Shown: one piece after another, positions 1-64,000 of the stretch
How positions within the stretch are numbered: position 1 is the first letter of the stretch
Layout: every line of letters starts with the position of its first letter
Notes under the pieces: model-generated
The model's database searches: none
The model's input: the letters and a program-made list of their open reading frames with translations, nothing else
Told to the model about the DNA's origin: nothing
Assembly (NCBI GenBank): GCA_015178975.1
Contig: WHVD01000135.1
Coordinates: 124,001-188,000, forward strand
Reading direction: 5' to 3'
Origin: Hysterangium stoloniferum
Lineage: Eukaryota; Basidiomycota; Agaricomycetes; Hysterangiales; Hysterangiaceae
DNA: 64,000 bases
Position numbers and translations under genes: made by a program

Positions 1-548
1 AAGGTGGGTTCGGTTTCCTAAAATAAAACTTCCTAAATAATTTTTTTCTATAGAAACAAAAGCAGGCCCCCAAGGCGGGGCCCGAAAATGACCCCAAGTG
101 CAATCGGTGCACGAAACGGGGTCGAACCTGTCATCCCCGGACCAATGGTCGGGGCCGCACTTGTCAAGAGTGCGCTGATCAGAAGCTTGGGTGTGTTTTC
201 CCGGGGGCCGATGGCTCATTCCAGGAGCGACAGGCCGATGCTCTAGAAGAGCAAAACCGCCTCATGCGGACCTACTTCTTGGAGACGAGTCGGTACCGAT
301 ATGAGATGTTGCGACAACAAGGGCTCATAACTGAGCAATTGCGACTCTTGGGCGTCGGGCTGGAGAAACAGACCAGTGTTATTGAGTCTCTCGGTGGTCA
401 ACTTGAGCAGTATTTGGAAGTCTCGAGTTGCGGTGGGCATGAAATTGGGGTTTCGGAGAAGGTCGGTGGTGTGGTATCGGTGGCTGTCGGTGCGGAGGAG
501 GGTTCGGAGGTCGGAGAGGAGGGAGAAGTTGTAGAGGGAGAAACTTAG
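1..548 (+). CDS. Antisense accessory ORF of Ty3 element 1, paired CxxC motif protein (partial, 5' end missing)
   Basis: On the strand opposite gag-pol, downstream of the chromodomain, an open frame runs from 54 to 548. A 50-bp intron fits just before it: donor GTGGGT at 4, branch-like CTAAAT, acceptor CTATAG at 53; the window opens on the last bases of an earlier exon. The product has two matched cysteine triplets, C-x2-C-x5-C followed by C-x2-C-x5-C, then a Gln/Glu/Leu-rich stretch likely to be helical and a Glu/Val-rich acidic tail. The spacing recalls Zn-binding domains of fungal regulators, but I do not assign a function. Element 2 has the same arrangement at 25679-26234. The frame is open here, unlike the decayed pol on the other strand. 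Confidence 0.6.
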
Positions 549-689
549 ATAGTGAAATATATCGGTTTTTCTTTTAAACAAACAAATCATAGCGTGAAAA
601 CATAAGGCATAGTCGGAAAAAGGTCGGGTACCGCGTGATAGACTTATAAGGAATTGAGAGGACCGGGTTTGTTCGGATAAGCTTGGTGA

Positions 690-3600
690 AACCCTAAAAC
701 GATTTCCGAGGCATTACCGAGCTCTGTAGCTAGGATCCATGAAGTTTCTTCATCTGTACCTTCATAGCCAGCCCATTTGACCAAATAAAGTAATTTGCAT
801 GAGCGTCAGCGATTGTCAATTTTTGAGTCTAGGATTTCTGATATCTCGAATTCGGGTTCCCCATCAATAATCACGGGTGGAGGTGGTGGTTGTATGCGAT
901 CCGGTATATTGTTAGGAACACAAGGTTCTAACATAGATACATGAAATACCGGGTGCACTGCACGCATGTTGTCGGGGAGCCAAAGCGTCCATGAAAGCAT
1001 GCTGGCTTGTGCTATAACTTCAAAAGGACCTAAATATTTTTCAGAGAGCTTCTTAGAAGGTCTAGTAGTTCAGAAAAACTCGGCTTTAACGAATACTCGG
1101 TCTCCGATCTTGAAATCAGGAGGTGGAAGTCGGTTTTTATCCGCAGACCGTTGGTATCGTTCTTGAGCCATTGCGATAGTTTTACGAAGTTCTTGATGTA
1201 GCTCGTCGAGGTTTGTAACAAAGTCTTGAGCACGGGCGGATGCGAGATCGCATTCCGGGTGGATTGCGATGTTGGGGTTGTAGCCTTTATTTGCGAAGAA
1301 AGGCGAAATGCCAGTAGTGGCATTCGGTGCGTTGTTGTATGCGAATTCGGCCAGCGGTAGTAGTGATTTCCAATTGTCTTGTTGATAGTTGCAATAGACA
1401 CGGATGTATTGCTCCAAGGTTTGATTCATGCGTTCGGTTTGTCCATCGCCTTCTGGGTGATAGCCCGAAGTGAAATGTAACTTCATGTCTAGTGCTTTTC
1501 TGAGTGACCTAAAGAAGTGAGAGACAAACTCGGATCCGCGATCGGATGTGACATGCGACGGAACGCCATGCTTGGAAAATACATGGGTAACAAATAATTC
1601 AGCTAACTGTACAGATGTTATTGTGTCATATGTTGGAATGAAAATACTTTGCTTTGAGAGCCGATCCACAACAACTAGGATTGCTGTGTGACCTTCGGAT
1701 GCCGGTAGGTGCTCGATAAAATCCATAGAAATCGAGTTCCAAGGTTTTTCCGGTATCGGTAATTGTTTGAGTAGGCCATATGGTTTGTGTCGCTGTTATT
1801 TAGAGCGTAAACACGTAGTACAAGATTTACAATAGTGCTTAACAAAATCCCGGATGCCGGGCCATGTATATTCTCTTCTAATGAGTGAGAGGGTCTTATT
1901 GAGGCCGAAATGTCCTGAGATTGGGTGGTCGTGCTTATGTTGTAGGATTCGCAGCCGAAGGGTGTCGGAATCCGGTACATAAATGCGATTGTCAAGTCGA
2001 ATGAAACCTTGTGAGTCTAATGACCATCGGGGTTGATCGGGGTCGGACGGGTTATTGAGGTGTGCTTTGGTGACTGGGTCTAATGGAATTGCCGATAGTA
2101 TATCTTGATGTAACTTTTCGGTATCCATAAGGATAACACTTCGCAAGACTGGATGAATGAGGTAAGTGGCTCGGATAGATGCGGACAGTTGTTCCGATGA
2201 AAACATAGGTTTGAAATTATGCAGATTAACTGTGGCATAGTCACTACTCCCCTCTTTAGGATAGACGTCCCATCGTCTAGTCATAGCATCGGGTTTTCCA
2301 CCAAGGCGGCCGGGACGGAAGCGAATTACCATGTTGAAAGCGGAGAGGTATTCGGACCATCGAGCTTGTCGACGGGTGAGAAGTTTTGTGGTTGAAAAGT
2401 AAACTAAATTTTTGTGGTCTGTAATAACATCTACCGGGTGGGTCGAACCTTCCAAATAATGTCGCCATGTCTTGAAAGCTTCAAATATTGCGAGTAGTTC
2501 CTTATCGTGAACGTCATAGTTGAGTTCGGGCGCCAAAAATGTGCGAGACAGAAAAGCTACTGGGTGTACTTCACCATCAGTGTCCAGAATGGACAATATC
2601 GCGGCAAGCGCATAGTCCAAAGCATCAGTTTCCACGATGAGTTGAATGTCGGGTTTCCAGTGCGACAAAATAGGGGCGGATGTAAACGCACTTTTCAATT
2701 CCTGGAATGCCGATCGGCATTCGTCGGAGAAATTCCACGGGGTGTCTTTGCGAGTAAGACGAGTGAGCGGAACGGTAATTTTTGAGTAATTGTGAATGAA
2801 ACGGCGATAAAAATTGGCGAAGCCTAAAAAGGACTGAATATCTTTAACCTTTCGGGGTTCCGGCCAATCTTGAATGACTTGAATTTTAGCGTCGTCCATG
2901 CGGAGACCATCGGGTCCCATCATGAAGCCTAAGTATTCAACCGTGTCGACATCAAAAGAACATTTTTTACCATTCGCAAAAAGACCATGTTTTCAGAGTC
3001 TTCGGAGGACTTCACGGATGTGTTCATCATGAAGTGTAGGGTCTTCGGAAAAGATGAGGATGTCATCTAGGTACACAATGACAAAGACGTCAAGGAGGTC
3101 GGAAAAGACGTCGTTGATAAAACGTTGAAAGACCGACGGAGCGTTGGTGAGGCCGAAAGGCATTACTAACCATTCAAAGGAGCCATAGCGAGTGCGAAAA
3201 GCCATTTTCCATTCGTCGCCTTTGGCGATCTGAACCAAATGATAGGCGTGTTTGAGATCTATCTTTGTATAAATTTGGGCCTTCCGAGGGGCATCGAGTA
3301 AATCGGAGATTAATGGTAATGGGTACTTGTCTTTTCGAGTAATCGCGTTTAGTCCTCGAAAGTCAATGCAAAGTCGAAGGGAACCGTCTTTTTTCCGAAC
3401 AAATAGGACAGGGGCTCCATAAGGAGACTTTGAGGGTCGGATAAAACCTATAGCCAAATGTTCGTCCAAGAAATCTCGGATAGCCGATAATTCGGACTGC
3501 GAGAGAGGATAAACTGGGCCTAGGGGCGGATGTGAACCATCTTCAATATCAATTTTCAAATCGTAAGGCCTGTGAGGGGCGAGTCGATCAGCTTTTTGTT

Positions 3601-4330
3601 TACTGAAGACATCTGCAAATTCATGGTATTTTTTAGGAACACCTTCTAAATCTGCGATCGGTTCGGTCACCGGGGATGCAAAGCGACCGGTGACTTCGTC
3701 AACTTTAAGATTGACTGTAAATGCTCGGGAGCCGTCCAACTTGATGGCTCTCATAAAAGCTGCGGCGTTTATTAGAGAGACGGGCGGCGGAGAGCTCGGA
3801 TTTGCCACGGGGGCCGGAGGTGCTGTAGAGGCCATATTTGCCGAAACAGGGGGAAGCGGACCAGTCGTATCGGGTGCCGATGGGGTTCAGAAATGGATAC
3901 TGCCCAATACCCAATCAATCAACGGATTATAGCGGGTGAGCCAGTTATGTCCTAGAACCACGGAGCAACTCGAGTCCAACTGTGTTACAAAAAACGTAAC
4001 TGTCTGAAAGGTTCCACATGGGAACCGAAGTCGGAGTTTGCAGGCTTGCGAGATTACGGAGTTTGAGGTACCATCAAAAAGTCGGAGCGGAATCGGATCT
4101 ATTGCATAGGTTTTCAACTGTTTTTTTCGGGAAAAACTTGTATCTATAAAACAATGGGTTGAACCTGAATCTATGAGAGCTCAAAAAGTGAAACTCCCGA
4201 GAGGTTCCGAAGTAAGATTTATGAACAAAGAATTAGGATCATACAAGGCGGATGCGTTAAGATGACAATTTTCCGGTGTGCGAGGAGATTCAACGCAACT
4301 CTCCAACTGCACGGAATCCAGAGAGTTGCT
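690..4330 (-). pseudogene. pol of Ty3 element 1: protease, RT, RNase H, integrase, chromodomain, with in-frame stops
   Basis: The aspartic protease shows an [11 protein letters not shown]-type active site near 4170 and a VVLGHNWL block near 3950. The reverse transcriptase (2993-3835) has the VYLDD catalytic motif and the [11 protein letters not shown] block. RNase H and the zinc-binding integrase head with HH-CC spacing follow in 1796-2923, and the integrase core (HVTSDRGSEF, then a GHHPEGDGQTER-like block) lies in 1070-1726. The C-terminus reads KLLYLVKWAGYEGTDEETSW, a chromodomain. Stops break the frame at about 4180, 3886, 2992, 1797, 1070 and 825, several at positions where arginine is expected. 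The protein would otherwise integrate element cDNA and target chromatin. Confidence 0.92.
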
Positions 4331-5628
4331 TAATCTTTTTTCGACTCGGCAGCCGGCTTGGCCGGTTGTGAGGTCGTGGCCGTATTGGCCGATCGGGCTT
4401 TTGTGGCTTTTGGGCATGCAGCGACTCGGTGTCCGGGATCTGCACACAACAAACAAAGGTTGTTGTCCATTCGGCGTTGCTTTTCCTGTGGTAGGAGCTT
4501 GCCATCGGAGCCGAGTTTGCCAGTTAAGTCGGGTTTGTCTTTGTCTTGAGACTTATTCGACTGTTTGCCCTTGCCTTTTTTGTCGTTAGACCCTTTGTTT
4601 TCAGACTTCTTATCGGAAGTCGAGTTGCCAGTGTTATTGGTGTTTTGGTTACCAGACTTGTTGGCATTCTTGTTGTCCGATGATTTTTTGTCCGACGGGT
4701 TTTCGCGACTGATTTCCGAACGTCGTTCCCAGTATCGAGCGTCTGCGTTTTGGGCTTTCAGGCGCATGAGAGGGAGGGTTTTCGGCTTGCCGGTCTCTCC
4801 TTTGGAAACTTCATCTTTGAGGCGAGACGGAAGGCCAGAGTAAAACTGGTAACGGAGGGCCGAATCGCCCCAGTCGCAACGCGCGGCGAGGTTGTTGAAC
4901 TGGACAATATAATCGGTGATGCGCTGAGTGTCTTTCATTTTGAGATTAGAAAGCGCGGTTTCAGCATCGCCGGTTTGGTCATAGGGACCGAAGTTGGTTT
5001 CGAGTTCCTCGACAAAGGCATCCCAATCGTGGAGCCAATCGGGGTCTTCGGAGGTGAGGCCAGAAAATGCGGGTTCAAACCAGGCTGCTGCGGAATCCTT
5101 AAGGTATGAGAGTGCGAAGTTTACCTTTCGGTCATCCGTTGCGAATGCAGCCGGGCGGTCCCGAAAGTTGAATCGACATTGCATAAGGAATGTCAGCAAT
5201 TTCTTCGGGTTTGAGCCAGTAAATGGCTCGGGTTTGTTGACTCGGGTTTGCCCAGGTTCCTTTTCCTTGATATTGCTTTTAAGGAATTCATTAAGGGATC
5301 CTAGAGTACCTGAAAACAATTCCCATGTTTCTTCAGGGTCGAGAGCCGGTTTCTTCTTTGCAGACTTCTTGGAGCCACTAGCCTGAGGTTGGTCGCCATC
5401 CTCGGGTTCGTGTTCCGAAACTGGTTGATTGTTAATCTCCTCAGTTGCTTCGGGATCGGTTGCTTCAGTTACTTCTTCAGCATCGCCAGTAATCTCCACA
5501 AAGCAAGATTCTTCGGAGGTTTCTGGTAGCGGAGTTCTCTGAGTAGCTCGGGCTGTATACAGAAAAGGAGACTTGAGAGTGGAAGATTCTGCTTCGCCGC
5601 TAGGCTTGGCATTTTTCCTCGGAGGCAT
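4330..5628 (-). CDS. Gag polyprotein of Ty3 element 1 with CCHC zinc knuckle
   Basis: This is an open 432-codon frame starting MPPRKNAKP. It has an acidic N-terminus, a Retrotrans_gag-type central domain (residues about 105-270, with AAAWFEPA and the RITDYIVQFNNLAARCDWG region), a Lys/Asn/Ser-rich low-complexity linker, and one zinc knuckle near residue 395 (CLLCADPGHRVAACP, C-x2-C-x4-H-x4-C). Gag packages the element RNA in cytoplasmic particles. The start lies 38 bases from the LTR edge, as expected for the first gene of the element. It is the only complete open frame left in the element; the overlapping protease/pol frame is broken. Confidence 0.9.
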   Translation of the reverse strand: MPPRKNAKPSGEAESSTLKSPFLYTARATQRTPLPETSEESCFVEITGDAEEVTEATDPEATEEINNQPVSEHEPEDGDQPQASGSKKSAKKKPALDPEETWELFSGTLGSLNEFLKSNIKEKEPGQTRVNKPEPFTGSNPKKLLTFLMQCRFNFRDRPAAFATDDRKVNFALSYLKDSAAAWFEPAFSGLTSEDPDWLHDWDAFVEELETNFGPYDQTGDAETALSNLKMKDTQRITDYIVQFNNLAARCDWGDSALRYQFYSGLPSRLKDEVSKGETGKPKTLPLMRLKAQNADARYWERRSEISRENPSDKKSSDNKNANKSGNQNTNNTGNSTSDKKSENKGSNDKKGKGKQSNKSQDKDKPDLTGKLGSDGKLLPQEKQRRMDNNLCLLCADPGHRVAACPKATKARSANTATTSQPAKPAAESKKD

Positions 5629-5666
5629 GTTTAGACGGAAAATGCGAGTGTGAAATCAGAATATAC

Positions 5667-6385
5667 TGTTAAGAACTAGAAACTGACTAATGTCGGTGGC
5701 CGATGGGGACCGATCGGGAGGACTTGGCTTCAGCTTATGTGCTGCGCCCTCGCAAATATCTGTAGGTTGTCCTTAAATTTCGGACAGGCGAAGACTAAAT
5801 CCTAAGAAGGACCTTTCAGTGAGATACCGATCGGAACCGAAGGACAGGTCAAGTGTCGGGCCAAGGGATCGGCCCGAGAATGGGCGAGCGCACGCGAAGG
5901 TGGAAGGGGGTTCTTCTAGTATGAGACTGCTACAGATGTATGAGGGTATTCTGAGTCGATATTCTGATTGCCTGGTAACTACAATTACAGCGGGTTCATA
6001 TACAAGTAACAGGCGTCTGGAAAATAGTAATGGGGAGAAGGGCGGAACACGGTATTAACAATAAGCTTGACTAGGAACGGGAAGTTTATGATTAGTTCGG
6101 AGGCCGATGATAACCGAGAGCGGGATTACGATAAAAGGAAATGGTTCAAGGACTACAAATATAGATAGACATGCGAAACATAAGATTGAACGGATCAACA
6201 TAATAAAGGGGACGTATCAAAGTTTGACCAGACAATACAAGTTATTTTGACGTGGGCGTAAATGGAGTTTGATCTTCGCGAAACATTCGTCAGCTTCGGG
6301 GCCAATGGTTTCCAAGAGGATGACTTGAAACGTTGACAAGTGGCGATAACCTCGGGGCCGATAGGGTTGCAACACGATCGTAACA
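5667..6385 (-). repeat. LTR of Ty3 element 1 (719 bp, TG...CA)
   Basis: On the plus strand it begins TGTTAAGAAC and ends GATCGTAACA, the same termini as the other Ty3 LTRs in this window. It carries the conserved block GGACTTGGCTTCAGCTTATG at about 5718, which is shared with the LTRs at 9498, 34999 and, inverted, near 29920. As pol runs on the minus strand this is the 5' LTR. The first bases of the neighbouring element resume immediately after the terminal ACA. Confidence 0.85.
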
Positions 6386-8330
6386 AATACACACTGATAG
6401 TCCACCAAAGTTGGTCTACAGCCTGTCGCCGATATATGAAGTTTGGAGAAAAGAAACCTGGGGAGATTGTGCACTATGTAGCCGATGCCATGATGGAACC
6501 ATGGCTCATGGCCTGGTATCAAGGAGATCAGACTTGGATCGATGCCCTTACCCTAGAGAAATATCTGGAAGAGCTTGCAAGCATTACCCTCGAGAAAAAA
6601 TGGGCCCACATTATCAGGGAGAAAATCCTAACCACGTCACAAGGCAGCCGAAGATTCATTGATTGGAAGATGGAAATTGAAAATCTCAATGCAATCTTTA
6701 CTACTTCAGCAAAATCCTTCACATTATCCATGGTTGCCCTGAAGATACAGCTAGAGGCCAATCTTGACAAGGCACTCAAACGTAACCTTCTCGTTGAGCC
6801 TGTACTTTCAACAGAGCTTTCCGCATGGAGTAATGAAGTGAAAGAACGTGATGAGCGTGTTCGTGAACAACAAGAGTTAGTCCAAGAACAAATCTCAGCT
6901 AACAATGCTGCTCGTGCCCTCCGCCGCAATGAGAGGAAGGATTTAGCTTCCAGGCTATCTGATCCTCCTTCAGGTTCCTCTGCAAAAACAACTGGAACCA
7001 AACTTCCTAGGTTAACTGAAGAAGAACGGAAGCTCCTCCACGATCATGAAGGATGCACACGCTGCCGTGTCTTCTATCCTGGTCACCGCTCCGATTCATG
7101 CCCTATGAAAGCTAACAATTCATGGCCAGATGCTGCTACCTACAAAACACTCACCATATCAATGGCTCGTGCTGCTGCACCTCATGTCACAGCTGGCCTT
7201 GCCATGGCCAACATCGAAGAATGCTTAGATGAGGACACTGACACGTATGTCACTTCTCCTGACACACCAACACTCCCCTTTACTGTACCACACCTCTATG
7301 CACCAATAGAGTTAACCGGTCCACTCATCTCTGAATTCCCCATCTGTGTAAAAGCCCTCATTGACATAGGATGTCCCTCTACAGTGATTAGCGATGCCCT
7401 TGCTTCACGATTAGGATTACATCGATTTCCTCTACCCAAGGAGGAAGATAATCTATCATCACTATCAGATATGCCATTGAGTTGCAGAGAGTTCGTAAGG
7501 TTAAAGGTTACTTCAGGGAATGGGGCATGGCAATCAGGAGTTTTTAAGGCTAAAATACATGTTGGATTACCAGTGCCACTCATACTAGGAATGTCATTTC
7601 TTTCTCCACATCACATAGTAATCGACACCAATAAGCGGACTGCATGCGACACATGGGACAACTATGACATTGCCAACCCTGTGCCTCCAAAACCAAGAAT
7701 GCTACCAGTCCACCCCACCAAGCCACCGACTCCCCCACAGGTCTCACAGACCAACACGAAATCAGAACCACCACTTGCAGGATATTTGATGCCAGCTCCT
7801 ATTATGGCTGCTGTACGTGAATGCATCGAGACCCTGGCATTACAGGAGATGTTAGCAAAAAAGGATGCAGAATTGAAGAAAATCTTCACGGATCGATTCC
7901 CACTCAGACTGCCAGATGTGACTACTCTACCCACCCACATCTACCACCGCATCCGACTCAAGGACCCATCCAAGGTTACAACAGGACGGGGATATTCTGC
8001 TCCCAAAAAGTTCCATGATTCATGGAAGATCCTCCTCGAAGAACACTTGGCTGCTGGGTGAATACAGCCATCATCCTCAGAATATGCATCACCAGCCTTC
8101 TGTGTACCAAAGTACCGCAATGGTGTGCCGGTCTTTGACATCCCCCCACGATGGGTAAATGACTATTGAGAGCTTAACAAGAACACTGTGCGGGATAAGT
8201 ACCCACTCCCTCGAGTGGATGATATACTGTCCGATTGTGGCCAGGGTATGATATTCGGGAAACTAGATATGACAAATTCATTCTTTCAGACCAGAGTGCA
8301 CCCTGACGACATTCACCTCACTGCAGTCCA
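6386..8330 (+). pseudogene. Second retroelement: gag-protease-RT polyprotein, 5' and 3' truncated
   Basis: From the element 1 LTR to 8061 the frame is open, but the ATG at 6340 lies inside that LTR and is fortuitous. Recognisable parts are a gag body with a charged coiled region (about 6800-6960), a Cys/His cluster CTRCRVFYPGHRSDSCPM, an aspartic protease-like core with ALIDIGCPSTVIS and ILGMSFLS, and the start of a reverse transcriptase (DKYPLPRVDDIL, KLDMTNSFFQ). Two stops, at 8059 and 8167, stand where arginine is expected (CGA to TGA). The RT ends abruptly at about 8330 where a minisatellite begins. The missing 5' end should lie left of position 1, beyond element 1. Confidence 0.85.
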
Positions 8331-8913
8331 CGCCTCTGTGACCATCACGCGCCTCTGTGACCGTCACACGCCGCTGTGACCGTCACACGCCGCTGTGACC
8401 GTCACACGCCTCTGTGACCGTCACACGCCTCTGTGACCGTCACACGCCTCTGTGACCGTCACACGCCTCTGTGACCGTCACACGCCTCTGTGACCGTCAC
8501 ACGCCTCTGTGACCGTCACACGCCTCTGTGACCGTCACACGCCTCTGTGACCGTCACACGCCTCTGTGACCATCATGCGCCTCTGTGACCGTTGCACGCC
8601 TCTGTGACCGTCACACGCCTCTGTGACCGTCACACGCCTCTGTGACCATCGCGCGCCTCTGTGACCATCGCGTGCCTTTGTGACCATCGCGTGCCTCTGT
8701 GACCATCACGCGCCTCTGTGACCATCACGCGCCTCTGTGACCATCATGCGCCTCTGTGACCGTTGTGCGCCTCTGTGACCGTTGCGTGCCTCTGTGACCG
8801 TTGCGCGCCTCTGTGACCATTGCGTGCCTCTGTGACCGTTGCACACCTCTGTGACCATTGCGCGTCTTTGTGACCATTGCGTGCCTCTGTGACCGTCACG
8901 CGCCCTTGTGACA
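8331..8913. repeat. 19-bp minisatellite, about 31 copies, with palindromic core
   Basis: The unit CGCCTCTGTGACCGTCACA is repeated head to tail. Each unit contains the odd palindrome TGTGAC-C-GTCACA. The left two thirds are almost uniform, while the right end drifts by C/T and G/A changes (for example CCATTGCGT). The array directly follows the truncated RT of the second retroelement. Because 19 is not a multiple of 3, any open frame across it yields a 19-residue peptide repeat, which I regard as an artefact. Confidence 0.95.
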
Positions 8914-9369
8914 ACTGTCACTTGTTGTGACGAGTTTCCCGCATGCCGTGTAATAAAAGGCCGGTTTGATATTATATTTATTATATTTATTTTTAGTTAG
9001 TTATAAATATAATATTTTATTATAATAATATAAAAATATATATATTGCCTTGATTATGCGCGATTATTTCACATTGCATTTTGTCAGCGTCGGAGTTTGA
9101 AATGTCATGTGAATGTCACATGATTACTCGCGCATTGTAAATAAGCGCTGAGTTGCCGACATATTAATCAAAAAAGAATAAACGTTAGAAATTCAATATC
9201 TTGCTCAATTTATAGGATAAAAATACACAATAAATTGTATAAATTCAAGATAAATCAAGCAAATATTGTACAATTTTATTGTCGCAATATAATTACATTT
9301 AATCTCTCTTTTTCGCAGTTTGTTGGGGGAGATTAGTTTAAAAAATGGAAAAAAGCTAAAAATACATAA
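8914..9369. other. AT-rich gene-free spacer
   Basis: No coding frame is visible. The stretch 8960-9060 is almost pure A/T. A short perfect inverted repeat, CATGTGA-ATG-TCACATG, lies at about 9105-9121. A CT-rich patch near 9302-9316 ends in TTTTTCGCAG and could be a splice-acceptor relic of the Copia-like gag fragment on the other strand or chance. Confidence 0.5.
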
Positions 9370-10283
9370 CAGTTAGCAAGACATGTTCCATAAGTATTTT
9401 TTAGTTTATTCCAAGTGTCAACAGGATTATCATTGGTCATAATAGCTACCCTTGGTTCATCTTCTACAAGCAACATTATTTTGCTATATGCCCTCTTTGT
9501 TAAGTGCCGTGTCGGGAACTTATTCCAGAACTATTGGAAAGTCACCGGGAAGTCGGGAACTATCGGATAGGGTCAGGACGTCGGCTTCAGCTTATATGCT
9601 GCACCTCTACGCAAACGCTCAAAGTCCTTAATTTCAGAGGTGAGACTTACAATGGAAGATACGGATATTCAGAGTTCCGAAGAGTTCCGAATATCGAGCG
9701 TACAGAAGGATGGGAGAAGGAATAAGAAACTAAGTCGATATCAGATCTAAGGTAAAGTACAAATTCGCGGAAACTAATATAAGTCTACTCGTTATTGTAC
9801 TACAAACTAAGACCATAATAAGACGGAAATGGAAATGTTCTTAAAACGGAAATACAATAAGACATATTAGGGAGACAATATTCCGAAATGGGAATACAAC
9901 AAACAAATGAGTGAATACTTGTCAACAGACAAATTACCAAATGTGGAACAAGGGAAGAACGTGGATGATACGGTAACTATGATGTTCCGTAGTCGGAGAT
10001 CGGAAGTCGGATATTGAAACATCCGGGAACGGGTCGTAACACTCTTCTTTCAAAGCACCCAGGTGTCTTTGATTTCCAATTCATCTTTCATTGGGGTGTC
10101 CAATTTAGTGCGTATGGGATCTGCCAATTCTCCAGTTACAACTTTCCACTGGTTCAAAGATTTGAGTACAGTCTTCATACTTGTGCTCCATGTAAAATAG
10201 TTGTCTTTGCATAGCTTTGGAAAGACTTGGTATGCACTTCTGGTACTCGATTCATAGTCCTTGATCTTCTCCAAGGTAGTCAT
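9370..10283 (-). pseudogene. Copia-type gag (UBN2-like) fragment split by a solo LTR
   Basis: On the minus strand the frame starts MTTLEKIKDY at 10283 and runs through KLCKDNYFTWSTSMK, typical of the N-terminus of Ty1/Copia gag proteins (a W-x-Y/F substrate-like region). It is interrupted after DTWVL by the solo LTR at 9498-10041. After removing the LTR and one copy of CTCTT it continues into DTWNKLKNTYGTC. Only the first ~120 residues of gag remain and no protease, integrase or RT of this element is next to it. Confidence 0.7.
9498..10041 (-). mobile_element. Solo Ty3-type LTR, 544 bp, with 5-bp target duplication CTCTT
   Basis: Starts TGTTAAGTGCC and ends GGTCGTAACA. The five bases before (9493-9497) and after (10042-10046) are both CTCTT, a perfect target-site duplication. 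It interrupts the Copia-like gag fragment. The near-identical copy at 30828-31371 has exactly the same length. The sense orientation is inferred as minus by comparison with elements 1 and 2. Confidence 0.95.
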
Positions 10284-10529
10284 GATAATAATGCTGAGTG
10301 ATTCAAAGTTCTTTTACTGATAAGAGGGCCGGGGCCCATAACCTAAAGATTTAACAAGTGGGGATGGTTGTTCATTATTATTCTTTACACTAATTCTCAT
10401 ATATATATTTCATACAGGTGGATAGAGTTTATCCACTAAGTGGATCGATACATCATAAACCACATCATAAGCCGCATCACATATCATATCATATGCGTGG
10501 CTCCACTTGTTCCAGTGCCTATACCTTCA
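10284..10529. other. Gene-free spacer
   Basis: No supported gene. It contains a short run of imperfect CAT-rich repeats (about 10447-10495, CATCATAAACCACATCATAA-like) and AT-rich sequence. Confidence 0.4.
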
Positions 10530-11080
10530 ATGCTCGTATCTCAATAATACTAATATTCAGGGAGCATGAATCAGCATCCTTTGACTTGTTCCTCCAGCCA
10601 TTCCCAGAGCCTCATTCCGGTAGCGGGTCAAGAGTGTCTTCATGGGGTAGACCTATGCGTGCCCATGGAATAAGATACTAGAGGTATAGGATACTTAAAG
10701 TGGGCAGATATGGTAAAATACTTAATTTTTACCTTGTCATTCAGGGAGGCAGCTTCGGGTGCTGTGCCTCCCCACAAATGGGTCAAAGCCCCTCGAGGAG
10801 GTACATAACTGAGGGAGTACTGCAAACCTTATCAATGTAGTGATGTATTATAAGCTTAAGGGGTGTACAATGATTCTCCAAACAAATGGGGAAATGTGTC
10901 ACCCCAAGTCCGTTTTTAAACTCCCTGAGGAGTGTTATAATCTAGAACCAGAATGGTATAATCGCAAAATACCAGGATGTAGTACTATGGACACAATTTC
11001 ATTATCACCATGTCGCCGGGCCAGTTCGTTAGAAAAAAATTACATTCCCCTAAAAAAAGGAGATATTTGACAAGGGATGG
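10530..11080 (-). pseudogene. Inverted, decayed copy of the 3' half of the SDR gene
   Basis: The reverse complement matches the intact SDR gene from its intron at 52013 to just past its stop codon (about 52040-52580), including four introns at the same places. It is therefore a DNA-level duplication, not a retrocopy. Recognisable residues include NELARR-like, SYVPPRGALTHLWGG and [12 protein letters not shown] one-base deletion in the DPATG region shifts the frame, and many transitions separate the copies. The copy breaks off where an LTR-like repeat begins at 11081. Confidence 0.9.
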
Positions 11081-11262
11081 TGTAAGCCTGGTGTCCCAGT
11101 CTTACTCATTGTCCTTTTGTTCCACTCCTTTGTTCCACTCCTTTGTTCCACTCCTTTTGTTCTACCATGTGATCACAGCATATAAAGCCTAGGTAGTTTT
11201 CCTTCTCTTACCTTATCGTACACTGCATCTGCCTGTATCCTGTTCTTGTTCTGGACAATACA
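11081..11262 (+). repeat. LTR-like repeat copy A (about 182 bp, TG...CA)
   Basis: Begins TGTAAGCCTGG and ends CAATACA, and matches 21654-21831 over its whole length. Both copies contain a TATA-like element after GTGATCA (GCATATAAAG here) and are followed by CCATGGTCCTRTCAAC. This layout fits a short LTR followed by internal sequence, but no target duplication is visible and the exact end is uncertain. Confidence 0.6.
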
Positions 11263-12889
11263 CCATGGTCCTGTCAACTCATGTGACCACCAGTGATCCC
11301 AATTGACAATGGGATTACACTTTTTTTTTGACACATCTGGGGTGGTAGACACCCTCCTTATATATGTATGCTTATGGGTGGTTATGTGCAGGTATTTTCT
11401 CTTCAAAGGTGGAAGTCCACCTTTTTGTAGAAAGGTCCAAGAATTGTGATCAATCATAATTTGTGCAAAGAAAGAAAGAAAAAAACAAAATTTCTTGTAT
11501 GTGTACAAAAACTGTGGAGTCTTGTATGAAATTGTTGGAGTCTTGTATAAAATTGTTAGAGTCTTGTATGAAAACTGTTGGAGTCTTTTACAAAAACTGG
11601 TTAGAGCCTTCTATAAAAAGGTAAACCCCCACCTCCAGTGGGAAATGTTATAGATCACCTCATAGAGATTAGCAACTAATGAGCAACTTTAAGCCATCCC
11701 GTAACCTGACTATTCACAAAGGCACACCCAGAACCTACATGAAAAGAATGGCGAGCTACTATCTCAGTCTCCGAGGTTCAAACACTTGAGAAAAATAGTT
11801 CCCTGTTCCCTCCTCCTCATTAGCAGCTTCGACAGACGACAGCAGAGCATCTATACTCAACTGCGGACGGGTCACACCCCACTCAACAAACATCGTCATC
11901 ATATCAAAAGCTCCCGTCCCCGCTGTGTATCTCTTGCCAGAATGTCGATGAAATGATCTTATACTCCATCATGTCCCGTCAAAGCCACTCAGAAGTACAA
12001 AAGTACAAAACAAGGTGAGATCTAAGCTACCTCGCTTCCCCCCGCCACCCTTTCTGAAGCTCCTATCAGATCAGAAAGTGAGCCCAAAACTCTTCCGTTT
12101 TTATTAATGACTCCGGCCGTTTCATGGATATGTTCTGTGCCCTTGTGGCAGAATAAAGAAAGGCATACCTCAGATCTCAAACTCCCCCACCTGCCCCACC
12201 CATTTTCCCCCACTCATCCCTCTATAAAATCATGACGAATGTAGTCTGAGTCTCATCTATTCGCCTGGCCAATGCAAAGACTTATTCTTTATATTTTAAA
12301 TGTCTTCTTTTAATCTGGTATATATTACCTTACATATGGTTCATGCTAATAGATAAAAATTGAACTTTTCTTTTTTAAAAAAAAAATAGTGTTATTAGTG
12401 GAACACTTACGATTGAATTTCAAGCAGAATGCCGAGCAGAGCCACCCTTGAGAGGGGCCAGTCTATTCAGCACATCTGGCAGAGCTAACACCCTCTAGTT
12501 ACTCAACTCTCACAGCTCAAAAACACACTGGTAGTTTATTGTAGAGTCAGTGTTAGACGAGGCTGGATAAGTATACAGTGAGGTGGGACAAATGAAACCA
12601 CCTGAGCTGCATTCTTTTAACTGGTGAGTAAATGTAACTGCACAACTGTAGTTAGATATACGGTCTGTCTCCTTTGTTCTAGAACCCACCTCGGACCGTA
12701 TACGTTTTGGCACGGCTGCAAGATCACTAGTGATGTTCTACATTGGACATTGCATACTTCTGAAAACGCGAAAGAGACACAAGAAATATATGTAGGATAA
12801 CGAGTGCATAAGGATTTGGCAGGTGCTGTCTGCAAACATGGGGGGAGTTTCTCCGTTCAACCACGCGTAGTTCATATTAGTGTGCGAGA
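11263..12889. other. Gene-free region with a small tandem repeat
   Basis: At 11514-11620 five imperfect 21-23 bp units of the type GTTGGAGTCTTGTATGAAA stand in tandem. An open stretch on the minus strand near 11790-11950 (reading RYTAGTGAFDMM... ) and another at 12022-12213 are short and unrecognised; they could be remnants of a gene. 12240-12890 lies 3' of the HEAT/ARM-repeat gene and probably holds its 3' UTR. Confidence 0.4.
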
Positions 12890-15800
12890 CTACAATGTTG
12901 TCAATAGTCCGTGTCTATCCATTTCCAGGATCAAGGCCCGAATGCAATCAGAAGGGATATCCCCCATGAAACGCAATATGAAGGATAAAATATGCGCAAC
13001 TTCAAGAATGGTATGGCTTACAAAAGCTACAAAGATTGGCATTCATAACAACTAGAAGAATAGAAACACTTACCATACTTCAAGAGGGTTTCAATCAGTG
13101 TGCTACGATGTAGCAAATGTGGTTCAGGCATATAAAAGTGGCACATGGCAGAGAGGACTATCGGCAATTTGAGGTGGGTAAAGTAACCTGCAAGACGATG
13201 AATGGAGTCAATGCTGCGAAGAATTAAAGCATACCATATTTAGCAAAAACCGCAAACAATTTCACACCAGCTAAAACAAGCTGATCTTTGTCGGCATTAA
13301 CAAGGGATGCACAGTGATGTTCTAGATTACACCTAGTAATGCTGACACGAAGGGAATCTTTGACAATATCGGTGAAAAGAAACTTTGCATTTGCGTGTCA
13401 AGCCACGCACCATGGGGTGCTAGCTTAACAAGTAAGTCGACAACTTGTAGTTGGCTGAGTAAATATGAACCCTCCAAAAGGTTAACAATACTAGGAATAG
13501 CACACGCGATGGCAAAGTGAAATTCAGCTGTGGTGAAATGTCAGCTGGATTTCTATTCCATTATCAGGCAATTCACTTTGGTCAGAAAGTTTGGTGAGTG
13601 CCGATACTCCTTTGGAACGGACGGAGTAACTTGAGTCCTTTAAAACGGCAACAATTGAGGGAATGGCACCAGAAATGGAAGCTCGAAATTCGGCTGTAAT
13701 CAACTCTCAGATGAATTCCCATCACATTGGGAGGCACAGCACCTTGCTCTGAAAGTTTGGCCAGTGCTACTACTCCGTTGGATCGAACGTCTTCGTCAGA
13801 GTCCTTCAAAAGGGCAACAATTGAGGGAATGCCATCGATAATGGCAGATCGAAATTCGGCTGTGATCAAATCTTAGTTAAATTTGCATCACACATTATGA
13901 GGTACCGAACGTTGCTGTGAAAGCTTGGCCAGTGCCGATACTCCGTTGGATCGAACAGAGTACCTGGAGTCCTTCAGAAGTGCAACAATGTCGGGAAGGG
14001 CACCCAGAATAGCAGCTCGAAATTCGGCTGCGGTCAAATCTCAGCTGGATTCCCGTCACATTGTGAGGCACATCACCTTGTTCTGAAAGCTTGGCCAGTG
14101 CCACTACTCCGTTGGATCGAACGTCTTCGTCAGGGTCCTTCAAAAGGGCAATAATTAAGGGAATGTTATCGATAATGGCAGGTTGAAATTCGGCTGTAAT
14201 CAAATCTCAGTTAAATTGCCATCACACATTATGAGGTACCAAACGCTGCTGTGAAAGCTTGGCCAGTGCCGATACTCCGTTGGATCGAACAGAGTGCCTG
14301 GAGTCCTTCAACAGTGCAACAATGTCGGGAAAGGCACCCAAAATGGCAGCTCGAAATTCGGCTGTGGTCAAATCTCAGCTGGATTCACTTCACATTATAA
14401 GGTAACGCACCTTCTTCTGAAAGCTTGGCCAGTGCCGATGCTCCGTTGGATCTAACAGAGTGCCTGGAGTCCTTCAAAAGTGCAACAACGGCGGGAATGG
14501 CACCCAAAATGGCAGCTCGAAACACGGCTGTGATCAAATCTCAGCTAGATTTTTACCTCGTATCGAGGTGCCCCACCGAGTTCTGAAAGCTTGGCCAGTG
14601 CTGACACTCCTTGGGATCGAACGTTTTCGTCAGAGTCCTTCAAAAGTGCAACAATGTCGGGAATGGCGACCGAAATGGCAGCTCGAAATTCGACTGTGGC
14701 CAAATCTCAGCGGGATGCCCATGACATAAAGTACCGTACCTTGTGCTGAAAGCTTTACTAGTGATGAGACACCTTTGGATCGAACGGAGTAACTAGAGTC
14801 CTTCAAAAGTACAACCATGTCGGGAATGGCACCGATGATGGAAGCTCGAAATTCGGCTGTGATGAAATCTCAACGAGACTTCTATCCCATTTTGAGATAC
14901 CCCACCTTGCTCTGAAAGGTCGACCAGTGAAAATGCTCCATTGGATCGAACATCTTCATCAGAGTCCTTCAAAAGTGCAACAATGTCGGGAATGGCACCG
15001 ATAATGGCAGCTCGAAATTTGGCTGTGGTCAAATCTCAGGTGGATTCCCATAACATTATGAGGTATCGTACCGTTCTTTGAAAGTTTTCCCAGTGCTGAT
15101 ATTCCGTTGGATCGAATGAAGTAACTCGAGTCCTTCCAAAGTGCAATAATATCGGGAATGGCAGCTCGAAATTCGGCTGTGATCAAATCTCGGCTAAATT
15201 TCCATCCCATTTTGAGGTATCGCACCTTGCTCTGAAAGGTTGGCCAGTGACAATGCTCCATTGGATCGAACAACTTCGTCAGAGTCCTTCAAAAGTGGGA
15301 CAATGTCGGGGATGGCACCCGAAATGGCAGCTCGAAATTCGGCTTTGATCAAATCTCAGCTAGGTTTCCATTTTATTTTGAGGTACCACACCTTGCTCTG
15401 AAAGCTTGGCCAGTGCTGATACTCCTTTGGATCGAACGGAGTAATTGGAGTCCTTCAAAAGCGCAACAATATCGGGAATGGCAACGATAATGACAGTTCG
15501 AAATTCCGCTGTGACCCAATCTCAGCTAGATCTCCATTCCATTTTGAGGTAATGCACCTTTATCTGAAAGCTTGGCCAGTGCTGATATCCCTTTGGATCG
15601 AACGGCTTCGTCAGAGTCCTTCAAAAGTGCAACAATGTCGGGAATGGCACCCGAAATGGCAGCTCGAAATTTGGCTATGGTCAAAACTCAGCTGGATTCC
15701 CATCCCATTATGAGACACTCCACCTTGCTCTGAAAGCTTAGCTAATGCCGATACTCCGGTAGATCGAACGTGAGAGTCAGAGTCCTTCAAAAGGGCAACA

Positions 15801-18800
15801 ATGTTGGGAATGGCATCCGCAATAGCGGTTCGAAATTTGTCTGCATACCCATGAATTATGGCAGCTTACGAGGAGTTGGTGCACTTACCAAAAATGTGGA
15901 AAGTAATGACCGCCTGTAGTAGAGCCAACTTTCCTCCTGTCACTCTGAGGTTGAATCTGGGTAATGTAAGGTGAAAATTCCGTGCTTCAAAGGGGTGTGG
16001 AAATCAAATAGTGAATGATATATCTCCTTTGGTTACCTACATGTCATTGTTATCTGTCGAAGGATCTTGATGCCTTCATGACGCCAAATAATATTGGTAC
16101 TCAGTACAAGCTCTATAGTTGACCACAAGCGGGGGGTCAAGAATTGGGAGATGTGTTGAATGTCATGATTATTGATTGTATCACTGTTATAGGGATCAGT
16201 ATGGCATGGAATAAATGGGGTCTGGCCACGAAGTGGAATTGAAGGTGACTTGGGCAACGGTAGGTGGATGCTGTCAGCCAAACCAATGACAGCGAGTATG
16301 TGACCCCTGACAGGAGCAAGGAGCTTCCCTACGGAGATTTCAGCAAAATGCTTTGTGAAGTATTATTGGATTACCTTGCTCGAACAGCTTGGCTAGCACA
16401 GATGCTGCGCTTGAGCATATGTCATCGTCAGAATCATTCAAAAGTGCAACAATCTCGGGAATGGCAGCTCGAAATTCCGCTACGATGAAATCTCAGCTAG
16501 ACTTCCATCCCATTCGAGGTAGCGCACCTTGCTCTGAAAGGTTTACCAGTGACAATGCTCCATTGGATCGAATATATTGGTCAGAATCCTTCAAAAGTGC
16601 AACAATTTCGGGAATGGAACCAGAAATGGCAGCTCGAAACTCGGCTGCGATCAAATCTCAGCTAGATTTCCATAACATTATGAGGTACCACACCTTGCTG
16701 TGAAAGCGTGGCCAGTGCCAATACTCCGTTGGATCGAATGTAAGAGTCAGAGTCCTTTAAAAGTGTAACAATGGCGGGCATGGCATCCGAGATGGGAGCT
16801 TGAAATACGGCTGTGGTCAAATGTCAGCGGGATTCCCATCACATTATGAGGCATATGACCTTGCTCTGAAAGGTTGGCCAGTGTCGATACTCCGTTGGAT
16901 CGAACATAAGAGTGAGAGTCCTTCAAAAGTGCAACAATGGTGGGAATGGCACGGATAATGGCAACTCGAAAGTCGGCTACGGTCAAATCTCACATGGATT
17001 CCCCCCACATTATGACATATCGTACCTTGCTCTGAAAGCTTGGCCAGTGCTGATACTCCGTAGGATCGGACAAAGGAGTTAGAGTCCTTCAAAAGTGCAA
17101 CAATGTTGGGAATGACACCGACAATAGCAGCTCGAAATTCGGCTGTGGTCAAGTCTCAGCTGGATTCCCTTCACATGATTACCTACTGTACCTTGCTTTA
17201 AAAGCTTGGCCAGTGTCGAAACTACGTTGGATCGAACGGCAGAGTCCGGGTCCTTCAATAATGCAACAATGTCGGGAATGGCACCCGAAATGGGAGCTCG
17301 AAATTCGGCTGCGGTCAAATCTCAGCTGGGTGCCCACTACATTATGAAGCACCGCACCTTGTTCTGAAAGATTGGCGAGTGCCGATACTCCGTTGGATCG
17401 GATGTAAGAGTCAGAGTCTTTCAAAAATGCAACAATGTCGGGAATGGCACACGAAATGGGAACTCTAAATGCGGCTGTGGTAAAATCTCAGCTGAATTCC
17501 CATCACATTGAGATAGCGCACCTTGCTGTGAAAGCTTGGCCAGTGCCGATGCTCCGTTGGATCGGACAGAGTACTTGGAATCTTTCACAGATGTAACAAT
17601 GTCGAAAAGGGCGCCCGAAATGGCAGCTCGAAACTCGGCTGAGGTCAAATCTCACCTGGGTTCGCATCATATTATGAGACACCGCACCTTGCTCTGAAAG
17701 CTTGGCCAGTGCCGATACCCCGTTGGATCGGACAAAGTACCTGGAGTCCTTCAAGAGTGCAACAATGTCGGGAAGGGCATTCGAAATGGGAGTTCGAAAT
17801 TCAGCTACGGTTAAATCTCAGCTGGATTCCCCTCACATTTTGAGTTACCACACCTTGCTCTGAAAGCTTGGCCAGTGCCGATACTCCGTTGGATCGAACA
17901 GAGTACCTGGAGTCCTTCAAAAATGCAACAATGGCAGGAATCGCACCCGAAATGGCCGGTCGAAATTCGGCTGTGGTCAAATTTCAGCTGGATTCCCATC
18001 ACATTATGACGTACTGCACCTTGCTCTGAAAGTTTGGCCAGTGCCGATGCTCCGCTGGATCGAACAGTGTACCTGGAGTCCTTCAAGAGTGCCACAATTT
18101 TCGGAATGGCACCAGTAATGGTAGCTTGCAATTCAGCTGTGATGAAAAATCTCAGCTAGACTTCCATCCCATTTCGAGATACCGCACCTTGTTCTGAAAG
18201 CTTTCCCAGTGCTGATACTCCTTTTGCTCGGATGGAGTAACCAGAGTCCTTCAAAAGTGCAACAATGTTAGGAATGGCATCCGAAATGGCAGCTCGAAAT
18301 TCGGCTATGATTCAATCTCAGCTGGATTCCCATCCCATTATGATCTATCGCACCTTGTTCTGCAAGCTTGGCCAGTGCCATTACTCCGTTGGATCCAACA
18401 TCTTCGTCAGACTCCTTCAAAAGGGAAACAATATCGGGAATGGCAGCGATAATAGCAGCTTGAAATTCGGCTGTGATCAAATTTCAACTAGATTTCCATC
18501 CCATTTCGAGGTATCGCACCTTGCTTTGAGAGCTTGGCCAGTGCTGATACTCCTTTGGATCGAACCAAGTAACTGGAGTCCTTCAACAGTGCAATAATTC
18601 CAGGAATGGCCCCGATAATGACAGCTCGAAATTCAGCTGTGATCCAATCTCAGCTAGATTTCCATCTCATTTTCAGGTACCGCACCTTGTTCTGAAAGCT
18701 TGGACAGTGCTGATACTCCGTTGGATCGAACAGAATACCTAGAGTCCTTCAAAAGTGCAACAATGTCGGGAATGGCACCCGAAATGGCAGCTCGAAATTC

Positions 18801-21376
18801 GGCTGTGGTCAAATCTCAGCTGGATCCATCTCACATTATGAGGTACCGTACCCTGCTCTGAAAGCTTGGCCAGTGTTGATATTCCTTTCGATCGAACGGC
18901 GTAACTAGAGTCCTTTAAAAGTGTAACAATCGCGGGCATGGCATCCGAGATGGGAGCTCGAAATACGGCTGTGGTCAAATCTCAGTTGCATTCCCATCAC
19001 ATCATGAGACATAGGACCTTGCTCTGAAAGGTTGGCCAGTGTCAATACTCCGCTGGATCGAACGCAAGAGTCAGAGTCCTTCAAAAGTGCAACAATGTCG
19101 GGAATGGCAACCGAAATGGGAGCTCGAAATATGGCTGTCACCAAATCTGAGTTGCATTGCCACAACATTATGATGTACCGCACCTTGCTCTGAAAGCTTC
19201 GCCAGTGCCGATACTCCGTTGGATCGAACGTCTCCGTCAGAGTCCTTCAAAAGTGCAGCAATTCCGGGAATGGCACCACCGATGCCAGCTGGGAATTTAG
19301 CTGAGAATTACTTTATATTATATCGTACTCCGTTTCCACTTGGGCACTCTCTTACCACATTCCAATAGTAATCGTTCTACGGGATCAACTGTTTCCCCAA
19401 AGGTGCTTATGCTCTGTTGTACCAGTTTCTTTATCCACTCTTTTTCTTTTCCTGTCGCGATAATCTGTGAGTTACTTGTCGCTTGATTCGTAGTTGAAGG
19501 GCAGGGCAGTTTACCTGCCATTACACCCTTATTTTCGAGCATTTTCCGGCAATCCTCTGTTCATCAGTTATTTTCTGTGCCGGAGTCACAGAAAAAGTCC
19601 TTACTAAGGCCCCAATATGCCAGTATTATTGCTTCGCAGCTTGCATGCAATTCCTCCTTTTGTGAGAATGCTCCATCAATAGCGGCCATCATCAATGCTC
19701 TTCGCTCGTAGGGTGCTGCACCCATAGTGACCAAATTATCAATGTGTGGGCCTGTCGACACCGCTAGGTTACCCTCATCCATGTTGACCCGAATACCAAT
19801 ATGAACCGCCCACCCCAATGTCTTCAAGCAAGGCTCTAAACTATCCAACCGATGTAAAGGTCTCCCGACCTGTAGGAGAGTCGTGAACGGGATAAGGTAC
19901 TCGTTGTCTATCGGCTTGTCTGTTCGCGGCGATAGGAATCGCGACATTGAAAGAAGGGAAACTTCCGCAAGCTCTGCATCACGTAAGGTGACGACGCCTG
20001 CGGTAATGTCAAAGCAGCTCTCCAAGATTTTGCATATTTTGTCCGTAACGGTTCGTCGGCACAAGGCAATCCGCAACTGTTCAGATTGTTTTGCACCTGC
20101 TACAGCCCTAAGCGCCTCCTTGACTGTCTCCTCCGATATGGATTTTACAATTACCCATGCCAAGATATTAGCCTCAAGTTCGGCCTGATGGGGTTTGCTA
20201 TGCGTTTCGACCAAGAGTCGAGAAGAGCCTTCTAGCCATTCGGAAATGCTGAATGCATACGCCCTTATCGGTGAAAAAGACCGAGAGTAGTCTGATGTGA
20301 ACGTCTCATACTTTGCGCTTGCAGAGACGTCTGGGAAAAAGCGTGACATAGTCGTTTGAAAGGGACAGGCGGGGGAAAAAAGGGGGAAAAGGGTGCCGAG
20401 TATATATAGTGCAGCTGCAAATATGGTCAAAAACAGCATAAGAACGCCTAGAGCAACGCTGTTATTCCACGTGAATAAGACGAGGCCTGCGAAGAAAAGG
20501 AAAAGAGCTAGTTGGATCAAAAGCGGGATCCCAGTAACAACTGACTCCAGACGCCACTGTTGTGCTTTGATGACACGAAAGAGACGTTGACATGCATCAC
20601 TTGAGCGACTTCCTGGGGAAACAGGAACATACTTCGCCAGCCATTCCCTTGCAAGTACAGCACAAAGCGCACTGAAGAGAGTCAGAGCGAGACTACTGAA
20701 CCACAAGTAGTTAACAATAAGAGATGATTTGGAGACTTCAAAAGGCTGAGAGGGAGTCGTAGCGAACTGATTTTGAAGTGCCTGAAGGATTTCCTGAACA
20801 GGATCTACCTGCAAATCCTTCCTACTCTCGATTAGGAAAGCAGTAAGAATCGCTCCAAACAAGCCGGCCTGCGACACTATTAATTTAATATCCTATGAAG
20901 GAGAACGTATTCAACAGACAAATATAAGAAGCTCGTCGACACCGACTTGCAATGAATTGGCAAATTCTTTGTCCTCTTTTTCTGTTTCCTTTAGATATAA
21001 CGACCATATGGTTGAATCAGAGTGAAGATGCCTGCTATAGGGGTTATCGTGCTCGCTTTCTAGGCCATTACCGCGACTGGATGCCGCCTTGGTTGATGAG
21101 GGAACCGTGGTAGACAAAGGTTTACGGTTGGTCGTTCCTTGTTCCCCTGTTTACGTGCCTCAGTTTAGAATAAGTTTAAACTTTGTTTATACCTGAGATA
21201 ACTGGTATCTGTGATTCAGCGCAGTTAAGGTCTCGTGCATACTGCGAGGACATGGTTTGACTCGCGTCAGTTGGGCGCTTAAACATCCCCGTTGATTGTG
21301 ATCCCATCCCATCAGCGTCACTTAAACTTACTCCCCATGCGCTGTGCCGTTCCCCTAGACTCCCTCTTAAAACCAT
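12890..21376 (-). CDS. DUF6535 membrane protein with 33 HEAT/ARM repeats, 42 exons
   Basis: Start ATG 21376, stop 12890. Leading exons: 21193-21376, 20920-21146, 19605-20868, 19356-19556. Then come 18 repeat exons (16375-19300), two spacer exons (16037-16328, 15889-15956), 15 repeat exons (13411-15840) and C-terminal exons 13235-13357, 13074-13187, 12890-13026. The total is 6447 bases, exactly 2149 codons, with no internal stop found. The DUF6535 part (residues about 75-260) has the LIF-AGLFGAILTAFLIES junction and about four membrane spans (LALTLFSALCAVLAREWLA, LALFLFFAGLVLFTW, MLFLTIFAAALYILG). The repeat consensus is AEFRAAISGAIPDIVALLKD followed by SDxxVRSNGVSALAKLSEQ. DUF6535-ARM architectures are known in mushrooms with unknown function. 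I infer a membrane-anchored protein with a solenoid binding surface. The array homogeneity suggests concerted evolution. Confidence 0.9.
13411..15840 (-). repeat. Exon-intron tandem array, downstream block: 15 HEAT/ARM repeat exons
   Basis: Exons begin (plus-strand left edges) at 13411, 13577, 13743, 13911, 14077, 14245, 14411, 14577, 14740, 14906, 15072, 15226, 15392, 15558 and 15724. All are 117 bp except the one at 15072 (105 bp, lacking four residues after AEFRAAI). Intervening introns are about 46-51 bp and resemble one another, with donor GTGCGGTACC-like and acceptor TGATCACAG-like ends. The leftmost exon is the most diverged. A dimer periodicity of 334 bp is visible between 13743 and 14411. 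Confidence 0.93.
15889..16328 (-). other. Non-repeat spacer exons splitting the HEAT/ARM array
   Basis: Exon 16037-16328 (292 bp) reads GKLLAPVRGHILAVIGLADS and continues to RQITMTC. Exon 15889-15956 (68 bp) reads FNLRVTGGKLALLQAVITFH. They join in frame: phase 1 from the repeat exon at 16375 through a 46-bp intron, phase 2 across an 80-bp intron, and phase 1 into the repeat exon at 15724. I do not recognise the segment. It could be the old C-terminus of one repeat gene fused to a second repeat block. Confidence 0.75.
16375..19300 (-). repeat. Exon-intron tandem array, upstream block: 18 HEAT/ARM repeat exons
   Basis: Plus-strand left edges: 16375, 16528, 16694, 16860, 17026, 17192, 17358, 17522, 17688, 17854, 18020, 18188, 18354, 18520, 18686, 18852, 19018 and 19184. 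All are 117 bp except the first listed (105 bp, with the same four-residue loss as the exon at 15072). The spacing is 164-168 bp apart from that exon. Every exon begins and ends in phase 1, so any number can be skipped without shifting the frame. Confidence 0.93.
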
Positions 21377-21653
21377 CAATTGCTAATGGAAGAAGTTATT
21401 CTCCTGCAATAATGAGACGAATTTCCGTAGTTTGCTCTATTTACATGATAACATTCTAAAATTAAGTTTTCATAAATAAATATGATTGTTTTGACCGAAA
21501 ATGAGAAGTGTAAGAATAAAATTGATTTAGGTACGTTTGTTTAACATTTACATTGAAATCAGATGGACAGTAACTTGCGGGATTGCCGGTGCTGATGGCG
21601 ACAAGTTGATGGGGTCGAGTAACGTGTGGTGGGCCGGACCGTTTAACACTGGG
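21377..21653. promoter_or_regulatory. Upstream region of the HEAT/ARM-repeat gene
   Basis: AT-rich sequence between the start codon of the repeat gene and an LTR-like repeat. No precise promoter element can be named; the LTR-like repeat's own TATA box at about 21745 points the other way. Confidence 0.35.
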
Positions 21654-21831
21654 TGTAAGCCTGGCGCCCCAGTCTTACGCATTCACTTTTGTTTGCGTTC
21701 ACCTTTTGTCTTCCACTTTAGTTTCTATTACCACGTGATCATGGCATATATAGTTTGGAGAGTTTTTCTTCTATTACCTTACTATATGCTGCCCGCCATG
21801 TAGACTGTTCACTAGTTCATCAAACAATACA
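21654..21831 (+). repeat. LTR-like repeat copy B (about 178 bp)
   Basis: Matches 11081-11262: starts TGTAAGCCTGG, has GTGATCATGGCATATATAG as TATA-like region, ends CAATACA followed by CCATGGTCCTATCAAC. No flanking duplication was found, so it may be the left end of a truncated element rather than a solo LTR. Confidence 0.6.
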
Positions 21832-21934
21832 CCATGGTCCTATCAACCTGTGTGACCCAGACCCGTGAGCCTATTTGACGATAGGCTTCCACTGGGTGAT
21901 ATAGGATACATTGGTTAAAGGTATAGAAAAGAAT

Positions 21935-22009
21935 TGACCCAGCCTGGGATTGAACCAAGGGCCTCCTGGTTTTATATGCAGGTGCTCTTAACCACTGAGC
22001 TACTGAACC
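21935..22009 (-). tRNA. tRNA-like gene or tRNA pseudogene
   Basis: The minus strand has an A box TAGCTCAGTGG, D stem GCTC/GAGC, B box GGTTCAATCCC, a five-pair T stem, a seven-pair acceptor stem (GGTTCAG with CTGGGTC, three G-U pairs) and TTTT within ten bases downstream. The anticodon arm is abnormal: only CCTG/CAGG pairs, around a 10-base loop, one base too long. The anticodon therefore cannot be assigned safely. It is probably a pseudo-tRNA or tRNA-derived SINE head. Confidence 0.55.
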
Positions 22010-22231
22010 TATAGTCTAGTTTATATGATGGATTATATATACATATATATACTGTATAGACTTCTGATGCCAACTTGTGCTCTTATAACAGTTTATGTAA
22101 CTGATGGCAAACCTGGGTCTTATAGCAATCTGTCATTTATAGATATTGTATTTTCCCATTTCGGAATATATGTATTCTGAGGGATGATGAAAGTGGGTGG
22201 GTTATAGTGCTCAGGCTCAGTGTTATGTAAG

Positions 22232-22442
22232 CATCAGGAAAGTGGGAAGATCAGTAAGTGTGCCATCTATATTGTCTAGGGCCATCTAGGAGAACTAGTT
22301 AGTTTGGCTAGACTTGGCTAAACACACTACTTTTGTGAGATCCCTATTTACTAGTCTGTATAAAAGCTTACTATAGATCTAGGGAGGCTAGGGAGTCTAG
22401 GGAGTCTACACAATGGGTGTAGACATTCCCAAATCCCTGATG
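22232..22442. mobile_element. CTAG-rich MITE-like repeat, copy 1
   Basis: The 211-bp unit starts CATCAGGAAAGTGGG and ends AAATCCCTGATG, giving short terminal inverted repeats CATCAGG/CCTGATG. It shares almost all its sequence with 46675-46888. The interior holds many CTAG tetramers. No coding capacity. Confidence 0.7.
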
Positions 22443-22904
22443 TGGTAGGTGGTTGCATTGGTGTCAAGGTGTTTTGAGGATAATGCAGATATGTTGGATT
22501 TGAGTATGCAATTGCCCTTACTACAACACTCCCCCTGGCTAAGCAGGCTCACACAGTGTGAAGAGTCGTGGAAGTTCTAACCATTCTATGTATGAAGAAT
22601 ATTGACTGTTTAGGTATGACACAACTATATATTGACTCTTGAAGTACAATATAGAAGGTGTTGGAAACCATAAGCCAATGTTAAACTCTGATACTCCAAA
22701 GACCCCACTTGGTCGTGAGTTCAATCCCCACCCATACCAATAGTTTGAAGCCCAAAAATAAGTGGCAAAATAACTTGTATTTGGCATTAAGAGGGATAAG
22801 AATTACTTAATATCTAGTTGGCCCACACACAATGTTGGCTACCAGCCTTTAACAGGTCATAGGGGAGTGAGTCACTACTGACCTTTGGGTTGGAGTTTAC
22901 TTTA

Positions 22905-22948
22905 TGTTGGAAACCACAAAGCCAACGTTGGTTTAGTGTTTTCCAACA
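22905..22948. repeat. 44-bp foldback (near-perfect palindrome)
   Basis: The arms pair at 19 of 22 positions around the central CCAACGTTGG. The ends read TGTTGGAAA and TTTCCAACA. The first half (TGTTGGAAACCATAAGCCAA) recurs at about 22652. Confidence 0.7.
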
Positions 22949-25678
22949 GAAGGTAAATAACTTTAGTCAGCTTTAGTGGGGGTAAGACAACTAAGACGAC
23001 TAAAAGAAATGGAATTGACCTTGTGGTGCAATTCCTTAGAATGAGTCAACAAAGTAATGAGTTGAGGGGAGAAAAGATGATTCGAGTGATACAAGATGTG
23101 AGTGGAAATTGATAGTAGTTCTAACTTCAACTATACAGTTCGAAGCTAAATAATTGTTGTAGATTCAAGTTGGAAGCCATTCAAAGATGGCTTGAGATGA
23201 TACCCCAATCACGACTTACAGGACACTAGAAAGGGTGTATGGGTAAGTTGTGGTTACAGGGTAAAAAGTGTCTGAGTTCTAACTACAGGTGCTAAAGTAC
23301 ATAGGTCTAGTGTGTATGCATCCACAAGAGTCTATGTACCCACAGGAGTACATAGATTGTTGAACTAATATATGTATGCATATGATAAATAGAGAGAAAT
23401 AGAAATAATAATTGAAATATAGTGTGGGCCTCTCCAGACTATATTTCAGAATATATTTCACTCCAGTTTGAAGAGCTATGTCAAAGAAGGTGCCGAGGGA
23501 CATTTGGCACTCCTCCCCATGCATCCTGAGCAGAACCCCCAAGGCAGAGGATAGCATGTCCCCAAGCAAGACATTTGGCACGAAACACAGTGACCATGTC
23601 TTTTCGTTTCATAACATCACTGGTGGATGTTGACTCTTCCAGTCTCTGAATAGAGGATACCCAACACCCATAGGCCTTTTGACACATTTGGACAAAACCG
23701 TTCCAATGATTTTTTATATGTCAAAGAATGTTGAATAACTCAATGAGTACTTGACCAATTGACCTGAAATTTTTAATTTAGGTAGTCATATCCATATATA
23801 TGAATTTTGCTTGGTGGGTTGTGGGTCCATTTTAGTGCTGGGAGGTGCCCATATTATGTCAGCATGGAGGCATTTCGGCCACTGCAGAAGCAATTATGCG
23901 ATTGTGGGAGTATTTGGCATGCCACAGGTGTATTATTGCCACGCCATGGGAGCATTTTCACCTGCACGGAATTATGTTATGCATGCGCAGAAGCATTCTA
24001 TACACATGTAGAATTATTTTATACATGCGTGGCATTTTCAACTGCACACCCATCCACCCACTCCCATCCACCATCCACCCGCTCCACTGCACACCCATCC
24101 ACCACATACCCATCCATGATGCACCCACAAAAAACCATGGGTGGCCTGTTGAAGGTCTTGCTGCATCACTTAGGCATGATATATAATCATTTCTCTGGAT
24201 AACACTGACACATCTTATCAAAACCAGGAGGAGAGATAGTGCTATTGCTCTTTACTTAGCCTGCTTTGTAGCAGAATCTTGTTGGAATTGGTGATGACAC
24301 CACCCTTTTTCCTAGGGGCAGTTCACCCATTTCTTCACTTTTTCATAGGAGGATGCTAATTGTAGACCATGTTTTCTGAGGTTAATGCATGTCAGAACCA
24401 GTGTACACCTAAACTAGCACCCTATCTATCCTGTCAGAAGGTGATTCACTAACTGACACATTGGATGACAAACAAATACTTTTATTACAAGACTATTACC
24501 CCCTTGTAGATTGTGTATTACAATAAGCCAACTCATACTATATTTAATAGATCTCCACATTGTATACAGCTACATTGTTTGGGCCTTTTTACAATGCATA
24601 CAGTTATTTTCACCATCTCCTGGTGCCTGTCAGCCTCTCATTAATGCCATATGAATGTGGAATAATATTGGCAAGCATAGTGATAGGTAGGATCACCTCA
24701 GATTTATGAACAACAACTACTTCAAGTAGAATATCACTGAAAATTCTCAATGACAGCCCCACTGCCATTATTTTCATGTCAATTAGTTGGGAGTAGCATG
24801 AAACAAGTCATTGGAGAACAGCAAATAACATCTGCAACAATCACTCACTAGTCCATAGTGATGTTTATCTCAGATCTAATCCTTGGTGATACAGTATAAG
24901 TGAGATGAATCTGAATGCCATGACCACTTGATAGCAAATGGTTCTAAATTAGATATCTAACAAAGCCCATCAGTAGAAGTTGGATGACAGACCTGTATAT
25001 CACCAATATTCTTTCATAAACCTTAGTCATCCAAACTGGCTCTCATTCTACAATTGAAATGTTGAGAAACTGCAGATTCTATGTAGAAAGGGTTGTCTAG
25101 GACATATATCATGGCATCATGGATCTGAAATTGTGTGTGAGTGTGTGAGAGCAGCTTTAATGTCTTTGATCACAAGTGTAATTGATGTTTTGTTGGATGA
25201 CTACTATAACAACTCTGATGAGGCTTGGAGGAGGAAGAGGAAGAGGACAAACCACCAAGGACACAGGATGTCTTGAACAAGATGAAGCATCAGTAAATTG
25301 GTATTTTATCTGGATGGCTCCCAGAGGGAACTCCCCCTAATCTAGAAAGTGCCTGGACATTGTGAAGCATCTGAAACAGCCTGGACCATCCCAGATAAGC
25401 ATACTATAAGGATTTAACAGCATCATCACTATCCACAGGTTGGATAGACACTGTGAGGCATCATGGACAGCACACAATAGTAAATGCTGGCTTCACGATT
25501 TCTTGCCCCAGGATGTGCTGAACAAAATAAATAGAGTAATCAATAAGCTGATATCACTCCAACAACTTGAAACACACATGTCAATTAAATACCCAGAGAT
25601 CTACCCTGCAGATTCCCTGTTGATACCTCAACAACACATTTCATAAACATAATTCTGTCATTACTGCCTCCATTTACC
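22949..25678. other. Gene-free repeat-rich region
   Basis: Nothing recognisable as a gene. A minus-strand open frame at 23481-23687 and plus-strand frames at 23807-24202 and 25440-25646 have no family signature. 24040-24130 is a CCATCCACCC-rich low-complexity stretch. The left LTR expected for Ty3 element 2 was sought here and not found. Confidence 0.4.
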
Positions 25679-26234
25679 ATGTCTGACATTTCTGGGCCAC
25701 TTCCGGGGAACTAACCACATCAGCAGAAGGCAAGGAAGGTGGCACCAGTCTGCCTACCAACATGGAATGACCTGTGGTGTTCCGGTTGTAATGACCAGAA
25801 CACTGAATGCAGTCGGAAGTCTGGGTGGGGACCGAGCTGCTACCAGTGTGCACATCTCAAGGCAAGGTGCTTGCTCATTCACGAGCAGCCCACGGGGGTC
25901 CATGGCATGGGATATTAGTGGGTCAGACGGGATAATGGGACTGGATGATGTTTTGGGGTGGATCGCCAAGGGCATTGAGGCCCAAAATGAGTTGCTTAGG
26001 AAGAGCAACAAGGTGCAAGTGGTGGTGGTGAATGAACTCCACAGGCTCCCCTCAGAGTTTTGGAAGTTCCTGGCAGAGCTTGGTGGCTACATTTATGAAG
26101 AGCCACAGGTCGGGAGTTCTGAGGATGCCGGTTCAGATGAGGACAGGGTGCCTGCGGAGGTAGCGGAGCTCCCTGAGGAGATGAATGAGGTGGGGAAAAA
26201 AGACAGCCCCATCAATGTAGATGAACAGAAATAA
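25679..26234 (+). pseudogene. Antisense accessory ORF of element 2, paired CxxC motif, one stop and one frameshift
   Basis: From ATG 25679 (MSDISGPLPGN) one frame, after a TAA, continues through KARKVAP to C-x2-C-x6-C (CSGCNDQNTEC) and C-x2-C-x6-C (CYQCAHLKARC). It then closes, and the homologous frame resumes one step over (GLDDVLGWIAKGIEAQNELL) to a Glu/Val-rich acidic tail ending at 26234. Order, motif pairing, acidic tail and position opposite the chromodomain end match the ORF at 1-548. One frameshift and one stop make it a pseudogene. Confidence 0.7.
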
Positions 26235-29078
26235 TAAAAGTTTAATAATTTTTTTGAAAATGAAAGTAAAGCGTGAAAAAACATAAGAATCAAAGTCCGC
26301 AGAAAATCCACTTAAGGACTTGAAAGACATATCAGAACCTGTAAAAGCAAAGAGAGACATAGGGCGACAGGAAATAATGAGAATGAGTCCAATCGTAACA
26401 CAGGGTCTGCAGAGTGTGGTCAGAGAGACAATAGTGGTCTGGGTTTGAGCGGGTAAGCTGTATGAAAGTCAGTAATGATTTCCGTGGCATTACTGAGTTC
26501 TGTGGCCAAAATCCATGAAGTCTCTTCATCGGTGCCCTCGTAACCTGCCCACTTGACTAAGTAAAGAGTTTACAAGTGTGTCAATGCTTATCAATTTTTG
26601 AATCTAAAATTTGTGAGATTTCAAACTCAGGTTCTCTGTCAATAATGACTGGAGGAGGTGGATATTGCACATGATCTGGGATAGTGTTAGCAGTACAAGG
26701 TTCTAATATAGAAACATGAAATACCAGGTGTACTGTGTGCATGCTATCCAGAAGCCATAGGATCCAAGAGACTGAACCTACTTGTGTGATAATTTCAAAT
26801 GGACCTAAATATTTTTCAGCAAGCTTTTTTGATGGACAGATAGTCCGGAAGAATTTAGCTTTGACAAAAATGTGATCGCCAATCTTGAAGTTGGGTGGCA
26901 GAATCCGGTGTTTGTCCGCTGAATGTTGATATTGCTCTTGGGCAGACTTTATTGCAGTCCGGAGTTCCTCATGGAGCTAGTGGAGGTCTGTGGTGAACTC
27001 TTGAGCACGAGCAGAGGCGAGATTTCATTCTGGATGTACTGTAATATTTGGATTATATCCTTTATTTGCAAAAAACGAGGAAATGCCAGTAGTGGCCGAG
27101 GGTGCATTGTTGTAAGCAAATTCTGCAAGTGGTAATAAGGATTCCCAATTGTCCTGTTGATAATTGCAATATACATGGAGATATTGTTCCAATGTCTGAT
27201 TGACGTGTTTGGTTTGTCCATCACCTTCTGGGTGATGTCCGGATGTGAAATGTAATTTCATGTCCAAGGATTTCCTGAGGGATCTAAAGAAGTGAGATAC
27301 AAACTCTGATCCTCAGTCGGAAGTTATGTGGGATGGAACTCTGTGCTTGGAAAATACATGGATAATAAAAAGTTCCGCTAACTGCATGGATGTAATTGTA
27401 TCATGTGTAGGGATGAATATACCTTGTTTTGAGAATCTGTCAACAATGACTAGAATGGCGGAAAAATCTTTGGAATCTGGTAGGTGTTCAATGAAATCCA
27501 TAGAGATAGAATTCCACGGGTGTTCTGGTAGTGGGAGTTGTTTCAAAAGGCTGTATGGCTTGTGTCGCTGAGATTTCGAGTGGGGACAAGTAGTGCAAGA
27601 TTTACAATAGTGCTTAACGAATCCATGGAGTCCGGGCCAAGTATATTCTCTTCTTATTAATGATAAAGTTTTGTTGTACCCGAAATGTCCTGAGAGTGGA
27701 TGATCATGTTTGTACTGAAGGATCCTGAGGCAGAGGCCATCGGAGTCTGGTACATAGATGTGATCGTCAAGTCTAATGAAACCATGCTGATCAAGAGACC
27801 ACCAGGGTTGATTGGGGTCCACAGGATTGTCAAAGTGAGCTTTAGTAATTGGGTCTAGTGGAATTGCCGATAGAATATCTTGATATAACTTCTCAATATC
27901 TATAATGATAATTCCACAGACAATGGGATGGACGAGGAAAGTTGCATGGACCGATGCGGTAAGTTGCTGATTTGTGAAAATAGGTTTCAGGTTGTGTGGA
28001 TTTACTGTGGCATAGTTGTTGCTCCCCTCTTTAGGATAGACATCCCATCGTCTAGTTAAAGCGTCAGGTTTGCCACTGAGACAGCTGGGTTGAAAATGGA
28101 TAGTCATATTGAAGGTGGATAGGTATTCAGACCTGCGGGCCTGCTGACAGGTCAAAGGTTTTGTGGTAGAAAAGTATTCCAGGTTTTTGTGATCTGTTAC
28201 AATGTCAATCGGAGTTCCCGAGCCTTCCAAATAGTGTCGCCACATTTTGAAAGCTGAAAAAATTGCCAGGAGTTCCTTATCATGAACATCGTAATTGAGC
28301 TCTGCTCTGGTGAAAGTCTGGGACAGAAAAGCCATGGGGTGGACTTCTCCATTGGAGTCCTGGATAGACAAAATGGCTCCAAGTGCATAGTCCGAGGCAT
28401 CCATTTCAACAATGAGTGGGAAATCCAGTTTCCAGTGTGACAGGATTGGAGCTGAAGAACAAGAATTTTTTAAAAGATTGAAAGCTTTTTGACACTTATC
28501 ATTAAAATTCCATGGAGTATCCTTACACATAAAATGGGTAAGGGGAACCATGATGTTGGAATATCTGCAGATAAACCATCTGTAAAAATTGGCAAAGCCG
28601 AGGAAGGATTGGATATCTTTAACTTTTCGGGGTTCCGGCCAATCTTTGATGACTTGCACTTTAGTTTCATCCATGCGGAGTCCGTCGGTCCCATTATGAA
28701 GCCCAGGTATTCCACAGAGTCCATGTCAAAAGTACATTTTTTACCATTCGCGAATAAACCATGTTGTCTGAGTCTCCGGAAAACTTCACGGACTTGGTTG
28801 TCATGTTCTGTGGGATTCTCAGAGTAGATAAGAATGTCATCCAAGTAAACAATGATGCATACATCGAGCATGTTGGAGAAAATGTTGTTGATAAAACGTT
28901 GAAAAACAGATGGAGCATTGGTGAGTCCAAAGGGCATCACCAACCACTCAAAGGCCCCATAGTGGGTTCTAAAAGTGGTTTTCCATTCATCACCCACAGA
29001 GATCCAGACCAAATGATAGGCATGTTTAAGGTCTATCTTGGTGTAAATCTGGGCATTCCGTGGAGCATCGAGCAGATC

Positions 29079-30133
29079 TGTCAGGAACCGGAAACCCCGC
29101 CGGCCTCCGGGCCCCCGGACCCCATCCTACATGCTCCCGACCCTCTATATTGTATAGTAACAACCGGAGTTCCCACGGGACCCTGTACATCAACTCGTTT
29201 ATGCCTGACTCTCTGTACGCACCCCACCTGTCTGCACCTAACCCTCCATGTCTCATACACCAGTCCTCGGACTCCTCCGGACTCCGGACTCCACTCTATG
29301 TACACCCGACACTCTGTGTCTTATGTACCAGTCACCGGACTCCGACCGGACTCCTGGAACCCCTCTAACAGAGCATAGAACTCCGCTCCTGTTATCTGTC
29401 TCTGCATCTCACACACCAGTCATCAGAAAACCCACCGGACTCCACCGGACCTCCTGCACATCAAGCCTGTCTATACCCGACACTATCTTGTGCACCAAGT
29501 CACCGGACTCCGACCGGACTTCCGGAACCCCTCTAACTGAGCCCCACTCCAGTTATGGTTAAATGATCTGTCATGATTCATTCTCCGCTCCCGTTCCGTT
29601 CCGTCCCTAATTCCCAGTTTAGTATTTACCTGTTTTGTTTTATGTTTAATAGTTCTGCCTCTCATTAATACCGGATTTGGTATTATTACATTTCACAGTC
29701 TATATAAGTCTGCTATATTCATGTACTTAGAATCCAGTTTCAATCTTGAACTAGTTTTCCCCCGAACAAGTTTGATCCTTGAACAGTCTCTAGTCCTCTT
29801 GTCTGTCTGCACACTCGATTCCCGGAACTCCCATGGGAACTCCGGAATCTATATCTTTCTGTATGCATTCTGTCAGCTCGAAATATGGACACCCGAATGA
29901 GTGTACGAGGGCGCAGCCTATAAGCTGAAGCCAAGTCCATCTCAGTCGTATCACCAGACTTTCTGGTAATTATTCTGATATCACCGTTCCTTGTACTAAT
30001 AATCCCCGGAGCTTTCCCGGGACCTATTGCCCGGGGACTCCATGGGACTATTCCCGGAAGCAAGTGTGTGTTCAGAATAGTTACCGGAAACCTCCGCGGG
30101 ACTATCTGTGGAGCTTTGTTCGGGAACTTAACA
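29079..30133 (+). mobile_element. Solo LTR, 1055 bp, with target duplication AGATC, opposite orientation to host element
   Basis: It starts TGTCAGGAACC and ends GGGAACTTAACA, and is flanked by AGATC at 29074-29078 and 30134-30138. Removing it restores the RT sequence of element 2. A TATA box (GTCTATATAAG, about 29700) and the conserved CAGCCTATAAGCTGAAGCCA block near 29917 indicate plus-strand sense. It contains long internal direct repeats (about 29310-29375 and 29482-29550). Confidence 0.93.
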
Positions 30134-30827
30134 AGATCAGATATAAGTGGAAGTGGATACTTATCCTTTTTGGTGACAGCATTGAGTCCTCTGAAATCAA
30201 CACATAGTCTAAGGGATCCATTCTTTTTCTTGACAAACAGAACAGGTGCTCCAAAAGGAGACTTTGAGGGTCTGATAAAACCTATGGACAATGTCCATCC
30301 AGGAAATTGCGGATTGCGGAAAGTTCTGTGGACAAGAGTGGGTAAATATGTCCTAGGGGTGGCTGGGCGCCATCTTCGAGATCGATTTTTAAGTCATATT
30401 CTCTGTGGGGTGGAAGCTGGTCAGCTTTTCGCTTGCTAAAAACATCTGCGAAGTCATGATATTTCTCCAGGATGCCTTCTAGGTCAGTGGCTTGCTCAGA
30501 TGCGGATACTGGGGTTGAAAAATGTACAGTTGCTTCATCAATTTTTAAGTTGATAGTGAATGCCTGGGACCCATCCATTTTTGTAGCCCTAGTAAAAGCT
30601 ACAGCATTAATCAGAGAAATAGATGGAGGTGCCGTGGGTTCCGGGGAACTCATGGGTGCCATAGGGATCACAGGAGTCCTCAAGACTGCAGGTGCTGGGA
30701 AGGCCATGGGTGCCGTGGAGGCTGTGTCGGGCACAGTTTCCTCGGCTGCTGCAGGAGTCCAGAATGTTATACTGTTAGCTATCCAGTCAATCAACGGATT
30801 GTAGTGGGTAAGCCAGTTGTGTCCTAG

Positions 30828-31371
30828 TGTTAAGTGCCGTGTCAGGAACTTATTCCGGAACTATCGGAAAGTCACTGGGAAGTCGGGAACTATCAGATAG
30901 GGTCAGGATGTCAGCTTCAGCTTATGTGCTGCACCTCTACGCAAACGCTCAAAGTCCTTAATTTCAGAAGTGAGACTTACGATGGAAGATACGGATATTC
31001 AGAGTTCCGAAGAGTTCCGAATATCGAGCGTACAGAAAGACGGGAGAAGGAATAAGAAACTAAGTCGATATCAGATCTAAGGTAAAGTACAAATTCACGG
31101 AAACTAATATAAGTCTACTCATTATTGTACTACAAACTAAGACCATAATAAGATGGAAACGGAAGTGTTCTTAAAACGGAAATACAATAAGACATATTAG
31201 GGAGACAATATTCCGAAATGGGAATATAACAAACAAACGAGTGAATACTTGTCAATGGACAAATTACCAAATGCAGAACAAGGGAAGAATGCGGATGATA
31301 CGGTAACTATGATGTTCCGTAGTCGGAGATCGGAAATCGGATATTGAAACATCTGGGAATGGGTCGTAACA
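30828..31371 (-). mobile_element. Solo Ty3-type LTR, 544 bp, target duplication CCTAG
   Basis: Same length and family as 9498-10041. Flanks CCTAG at 30823-30827 and 31372-31376. It splits the protease block of element 2 within the codons for the GHNWL motif. Confidence 0.95.
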
Positions 31372-32441
31372 CCTAGGACCACCGAGCAACTTGAGTGGGT
31401 CACATAGAAAGTGACCAATTGAGATATTCCACACAGGAAGCAGATGGATAAATCACAAGCTTGGGTGACAACTGAATTACTTGTGCCATCGAAGAGGCGG
31501 AGGCCGACAGGATTTATCGGATAAGTTGACAACAAATTCTTTTTGTGTGAATTTTGTATCTAAAAAACAATGAGTTGAGCTGGAATCTATAAGAGCTGAA
31601 AAAACGAATTTTGGAATCAGATTAGACATAAATTTAATGAAAAATGAATCAGAATGTGAAAGAGCGGATGCTTTGAGATGGGTAAACTCTTGAATGTGTG
31701 GAGAGGCAATGCAACCCCCAACCTGCACAGAGTCCACGGGGTTGCTCACTCTTTTTTCGAGTCAGAAGCCGGTTTGTCCTTCGATGGAGTTTCCATGGAG
31801 GCCTTGGCTGTTTGACCCTTTGCAGAGTTTGCTTTTGCCAGTGGACATTCCGGGACTCGATGACCAGGTTTTCCGCACAAGAGACAGAGGTTATTGTCCA
31901 TATGATGTTGTCTTTCCTGTGGGGTCAATTTGCCATTGGGTCCGAATTTGCCTGTGAGGTCGGGTTTTCTGGTTTGCTTGCTGGACTGTTGACCTTTGTT
32001 GTTGTTGTTGTTGTTGTTGTTGTTTGAAGACTTTTTATTGTTCTTCTTGTCGGATTGCGTGGAGTTCTGGTTGCTGGTTGACGAGTTGTTGTTGTTGGTT
32101 TTATTGGCTGTGGACTTGTTTACTTTGTCCACAGAGGTCTCACAGGCAACTTCCATGCGATATTCCCAATAATGTGCATCTGCATTTTGAGCCTTAAGGT
32201 GCATATGGGACAGGGTTTTTGGCTTGCCATCTTCTCCTTTGAGACTTCGTCTTTAAGGCGGGATGGCAGACTGGCATAGAATTGGTGGCAGAGAGCGGGA
32301 TCGCCCCACTGACAATGAGCTGCAAGATTATTGAATTGGATGATATAGTCTGTGATGCGCTGCGTGTCCTTCATATGAAGATTAGTGAGACTGTTCTCAG
32401 CTTCTCTGGTTGGGTCATATGGGCCAAAGTTGGTTTCAAGC

Positions 32442-33083
32442 TGTGAAGGGTATGCATATATGCATAATTGGACTAAGGAATAATAGTTGGATTATAGTAC
32501 TTTATTATTTACTTTTTATTTTCTTCATTTACATTCTTTCTATATTTCGAGCATACCCTTATTTTGTAGTTCGAAGCTTTGTGTATACGTATGGGCACTC
32601 TCAGTGCCAAACAATAGACACTTTTTACCCAGCAGACACCACCTCGTAAACGACCCAGACGTCGAATAGCGAGAGGTGTCAAGGGTGACGTCTCAACTAC
32701 CTATAAAGGTAGTGTTCTCTCGCATACTAACAGACTTTGGACTCGAACCGCGAAGGTCGAGTTCCACTCTAAGGTCCTTGCGCTCGTCGACATTATAGTC
32801 AACTCGCGCTACTATCTCTTACTTTAGATACTCAGCTTTTCATTGATTATCTATCTTACTTCGAGCTATGAGTTGTACTGTGAAGGTCAACTCTTTCATC
32901 TTTTCATTCTAGCCGTCAAGAGCAACTGTACAGTTGCTCTTGTGACGTGTTACATGTCTCCCTGCTAGTACTGCCAGTCTAGCAATCTACGGTATTGTAC
33001 TGAACGGTCAATACCTGGCAATAGTAGTTGAATAAACACTATACTTCGTATATTGAACGGTCAGAATCAATCGACTCTTCACA
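32442..33083 (+). mobile_element. Solo LTR, 642 bp, target duplication CAAGC
   Basis: Starts TGTGAAGGGTATG and ends GACTCTTCACA, with inverted termini TGTGAA/TTCACA. Flanked by CAAGC at 32437-32441 and 33084-33088. A TATA-like CTATAAAGG lies at about 32702. Its family differs from the Ty3 LTRs and may be Copia. A 16-bp perfect palindrome TATGCATATATGCATA lies at 32451-32466. Confidence 0.92.
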
Positions 33084-33130
33084 CAAGCTCCTCAACAAAA
33101 GCATCCCAATCTTCGAGCCAAAGCAGCTCT

Positions 33131-34426
33131 TGTGAGGTATCAGCTTTATCTCATAATTTTCTCTTAATTTTCTTTGAATTTATTAATATTTTCTCGAATT
33201 TATTGTATTTTTATTATATTTTTATTGTGAAATATAGGCTCTATTCCTTTTAACTTCGCATAATAATAGCATATATGAACTCATATCATGCTATTATATC
33301 TTAGTTAATTTATTATAATTTTTAACTAATTATTTATATTTTATTTACTTAGTTATTACCTTTCAGCACCTTGCTGCAGCCTAGTTTGCACATTTTGGAG
33401 TCATTGACTTATTAGATAAGCCTCCGGTGTCGGGATGTCACAAAAATCACGAATGTGACTACCCGAGTCACACAAGTCACGATTGTGACTACCCGAGTCA
33501 TTATTAGATTCCGCCGATTCATCGTTTGCTTCCGTCCCGGGACCGCGGCCTTGAACCTTCATGTTCAAGCAAGAGGTTAGAACCCTTGTCTCAGAGAAGG
33601 GAATCACATGATAAACAAAGGGTAAATAATGAGTAGAATATGAGGTAATTATGATGTAACTAATGACCTCATAAACTAAATAGTTAGCTAATCACTGAGT
33701 TATCAAAATGTATATAAGGAGGGCTAAGTTTCCAATAAAATCATCTATCACACACATATTTTACAGTACAGCACAGAAGCTTATCTCATCATCCTAAGGA
33801 CAATAATAGCCTTAGTCTGATACACTCACTGCAAGCACCTACACTTGCAGCATCTTGAATCTTTGTCAGCAACTCTTGGACTTAGCTAATCATCTAAGTT
33901 CCCCCAGCCTCACAGCTACCCTTTAGGCTTATTAATTAGATAATGAACCTAATAAGTATCTAAGTATCCTTACTGAAATCCCTGCCAATACTAGATTACT
34001 CAAGGCCCAGCCCTAAGTTTATTGAATTAATCAAGTACAAGCACTCAGATAATCCAATACATACATATTATTTTCTCTATTAATAAATTATTTAACACCT
34101 TGTTAAATAACTATTAATAGTTACAAATAAGCATACAAGAATCCGAAGCTCTTATATCAAGTCTCTGCCAAGTTACTGCACATATATTCAGCTTCCAGCC
34201 CCTATTCTCACGGAATAGTTCTTTTATTTGCTAAAAGAGTCATACACAGTTCTATTGAACCTTTCAATAATCAAAATAAGCATTGATTTGAGTTGTTTAA
34301 GCTTCATAGCGCAGCTCATTAATCTATCAGTATTTAAATTACTGGACCTTTGCTTGTTTTATTGTTGAAGCTCTGTGACACTAGCATATATTGAGCTATC
34401 TAAGAGAATCCCCTGAATACATTACA
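33131..34426 (+). mobile_element. Solo LTR, 1296 bp, target duplication GCTCT
   Basis: Starts TGTGAGGTATC and ends ATACATTACA. Flanks GCTCT at 33126-33130 and 34427-34431. A TATA-like ATGTATATAAGG lies at about 33709. No coding sequence inside. Strand is inferred from the TATA box. It lies only 48 bases from the 642-bp solo LTR. Confidence 0.88.
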
Positions 34427-34998
34427 GCTCTTCCTTGGAAAGTCCACTAAAAGCCGGTTCAAACCATTTCAATGCGGATCTCAACAAGTATGAAAGTGCA
34501 TAGTTGACTTTTTGGGAGCCTGTGGAGAATGCAGCAGATCAATTGCGGAAATTGAAGTGACATTGCATGAGGAAAGTAGAGAGTTTGTTTGGGTTGGAAT
34601 GCGTGAAGGGTTCCAGAGCATTGACTTTTGACTGCAGAGGTTCCAGATCTTTCTTTTTGCCTTCTCTGAGCATATGATTCATGAACCTTTCTAAAGTGAT
34701 CGCTAAATACTCAGAGGTGGGATCCGAAAGTAGCAGTCAATCGTTAGACGGGGGATTTTCGACACCCTTGCCGTTGTTGGGGGCCATGGAATCGTCCTCA
34801 TGCTCAGATTCGTCCTGGTTTTCCACGACTTCTTCAATATGGGCTTCTTCCATGGCTTCTGGCTGGTTCGTGAGTGTCTGGCTGGTATACAAAGTTAACA
34901 GGGAATGAAGAGTTGATGGTCCAGGTAATGATGCCTGTGCATGCACTTTTCTTCTTGGTGGCATATTGAACAATCTGCGAGTCTTAGTCAGAAAATAC

Positions 34999-35816
34999 TG
35001 TTAAGGGTATGTACACGGTGGGTTTCCAGAGAAACCCGCGGGAAAGTCGGTAGGACTTGGCTTCAGCTGATAGGCTGCACCCTCACAAGATCATATTGTC
35101 CAATTTCAAATGGGCAGACAGGAATCCCAGGGAGTCCAGGCAGAGTTCGTGGGTTGAGGGGTCATAGGTTGGAGGTCATGGGTTGAGAGAGAAGTCGGAG
35201 GTTGAGAGATAGATGTGTCGGAGCCCATGGGCTCTGACTAGTGAGAGCAGTGTAATTCAAAGAGGAGTTTAGAGCGGAAAATGTACTAGATTACTGGGAA
35301 GAATCTAAGCTGATTTTCTGACTGGATTGTATGTACAACATCTGCCAGACTATATAGACTGTGGAATGAATAACATACCAAATCCAGTAATAATGAAAAT
35401 GAAACTAGCAAAACATAAAACAAGATAAGTAAACACCAATTTGGTGTTAGGAATGGAATGGGATGGAGCGGAGTCCGAATCGTGACAGGTCATAAACCAT
35501 AATGGGAAATGGAGCGGGAGTGGAGTCTGAATTGTGACAGGTCATTTGACTAAAATGGGAATGGGGCTCAGTTAGAGAGATGACGGGTTTTCCGAGCGGG
35601 GTCTGGTGACTGATGTGTGGGACAAGGTCAGACATAGACAGGGATGGAGTCCAGTGGGTATTCCAGTGACTGATACATGACATAATGAAGTCGAATGTGG
35701 ACAAGTCTGACATATGGAGTCTGGCAGGAATTCCAGTAAACTGACAATTGGTGAGTATAGGGCGTGGGTGCATATAAGTTAGTGCCCAGAGTCCAGCGGG
35801 AATTCCAGTTGTAACA
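34999..35816 (-). repeat. Right-hand (5') LTR of Ty3 element 2, 818 bp
   Basis: Begins TGTTAAGGGTATG 34 bases upstream of the gag start and ends CCAGTTGTAACA. It holds the conserved GGACTTGGCTTCAGCTGATA block (35052), a TATA box on the minus strand (about 35351) and three related subunits ending in GAATTCCAGT/GTATTCCAGT (35647-35812). The next bases are CTATA; a matching left flank was not found. Confidence 0.85.
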
Positions 35817-37868
35817 CTATATATCATTTACCTATGATGATAATATGATATCAGAGTGAAATCGTCAATGATGTCAAACTGAGACAAGTTGAAGATATTC
35901 AAGATTGTTGAAGAATAGTTGAGTTGGAAGTCAAGTTGGAAATTGAGTTGAAAAGTTGAAGGAATGTTGAAGAAATATTGGGAAAGTCAAATTGAATATT
36001 CTTGAAATTTGAGCTTGTATTTTCATGACACCAAGTACTGAATATAAGTAGTTTTGTGGGTCAGAGTGGTCAGCCAAAAAACCCTTCCAATGAGTCTCCT
36101 GTATATATATATTTGTAGTATTTCCATATTTGGAGTGTATGTAATGGCATTGTATTTCAACAATCTAGATATGATAGAGTATATTCACAAATATTTTTGA
36201 TATTGTTGCAATTTTATCCTCTGACTTATCAAAGATATACATCTGAAGTACTAAACAATGGAAGGGTTTTTTGAGTCACTGTAAGCAGTATGAGCAATAC
36301 TTCAAAATCAATGAAGGTATTATTGCATAAACTTCTAAATATGAGTGGCATTCTAACTGGGTATTCTTAGTCAATATTCAAACTGAAGGGTAGTAATGTA
36401 CAAGATGGGGTTTTATACTAAAGTAAACACAGGCACAGAAGGCTGAAATGGATATTTGATATGAATGGAACAGGAGATCAAGAAAAGGAAATAATTAAGT
36501 GTGTGTGTTGTCAGGACACCATCATTGGAGATGCTGCTATTGAGAACACCAATGTTAGGATGCCAGAGGATAGTGCAGGTGGAAAACACACATATGTAGT
36601 GGCCTGAATGACATGGTCTCTAACAGAAAGGTTCTAAATCAATATCTGAACTGGGGATTAGTAGAATACAAGACAATAATTTATACTAAAAGATTCAATG
36701 ACAGACAGATGAGTGGAATGGAAGGGAAGTGGGGTATGAGTATGAATGAGAATAAATGGCACCAGAGACACTCCAAGGCTTTTGGAGTTGGAGAGCCATC
36801 TAAAAATCTTAATATTTGGCCAAATTTTCTAAACATTTTTTTAACTGGCAAAGTGTTTGTAATTTTCAAATTTTAGTAGGTTTTTTCAAGGTGGAAAATC
36901 ATATCTGAAATCCCTAAAGATCTGCATCAAGAACTCTGAGGAAACATCATCAGTCATAGTTTCCTGTTACAAATTTTGAAGGTTTTCATATATGATTTTT
37001 CACTTGAAAAATCCTCCTAAAACTTAAAAATTTCAAACAGTTCATCAGTTCAAAAAATTCTTAGGCAATTTGGCCAAGTATTATGACTTTTGGAAGGGTT
37101 TCAAACTCCAAAAACCTTGGGGTGCCTTCAGTGCTGGAATGTGCAGAAGGCATCCATATGATATGACCATAAGAAAGGTTACAACCGTTTTCAGAACTTA
37201 TTTACTCTCCTTCGCGCCAAATACGTAGAAGCTTTTCATGGAAGTAAGTCCTAGTGAAGAAGATTCTTAAAACTCTTGCAACTCCGGGGAAACTTTTCTT
37301 TTTGATGTGACCGGGGTACCCCAGATACGGAGACGTTGAACGACCTTCTGTGAGCCCATGGAAACGGCAGAATTACTCCTGCGGACGGACTCTTAAGCTG
37401 GATTACCACTGAGGAGCTTGGGATCGTAGCGATTGAAAATTGATCATGTCGATTTTAAAATTTGAATGTAGGGGAATAATATGAAATTAGATATGTAACA
37501 TACAAGAACATCTAAGTGAAATATGAATACATGTCTCGACACCTTAGGAAGGTTCCAGCTGTTTGTTACAATTCATGCAGAAACCGAATAAAAACGTGTC
37601 GCTGCATTAAGTCTTCCCTAGATTCAGTACTCTCCACCCGTTGGTTAATCGGATGCAGGGCAGTTGCCAGGGTGCAAATAGAAAAAAAAAGAAGTAAAAG
37701 TCTTAATCAGCGAGCAGTGTTAATAGCCCCAGACAATGGCTTGCGCATGTAACAGGACTCCGGGGGCGAACGAAGAGAACAACAGGATATTTCACCGACC
37801 GAGTAAAAATAACAAGATAGTATTACAATATCACCATGGCTGCAAACAAGGGAAGTTGATATAGAAGT
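35817..37868. other. Gene-free AT-rich region
   Basis: No gene supported. Short frames at 36613-36876 and 37516-37752 have no recognisable content. A better-composed patch at 37180-37430 reads MGSQKVVQRLRIWGTPV on the minus strand but stops after about 30 codons; it may be a remnant. Confidence 0.4.
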
Positions 37869-38649
37869 TCAACAAACAACTGGCACACTCACCATTCCAG
37901 CAAAAAGGCGACCGTCAGCATGTGTTTCGTATGTGGTATCGCCACGTGCCTCGTTTACCTTTACAACATCAAACTTCCCCGACTCCGCATTATAGTGGAA
38001 GATCCGCTTCACACCTGCCCACCTACACCATTCAACGCATCGCCAACAAGGCCTCGCGTTCCCCAACCCGTGTTTCGTGATTCTCGCCACATACAGATCA
38101 GCACCGTTAACTCTCGGATCTCTACGACGCCCAGACCGCTGTCGAACAGATTCGTTAAGGGCATGCGGGACGTCCTCCTCGTCCTCTGGCCCCGATCGAT
38201 GTGGACTCGCGCTGCGACTCTCGCTCTCCGACGACTCCGAGCTGTTCATCCCCCGCCCCTTCTTCTTCCGCCCGTGCTTGGTATGATTCTTCGCCGAGTA
38301 GCGTCCATGAAAGACACCACTCGACTGCCTGGCCTTTCGCCGGACGCACGCCTGTCCGTGGTTGTCGTTCGGGAACACGGCGATCGAAGACTTGGTTTTG
38401 GGACTGCTGCTTGAATGCGGGGGACATGCCAGTGGCGTTGAATATTGCGTGCATTTCTGCGTGCATTGATGTAGGCTTGCGGTGGCCGCGTTTAGCGACT
38501 TCAGAACCGTCGTAATGTGGACGATGGTGATTGTAGCCTGTAGAGATAATCTTTCCACCTTTGACCAGGATTGCACCCAGGTTGAAGCACATTGTAGACT
38601 TGGAGGCGGCATCAGCGCACTGAGAGAGGTAAAACTGCGACTTGCTCAT
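37869..38649 (-). CDS. Cytidine/deoxycytidylate deaminase-like protein (frame break in middle)
   Basis: Start MSKSQFYLSQCADAAS at 38649. The zinc site of the CDA/dCMP deaminase fold is complete: HAEMHAI (His and catalytic Glu) near residue 63 and PCWRCVEWC (two Cys) far downstream. These enzymes hydrolyse the amino group of cytosine in nucleosides or nucleotides. Between the two halves of the site lies a long, charged, low-complexity Ser/Arg/Lys/Glu insert. The N-terminal and C-terminal parts are in different frames; the switch must fall between about 38430 and 38155, and I found no convincing intron there. Either a small intron escapes me or the copy carries a one-base frameshift. The C-terminus after HADGRLFAG may use a further intron (GTGAGTG). 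Confidence 0.75.
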
Positions 38650-39012
38650 TGTTATCGATCTCGATAACAGGTTAATCTTTACAAGTCAAACCAAGTCAAT
38701 ATAACAGCTCTCAATTGTATTCAAAATATCAAACTTACATTTCGCAAATGGCTTCTAATTTATCCAAGATATAAGGAAAAACGATTGGCTCTAGGAATGG
38801 CCCTCGAGAAAGTTCAAAGTTAGGTTGTAGTCCGTGACTCAACAAAAATTTAGGCGAGTCACAGCTATATGTCACAATTGTAATCAAATGATGGTTCAAT
38901 TTTTAAATCGCAAAATCCTGATAAAAGAACCCAAAATCGTAATATCCATCCAGCTGTCGTTAAAATACAGTAAGCAAAGGCCCATATGGCATCATATTTC
39001 CAGACAACCAAA
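38650..39012. other. Intergenic region between deaminase and CHO2
   Basis: Contains the promoter of the deaminase-like gene and the 3' region of CHO2; no further gene seen. Confidence 0.4.
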
Positions 39013-42000
39013 TCAATGGAGGATCTCCTTCGACACCAGAATTCGATTAGCCAACGCAGACAGGTTCGCATCGGCCACAATAACTTCTGTCGAATATTCT
39101 ACGTCGAACACCTGTTCTATAGCCTTCGCCAGTCTCTTCGCTTGCTTCTCCGACCAAAAATTAAAGTCGTCCGGATCGTGGTCATCATTGACGATCCGTT
39201 CTGACGAAGACTGAGACGATAGTGGTAAGAGTGACGGATCTGCATCGAGGGCGAGGACTACGAGACGCATGAGTGTCATACGGACGGAATTGAAGGTTAA
39301 ATCAGGCGCCTTTTCAACTGTGCGAGAATGGCCATTACTGGGAGGTATCAAAGCGAGGAGCTGCTTGTTATCTCACCATATATCTGCAACGTTGCTGTGC
39401 TTATCACATTATACTTGCCGTCATGATGGTACCTTACCTAAATGTCTGTCAGAATTACTGCTCGAGAAAGTCCAGGGAGCATCAACATCTTACTTCATAT
39501 TCTCCACACGTCCATGGTAACTTGTCCCCTTTAAAGACGACCTCGCCTACCTCTTTCATAGGAGAATCGGGTTTTTCAAACTCCAGCGGTACATCGCCAT
39601 CCCATCCATCGTCATACACAGGAACCCACATGCCCAACGACGACACCTTCGTTACCATCGATGACTTGTTTGCACTTTTCTGTAGAATAGTCAGTCAATA
39701 ATACATTATAAACACCCGCCGGTGCCCACCCTATATATCCCGATCCAGTCTCGTTTCGAATGCGTCGCGGGAGCGCGCCATTGAACAGTAATGGGCTCTC
39801 CAAGATGGAACCGAGCAGGATCGGCCTTGATTGTAATATGGTACTTGGATCTGTCTAGGGCAGCTATATCGCTCGTAACGCGGCTATACAATCCCACAGT
39901 CCACATGTCAGACGCTTACAAAGGATACAATAACTGTAACAACTACAGACCTTATAACGAACTTCTCCCTCGAGTGCTTTAATAACACCCTGGTATCTTG
40001 TACGACTTCTGATAGCGCTGGTTTTAGCAAAAGCTCCTTCATCGCCTCCGCAGTCTCCTCATACACCTTGTCAAACGTGCCTTTGACTTCTTGGGCGACT
40101 CGTTTGATCTCAGGGACGTGTCTACCCGCTCGGGATTCCAGGAGCAGCGCGTTCTTCATGGCGACCTTCTTAATGACCTTTGTCAAACCCGCTTCTTGGC
40201 GCAATGATGACCCATAAAGCCGCTGCATGTGTGGGCTGAGGAAAAACAGAACAGGAGGTCGAAATGATGACATGACATGAAAAAACGCAACCGCTTACTT
40301 CTCAACCTTGCTAAGGAACCACCAGTGCGAAATTTGAGAAATAACAGCAAGCGCGAACACAAGTTTGCTTCCACTAATAAGTGCCAATCCGAAGAACGCC
40401 GCGCCGCTCATCGTTCGCTCGGGGTTGTTTAGGAAACTGGTGGCATGAGTTAGCCTGCTTATGCATGGATATTGACCAACTGTGCGAACTAACCGATAGA
40501 TACCGGTGTACTCAAGTGTAGCTGGATAATCCTCGATGAAGAAATCGCCGAAGAACCACCCTGAACACGACATAAGTGGATGAAACATGGATGATACAGA
40601 CAGGCCATACCAAAGACACCCAGAACATCATAACACTCGGCAGCAGTCCACATATGCAGTCCAATGAGGATCTAAATTCACCTCGTTAGTTCGTGGCAGC
40701 GTCAGCGATTTAGCACAGACTGACAGCGCCAAGTGTATGCCGAAGAAGCTGGTCGCCGACAGTCCATTCAGCAGGTATCGAATATGTCTGCCATGCCAAA
40801 CCCACAAACGAAGCTACAATCGCCGTGTTTTACAAACGTAAGCAACTGGCATCCCTAACACAAAAGCACGAATACCCACCATACGTCATACACAAGCTTA
40901 AATTATACAACGACTTCCAATTATTGAACGCCTCACGGATAGCGTCCTGACCGGCCTGCTTTCCTGGGTAATGATAATGCGTGATGAAGTGGCGCACGAG
41001 GAATTTGCTCTCGCTTTGTGCCTTCAAAAGTAGCCCTAGCCCGAAAGAGTGGAAGAAACGCCATGCAAGGGCATGTACGAAGTGATACGCTAGGTGCGTG
41101 CGCGTGGAGCTAAAACCAGGTTGGAGGAAGCTGAAGCAGAGGGCGTAGCCGAGGAGAAGCACCAACTTGACGTCCGAAGCACTGACATTGGGCGTAAGGT
41201 CGCTGTCAGAGCACAACAAAGTGCAACATACCGGAAAGGGTCGATGTTGCGAATGATAAGCGTGTCCTTTCTGAAGTACATATTCATAAGATCGTGTTGA
41301 GTGAGCGTCGGAGCCCGTGGCCGCTTTACAGGAGGAGCCCTACTCGGACTATCGTTCCTCTGCTGAACGCTCGTCGACGGGCCGTAAACTTCATCCATCT
41401 CAGTCTCGAGATCCGTCTCCGGTTCCGATGTCTCTCCCTCCGTAACAGTGGGCGTAGTCGAAATATCCATGTCCAGCACGGCTCTAGGCTTCCGCGGGCG
41501 GGCCCCAGGCGGCGTTGCAGAGCGCGCCATCTGTGGTGCAAACAAAGGCGTACGTTGTGCGATGGGCTTGCGCTGCCCATACATACGTTCGATATCTACG
41601 TGCAGGTGATTAGCGTTTGGAAATGCAGTTCTGTTGAAGACTGCTGACGGGGGTTCTCGAAGAATACGAGGAAGGCAAACTGCGCTGCGTGGGCTGCAAG
41701 ACTGACGAACAGGACAGGGTAGCTTCCGACGATGAGGGATAGGCCGTAGTATCCGGCATAGCCTAGAGTGGGAGTTAGCTTGTGTACGATAATATTGCAA
41801 TATAGACAGGCCCATTTTTGCTGACAAAATTGCAAATTCCACTGGCAACGTAGCCTGGATATGATCTTTTACAGAAGCCCACGGGCGGTTTATTCCATTG
41901 CTATTCTGGAACGTGGCAGATTTAACAGAAATAGGCTATTTATATTCTTTGTCCTTTGAGTGTAAACTCGGTAGCCAGTTTAGTTTGCCAAACGTCAAAA

Positions 42001-43099
42001 TAGCAATAAATTCAACACGCCACGGTGAACCACTTGTAAGGGAACCTCCGTCCAGTGGATGCTTTTATATGGTATTTTCGCAGCGCCTGGTTGATGAACA
42101 TAACACGTACCAACGGAATACATAGGGTGCGGTGCCATTTCGAATACACCATCAAACACCAAAGCGCCGCGTTGGAAGAAGACGTCGCCCCAATACCAAC
42201 CGTAGTCTTTGACGACATGGTGTGCCTCAGTCTTGACCCAAAGATTGAATGCAATAAGAACGATTCCACTGATCCATCTGTAAAGATGAATGGAAAATTT
42301 TTCATTCGCAGGCGGGAAGGCACATACCTCATAATGTGCATAACGGTGGACAGACCGTCTGGAACGCGGAAACACGCAAATGCGAACATGCAGTAGGACA
42401 AAAAGTCGCTGTTTGTTATATCAGTCGTGCATGCAAAACTACTGAAAAAAAACGTACTTCAATAAAATGATGTCTACGGCTTGTCGGAAAAGTAGCCATG
42501 TATTATACTCTAATGGCAGTTCCTAGTGGGGAATGTCAGACTAGACAAAATCCAAATTATGCGCACGAACATCAAATGAATAATCCTTTCCCATCTTTCC
42601 CTGGAGCTGACTCCGAATCCATGCTCTAACTTTCGGTCTCTTCTCGCCATCTAGCCAGGCACGACGCTGAACCTCACGCACAATCCATTTCTTCTTGCTT
42701 TGTTTGGTGAGAACCCAGCCAAGCCCAGCATCATAGGCAGTCCGCCAAAATACGAAATAAAAGAAGAAAAAGGGCTTCGCAATACGGTTGGGCAATAGAG
42801 CAAATAGCACAAGCTGAGAGCCCAAGAGGGCAAGATTGACCAGATCCAAGTGTGATTTTGGGTGCCACGGGTGAAACAACGAAGTCAAGACATCATGCGT
42901 TGTTGGAACACGAAAAACTGTGTCACATGGTTGTTATCGCCTTACTATGGCTATAAAGGGTTGCTTCCTTACCCGTTCCGCTAGGAGTTTTGCCCCACAC
43001 GACCTCTTCACGGCGCGGTGTCTCTGTCTCACTTACAGAAACATTGGCAGAAGGCTGTCCTGTAAGTGAACGACGCCTTCGTGCTCCTGGTGATCCCAT
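39013..43099 (-). CDS. CHO2: Phosphatidylethanolamine N-methyltransferase
   Basis: This ER membrane enzyme transfers the first methyl group from SAM to phosphatidylethanolamine. Start ATG 43099 ([13 protein letters not shown]). Exons followed by hand: 42973-43099, 42571-42917, 42458-42522, 42328-42408, 42111-42277, 41649-41762, 41232-41595, 40880-41181, 40725-40813, 40611-40671, 40494-40560, 40299-40436 and 39951-40235, then three or four more to 39013. Diagnostic parts are [20 protein letters not shown], two hydrophobic methyltransferase modules with [18 protein letters not shown] and [16 protein letters not shown], and C-terminal [18 protein letters not shown]. One late junction near 39350 does not resolve in frame by hand. 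Intron 41763-42110 is 348 bp, far longer than the others. It diverges from DUF1365. Confidence 0.93.
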
Positions 43100-43196
43100 C
43101 TATGGAACAAAAGTTGGTCAAAGGAGAAGCAAGCGAGCAGCAGCCTTGGAGATCCAGAGACACTGTATTTTATATTAAGTCACGCCGTCACAGTCT
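43100..43196. promoter_or_regulatory. Bidirectional promoter between CHO2 and DUF1365
   Basis: Only 97 bp separate the two start codons if the upstream ATG of DUF1365 is used (183 bp for the internal ATG at 43277-43285 region). Any core promoter must be shared. A TATATTAAG-like AT patch lies at about 43170. I could not identify an inositol/choline-type CATGTG element with certainty. Confidence 0.5.
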
Positions 43197-44923
43197 ATGC
43201 GGTATGTCACTGCGTCTGGTCTGGGAACTACTATCCCGTTCAGATTAACGCTATCTACTTATCCCCGTGACATCATGCTTGCTGGCAAAGCTTATATTCT
43301 TCAGAATCAAGTCACTCATGTTCGCTATCTACCATCTCTTTCGAAGCATTCATTTATGTATCCTACTTTCTCACTGCTTGTTTCCTTGAATTCGCTGGAA
43401 AACAACGAGCTTCAACTTTTTGGGGGCTTATTATTCGGGTACGGTAGTATTTGGAATCGTGTCACCGGACTTGGAGCACGCGGTTATTTGTATAATATTC
43501 CGAAAGTTCCCCGGACGATCAGGCACAAACTTATTGATGTGTTAAATTCGCATGGACATAATGGAGAGGAATTGGATGATTCATGGTTAATGACTATGCC
43601 AAGCTTCCTCGGAATTGAGGGAATAAATCCGTTATCTGTTCATTTCTGCTACAGACGTGGCAGCACTGCTTTATGGATTACCGTCTTAGAAGTGAGTCAT
43701 ATATCAATACCACATTGTTAGACTCGTCTCCAACTGAATCCCAGGTGCACAACACTTTCGGGGAGAGACACGTTTATGTGCTAGACGCTGCTAATAGCAA
43801 GGAAGTTACCCACGAGTAAATTAGGAATATCACATTACAAATCTACTTGTGTTCTGACATATTCAGTAGCTTTCATTACCAATGGACATTTCCTCGACAA
43901 TTTCACGTGTCTCCATTTAATGACCGCTCAGGGCATTATCTGTGTCAAATGATCCCGCCCTCTCGTCCACCTTCTGACACTCCATTGCCACATCCAAGAC
44001 CAATAATCAAATTAACTTTACTGACTGCTCCGCCACAATCAAGCAAAAAGCTCGTAGCCGTCCAACGTAGTGTATCGTGCACCCCACTCTCGAACTGGAA
44101 TTTACTCTCCACCCTCATCTGCTCTCCTCTTGGCCTTCTCCTCGCTCTTCCACGCATAATTTATCAAGCTTATTTATTACACTACCATAAACGACTCGAT
44201 GTGTATGCACGCCCCGAACCATGTGCACCCGACTCATCTATTGAAGGCAATTTGCCGACTGTTATCAACAAAGTTCAAACAGACGCGCATTACCCTCCTC
44301 GCGGTGCAGTCGGTTGGGCCAGTAAAGGTTTACTAGAAAAGTGGTGTGAAAAGCGCGTTTATCAATATTTACGCCGCCGTATTACCATCATGGATATTTC
44401 AGTCACTTTCATTCCGGCCAACATAGCTGAGAGGCGGGTGACAATATCTCCCGAAACATCCCAGGGCAGTCGTGTGCTTATAATACATTATCGCTCACCT
44501 CGAATCTTTCCCATCATTTTTATGACGCCGTCAGCCGCTCACGCGCTCCTCTTAGGCGTGCACGCCGACAAGGTGTTCTCGGTCTCCTCAGAAGACCTAT
44601 TCAAAGAAGCATTTAGCGCTTCCTCCGAGGCCGTTGTCCAGAAACAGCCCTGGCTCGCTCGTAAGGCACGGAACATCCGAGAAGCTTCTGTCCCGTCACA
44701 CTTGGGCCTGACAATACCGTCATGTCACCCACTAGACGACCCTCCGAGAGTAGTGGCGATCCTGGTTCTCTCACTCTTGTTTCTCTTGGAAAGAATAGAG
44801 AAAGGTGTGTTTGGTGTTTTCAGAGCCCGGTTTGTTGAAGGTAATGAGCCGTGGGGAGGATGGGAAAGGCTTGTGGAAAAGCGAACATTGGCCGTACTGG
44901 GTAGTGTTAGGAGAGGACCTTGA
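43197..44923 (+). CDS. DUF1365 family protein
   Basis: The frame starts MRYVTASGLG at 43197; MLAGKAYIL slightly downstream is an alternative start. The family landmarks are present: NQVTHVRYLPSLSKHSF, LFGYGSIWNRVTGL, WLMTMPSFLGIEGINPL, VHNTFGERHVYVLDA and FPRQFHVSPFNDRSG. Two introns were read: 43692-43742 (GTGAGTC...TCCCAG) and about 43817-43867 (GTAAAT...ATTCAG). The C-terminal half is longer than in bacterial members, with hydrophobic stretches (LLSTLICSPLGLLLALP, VVAILVLSLLFLLERI) suggesting membrane association. Function is unknown; in bacteria the family often sits beside fatty-acid cyclopropane synthases, so a lipid role is an inference strengthened here by the divergent CHO2 neighbour. 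Confidence 0.88.
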
Positions 44924-45488
44924 TTGGTTCCTGTTTGGGATACTTTGCCTTGTATTGTATCACTGGCAGTGTTTATATATTTTATATCTTTCACGCCTGT
45001 ATCAACCACGTATCGCAAATATTACGTTTCCCAGGAACATATTTAACCTCGTTAATCAAGAAACGACAGGTCCTGATACGTGTCTTCAAAACAATTGATT
45101 TAGTCATCGGTAACAATCGCCAGCAAACAACAATTGAACCTTGTGGCAAGAAGAGTACGAAAATTAAGTAAAGTATTAGAGAATTAAGAATGGTAATCTC
45201 TGGATTATTTGGTATGGACATCATGCGCCGGCAGTAGAAGTGAGTAGTGTTGGCTATTTGTAGCAGTATCTATCCGGACATCCTTCAATTTAGAATATCC
45301 CTCAAGAACCATTATATGATGAATTATCCATTGTTTTCACATATTGCTGTGTGTAACCTCGCCTTTTGCTGGACCTCTCTACCAATCACTGGTATCTCCG
45401 CCGTCCGGTATCCTGAGATCGACACGTCCGGTGGTCCAAGCACGCACTTCAAATGTCTATTATCCCTCATGGTTCTCTTCTAACATGG
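44924..45488. other. Gene-free spacer
   Basis: 3' region of DUF1365 and an AT-rich stretch; no further gene supported. Confidence 0.4.
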
Positions 45489-46540
45489 TCAACGTATTGA
45501 AAACCCAATCATTTCAATCCGTAAGGAAGAGGGAAATTCCGGGTCTGTGTCCCGCCATGATGCGTGACGAAACGCGCTGAATGTCGCAGCACTATGGACC
45601 ACAGATAGGACACCCTGATATCCTAAGGATAGAAAACACTGAAAGAACGAAAAATGCAGTCTGCCCTTCGACGAATAGAGATCTACTTCATTAGGATTAT
45701 GAGTACATAGTCGTATCAGTCCTCCCAGAGATCCCAGGTTAGAGTTGTCACCATCCCATTGAACGTCCCCTTGGGTTGTGGAACCCGATATACACGAGGA
45801 TTCTAGAGTGAGAACTAGACCAACTGGGTGTTTTACACCTATCCTTTCGCAAAGGAGAGTAAGCACAAGGGACAAATTACCTGGATTGTAGCCGGTGGTC
45901 ACGAGAGCTTGGGGAAACCTTTTGGGAACGGGTTGGAAGCGAACGATGAATTTGAACTGTAGGTCAAAAACATGAAGAAGAAAAAGTTGTCGGGGGATAC
46001 GGGAAGGCCACGATGGCGATAAAAGAATTTCGTCCGATAGAACATCAGAATACTGAAAAGTTCTGCACCACAAAGTTCGAGAAGTAACCAAAATCCCGCA
46101 GGTCCTCCAGAGAAAGGAGGCGATGTTCCTTTTGTTTGATTGAAGAGACGATATGGGTGCAACTCCGACGGCTCCGCCTAATTCCAACGCAGCATTGAAA
46201 ATAGCCCCCACTATCCCTAATTGCGTGGGCAGTGGAGCCTTCCGGAGAATGGTGAGACCGATACCTTGAAAATCAAACAAAAGTATCGTGATATGTATCG
46301 CGTCGGACATACTTAAAGTGTATAAATGTCAAAGCTGTACCGGTGACTCCGATGCAGAAGGCGGGAAATACAGAGGACCAATTCCACCTGGACTATTTGC
46401 GAGTGGGAGAAGTGGTTAAGTTGTTGCCACCAATGTTAATCACTCCCCTGTGAAGATATTCGACTTCGATTCGAATCTATCAGAAAGACCACCAGGAGAT
46501 CCCATGACTATGATTCCCACAGTGGTAGGAAGCCTGAGTT
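45489..46540 (-). pseudogene. MFS-transporter-like C-terminal fragment (tentative)
   Basis: A 273-codon open frame on the minus strand includes LGIVGAIFNAALELGGAVGVA, a pattern like a late transmembrane helix of fungal drug transporters of the major facilitator superfamily. The sequence after it is not membrane-like, and no start or N-terminal half is found, although some related-looking pieces lie upstream to about 46540. I read it as a decayed fragment; the family call is uncertain. Confidence 0.35.
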
Positions 46541-46674
46541 TTTAACAGTGCTAAACCAATAGAGGCATCTTGGACGACTTGAACAAATGGACGTACAAGT
46601 GTGCTGTACACAGCAGTGGGTTTCAAGTGTAGATGTCATGTCACGACATGCTAAGCTGATGAAATACTGACGTC

Positions 46675-46888
46675 TACATCAGGAAAGTGGGAAGATCAGT
46701 AAGTACGCCGTCTATATTGTCTAGAGCCATCTAGGAGAGCTAGCTAGCTCGGCTAGACTCGGCTAGACACCCTACTTTCGAGAGATCCCTATTTACTAGT
46801 CGGTATACAGCTTACTATAGATCTAGGGAGTCTAGGAAGGCTAGGGAGTCTATATTGTAAGTGTAGACATTCCCAAATCCCTGATGTA
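46675..46888. mobile_element. CTAG-rich MITE-like repeat, copy 2
   Basis: Starts TACATCAGGAAAG and ends AATCCCTGATGTA. If TA is the duplicated target the termini are CATCAGG/CCTGATG, as in Tc1/mariner-type MITEs. Close match to 22232-22442, with mostly C/T and G/A differences. About ten CTAG tetramers inside. Confidence 0.72.
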
Positions 46889-48713
46889 CCACACAATGGG
46901 GAACAAAGAAACTACAAAGATAATAGAGGAGTTGAGGATAGATAAAACCACGTTTTTGGCGTAAAAACACTCAATGCAGTTAGATTTCTTCAAGGGACAC
47001 TATAACAACGGGACTTACAGTATGACGGTTGCAGATGGTATGTGGTTTTTCCACCAGATAAAAAATCCTAAAGAGACCACTGAGGTAACCAGGGGAGCAA
47101 CAATAGGGCATCCCCACCCATATGTGGATCCAGACCCTACTGTAGGTATAAATAGCAGCAGGGATAGGGATGCTGGAAGTACTTTCATATGCATTGACGT
47201 GTGAGAAGACTGGATTTTAAATGTTCACTGGTTAAAAATGAGATACCAATAATATCCAGAACTTGTCGGAACAATATGCCTCCCTGCCAAAGCTTCCTCA
47301 TTCCTCAATAATAGAATGGAAGGAACAAGTATAAAGCATATCAATGCCACGTATTATAGGGAAACCATAGCCTCGTGATTCGCAGGCTGTTGGATAGTAA
47401 GTTCTGAAAACAGTTGTGTCATTTCTTATGGTATCCCTTATGGTAATCCCAAGAGTCCATTATTTGAGATCGCACTGGACACTCATTAAAATCTGTGGCA
47501 AGATGAATATTGTATTCAACTGTGTATACTGTAATAAGCACTGCAAGCGTCACCATGTGTAATGTAACGAAGCACGCCGATTATACAAAGGCCTGGAGTC
47601 TCCTAATGTCCGTGAGGTAAAATGCAGTTGTAACTGGGGAAAAGCCACAGTTATAAGTATGAGAGAAAAATCACCTAGTACTTTGAATTGGGGTAAAAGT
47701 AACCGTCGTCTATAGTAACTATCGCTTTAGTGAATTATTCAGAGGCGGAGTTCAGCTCGCAGCAGGTTCTCACTGGTGGGGTGACCGCCCCGTTGGCGGG
47801 AGTGCATGAGAAAGAAGTATCCTCCAAGTTCTAAAATAGTATCTGTAGCATTTCTATAATTTCCGACTTGAACAGAAGAGGGACGAGGTCGCTGGGGGAT
47901 AAATTCTATGTCAATGCAGGTGGGTGCTAAATATGCGTGACTCCAGCGTGAGGCTAAGACATCATCTGAAATAATGACCGATTCAGCTGTCGGTAGCACC
48001 ATTATCACAAAAGGAAATGATTGCAATGTAAAAAGGGTCAAGACCACGTCGCGGTTGAACTCCGAGACTGATGCATTCACAGCTCAGAACAACTCCGAGT
48101 CACCCAGTTCAGTTGCATCGCCGTAATGGACCACGGGTTATTTGTTAGAAACTGCTTAATGATGCGCTACATACCTACTTCCTTAGAATGTACAGCCTTG
48201 AAAAAGAATGTCTTAATTGAAAATAAATTTGAAGTGTGATAGCGTCCTTTGAGTCCATGATCGGCAATGCCAAGTTCCAGACAAGTTGGCACGTAAATCA
48301 ATGGCATTACCGTATTGTTGGCTCGGAAGGAGAATTGGGCACCGAATCCCGATGATGCAGAGCACATGGTCATCCATACGTGCCAAAATACATTTAATAA
48401 GGAAAATTACACATCCGAGTCAAATCGAGTCTTGTTGTTTAATTGTGACAATCTACTGGCAATCACTGTCTAATAACTGCTGATGGTGAATATCAAAAGC
48501 CCCAGGCTCATTACGCGGCTGGTTTGGGATCAAGGACACTTTCATTAATGAAGAGCAGATGTTTGTGAATCAGGCAATTCCGGACCGCGCTCAGCTCACA
48601 CCAGCGTAATTGTTTGATAAAGAAGAAGACGGTAATTCACATATAATACGTAACCATTACAGTACTTAGCCTAGGTGAGAAACCGACTCGAAGAATACAG
48701 ACAGATCGCATGA
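46889..48713. other. Region with short unassigned frames
   Basis: A plus-strand frame at 46974-47204 and minus-strand frames at 47739-48080 and 48167-48373 are open but unrecognised. The two minus-strand frames have hydrophobic stretches (LFTLQSFPFVIMVLP) and could be exons of a small decayed membrane protein gene. I do not call a gene. Confidence 0.35.
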
Positions 48714-50912
48714 CTATGCTGCCGTCTCTTTCTTGAGAAGTCCAATCAAATAAGGGGAACGTTCCTTAATCTGGCATTTAAACCTCGGAGGGTGGCTTCA
48801 CGACAGTGGGTAAGAATTACGGTAGACGCGAGTAAGAACCTCATACCTAATTGTTCCCGTTTTGTATAAGACATCCTTTGTAATAAGATGCCCATCTTCA
48901 TCAACAGCGTCACTAATGATGGATGTTGCGAGTGCAGTCGCCATAGCAATGAACATAGAGGATTTAGCGAATTGCATTCCTGGGCAAGCTCTGAGAAAGT
49001 GTGTGAACAAATTCCTAATGAAGGCAATACTAGATACGCACCTTCTACCAAAGCCAAAGGCAACATCAATCATCTTGGTAGCATTCTCGTCATCTAAAAA
49101 GCGATCTGGAAAGAACTCCAAAGGATTGGAGAATATGTCAGGGTTGTGAAGCATAGACCTTAAGACTTCGTGTAAACAAATTATGCCCAAAAATGACCCG
49201 AATAATCGTTATACCAGATATTTGCCATCACAATGGTTCCTTTTGGAATGTGGTATCCCCTATATTCACTATCCATCGTTGACAGGTGGGGTACGCCTAA
49301 GTAGCTGGTAAGTAAACTCTTCAAGAACGGGGAATGGCTTAGAGCAGACCAAGCGGCGTAACGGGATTCCACCTGAGAACCTCATGCATGATATTTTTTA
49401 TATACGGCAGGGAATCTAAATCGTTGATCTCAGGCAGTCGTTTTCCACCGAGAACAGCATCAATCTCGTCTTGGCCCGTTTTTTGCACACCTGGATGCAA
49501 TGCCATGGCGAGAAAAAATGAAGATATTGCCGCAACCGTCTAGAGAGCCCTATGAGCGTGATTAGCGGATATGAAAATGGCCTTACAGTGTCCGCACCGC
49601 CTACATAACATGGAAATCAATTATTATCAATAAATATATGCTTTTGCAAACCTCCGAATAAGGATGCAGAAGCCCATAGAAGAAGATTATCTTGGTCGTC
49701 AGTCAATGTCTCTCCATGTTGTGACAGGATAGTTGAGGTGAAATTAGGTTTAATCAATATGGGAGACTCCTGGCCACAGAGTCAATACTAAGGAGTTAAA
49801 CACCCTGGAGACAAACCTGATGTGCTTTAGCCCAAATATACGGACCTTCTATAACGTCCATATGCAATCTGCTCCATTCGACGGCTTTTCGTTGGAAGGT
49901 GGCCCCTGGCATCCAGTGTGGAACGTATCGCACTGTAAGACAGCTTCCAAAAGGAGAAGCGACTTTTCAATTTGAACATCACTTACGCCATGGGATAATG
50001 TCAACCATCCATGACCCAGGCTGAGATGCCTCTGAAAATGCAGCCATTACCTTCTCTGCAAGAAGGAGGAATGGATCCCGATTCTCTTTTGTTCGATACC
50101 CATAGGTAACCTTCAGAATTATCGAACCAGAATAGCTACGTAATATCATATCAAAAGTCACTATTACGATTCAACTCTATTTGATCCTCGACTTACTGAC
50201 GGACCAAGTCGAACAACTCGGATGGTTTAGAGATGAGGTTGTGTATCAAAATACGGCTTTCCTGCTCGTGCAATGGCCAGTATTTTTTTAAAGAACTACC
50301 CATAAGCTCCTTTTTCATTAGTTGTCGCATTTGGCGGAAACGCTCAGTGTATGGCATGAGCGCGAGGGCCTTGTCAAATCCAACTCTATAAATGGTTGTT
50401 CAGACCATGATATCAGCAAGAAAAACAGAGGAGGAATGATCGAATAGCGTACAAATCGCCCGCCATGACCTATTACATACAATAGAGGCAATTGAAGGCT
50501 TTGTCAATCAAAGATGTATTGAATCCCAACAGGAAACGCACTAATCTAGGTCGACTCGAATAAACAGCCGAGCGCAGTTCTAACAACTCATTAGCTGTAG
50601 TATAATCATCCAAAATCAGTATAGTCTGCCCCAAAATCGAGATTGACATGCAGTTCCCTGTGCTGAGCATAAATCTATCGAGGTCACAAGACTTTGTAAG
50701 AATAGACAGGAACCGTATGTTTTCGCCCAACTAGAAAAGGTTAACCATTCCCTCCCTTTTGGAAAATCTAGTAAATTGCCTATGATGGGGTATGGCTTTG
50801 GACCTGGTGGTCTGTCCTTCCGACTGCGGGAAGAGCGAACGACTTGAACCCCCAGAATAACGACGGCTGCGAGCGCGATATTTGCTAGATAGGAGAAGGT
50901 GAGCTGAAGCAT
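48714..50912 (-). CDS. Cytochrome P450 (P450-A)
   Basis: Start MLQLTFSYLANIALAAVVIL at 50912: an N-terminal membrane anchor, then the proline hinge PPGPKPYPIIGNL. Downstream: ALMPYTERFRQMRQL, an I-helix FGGGADTT split by two introns near 49600-49650, the ExxR motif HEVLRW near 49370, FFPDRF, and the heme-binding FGFGRRACPG in which the FGFGRR/ACPG junction crosses an intron (about 49000-49050). The end reads SHPPRFKCQIKERSP and stops at 48714. It resembles multi-intron basidiomycete P450s that oxidise small hydrophobic molecules at the ER. One problem: between exon 1 (ending at KTYG, about 50731) and the next recognisable exon the frame does not join cleanly, so a one-base shift or unusual splice is present. 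It is transcribed away from the SDR gene. Confidence 0.85.
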
Positions 50913-51150
50913 ATTTGGAGGGTTACGTTGAAGGCGGCTTTCTAAATGCCTCTTCTCAATCTATTATGTATATTCAAGGCGCTAGGCCATCACCGCGGCA
51001 GTGCCACACGCCTGCACCGCGCCGAGTCAGCCACTTCAAATACCGCATCCGATTATAGAGTTCACGCTCATAAAAAGTGATGATGTGCCGTATAAAAGTC
51101 TCGACCTAATCTTGCTAGAATTTCTACTAATTCCAGAGAGAAAGCAAAAG
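50913..51150. promoter_or_regulatory. Divergent promoter region between P450-A and SDR
   Basis: 238 bp separate the start codons of two oxidoreductase genes transcribed away from each other. A TATAAAAG-like element (CCGTATAAAAGTC) lies at about 51088, 60 bp before the SDR start. Confidence 0.5.
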
Positions 51151-52551
51151 ATGGGTCTTGTATACTCCGTCATTGACCAGAACTTCCCGCCCAAAACAAA
51201 ATGGGGCGTAGATCAAATCCCGGACTTGTCATCTAAGGTGGTCATTGTCACTGGTGAGCCGAGGCTTTGGCTAGCGAACAACGAGCGATTGATTCCACCA
51301 TTTCCAGGTGGAAACAGTGGTTTAGGAAAAGAGACCGTCAAGGTGGGATCGTCTTCAAATTTTGTGTGGAATCTGGACTCAACTTCAGCCGGGTAGGCTC
51401 TTCTCGCCCACAATGCGAAAGTTTACATGGCGAGCCGGGATCCGCACAAGGCCGAGGCTGCGATACAAGAGATTAAAAGTGAAACAGGCAAAGAGGCTAT
51501 ATTTCTTCAGCTTGATCTAGCCAGTCTTGAGTCCGTAAAGTCGGCAGCTCAGGAATTTCAAAGGTTCGTACTCGATATTTCAGAAATGATAATCATGAAA
51601 CAACACTCCTAGACAAGAATCACAGCTTCACATTCTGTTCAATAATGGGTACGTCATTACTACCTTTTTTCAGTCTATTTATTCATAACGAGATAGCGGC
51701 GTCATGGCCCCCCCTATCGACAGACTGACCAAGGACGGATACGACTTGCAGTTTGGAACAAACGTGCTTGGTGCGCTACCTTGTTGGATTTTACTACTCT
51801 GCCTCAATGGTTATGCAGGACATTTCTTCCTCACCACTCTTCTTCTACCGACGCTCAAGGCGGGTGCAAGATCATCTTCTGATCACAATGCCCGAGTCAT
51901 CAACACGTCGTCTCAAGTCCATGTGATCGCTCAGCTCAATTTTGACGCGATGACTGATACTGCTACTCGTCGTAAGCTGACACCTAGCGATCTCTATGGA
52001 CAGAGCAAGTTGGTCAGTCGTGTTTTCGCCGTCTATGGCCCCACCCCTTGTGAAATATCTCCTTTTTTTAGGGGAATGTAATTTTTTCTAACGAACTGGC
52101 CCGGCGACATGGTGATGATGGCATTGTGTCCATAGCACTACATCCTGGTATTTTGGAATTATACCATTCTGTTTCTAGATTATAACACTTCTCAGGGAGT
52201 TTAAAAACGGACTTGGGGCGACACATTTCCCCATTTGTTCGGAGAATCATTGTACGCCCCTTAAGTCTTATAATACATCACTACATTGATAAGGTTTTCA
52301 GCACGCCCTCAGTTATGCACCTCCTCAAGGGGCTTTGACCCAGTTGTGGGGAGGCACGGCACCCGAAGCTGCCTCCCTGAATGGCAAGGTAAAAATTAAG
52401 TATTTTACCATATCTGCCCGCTTTAAGCATCCTATACCTCCAGTATCTTATTCCGTGGGCACGCATAGGTCTACCCCATGAAGACACTCTTGACCCCGCT
52501 ACCGGAGCGAAGCTCTGGGAATGGCTGGAGGAACAAGTCAAAGGATGTTGA
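51151..52551 (+). CDS. Short-chain dehydrogenase/reductase, retinol-dehydrogenase-like
   Basis: Ten exons: 51151-51253, 51308-51342, 51397-51563, 51613-51648, 51697-51770, 51819-52012, 52072-52147, 52196-52251, 52302-52388 and 52444-52551. They total 936 bases (311 aa) with consistent phases. Classical SDR motifs are [16 protein letters not shown] (cofactor loop TGxxxGxG, split by an intron), LFNNGGVM, a serine in the INTSSQV strand, and the active-site YGQSK. The C-terminus [19 protein letters not shown] with EEQVKGC resembles RDH/WWOX-type proteins. It would use NAD(P)H to reduce or oxidise a carbonyl/alcohol. An inverted, decayed partial copy lies at 10530-11080. Its position between P450s suggests a shared pathway. 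Confidence 0.93.
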
Positions 52552-53562
52552 TTCGCGCTCCCTAAATATTGGTATTGGCAATTATTATTATTATGTGATC
52601 TTGAATTGTACATATGGTTACACGATCTTTGAGTTAGGCTATATATGATTTAGCCGTACCCTTTTCAATGTTATGTCGTTGCATTGTGATATGCATTGCA
52701 CTCGTGATGGAAGCCTGCAGGACTTGGAGTTGGCTAATTTGAATTATGAGTCATTCGTGTAGGTTAGCATAGAGATGTCGAGCTATGCAAATTTAGGAGA
52801 CCATAGGTGAGGGTAGTAGCATCACGGAATTAATGCAAATGTATTTCTGCCTGTTTTTTGGTAATTTAAATGAGAACGTCATGTAGATGATGAGTGTTTG
52901 GCTCTTCCCTTTAATTGGCATGCTAACATTCTGATTCTGATACCATGTTCCGAGGAGGGTACTCGAGCGTGCCAACGTCAGGATAACTGTTCTTCGTGGC
53001 TTACGCTACCGACTTAAGTCGGACACGATAACCTCCTAGCTACGGATATCGATGTGATCGGCCCTCCCTCTCACTGGCACATGAACTAGCCATACATCTC
53101 AGTCTGACCGAGAGAAGGTCAGGAACTTAAGGAGAAGAGAAGCGTTTTAACCGACATTAACTGTCAGCATCCGCTGTAAGTGCTTTGATCGCCGTCATTC
53201 ACGCTATCTGTTTCACAGCAACATTCAACATTATGTACTCTTGCTTAATCTTTACGTTCATGATACACGGCTAGATCTCAGTCTCTGTGTCGCTGGATCA
53301 TCTCATATTAAGGCTTAATGAGAATAAGTTTGGATGTCTAAGCCTTCAGGCTAAGTTACCTCCCAACAAGGGGTCACATATTCAAGCCCGTTTCTCAGTT
53401 GAATGCCACCAACGATGTCGTCTGTAATGTCAAACTCCATATCGTACTCAATCCTAGTCGGACTGGTGTGTCATCGTCATGATTGATTTTATGAAAAATA
53501 CTAACTATTGTACATAGATAACATATGCAATACTACGTAAAAAGGCTGTCAACGCTGCAGCC
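52552..53562. other. Gene-free spacer between SDR and P450-B
   Basis: No gene is supported. It probably holds the SDR 3' UTR and the P450-B promoter. Sequence similarity to the 10.5 kb pseudogene continues only a few tens of bases past the SDR stop. Confidence 0.4.
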
Positions 53563-55586
53563 ATGGTCGTAGTCGAATTATTAGGGTGTTTAACGCTGTG
53601 GTTCTTTAGCCAGATTTATGTCACTTCCCGGAATATCTCATCCATACGGCTCACTTTACTTTGTACCGTAGCTCAGCTGCTCGCGATAGGCGTTTCTGTT
53701 ACACTCTATCGATTATCTCCGTCACACCCTCTTGCCAAATTTCCCGGACCTATTACTTACAAGGTTTCAAGCCTTCGCTTGGCTCAGGTGGTACTGTCTG
53801 GGCGAAGACATACTACCATCCAAGATTTACATAACCGCTATGGTCCCTTTGTTCGCATAGGTAAGCACTCCCTTCGCCACCCACCAACGACTTTCTAATT
53901 ATGGAAGGATGTAATTCTCTCTGATAGGACCTAATGCCTTGTCCATTAACAGTCGTACAGCTATTGGCCCGATATATGCTAGTGCTCAATGCCTGGATAA
54001 AACCCGTGGATATAACCTATCTATGTTACCTGGAAGTGGGTTATTTTTTATGCATTGTCGAGGCGGTCATAACATCAGGCGAAATATATGGGCACGCGCT
54101 TTCACGAATTCGAAGTAGGTGCCATTGGGAGTGGCGCTGATTATCGTACTATTAGAGGTTGCTGCTAACTCCTTTTTCCTGAATAGCCTCGAAATTTTTA
54201 AAACTGTATTGGACAAGCGAACTCTGCAGCTAACAGAATGTATTCTTTCGCGCTCTCAATCCGGTCTCATCAATCTCGCAGAATGTATAGAGCACTGGTC
54301 TTATGATTTCATGGTAGGTGTAATCATGCACAAGAGTGAATATCTACATGCTGATAGGAATGTAGGGTGATTTTGTTTTTGGACCAAGTAGTGATCTGGT
54401 AATCGGTCCCATAGCAATAATATTTTTGCATCAGCCGACGAGATTTTCATATTCAAGGAACTTATGCGTGACGGTGACCCTTCAAAACTGGTTGAAGGTG
54501 GAAAGCTCGCCACCATCGTTTTCGACGTGTAAATATGAATAGACACTAAATTCAGTTCCTTTTTTTGACTCTCTTGTTGTGTTCCAGGCTCGGAGAAGTG
54601 CCATGGCTCATGGATATCCTTTGGTACTTGCCTCTTACGAAGTCTGTCCGCAATCTACATAACTTAGCAAGAAGACTGGTTATTGCACGCCTCACACTTG
54701 GAACAAATGAGGGGAAGGATGTCACTTCATATTTGGTTGTTATTTTTGCTATATTTCGGATATACAATCTATTAGTTTCTCATAATTACAATTCAGATTC
54801 ACAGCGAGGACCGTGCCGAGAACGATTTAACTATAGATGAACAAACCATGGACGCTTTATTTGCTATTCAAGCTGGTATGTATCTCCAACTGTGTATCGC
54901 ATTAACACTAAAATCTTCTGTGACAGGCTCTGATACTACAGCCAACGTATTGCAGTATACGTTTTTCTTTCTCCTTACACACCGCAAGGTTTATGATTGC
55001 CTTACTGAAGAACTGGACAAGGCATTCCCTGATTCTCAGAAGCAATTAGATTTCGATACACTAGAGGCTCTTCCGTATCTCAACGCAGTGACTAATGAGG
55101 CTTTGAGGCTAGGTACACCATTATCTGGCCTACCTCGAATTACATCGCCCTCCGGAAATGTTATTGATGGCGTGTTCATCCCTGGAAATACCAACGTTTC
55201 TGTTCCTGCATATACACAACAACTCGACAAGCGCAATTTCTGGCCCTCTCCTGAGGCGTTTATTCCAGAGAGGTGGCTTACGGGAGGACTGGGGGAAGGT
55301 TCACGACTGGAGGCAACTGCTTTGATGTCATTTTCATTCGGTGAACCCCATATTTTACAAATTGTATTCACAACTGAGCTATCATATAATAGGCCCCTTT
55401 GGCTGTCTAGGCCGGACGTTGGCTATGCAGGAACTGCGAATTGTGGTTTCTCGCTTACTCTTGGCATTTCATATGAACGCCCCAGAAAACTTTGACCACG
55501 AGGACTACCATCAAAGCATCCGCAACATTCGCACCACACTCTTCCCATTTCCTTTGCCCGCTATAATTACCCACCGTCGCAACTAA
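53563..55586 (+). CDS. Cytochrome P450 (P450-B)
   Basis: Start MVVVELLGCLTLWFF at 53563: hydrophobic anchor, then HPLAKFPGPITYK. Exons interrupted by ~50-bp introns carry NRYGPFVRIG, GPNALSINSRTAI, RRNIWARAFTNSK, DFVFGPSSDL, LMDILWYLPL, an I-helix AGSDTTANV (intron between A and G, about 54876-54926), ExxR in NEALRLG near 55104, and PERW near 55272. The heme loop FSFGPFGCLG has a phase-1 intron between FSF-G and PFG (about 55341-55391). It ends ITHRRN at 55586. It is closely similar to P450-C, including the position of the heme-loop intron, so the two are local paralogues. I cannot name the CYP family safely. Confidence 0.87.
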
Positions 55587-56898
55587 TACAAGGCCAAAGT
55601 GCACTGGAGAAGTTGCCAAGGCGTTTCGAAACTTGAATCACGGGCGGCACAGAAAAATATGTTTCCCAAACTTGCTCGACAACAATTTCTGAGTCTTGAT
55701 GTACAGCTGCAGTAGCCCTCCCAATCATATTTTATGATGTCATAATAGTTCTTAAACGTTCCTTGTGATTGGAGGATTGGGGCAGTAATTGTTGCCAGGG
55801 GGTGTGCGGAACTTTGAGAAAATACACAATGACTAAACGACGGTATCGAAAAGTGAACAATGTACTACACAGATTGCCCGATGCAGAAATATGAGGCATT
55901 TTCTCCCACAAACCTCTGGCTTTAACCTGGAAGTAATTTTAAGACATTTGCATGCGCTTGAGTCTGGAGGTTGAAACAGCTTCAAGCGTCTTCCAGTTAA
56001 GTACCCCCAAAGTATCCTCTTCGGTCCACCCATCCGCGGATGGACACTTCAGCACATAGTCCACGTTCTTTCCATTTTAATATGTAAGTAGATAATGGTA
56101 GAAAACTCAATTAAAATTTATAGAATCAATAAAGCCAGTCTGGTCTCATCAACGTATAATGTCTTGATGTTAGTCTTGAGGGTGGTCAATGATTAAGTAT
56201 TCTATGGTAACGTTTTCGGTGTACTTTCGTTCGGCATCTTATGAGTTTCTTAGAGTAAAAAAAAAACAACAAAATTTTCACACAAACGCTCTACTGTGAA
56301 ACATATGCTCATATATTTCCACAGGATTACCACAGTCAACACCGAGCTCCGGCAATCACCTTCAAACATATTATTTATCTGTGCTCTCGAGGTCCGAAAT
56401 ACTGATGTAAAATACCCGAAAGCCTCTACAAGAATGAGGTTTATGGCACTTTTGCAAAACGAGTATTTCCGGAGTACTTTTCGGAAATACTCCAAAAATA
56501 TAAGCTACTCAACGAAAATACGCGGAGAAAAGCTACCATGAAACTACCTATTCACTATATTGGGAAAACGAGTGCAACCTGCCCAGATAATAGATGACAG
56601 AGATATAATAGATCATCCATAGATATTGATATGCAAATAACGCGATCAAGCACGCGAGATACCGAACATGTATAAAAACTTGATACAAACACGTCTGACA
56701 AAATCAACATTTCTGTTTCCTATGCGCCGTTTCACTCGGAGCAAGGGAACAAATCCTTATACGATTAAATCCTTGGTGATGGTGACCCTCTGACCGTCTC
56801 TCCGCCGATCTAATTGAGATATAAGAATCTTGGCATTCTGAACAATTATTAGCTCAAGCCACTAACCTTTGAGGATCCAAAGCTATTGTCAGCCTGAG
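55587..56898. other. Intergenic region between convergent P450-B and DUF6534 genes
   Basis: No gene. A perfect inverted repeat GAGTATTTCCG/CGGAAATACTC with a 10-base loop lies at 56461-56492. Other frames here are short and without family signal. Confidence 0.45.
56461..56492. repeat. Short hairpin-forming inverted repeat
   Basis: Arms of 11 bases, GAGTATTTCCG and CGGAAATACTC, around GAGTACTTTT. It lies between two convergent genes. Function unknown. Confidence 0.6.
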
Positions 56899-58877
56899 TT
56901 ATCTTTGTTGTGGCTGTGCTGACGTTGACGGATGTGGCATTCTATGGATGTTTAGATCAGAAAGGAAATGAAAGTGTGTTATCTTATCTGGTGGATAAAA
57001 GCTTACATTCTTATTATATTGTACTGAAGATATGGGTAGTGCAGTATTTGCACTCAAATCTACCGCGATATGACCACGTTCTTTCCTCAGCGATTCCCGG
57101 GCATTGAGGCTGCACATAAGAATTTCATAATAATGGCCATACATGTAGAGTCACTCTCACGTGGATAGCATCGAATTGGAATACACTTGGAAGCATATCT
57201 TTTCAGAATGAGCCTGAAAACCCTAGACGAATGGAGCATACCTTTTCCCAGAACAAAATTCAATGCAAAATTCACTAAATTTGTCGGCATTGCTATAAAC
57301 TGTATGCAGTGATTATCACAGTCCCCCTTAAAGCAAGACATTCTTACGGTGACGAAACCTGCAATTGCGACCAAACTAAGGCAATGAATGAGCACAAGAT
57401 GCAATTCCTATCTCACGACGTCAGACGCACCTAGTTACAAGACCGTTATTAATCGAATAAATCATCAGAGAGTTGACAACTCCATCGGTACTTGACACAG
57501 TTTCAATGGCTAGGTGAGTGACAGGAAATGTGATAAGTGGGTAAATACCTCTTAAATCCAGTTTTCCTGTGATACAGGTGGTAGCAAAGGCATCCAGCGA
57601 TGAGAATGTCGGCCAAAGCTGTACTACCGAGAGAACCAGTGACAACACCCTACAGAACCAGTACAACATACAGCAATTATTCTGCGGCTTAACTTGCAGG
57701 CCACTCACCTTGAAATGAACCAGACCAGAGAACAATCTCAGGTGGAAACTGAGGCAATTAGTCAGTAAACTGACAGAAATACGATCTGCCAGGGAACTAG
57801 CGTACCCAATGCCCATCATAACTCAAGAAAGAAATCCATTTATTAGTCGTACGTGATTCATATTTCAAGAAATCGGCGTACCAAGACCAACAACTATCAG
57901 ACATATGTCAGAGTTGTAGTCAGTGTGACAGTATTGGGTAAACATACCAAGCTGCACAACAGAGATGACGCTCTTTAGTGGTTGGATTGGATCTGGTTAG
58001 CTGGCTATAACTTATGTATAATGGCTAAACTTACTATGAGACTTGGAAGAAACCAGTTCCTGCCGTTGACTGTATAACCGTACAAGTAGTGGAATTTCAA
58101 GCTATCAGCCCGGGGGAACCGATCAGGCCGAATAAACTTACCTATCCAGACACGCCTTATGAAGAAACTATCAGACAAGTAATTCCTGGTGTTAATGAAA
58201 CCGCGAAGCTGCCTAATTAAGATGAACCCTACGATTGAACCAAAAATCCCGAGAAACACTGTTAAGGAACATTATTTCTGCAAGAAATTGAATAAAAACA
58301 TTGACCTACATTGAGACCAACTGGAAGCTAGCAAGAGGTCATGCAAAATGACAATGGGTAGGAGGTTGCTCACAATGATGCTCCTAAGCACGCCGGTTGT
58401 TAAACATAAACATAACAGATTCAATGTCTAATAATCCGTACCATACGGCAGTAAGAAGTGAAACATAATTGCCATAGTTTCTAACGAGGTAGAAATACAT
58501 GGCATGGCTTATGCAACAACTATGCAATGTGTCGAGGGCCCTGTCAAAGCAAATAAGATTTCGGGACTCAGAACGAGCCTTATAAACGGATTTCTAACCA
58601 AAGAGCAAAGACCTATGTAATAATAAGTATGTATGTAATTCCAATATCACTAGTTATCTGACCAAGATTTGTATCCCTGCCCCATCGGTCTGACTATAGG
58701 TTCGGTAATAAATATAAGTTTGTAAGCACGACACTCCGTAAAGACTGTTTTTGTAGTATAAGCGCATATTAATACCTATAAATACAGTCACTAAAGGACA
58801 TACGCCGTGGATATGAGGAGGCCAACAAACCCGGCTCCCAACGTGTTGTCAAGTGATGGCGGAGTAAAGGTGGCCAT
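56899..58877 (-). CDS. DUF6534 family multi-pass membrane protein
   Basis: Start MATFTPPSLDNTLGAGFVGL at 58877, the usual opening of this mushroom family. Small exons follow with LYGVSCLQTYIYYRTY, DTLHSCCISHAMYFYLVRNY, YVSLLTAVW, SIIVSNLLPIVIL and GIFGSIVGFILIRQLRGF. The DUF6534 domain proper follows: SSTDGVVNSLMIYSINNGLV then FIAMPTNLVNFALNFVLGK. The last exon has SLNARESLR and ends at 56899. About seven membrane spans are expected. Family function is unknown, although members are numerous and variable in Agaricomycetes. Exons were placed by eye; I did not verify every junction, so it might contain a defect. It is convergent with P450-B and divergent from the acyl-CoA oxidase-like gene. Confidence 0.8.
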
Positions 58878-59877
58878 AGTGTGAGGTATTATTTTACTGA
58901 AGCATCATATTTATGGCAAAGAGCAACCTTGCGTCCCACGCTGATTTAGGGGCGAACTGGTTGTGAATGGGGTTCTCATCGCTGGAACGTTTCGGTAGTC
59001 ATCGCAATTTTTCGGCACTTGTGAGTGAATGGAAGCTATATTCATTCCCATCATCATAATGTGATTCTGTACAATAATGACAAGACGACAGATCGATGGC
59101 TTCATTTCGATAGATAGGCTTTCATGTATTGCCTATATCACTTCATGCCATTGAAAATTAATCATTATTACTGCTGTTGGAAGTGATTGAATATTTAAAA
59201 AATAAAATTATAGTTGAATAAACTCCGATCGACCCTTTACCGAGCTCTCCGCAATTAGTGATCTTGATGAGGTGTGCACTGGTGCTCCTTTGGTGCGTAC
59301 TAGTACGCATCGAGGCTCTTAACCTCCCAGACAATACATAAGCCGAACCTTGGAGCCCTGCTCGCAACTCTTACTCCGCGCAAGTAACTTTCAAAACAAA
59401 ATTGAATTGTACTCTCCACTGTACTGGCAACAGAGCAGAGCCTTGGTTTCTCCAGTATTGCTGCTGGAGTTTTCTATCGAATTAATTATTTACGTAATAA
59501 CTATAATCATAGTATAAATGAACTTCGACCGACCTGTAAGCTCTCAGTAATAACGTGGTTCCGGTGTTGCCTTTATATATGAAGGCTTATTCTTTCCCAT
59601 CACCATGATGTGATTCAATGGCGTTTCCAGTCGAATTAATTGCTTATGTGGAAAACAAAATAATAATTAAACTCCGATCGGCCATTCACCGAGAATGCTT
59701 ATCTTTCCCATGCCTATTGATGCATTTATGAAAAGTGCATCGGTTTTATTCGTTACAACCTATTAAAACCATGAAATTTGACTGTCGGCGAACCCCCTCT
59801 TGTGAAATTCATTTCAGCTGTGTTATAGCATTACCCATAGAAGAAATACGTATTTTAGTGTTCAGTCCCTAGGAAAA
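58878..59877. other. Intergenic region with three imperfect direct repeats
   Basis: Related stretches near 59035-59255, 59460-59545 and 59590-59700 share blocks such as CCCATCAYCATRATGTGATT, TCGAATTAATT and AACTCCGATCGRCC. No gene seen. The region holds the divergent promoters of DUF6534 and the acyl-CoA oxidase-like gene. Confidence 0.5.
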
Positions 59878-61890
59878 ATGACTCTAGAGGACCTTTGCTC
59901 ATCGGCTATTTTCTCAGACATCGCCGAGGGTTCAAGTCTACCCGGAGCAGATGTTGAGCGATCTTACCTACGCGCCATGGCAATATCCAGAGTGTCTGGC
60001 GAGCTTTCCCCGTATTTTCCGCAAGCTTTTTCTTAACAACACACACATAGGCCTCACTTCCAGTGATATCATGACCATGTCTAAAGAGTTTTGGAGATTG
60101 CACATCAATCCCATTTTATGTCTTGATGGCGCCGCCACTACGCTGCTCACCATACAGTACAATTTAGTCGCGGGAACCCTCGGTCCTTTTGTAGGGGCAC
60201 GGGAAGATCTCAAGGGTCTGCTACAGGATATAATGAGCTTCAAAGTAATGTGTGTCATCACTGCATACCGCCTGTGAACAGTGCTCACCTTATTTAGAGG
60301 TCAATTCTGTCTCACAGAAGTTGGACATGGTCTCGATGCGTTTAATTTGGAGACGACGGCGACAATTCTCGAAGACGGTCAGTTTGATCTTCATACTCCT
60401 ACTCAAAATGCGGCAAAGTGGGTTTCCCTGCACACTCAAACCATCGTTTAAATTCAGGTGGTTTCTATATTTCAGATATATGCCACCTACAATCCCAGTG
60501 CTCGGCCTTCCTTGTGTTGCTATTGTTTTTGCGAGGCTCATTGTTAAAGGTGAACATCGTGGGATTAGGCCATTTATCGTACCCCTTAATGATGGCCATA
60601 ATATGTGCCATGGTGTGGAGGCAAAGTGAGTTTGATTGTTCTATAATGAAATCAAGCGATAAATCCACCCTTAGGTTACTTCCATCGCGGGGTGGAAGTC
60701 AACGAGTAAACCACTCCATTACTTCGTTCCACCACGTGAAATTGCCTTGCACAGCTCTTCTTGAAACATGTGAACCGCGGGGTACGCCTCACGAGGAGTT
60801 TCTCAAATCTATATGGCGAGTTTCAGTGGGAGGATTAGCCTTGGCATCGATTGCCATACCGGCACTAAAAATTGCAGCCCATATTGCGACACGCTACAGC
60901 CTCAGACGTATGGTCAGAGGCGCTACGGGATCACTTGTCCCTGTCTTGTCATTTAGTACCCAGCAGCTACCTATCTTCACGTGTCTTGCCCAAATTCTGG
61001 TGCTTGAGGCCTGTTATGCCCATGCAGTGAAGGTGTTTGTGGATAAGAAGGTCGATCAATGCGTCAGACAAGGAGTTGCAACGTGCGTCAAGGCCATTAT
61101 GGTTCAGCATTGTCAGGCTTCCCATCTTGCTTTGTCTGAACGCTGTGGCGCTCAAGGGCTTTTCTCATACAACCAGTTCGTATCACAGCACGTACGTACG
61201 GTATGTATATAGTATGAAAAAAGTTGGACTGACTTCCTAAAACAGAGTGAAATGCGGGGGGTTGCAATTGCCGAAGGGGATGTACTTGTATGCTCCATTC
61301 GTAAGTCTCCTTTTTATGTTTCGAAAATATAAGAAAAATATAAGCACTTTTTCAAAGGTTTAGCTACAGAAATTCTCATCGGAAGATACGAGCTACCTTC
61401 CTCTCCAAACCCCGACAGTCTTCTCAGCAAACATGAACAAGGTATTCTCAACGAAAATACCGCGGTGGCGACTATGTATGGACACCGTAGTGATACATTC
61501 GCCTCCCGTGTTCTCCCCCAGTGTCAAGCTATAGTAGAAGCAATCGGTCACCGCATGGCATACGATGCGGCCCTTGCAGACGGCATTCCGGACAGTCTTC
61601 TGCAATTGTACGCTTGCAGTGCTATCAAAAATGACATGGCGTGGTACGTTGAGAATAAAGTCCTGTCGCGCTCCGAGTTAGTCGGCATGGAAGGCGCCGC
61701 TCTTGAAGCCGCAAAGCCTCATCTACGACGGTGGATAGAAGAACTACGTGTCGACCCATATGTGAAAGCACCGATTACAAGTGATCGGAAGTGGTTTGAA
61801 TTCGTGGGAAAACTAAATGTATTCAGAGGGGAAGCGAGAGGCTATGGTGGTAATTGGGCGCGAAGGGACGCGAAGGTGGCGCGACTGTAA
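59878..61890 (+). CDS. Acyl-CoA dehydrogenase/oxidase-like flavoprotein
   Basis: Start MTLEDLCSSAIFSDIAEG at 59878. Landmarks: FWRLHINPILCLDGAATTLL, CLTEVGHGLDAFNLETTATI (FAD/substrate region of the acyl-CoA oxidase fold), GLPCVAIVFARLIV, GIRPFIVPLNDG, RLLPSRGGSQRVNHSIT-like block, IWRVSVGGLALASIAIPALK, YSLRRMVRG and ALSERCGAQGLFSYNQF. The C-terminal helices end GYGGNWARRD at 61890. It would oxidise an acyl-CoA with FAD. Introns include one ending CACATAG at about 60052 whose best-fitting donor is GC rather than GT, and one at about 60413-60474. The junction near 60243-60299 does not resolve cleanly by hand, so a frameshift is possible. Confidence 0.8.
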
Positions 61891-62954
61891 TAAACGTAGT
61901 TGATATCAATATTCAATGATAATCAAAGTGAAAGAAAAATAAATCCTAAAACTTGGGAAATTCTCAAGCTCCAATGCGGTCATTATGTAACGGTAAAATA
62001 TGTTCTAGCTATAGTTTACTGGTGAGTTTGTTGGGCAGTTCCTAGGTGATAAATTCCTGAGAATAATTGGAATTGTTATATCTCCTTCACGTATTTAAGT
62101 GAAGTAAAAAATGGGCTTTCAAGTCCTACATCGTGTCTCCTTCTTAATTGGGAAGTAGCGCTGGAGCCAAACCACTTTTACTGGGTCTGTTGTTGCCCTG
62201 GACTCTGCAATTTTTCTTTTTCTATTATGATTTCTGACTAGATGCGAAATTGATTTATCTAATAAGCAAAGGTAGAGTTCGCGTCAATCAAAATATACAC
62301 TCGTGCCACTCCTGCTGTGGTGATAAGCATTGTTCAATGGTATTTGAAATATCAATAGTCTTAGATTTCATTTATGTTATTGATACTGGGACAATAGCCA
62401 GACATTACAACCTGAAGTTGAAATCATTCAAGATGTTCGTCCACCTTCGCGCCATCATGATGGCCCATCTATACCGCATGGCAGCTGGCCAAAATAATTC
62501 TCGGGCCGACGCAGGTGCTGCTTGTAAGGAGCAACCCCGCTGATTTCCATCGGAAATATCCTTTCGTATTGCGCGGGAGTTCCATTATAGGCTATGCCGT
62601 CATATATAATATAAATAGGAGTTGGTGAAACTACCACCAACTCTTGTCACGCATGGAGTCCTTGGTTCGAACACCGTCCACTCGGCAAAGATACTATTCC
62701 GTAAAACATCCCTTTTTCTAACCTGCACTACGACACCATCCTTTCGTCCGTTTTTTTCATCACAAACGGGAAGGGTTAATCACACGCAGACCCCAGCCGG
62801 AAGTCAGGCAAAAAATAATTTGCAATATCTAACCATTAAAATTGGTTAATAAATTATAAATTATACAAAATGTTAGCTCTTTTTATAATGTGGTCTTAGG
62901 TCATAAAATATTGTGAGGGATTCGATAAACATATTAACCATCCAGAGTCCTGAT
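61891..62954. other. Intergenic region between convergent acyl-CoA oxidase-like and P450-C genes
   Basis: No supported gene. A frame at 62250-62543 is open but unrecognised. The middle is AT-rich. Confidence 0.4.
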
Positions 62955-64000
62955 TCAAGTATCGGTATTTACTCTCGAAGTCGCCTGGACAAGTAACGGC
63001 TGTCGAAAGACAGTGGTCCTCATGTTTACAACATTTTCTTCGAAATATGCGTGTCGGAAACTGGGTGCCAGAGTGATGTCAAATTCCAGCAATAACTTTG
63101 CTGCAACAAGGTGAAGCTCCTGAATAGCCAAGGTTTTACCGAGGCAACCGAAAGGTCCTACACAGGATGTGTTTAGCGGTACCTAATGGAGTACAGAGAC
63201 CTACCATAAGAGAAACACATCACGGCGGATTTATTCAAAATCGAATTGGGACCCAGTCCACCTGGCAGCCACCTTTCTGGTCTGAACTCAAGGGGAAAAG
63301 GGGAGAAATTCTCGGGATTAACCTGCTGTGTAAATGCTGGAACTGCAACGGTAGTTCCTTCAGGAATGTAGGTGCCGCTCAAATAAGCACCTCCCCGTGG
63401 AACCACGCGAGGGAGACCTGGAAATGGAGTTCCCAGACGAAGTCCTTCATTTACAACCGCGTTAAGATAAGGCATTGATGTCAAATCATCGTGGCTGGAG
63501 CCGATAATCTTGTCTGGAAATGTAGCATCAAGTTCGGCGGATAATTTCTCGTACACGGCTCGATTAGACAAGACATGATATAAGAGTAGGGTAAGCACTC
63601 CAGATGTCGTGTCAGATCCTGTGACAGTGGTTTATCAATGAAATGTTATTATTTTTTAAAATGATTCGCATACCGGCTTGGATAGCAAAAAGAGTATCCA
63701 GATTCAATTCTGCGTCATTGAGGTTCGACCCTAGCTATATTCAACAATTTAGAGTCAGTCATAATTTTTACCTGTGCAGGATGTAGTATGGCTTACAAGG
63801 TGGGACGAGATATCTGAAGTAGTCTCTTCTGACAATCTCCTAGAAGCGACAAGGCTCTGTGCGAGTCTTTCCAACGCGTGTACATCTTTAGTTACCGGGA
63901 GGTACCACATTATGTCGAACAATGCGGGCATCTCTCCAAGCCTATTGAGCTTCATTAGAGATGTATGTTCGGTATAAATTAAATTCGTTACACTTCAAAT
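62955..64000 (-). CDS. Cytochrome P450 (P450-C), 5' end outside window
   Basis: The gene enters from the right edge. Visible parts: LGEMPALFDIMWYLPVTKDV (63755-63955), an I-helix region broken by an intron near 63620-63675, ExxR in NEGLRLG near 63440, PERW near 63270, and the heme loop FSYGPFGCLG split by a phase-1 intron (about 63163-63209). The last exon ends SRVNTDT at 62955. Sequence blocks and intron positions match P450-B, marking the pair as a recent local duplication in opposite orientation. Its N-terminus is beyond 64000, so integrity cannot be judged. Confidence 0.85.

What the first reader, a model, noticed from the sequence alone, without database searches (positions are those of the whole stretch)
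12890..21376. A 42-exon gene in which 33 near-identical one-repeat exons encode a HEAT/ARM solenoid behind a DUF6535 membrane domain
Seen: 33 exons, 31 of exactly 117 bp and two of 105 bp, each one 39-residue repeat, all phase 1-1, no stop in any, and the whole model summing to 2149 codons. Known: DUF6535 and ARM/HEAT repeats co-occur in mushroom proteins of unknown role, and fungal recognition receptors with highly similar repeats (WD40, TPR, ankyrin NLRs) vary in copy number and take part in non-self recognition. Inference: this could be a membrane-anchored recognition protein that varies by exon gain and loss, a parallel to NLR repeat domains but with the exon as the unit of variation.
Basis: partly seen in the sequence, partly recalled or inferred. 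Interest (0 to 1): 0.88.

Follow-up and report, generated by a model that had tools for sequence, protein, structure and literature searches.

The report
Fungal receptor-like genes with repeat exons
This fungal gene builds a long coiled protein from 33 small interchangeable exons, one per protein repeat, and belongs to a family of about 40 or more such genes in one genome whose repeat numbers differ and whose likely binding surface varies fastest, which suggests, but does not prove, a recognition system that changes by gaining, losing and swapping exons.

Summary
The repeat exons are real: 33 minus-strand exons (31 of 117 bp, 2 of 105 bp, all phase 1-1, no stop), each one 39-residue HEAT repeat, behind a DUF6535 domain with four predicted membrane helices. 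Paralogues correct the model: start 21253 not 21376, exon 2 27 nt longer, one exon split by a 63-nt intron; 43 exons, 2094 aa. The repeats here are not near-identical (units 75% identical on average).

The gene is one of a family. At least 41 related 5' ends lie in the genome; 38 have a matching C-terminal exon downstream, implying about 13-48 repeats. Close paralogues differ by whole repeats. Three positions on helix B change about twice as fast as the exon-wide neutral rate, while the core is conserved (local tests are weaker). A Mycena homologue varies on the same face. One near-identical array sits behind another N-terminus.

Reading: a NOD-less, membrane-anchored recognition repertoire diversified by repeat-exon turnover. 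Function, strain variation and splicing are untested. Precedents: Podospora NLR repeats and brown-algal LRR exons.

The parts
21193..21253 (-).
   Evidence: ATG shared with the paralogues shown in the alignment; sequence upstream diverges; model
20920..21146 (-).
   Evidence: donor and LLIF|AGLFGA junction as in paralogues and homologues
19605..20868 (-). Exon 3, rest of DUF6535 with predicted membrane helices, then an ARM-like helical stretch
   Evidence: Pfam E 1.6e-35; hydropathy; model; VIA-align to beta-catenin rows on the later part
19515..19556 (-). Exon 4, linker
   Evidence: splice borders compared with paralogues
19356..19451 (-). Exon 5, linker, set apart from exon 4 by a 63-nt intron
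   Evidence: intron length varies in paralogues by non-multiples of three
16375..19300 (-). Repeat block A: 18 HEAT-repeat exons, 17 of 117 bp and one of 105 bp (16479-16375), introns 47-51 nt
16041..16328 (-). Hinge exon 1 (288 bp, non-repeat)
   Evidence: gap of like size and aligned sequence at this place in paralogues; a non-repeat gap also in P0001
15889..15984 (-). Hinge exon 2 (96 bp, non-repeat)
13411..15840 (-). Repeat block B: 15 HEAT-repeat exons, 14 of 117 bp and one of 105 bp (15176-15072)
13694..14361 (-). Tandem duplication of a two-exon, two-intron block: 14361-14028 and 14027-13694, 90.7% identical
13235..13357 (-). C-terminal exon 1
   Evidence: aligned in paralogues
13074..13187 (-). 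C-terminal exon 2
12890..13026 (-). C-terminal exon 3, conserved cap and stop
   Evidence: 58 matches to its last 43 residues in the genome; aligned

Best explanation
The gene encodes a membrane-anchored, receptor-like HEAT solenoid, one of about 40 or more paralogues in this genome. DUF6535 forms a four-helix membrane anchor or output module near the N-terminus; an even number of membrane helices would put both ends on one side, most simply the cytosol (inference). The solenoid is two repeat blocks joined by a hinge and closed by a conserved cap. Its repeats vary most at the start of helix B (positions 22, 23, 27), the face through which HEAT-like proteins bind partners. Every repeat is a symmetric phase-1 exon between short, alike introns, so unequal crossing-over or gene conversion between 166-bp units can add, remove or swap repeats without breaking frame or fold. 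SHOWN: exon anatomy, family size, whole-repeat differences between paralogues, position-specific variability with a conserved core, one array behind another N-terminus. INFERRED: membrane location, ligand recognition, a defence or self/non-self role, recombination as the cause. NOT TESTED: transcripts, strain variation, output.
For: 33 intact symmetric exons. Lower bounds of 41 related 5' ends and 58 C-terminal exons; 38 pairs with about 13-48 repeats. Five close paralogue pairs (exon-3 pS 0.024-0.084) have 2, 7, 10, 24 and 11 repeats without partner. A repeat's nearest relative is in its own array in 42% of cases against 4.6% expected. Positions 22 and 23 exceed the array's synonymous level in 23 of 23 arrays, 27 in 20 of 23; nonsynonymous changes at 23, 27, 22 are 2.23, 2.02, 1.95 times the exon-wide neutral rate and at 16, 10, 17, 32 only 0.16-0.24 times. 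Mycena albidolilacea P0001 varies most at 26, 23, 22, 21. alphaRep binders vary positions of the same spacing and bind through the concave face. Exon 3 is under purifying selection, median pN/pS 0.48. C179: 18 near-identical units behind another N-terminus with hydrophobic helices.
Against: Local omegas at 22, 23, 27 are only 1.21 (p 0.14), 1.31 (p 0.035) and 0.77; positions 3, 14, 24, 8 and 5 score higher by that measure. Site-count tests find no significant excess in six arrays, C179 included (p 0.30). Overall omega is 0.83. This gene's own fastest positions are 12, 23, 7, 21. The helix-B face periodicity test gives p 0.07. Exon and intron distances are uncoupled in 7 of 10 arrays, against simple whole-unit copying. 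No transcripts, no strain data, no ligand.
Confidence: 0.55

Rival explanations
1. Relaxed constraint: the protein is a long scaffold. Repeat number drifts by slippage and unequal crossing-over, and exposed residues vary because nothing constrains them; no selection for new binding faces.
For: Overall repeat omega 0.83; local omegas near 1 at positions 22, 23, 27; no significant site-count excess; synonymous changes are also somewhat raised at 22, 23, 27 (49, 56 and 61 against a mean of 42).
Against: Nonsynonymous changes at three helix-B positions are about twice the exon-wide neutral rate, and 23 is among the top five positions in 21 of 23 arrays; a homologue in another species varies on the same face; exon 3 is clearly constrained.
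Confidence: 0.25
2. Variation acts mainly through splicing: symmetric exons are skipped in mRNA so that one gene makes solenoids of many lengths; copy number in the genome is secondary.
For: Every junction from exon 4 on is phase 1, so any run of repeat exons can be left out in frame. Brown-algal LRR exons and human NLRP3 LRR exons are alternatively spliced (passages of PMC11378527, and PMC6642158).
Against: Phase identity follows from tandem duplication alone; no transcript data are held.
Confidence: 0.1
3. The family is largely decaying duplicated DNA spread with retroelements, and copies such as this one have no function.
For: Retroelement-like ORFs lie on both sides in the window. Some copies have a stop or a partial array: L045 exon 3, L040 before the repeats, L033 and L044, C-terminal exons at C512:396441 and C79:288412.
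Against: All 33 repeats of this gene are intact and 579 repeat exons across 23 arrays remain spliceable against 21 hits that are not; exon 3 pN/pS 0.48; core repeat positions strongly conserved.
Confidence: 0.1

Closest known systems
Fungal NLR (STAND) proteins with highly conserved repeats, e.g. Podospora HNWD genes and ANK/TPR/HEAT NLRs (PMC4986451: passages and section 17 seen; PMC12222747: passages seen)
   Same: Repeats alike within a gene, number differing, a few variable positions on the concave face, several N-terminal domains for one repeat type; one Podospora case is listed as NACHT/TPR(HEAT)
   Different: No NACHT or NB-ARC match here; a DUF6535 membrane domain instead; one exon per repeat; strain polymorphism is shown there and not here
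Brown-algal ROCO genes with shuffled LRR exons, and the NB-TPR genes mentioned with them (PMC11378527: passages seen)
   Same: One repeat per exon, one intron phase, diversifying sites reported on the concave side, candidate immune role
   Different: LRR exons of 72 bp in phase 2 with a ROC-COR GTPase; here HEAT exons of 117 bp in phase 1 with DUF6535, in a fungus
Human NLR genes with LRR exons, e.g. NLRP3 (PMC6642158: passages seen)
   Same: Frame-preserving repeat exons that can be skipped
   Different: LRR not HEAT, NACHT-bearing NLRs; I found no statement there of within-gene homogenised arrays of this size (passages only)
alphaRep designed HEAT-like binders and the PP2A PR65/A scaffold
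   Same: Sequence matches to the repeats (PR65/A beta E 9.5e-14, alphaRep E 8.5e-10); alphaRep varies residues of the same spacing
   Different: alphaRep is engineered and PR65/A is a fixed scaffold (recalled). The register 22 to 18 was inferred from spacing and a recalled VR motif, not aligned
Mycena albidolilacea 'armadillo-type protein' P0001
   Same: DUF6535, 39-residue repeats (23 detected), a hinge gap and a like C-terminus
   Different: Named only by fold in the record; its exon structure could not be seen

Membership tests
DUF6535 (PF20153) proteins | Pfam match over the curated cut-off | tested here: met
   127.7 bits against 23.9
HEAT-repeat proteins | HEAT repeat profile match and helical solenoid | tested here: met
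   PF02985 66.6 bits against 23.5; PR65/A matches; the P0002 model is a solenoid
Fungal NLR (STAND) | NACHT or NB-ARC nucleotide-binding domain | tested here: not met
   No such match in the N-terminal 850 residues, hinge and C-terminus; repeats 7-16 and 20-31 were not scanned
Fungal NLR (STAND) | Repeats over 85% identical within a gene (high internal conservation) | tested here: not met
   Mean 66% in protein for this gene; the C179 array is far more uniform but is another gene
Fungal NLR (STAND) | Repeat number differs between strains | not testable with these tools
   No strain data; differences shown only between paralogues
Exon-per-repeat receptors (brown-algal type) | One repeat per exon, all of one phase | tested here: met
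   33 of 33 repeat exons phase 1-1; 579 in 23 arrays
Exon-per-repeat receptors (brown-algal type) | Diversifying selection at ligand-facing sites | tested here: inconclusive
   Excess over the exon-wide rate, weak or absent by local omega and site counts; recombination not modelled
Exon-per-repeat receptors (brown-algal type) | LRR with ROC-COR, or TPR with NB domain | tested here: not met
   HEAT repeats with DUF6535; no such domain in the parts scanned
Exon-per-repeat receptors (brown-algal type) | Alternative splicing of repeat exons | not testable with these tools
   No transcripts held

The most novel reading that the evidence does not exclude
Mushroom-forming fungi hold a large NOD-less receptor repertoire (about 40 genes or more, roughly a thousand interchangeable HEAT exons in this genome) in which the spliceable exon is the unit of diversification, in the germ line and perhaps also in mRNA, and in which the repeat array is a module joined to more than one membrane domain.
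Probability: 0.35. Interest if true: 0.92.

Novelty: new variant of a known kind. Interest (0 to 1): 0.72.

Why it matters
Fungal non-self recognition is known mainly from ascomycete NLRs. If this reading is right, mushrooms have a recognition system of another build: no nucleotide switch, a membrane domain, and exons that can be gained, lost or swapped without breaking the frame. It would be a natural counterpart of designed HEAT-repeat binders and a fungal parallel to the brown-algal exon receptors. It also makes a direct test possible: do strains that reject each other differ in these arrays? DUF6535 occurs in one paper of the searched library, in a table row.

Tried and rejected

Rows dropped before counts: units not exactly 117 bp (29 of 579) and duplicate readings of the overlapping loci L030/L034 in the selection tests. 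L029 was fetched but has no array. Distance-based repeat numbers disagree with direct counts where the hinge is lost or doubled (L035, L040); L047 was counted only as far as the fetched sequence reaches; two 5' ends on C79 share one C-terminal exon. Genome search counts are lower bounds, since only the best candidates are scored. Protein searches scored only candidates sharing most words.

Full report
WHAT IS THERE. Its gene on the minus strand has 33 repeat exons, 31 of 117 bp and 2 of 105 bp, all phase 1-1 with AG/GT borders and no stop. Introns between neighbouring repeats are 46-51 nt. The array is in two blocks (18 and 15 repeats) split by two non-repeat exons and closed by three C-terminal exons.

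CORRECTIONS FROM PARALOGUES. The ATG at 21253 lines up with an ATG in the eleven paralogues shown, and the sequence before it diverges; the DNA match to paralogues ends at 21283. Exon 2 runs on to LLIF (20920), as in the homologues. A 63-nt stretch in the old exon 4 has intron borders and lengths that differ in non-multiples of three. The result is 43 exons, 6285 nt, 2094 aa with one stop at the end. No transcript was available. 'Near-identical' is too strong for this gene: exon+intron units are 75% identical on average, repeats 66% in protein. A two-exon block is tandemly duplicated at 90.7% identity (14361-14028 and 14027-13694).

THE PROTEIN. In the first 850 residues of the draft protein DUF6535 scores 127.7 bits and HEAT 66.6 bits; no NACHT or NB-ARC match appears there, in the hinge or in the C-terminus (the middle repeats were not scanned). 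Hydropathy gives four membrane stretches, at 93-111, 151-169, 210-228 and 234-252. A model of the Mycena venus homologue P0002 (pLDDT 71.6, 12 sequences) has long helices at 47-94, 124-157, 184-213 and 215-240 and then a helical solenoid; Foldseek places it with importin alpha, designed armadillo proteins and other solenoids. By sequence the repeats match PP2A PR65/A and alphaRep chains. In that model repeat positions 22-36 form helix B. A model of the window's exon 3 (pLDDT 71.7) gave no Foldseek match at E 0.001.

A FAMILY, NOT ONE GENE. DUF6535 gave 75 matches in the genome. The 5' DNA of the gene matched 41 places including itself, none an allele, and the last exon 58 places; these are lower bounds. 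Of the 41 5' ends, 38 have a C-terminal exon within 15 kb downstream on the same strand (two share one); the distances imply 12.6 to 47.9 repeats, median 26.9. Direct counts agree in the simple cases: 25, 25, 27, 27, 32, 32 against 24.9, 24.9, 26.9, 26.9, 31.8, 31.9 (L036, L037, L038, L042, L043, L046). L035 and L040 disagree because the hinge is lost or doubled. Nineteen of 20 fetched DUF6535 loci hold an array; L029 does not. With C179, C550, C97 and the window there are 23 arrays with 579 spliceable phase-1 repeat exons, 550 of exactly 117 bp; 21 further hits could not be spliced under my rule.

EXON TURNOVER. Five close paralogue pairs (exon-3 pS 0.024-0.084) were aligned repeat by repeat: 2, 7, 10, 24 and 11 repeats had no partner (exons missed at odd splice sites add to these numbers). 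A repeat's closest relative lies in its own array in 42% of cases against 4.6% expected. In C179, 18 units are nearly identical, introns included, and a few types recur in mixed order. Against simple unit copying, exon and intron distances correlate in only 3 of 10 arrays at 20 or fewer of 500 permutations.

WHICH RESIDUES CHANGE. Over 550 repeats, positions 22 and 23 exceed the array's synonymous level in 23 of 23 arrays, 27 in 20 and 8 in 18. On within-array trees, nonsynonymous changes at 23, 27, 22 and 8 are 2.23, 2.02, 1.95 and 1.45 times the neutral expectation from the exon-wide synonymous rate; at 16, 10, 17 and 32 they are 0.16-0.24 times. Without seven close paralogues the same four positions lead. 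Against this: local omegas at 22, 23 and 27 are 1.21, 1.31 and 0.77, and positions 3, 14, 24, 8 and 5 score higher by that measure; site-count tests in six arrays show no significant excess, C179 included (p 0.30); overall omega is 0.83; the helix-face periodicity test gives p 0.07 and this gene's own top positions are 12, 23, 7 and 21. The trees ignore recombination. In the Mycena albidolilacea protein the most variable positions are 26, 23, 22, 21, 7, 30 (15 ungapped repeats from 22 anchors; entropy correlation with this genome 0.45, p 0.004). alphaRep libraries vary positions 18, 19, 22, 23, 26 and 30, and one solved complex binds through the concave face (PMC3754942, passages). With register 22 to 18 the spacing is the same and the three fastest positions here fall among those six (20 of 8436 triples by chance, a post hoc comparison). 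The register rests on spacing and a recalled VR motif, not on an alignment. Exon 3 is under purifying selection (median pN/pS 0.48).

MODULARITY AND SPREAD. The C179 array is not among the DUF6535 places; before it stands an Ala-rich stretch and two hydrophobic helices without a Pfam match. P0001 of Mycena albidolilacea has DUF6535, 23 detected repeats and a hinge gap. P0047 of Mycena venus has DUF6535-like sequence and repeats of 41 residues at about 50% self-identity; a Hysterangium protein (P0013) has six related repeats. Absence elsewhere is not shown, since the protein searches were capped.

HOW IT PROBABLY WORKS. Symmetric exons separated by short alike introns let recombination add, drop or swap repeats without loss of frame; residues at the start of helix B change fastest; the membrane domain would anchor or signal. 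This is the working principle of Podospora NLR repeat domains (PMC4986451 section 17; PMC12222747 passages) and of brown-algal LRR exons (PMC11378527 passages), without membership in either. Strain variation, splicing, location and ligand are untested, hence confidence 0.55.

VERDICT. Observation confirmed with corrections; interpretation partly supported; a new variant of a known kind.

Noticed in passing
C179:619650-625422 (from L022-L028): 18 nearly identical 166-bp exon+intron units behind an Ala-rich stretch and two hydrophobic helices; no DUF6535 and no Pfam match there. The repeat module seems to have more than one N-terminal partner.
   Followed up: partly
L040 (C212:667100-677007): Three repeat blocks of 11, 15 and 11 with two hinges, and a TGA just before the repeats in the alignment; probably a non-functional copy.
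   Followed up: partly
L035 (C212:747800-757718): A single block of 21 spliceable repeats, the hinge missing.
   Followed up: no
repeat introns of 23 arrays: 371 introns of 49 nt share a strong consensus across genes, including a CTGAC branch-like motif near the 3' end; splice constraint or homogenisation.
   Followed up: no
window 8329-8912: Tandem array of a 19-bp unit, 30.7 copies, 91% matches.
   Followed up: no
window 1070-5628 and 27313-30794: Retroelement-like ORFs (integrase, reverse transcriptase and gag-like by eye) on both sides of the gene.
   Followed up: no
window 43197-44923, 54848-55495, 60418-61212: ORFs with Pfam matches to DUF1365 (two pieces), cytochrome P450 and acyl-CoA oxidase C-alpha1.
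   Followed up: no
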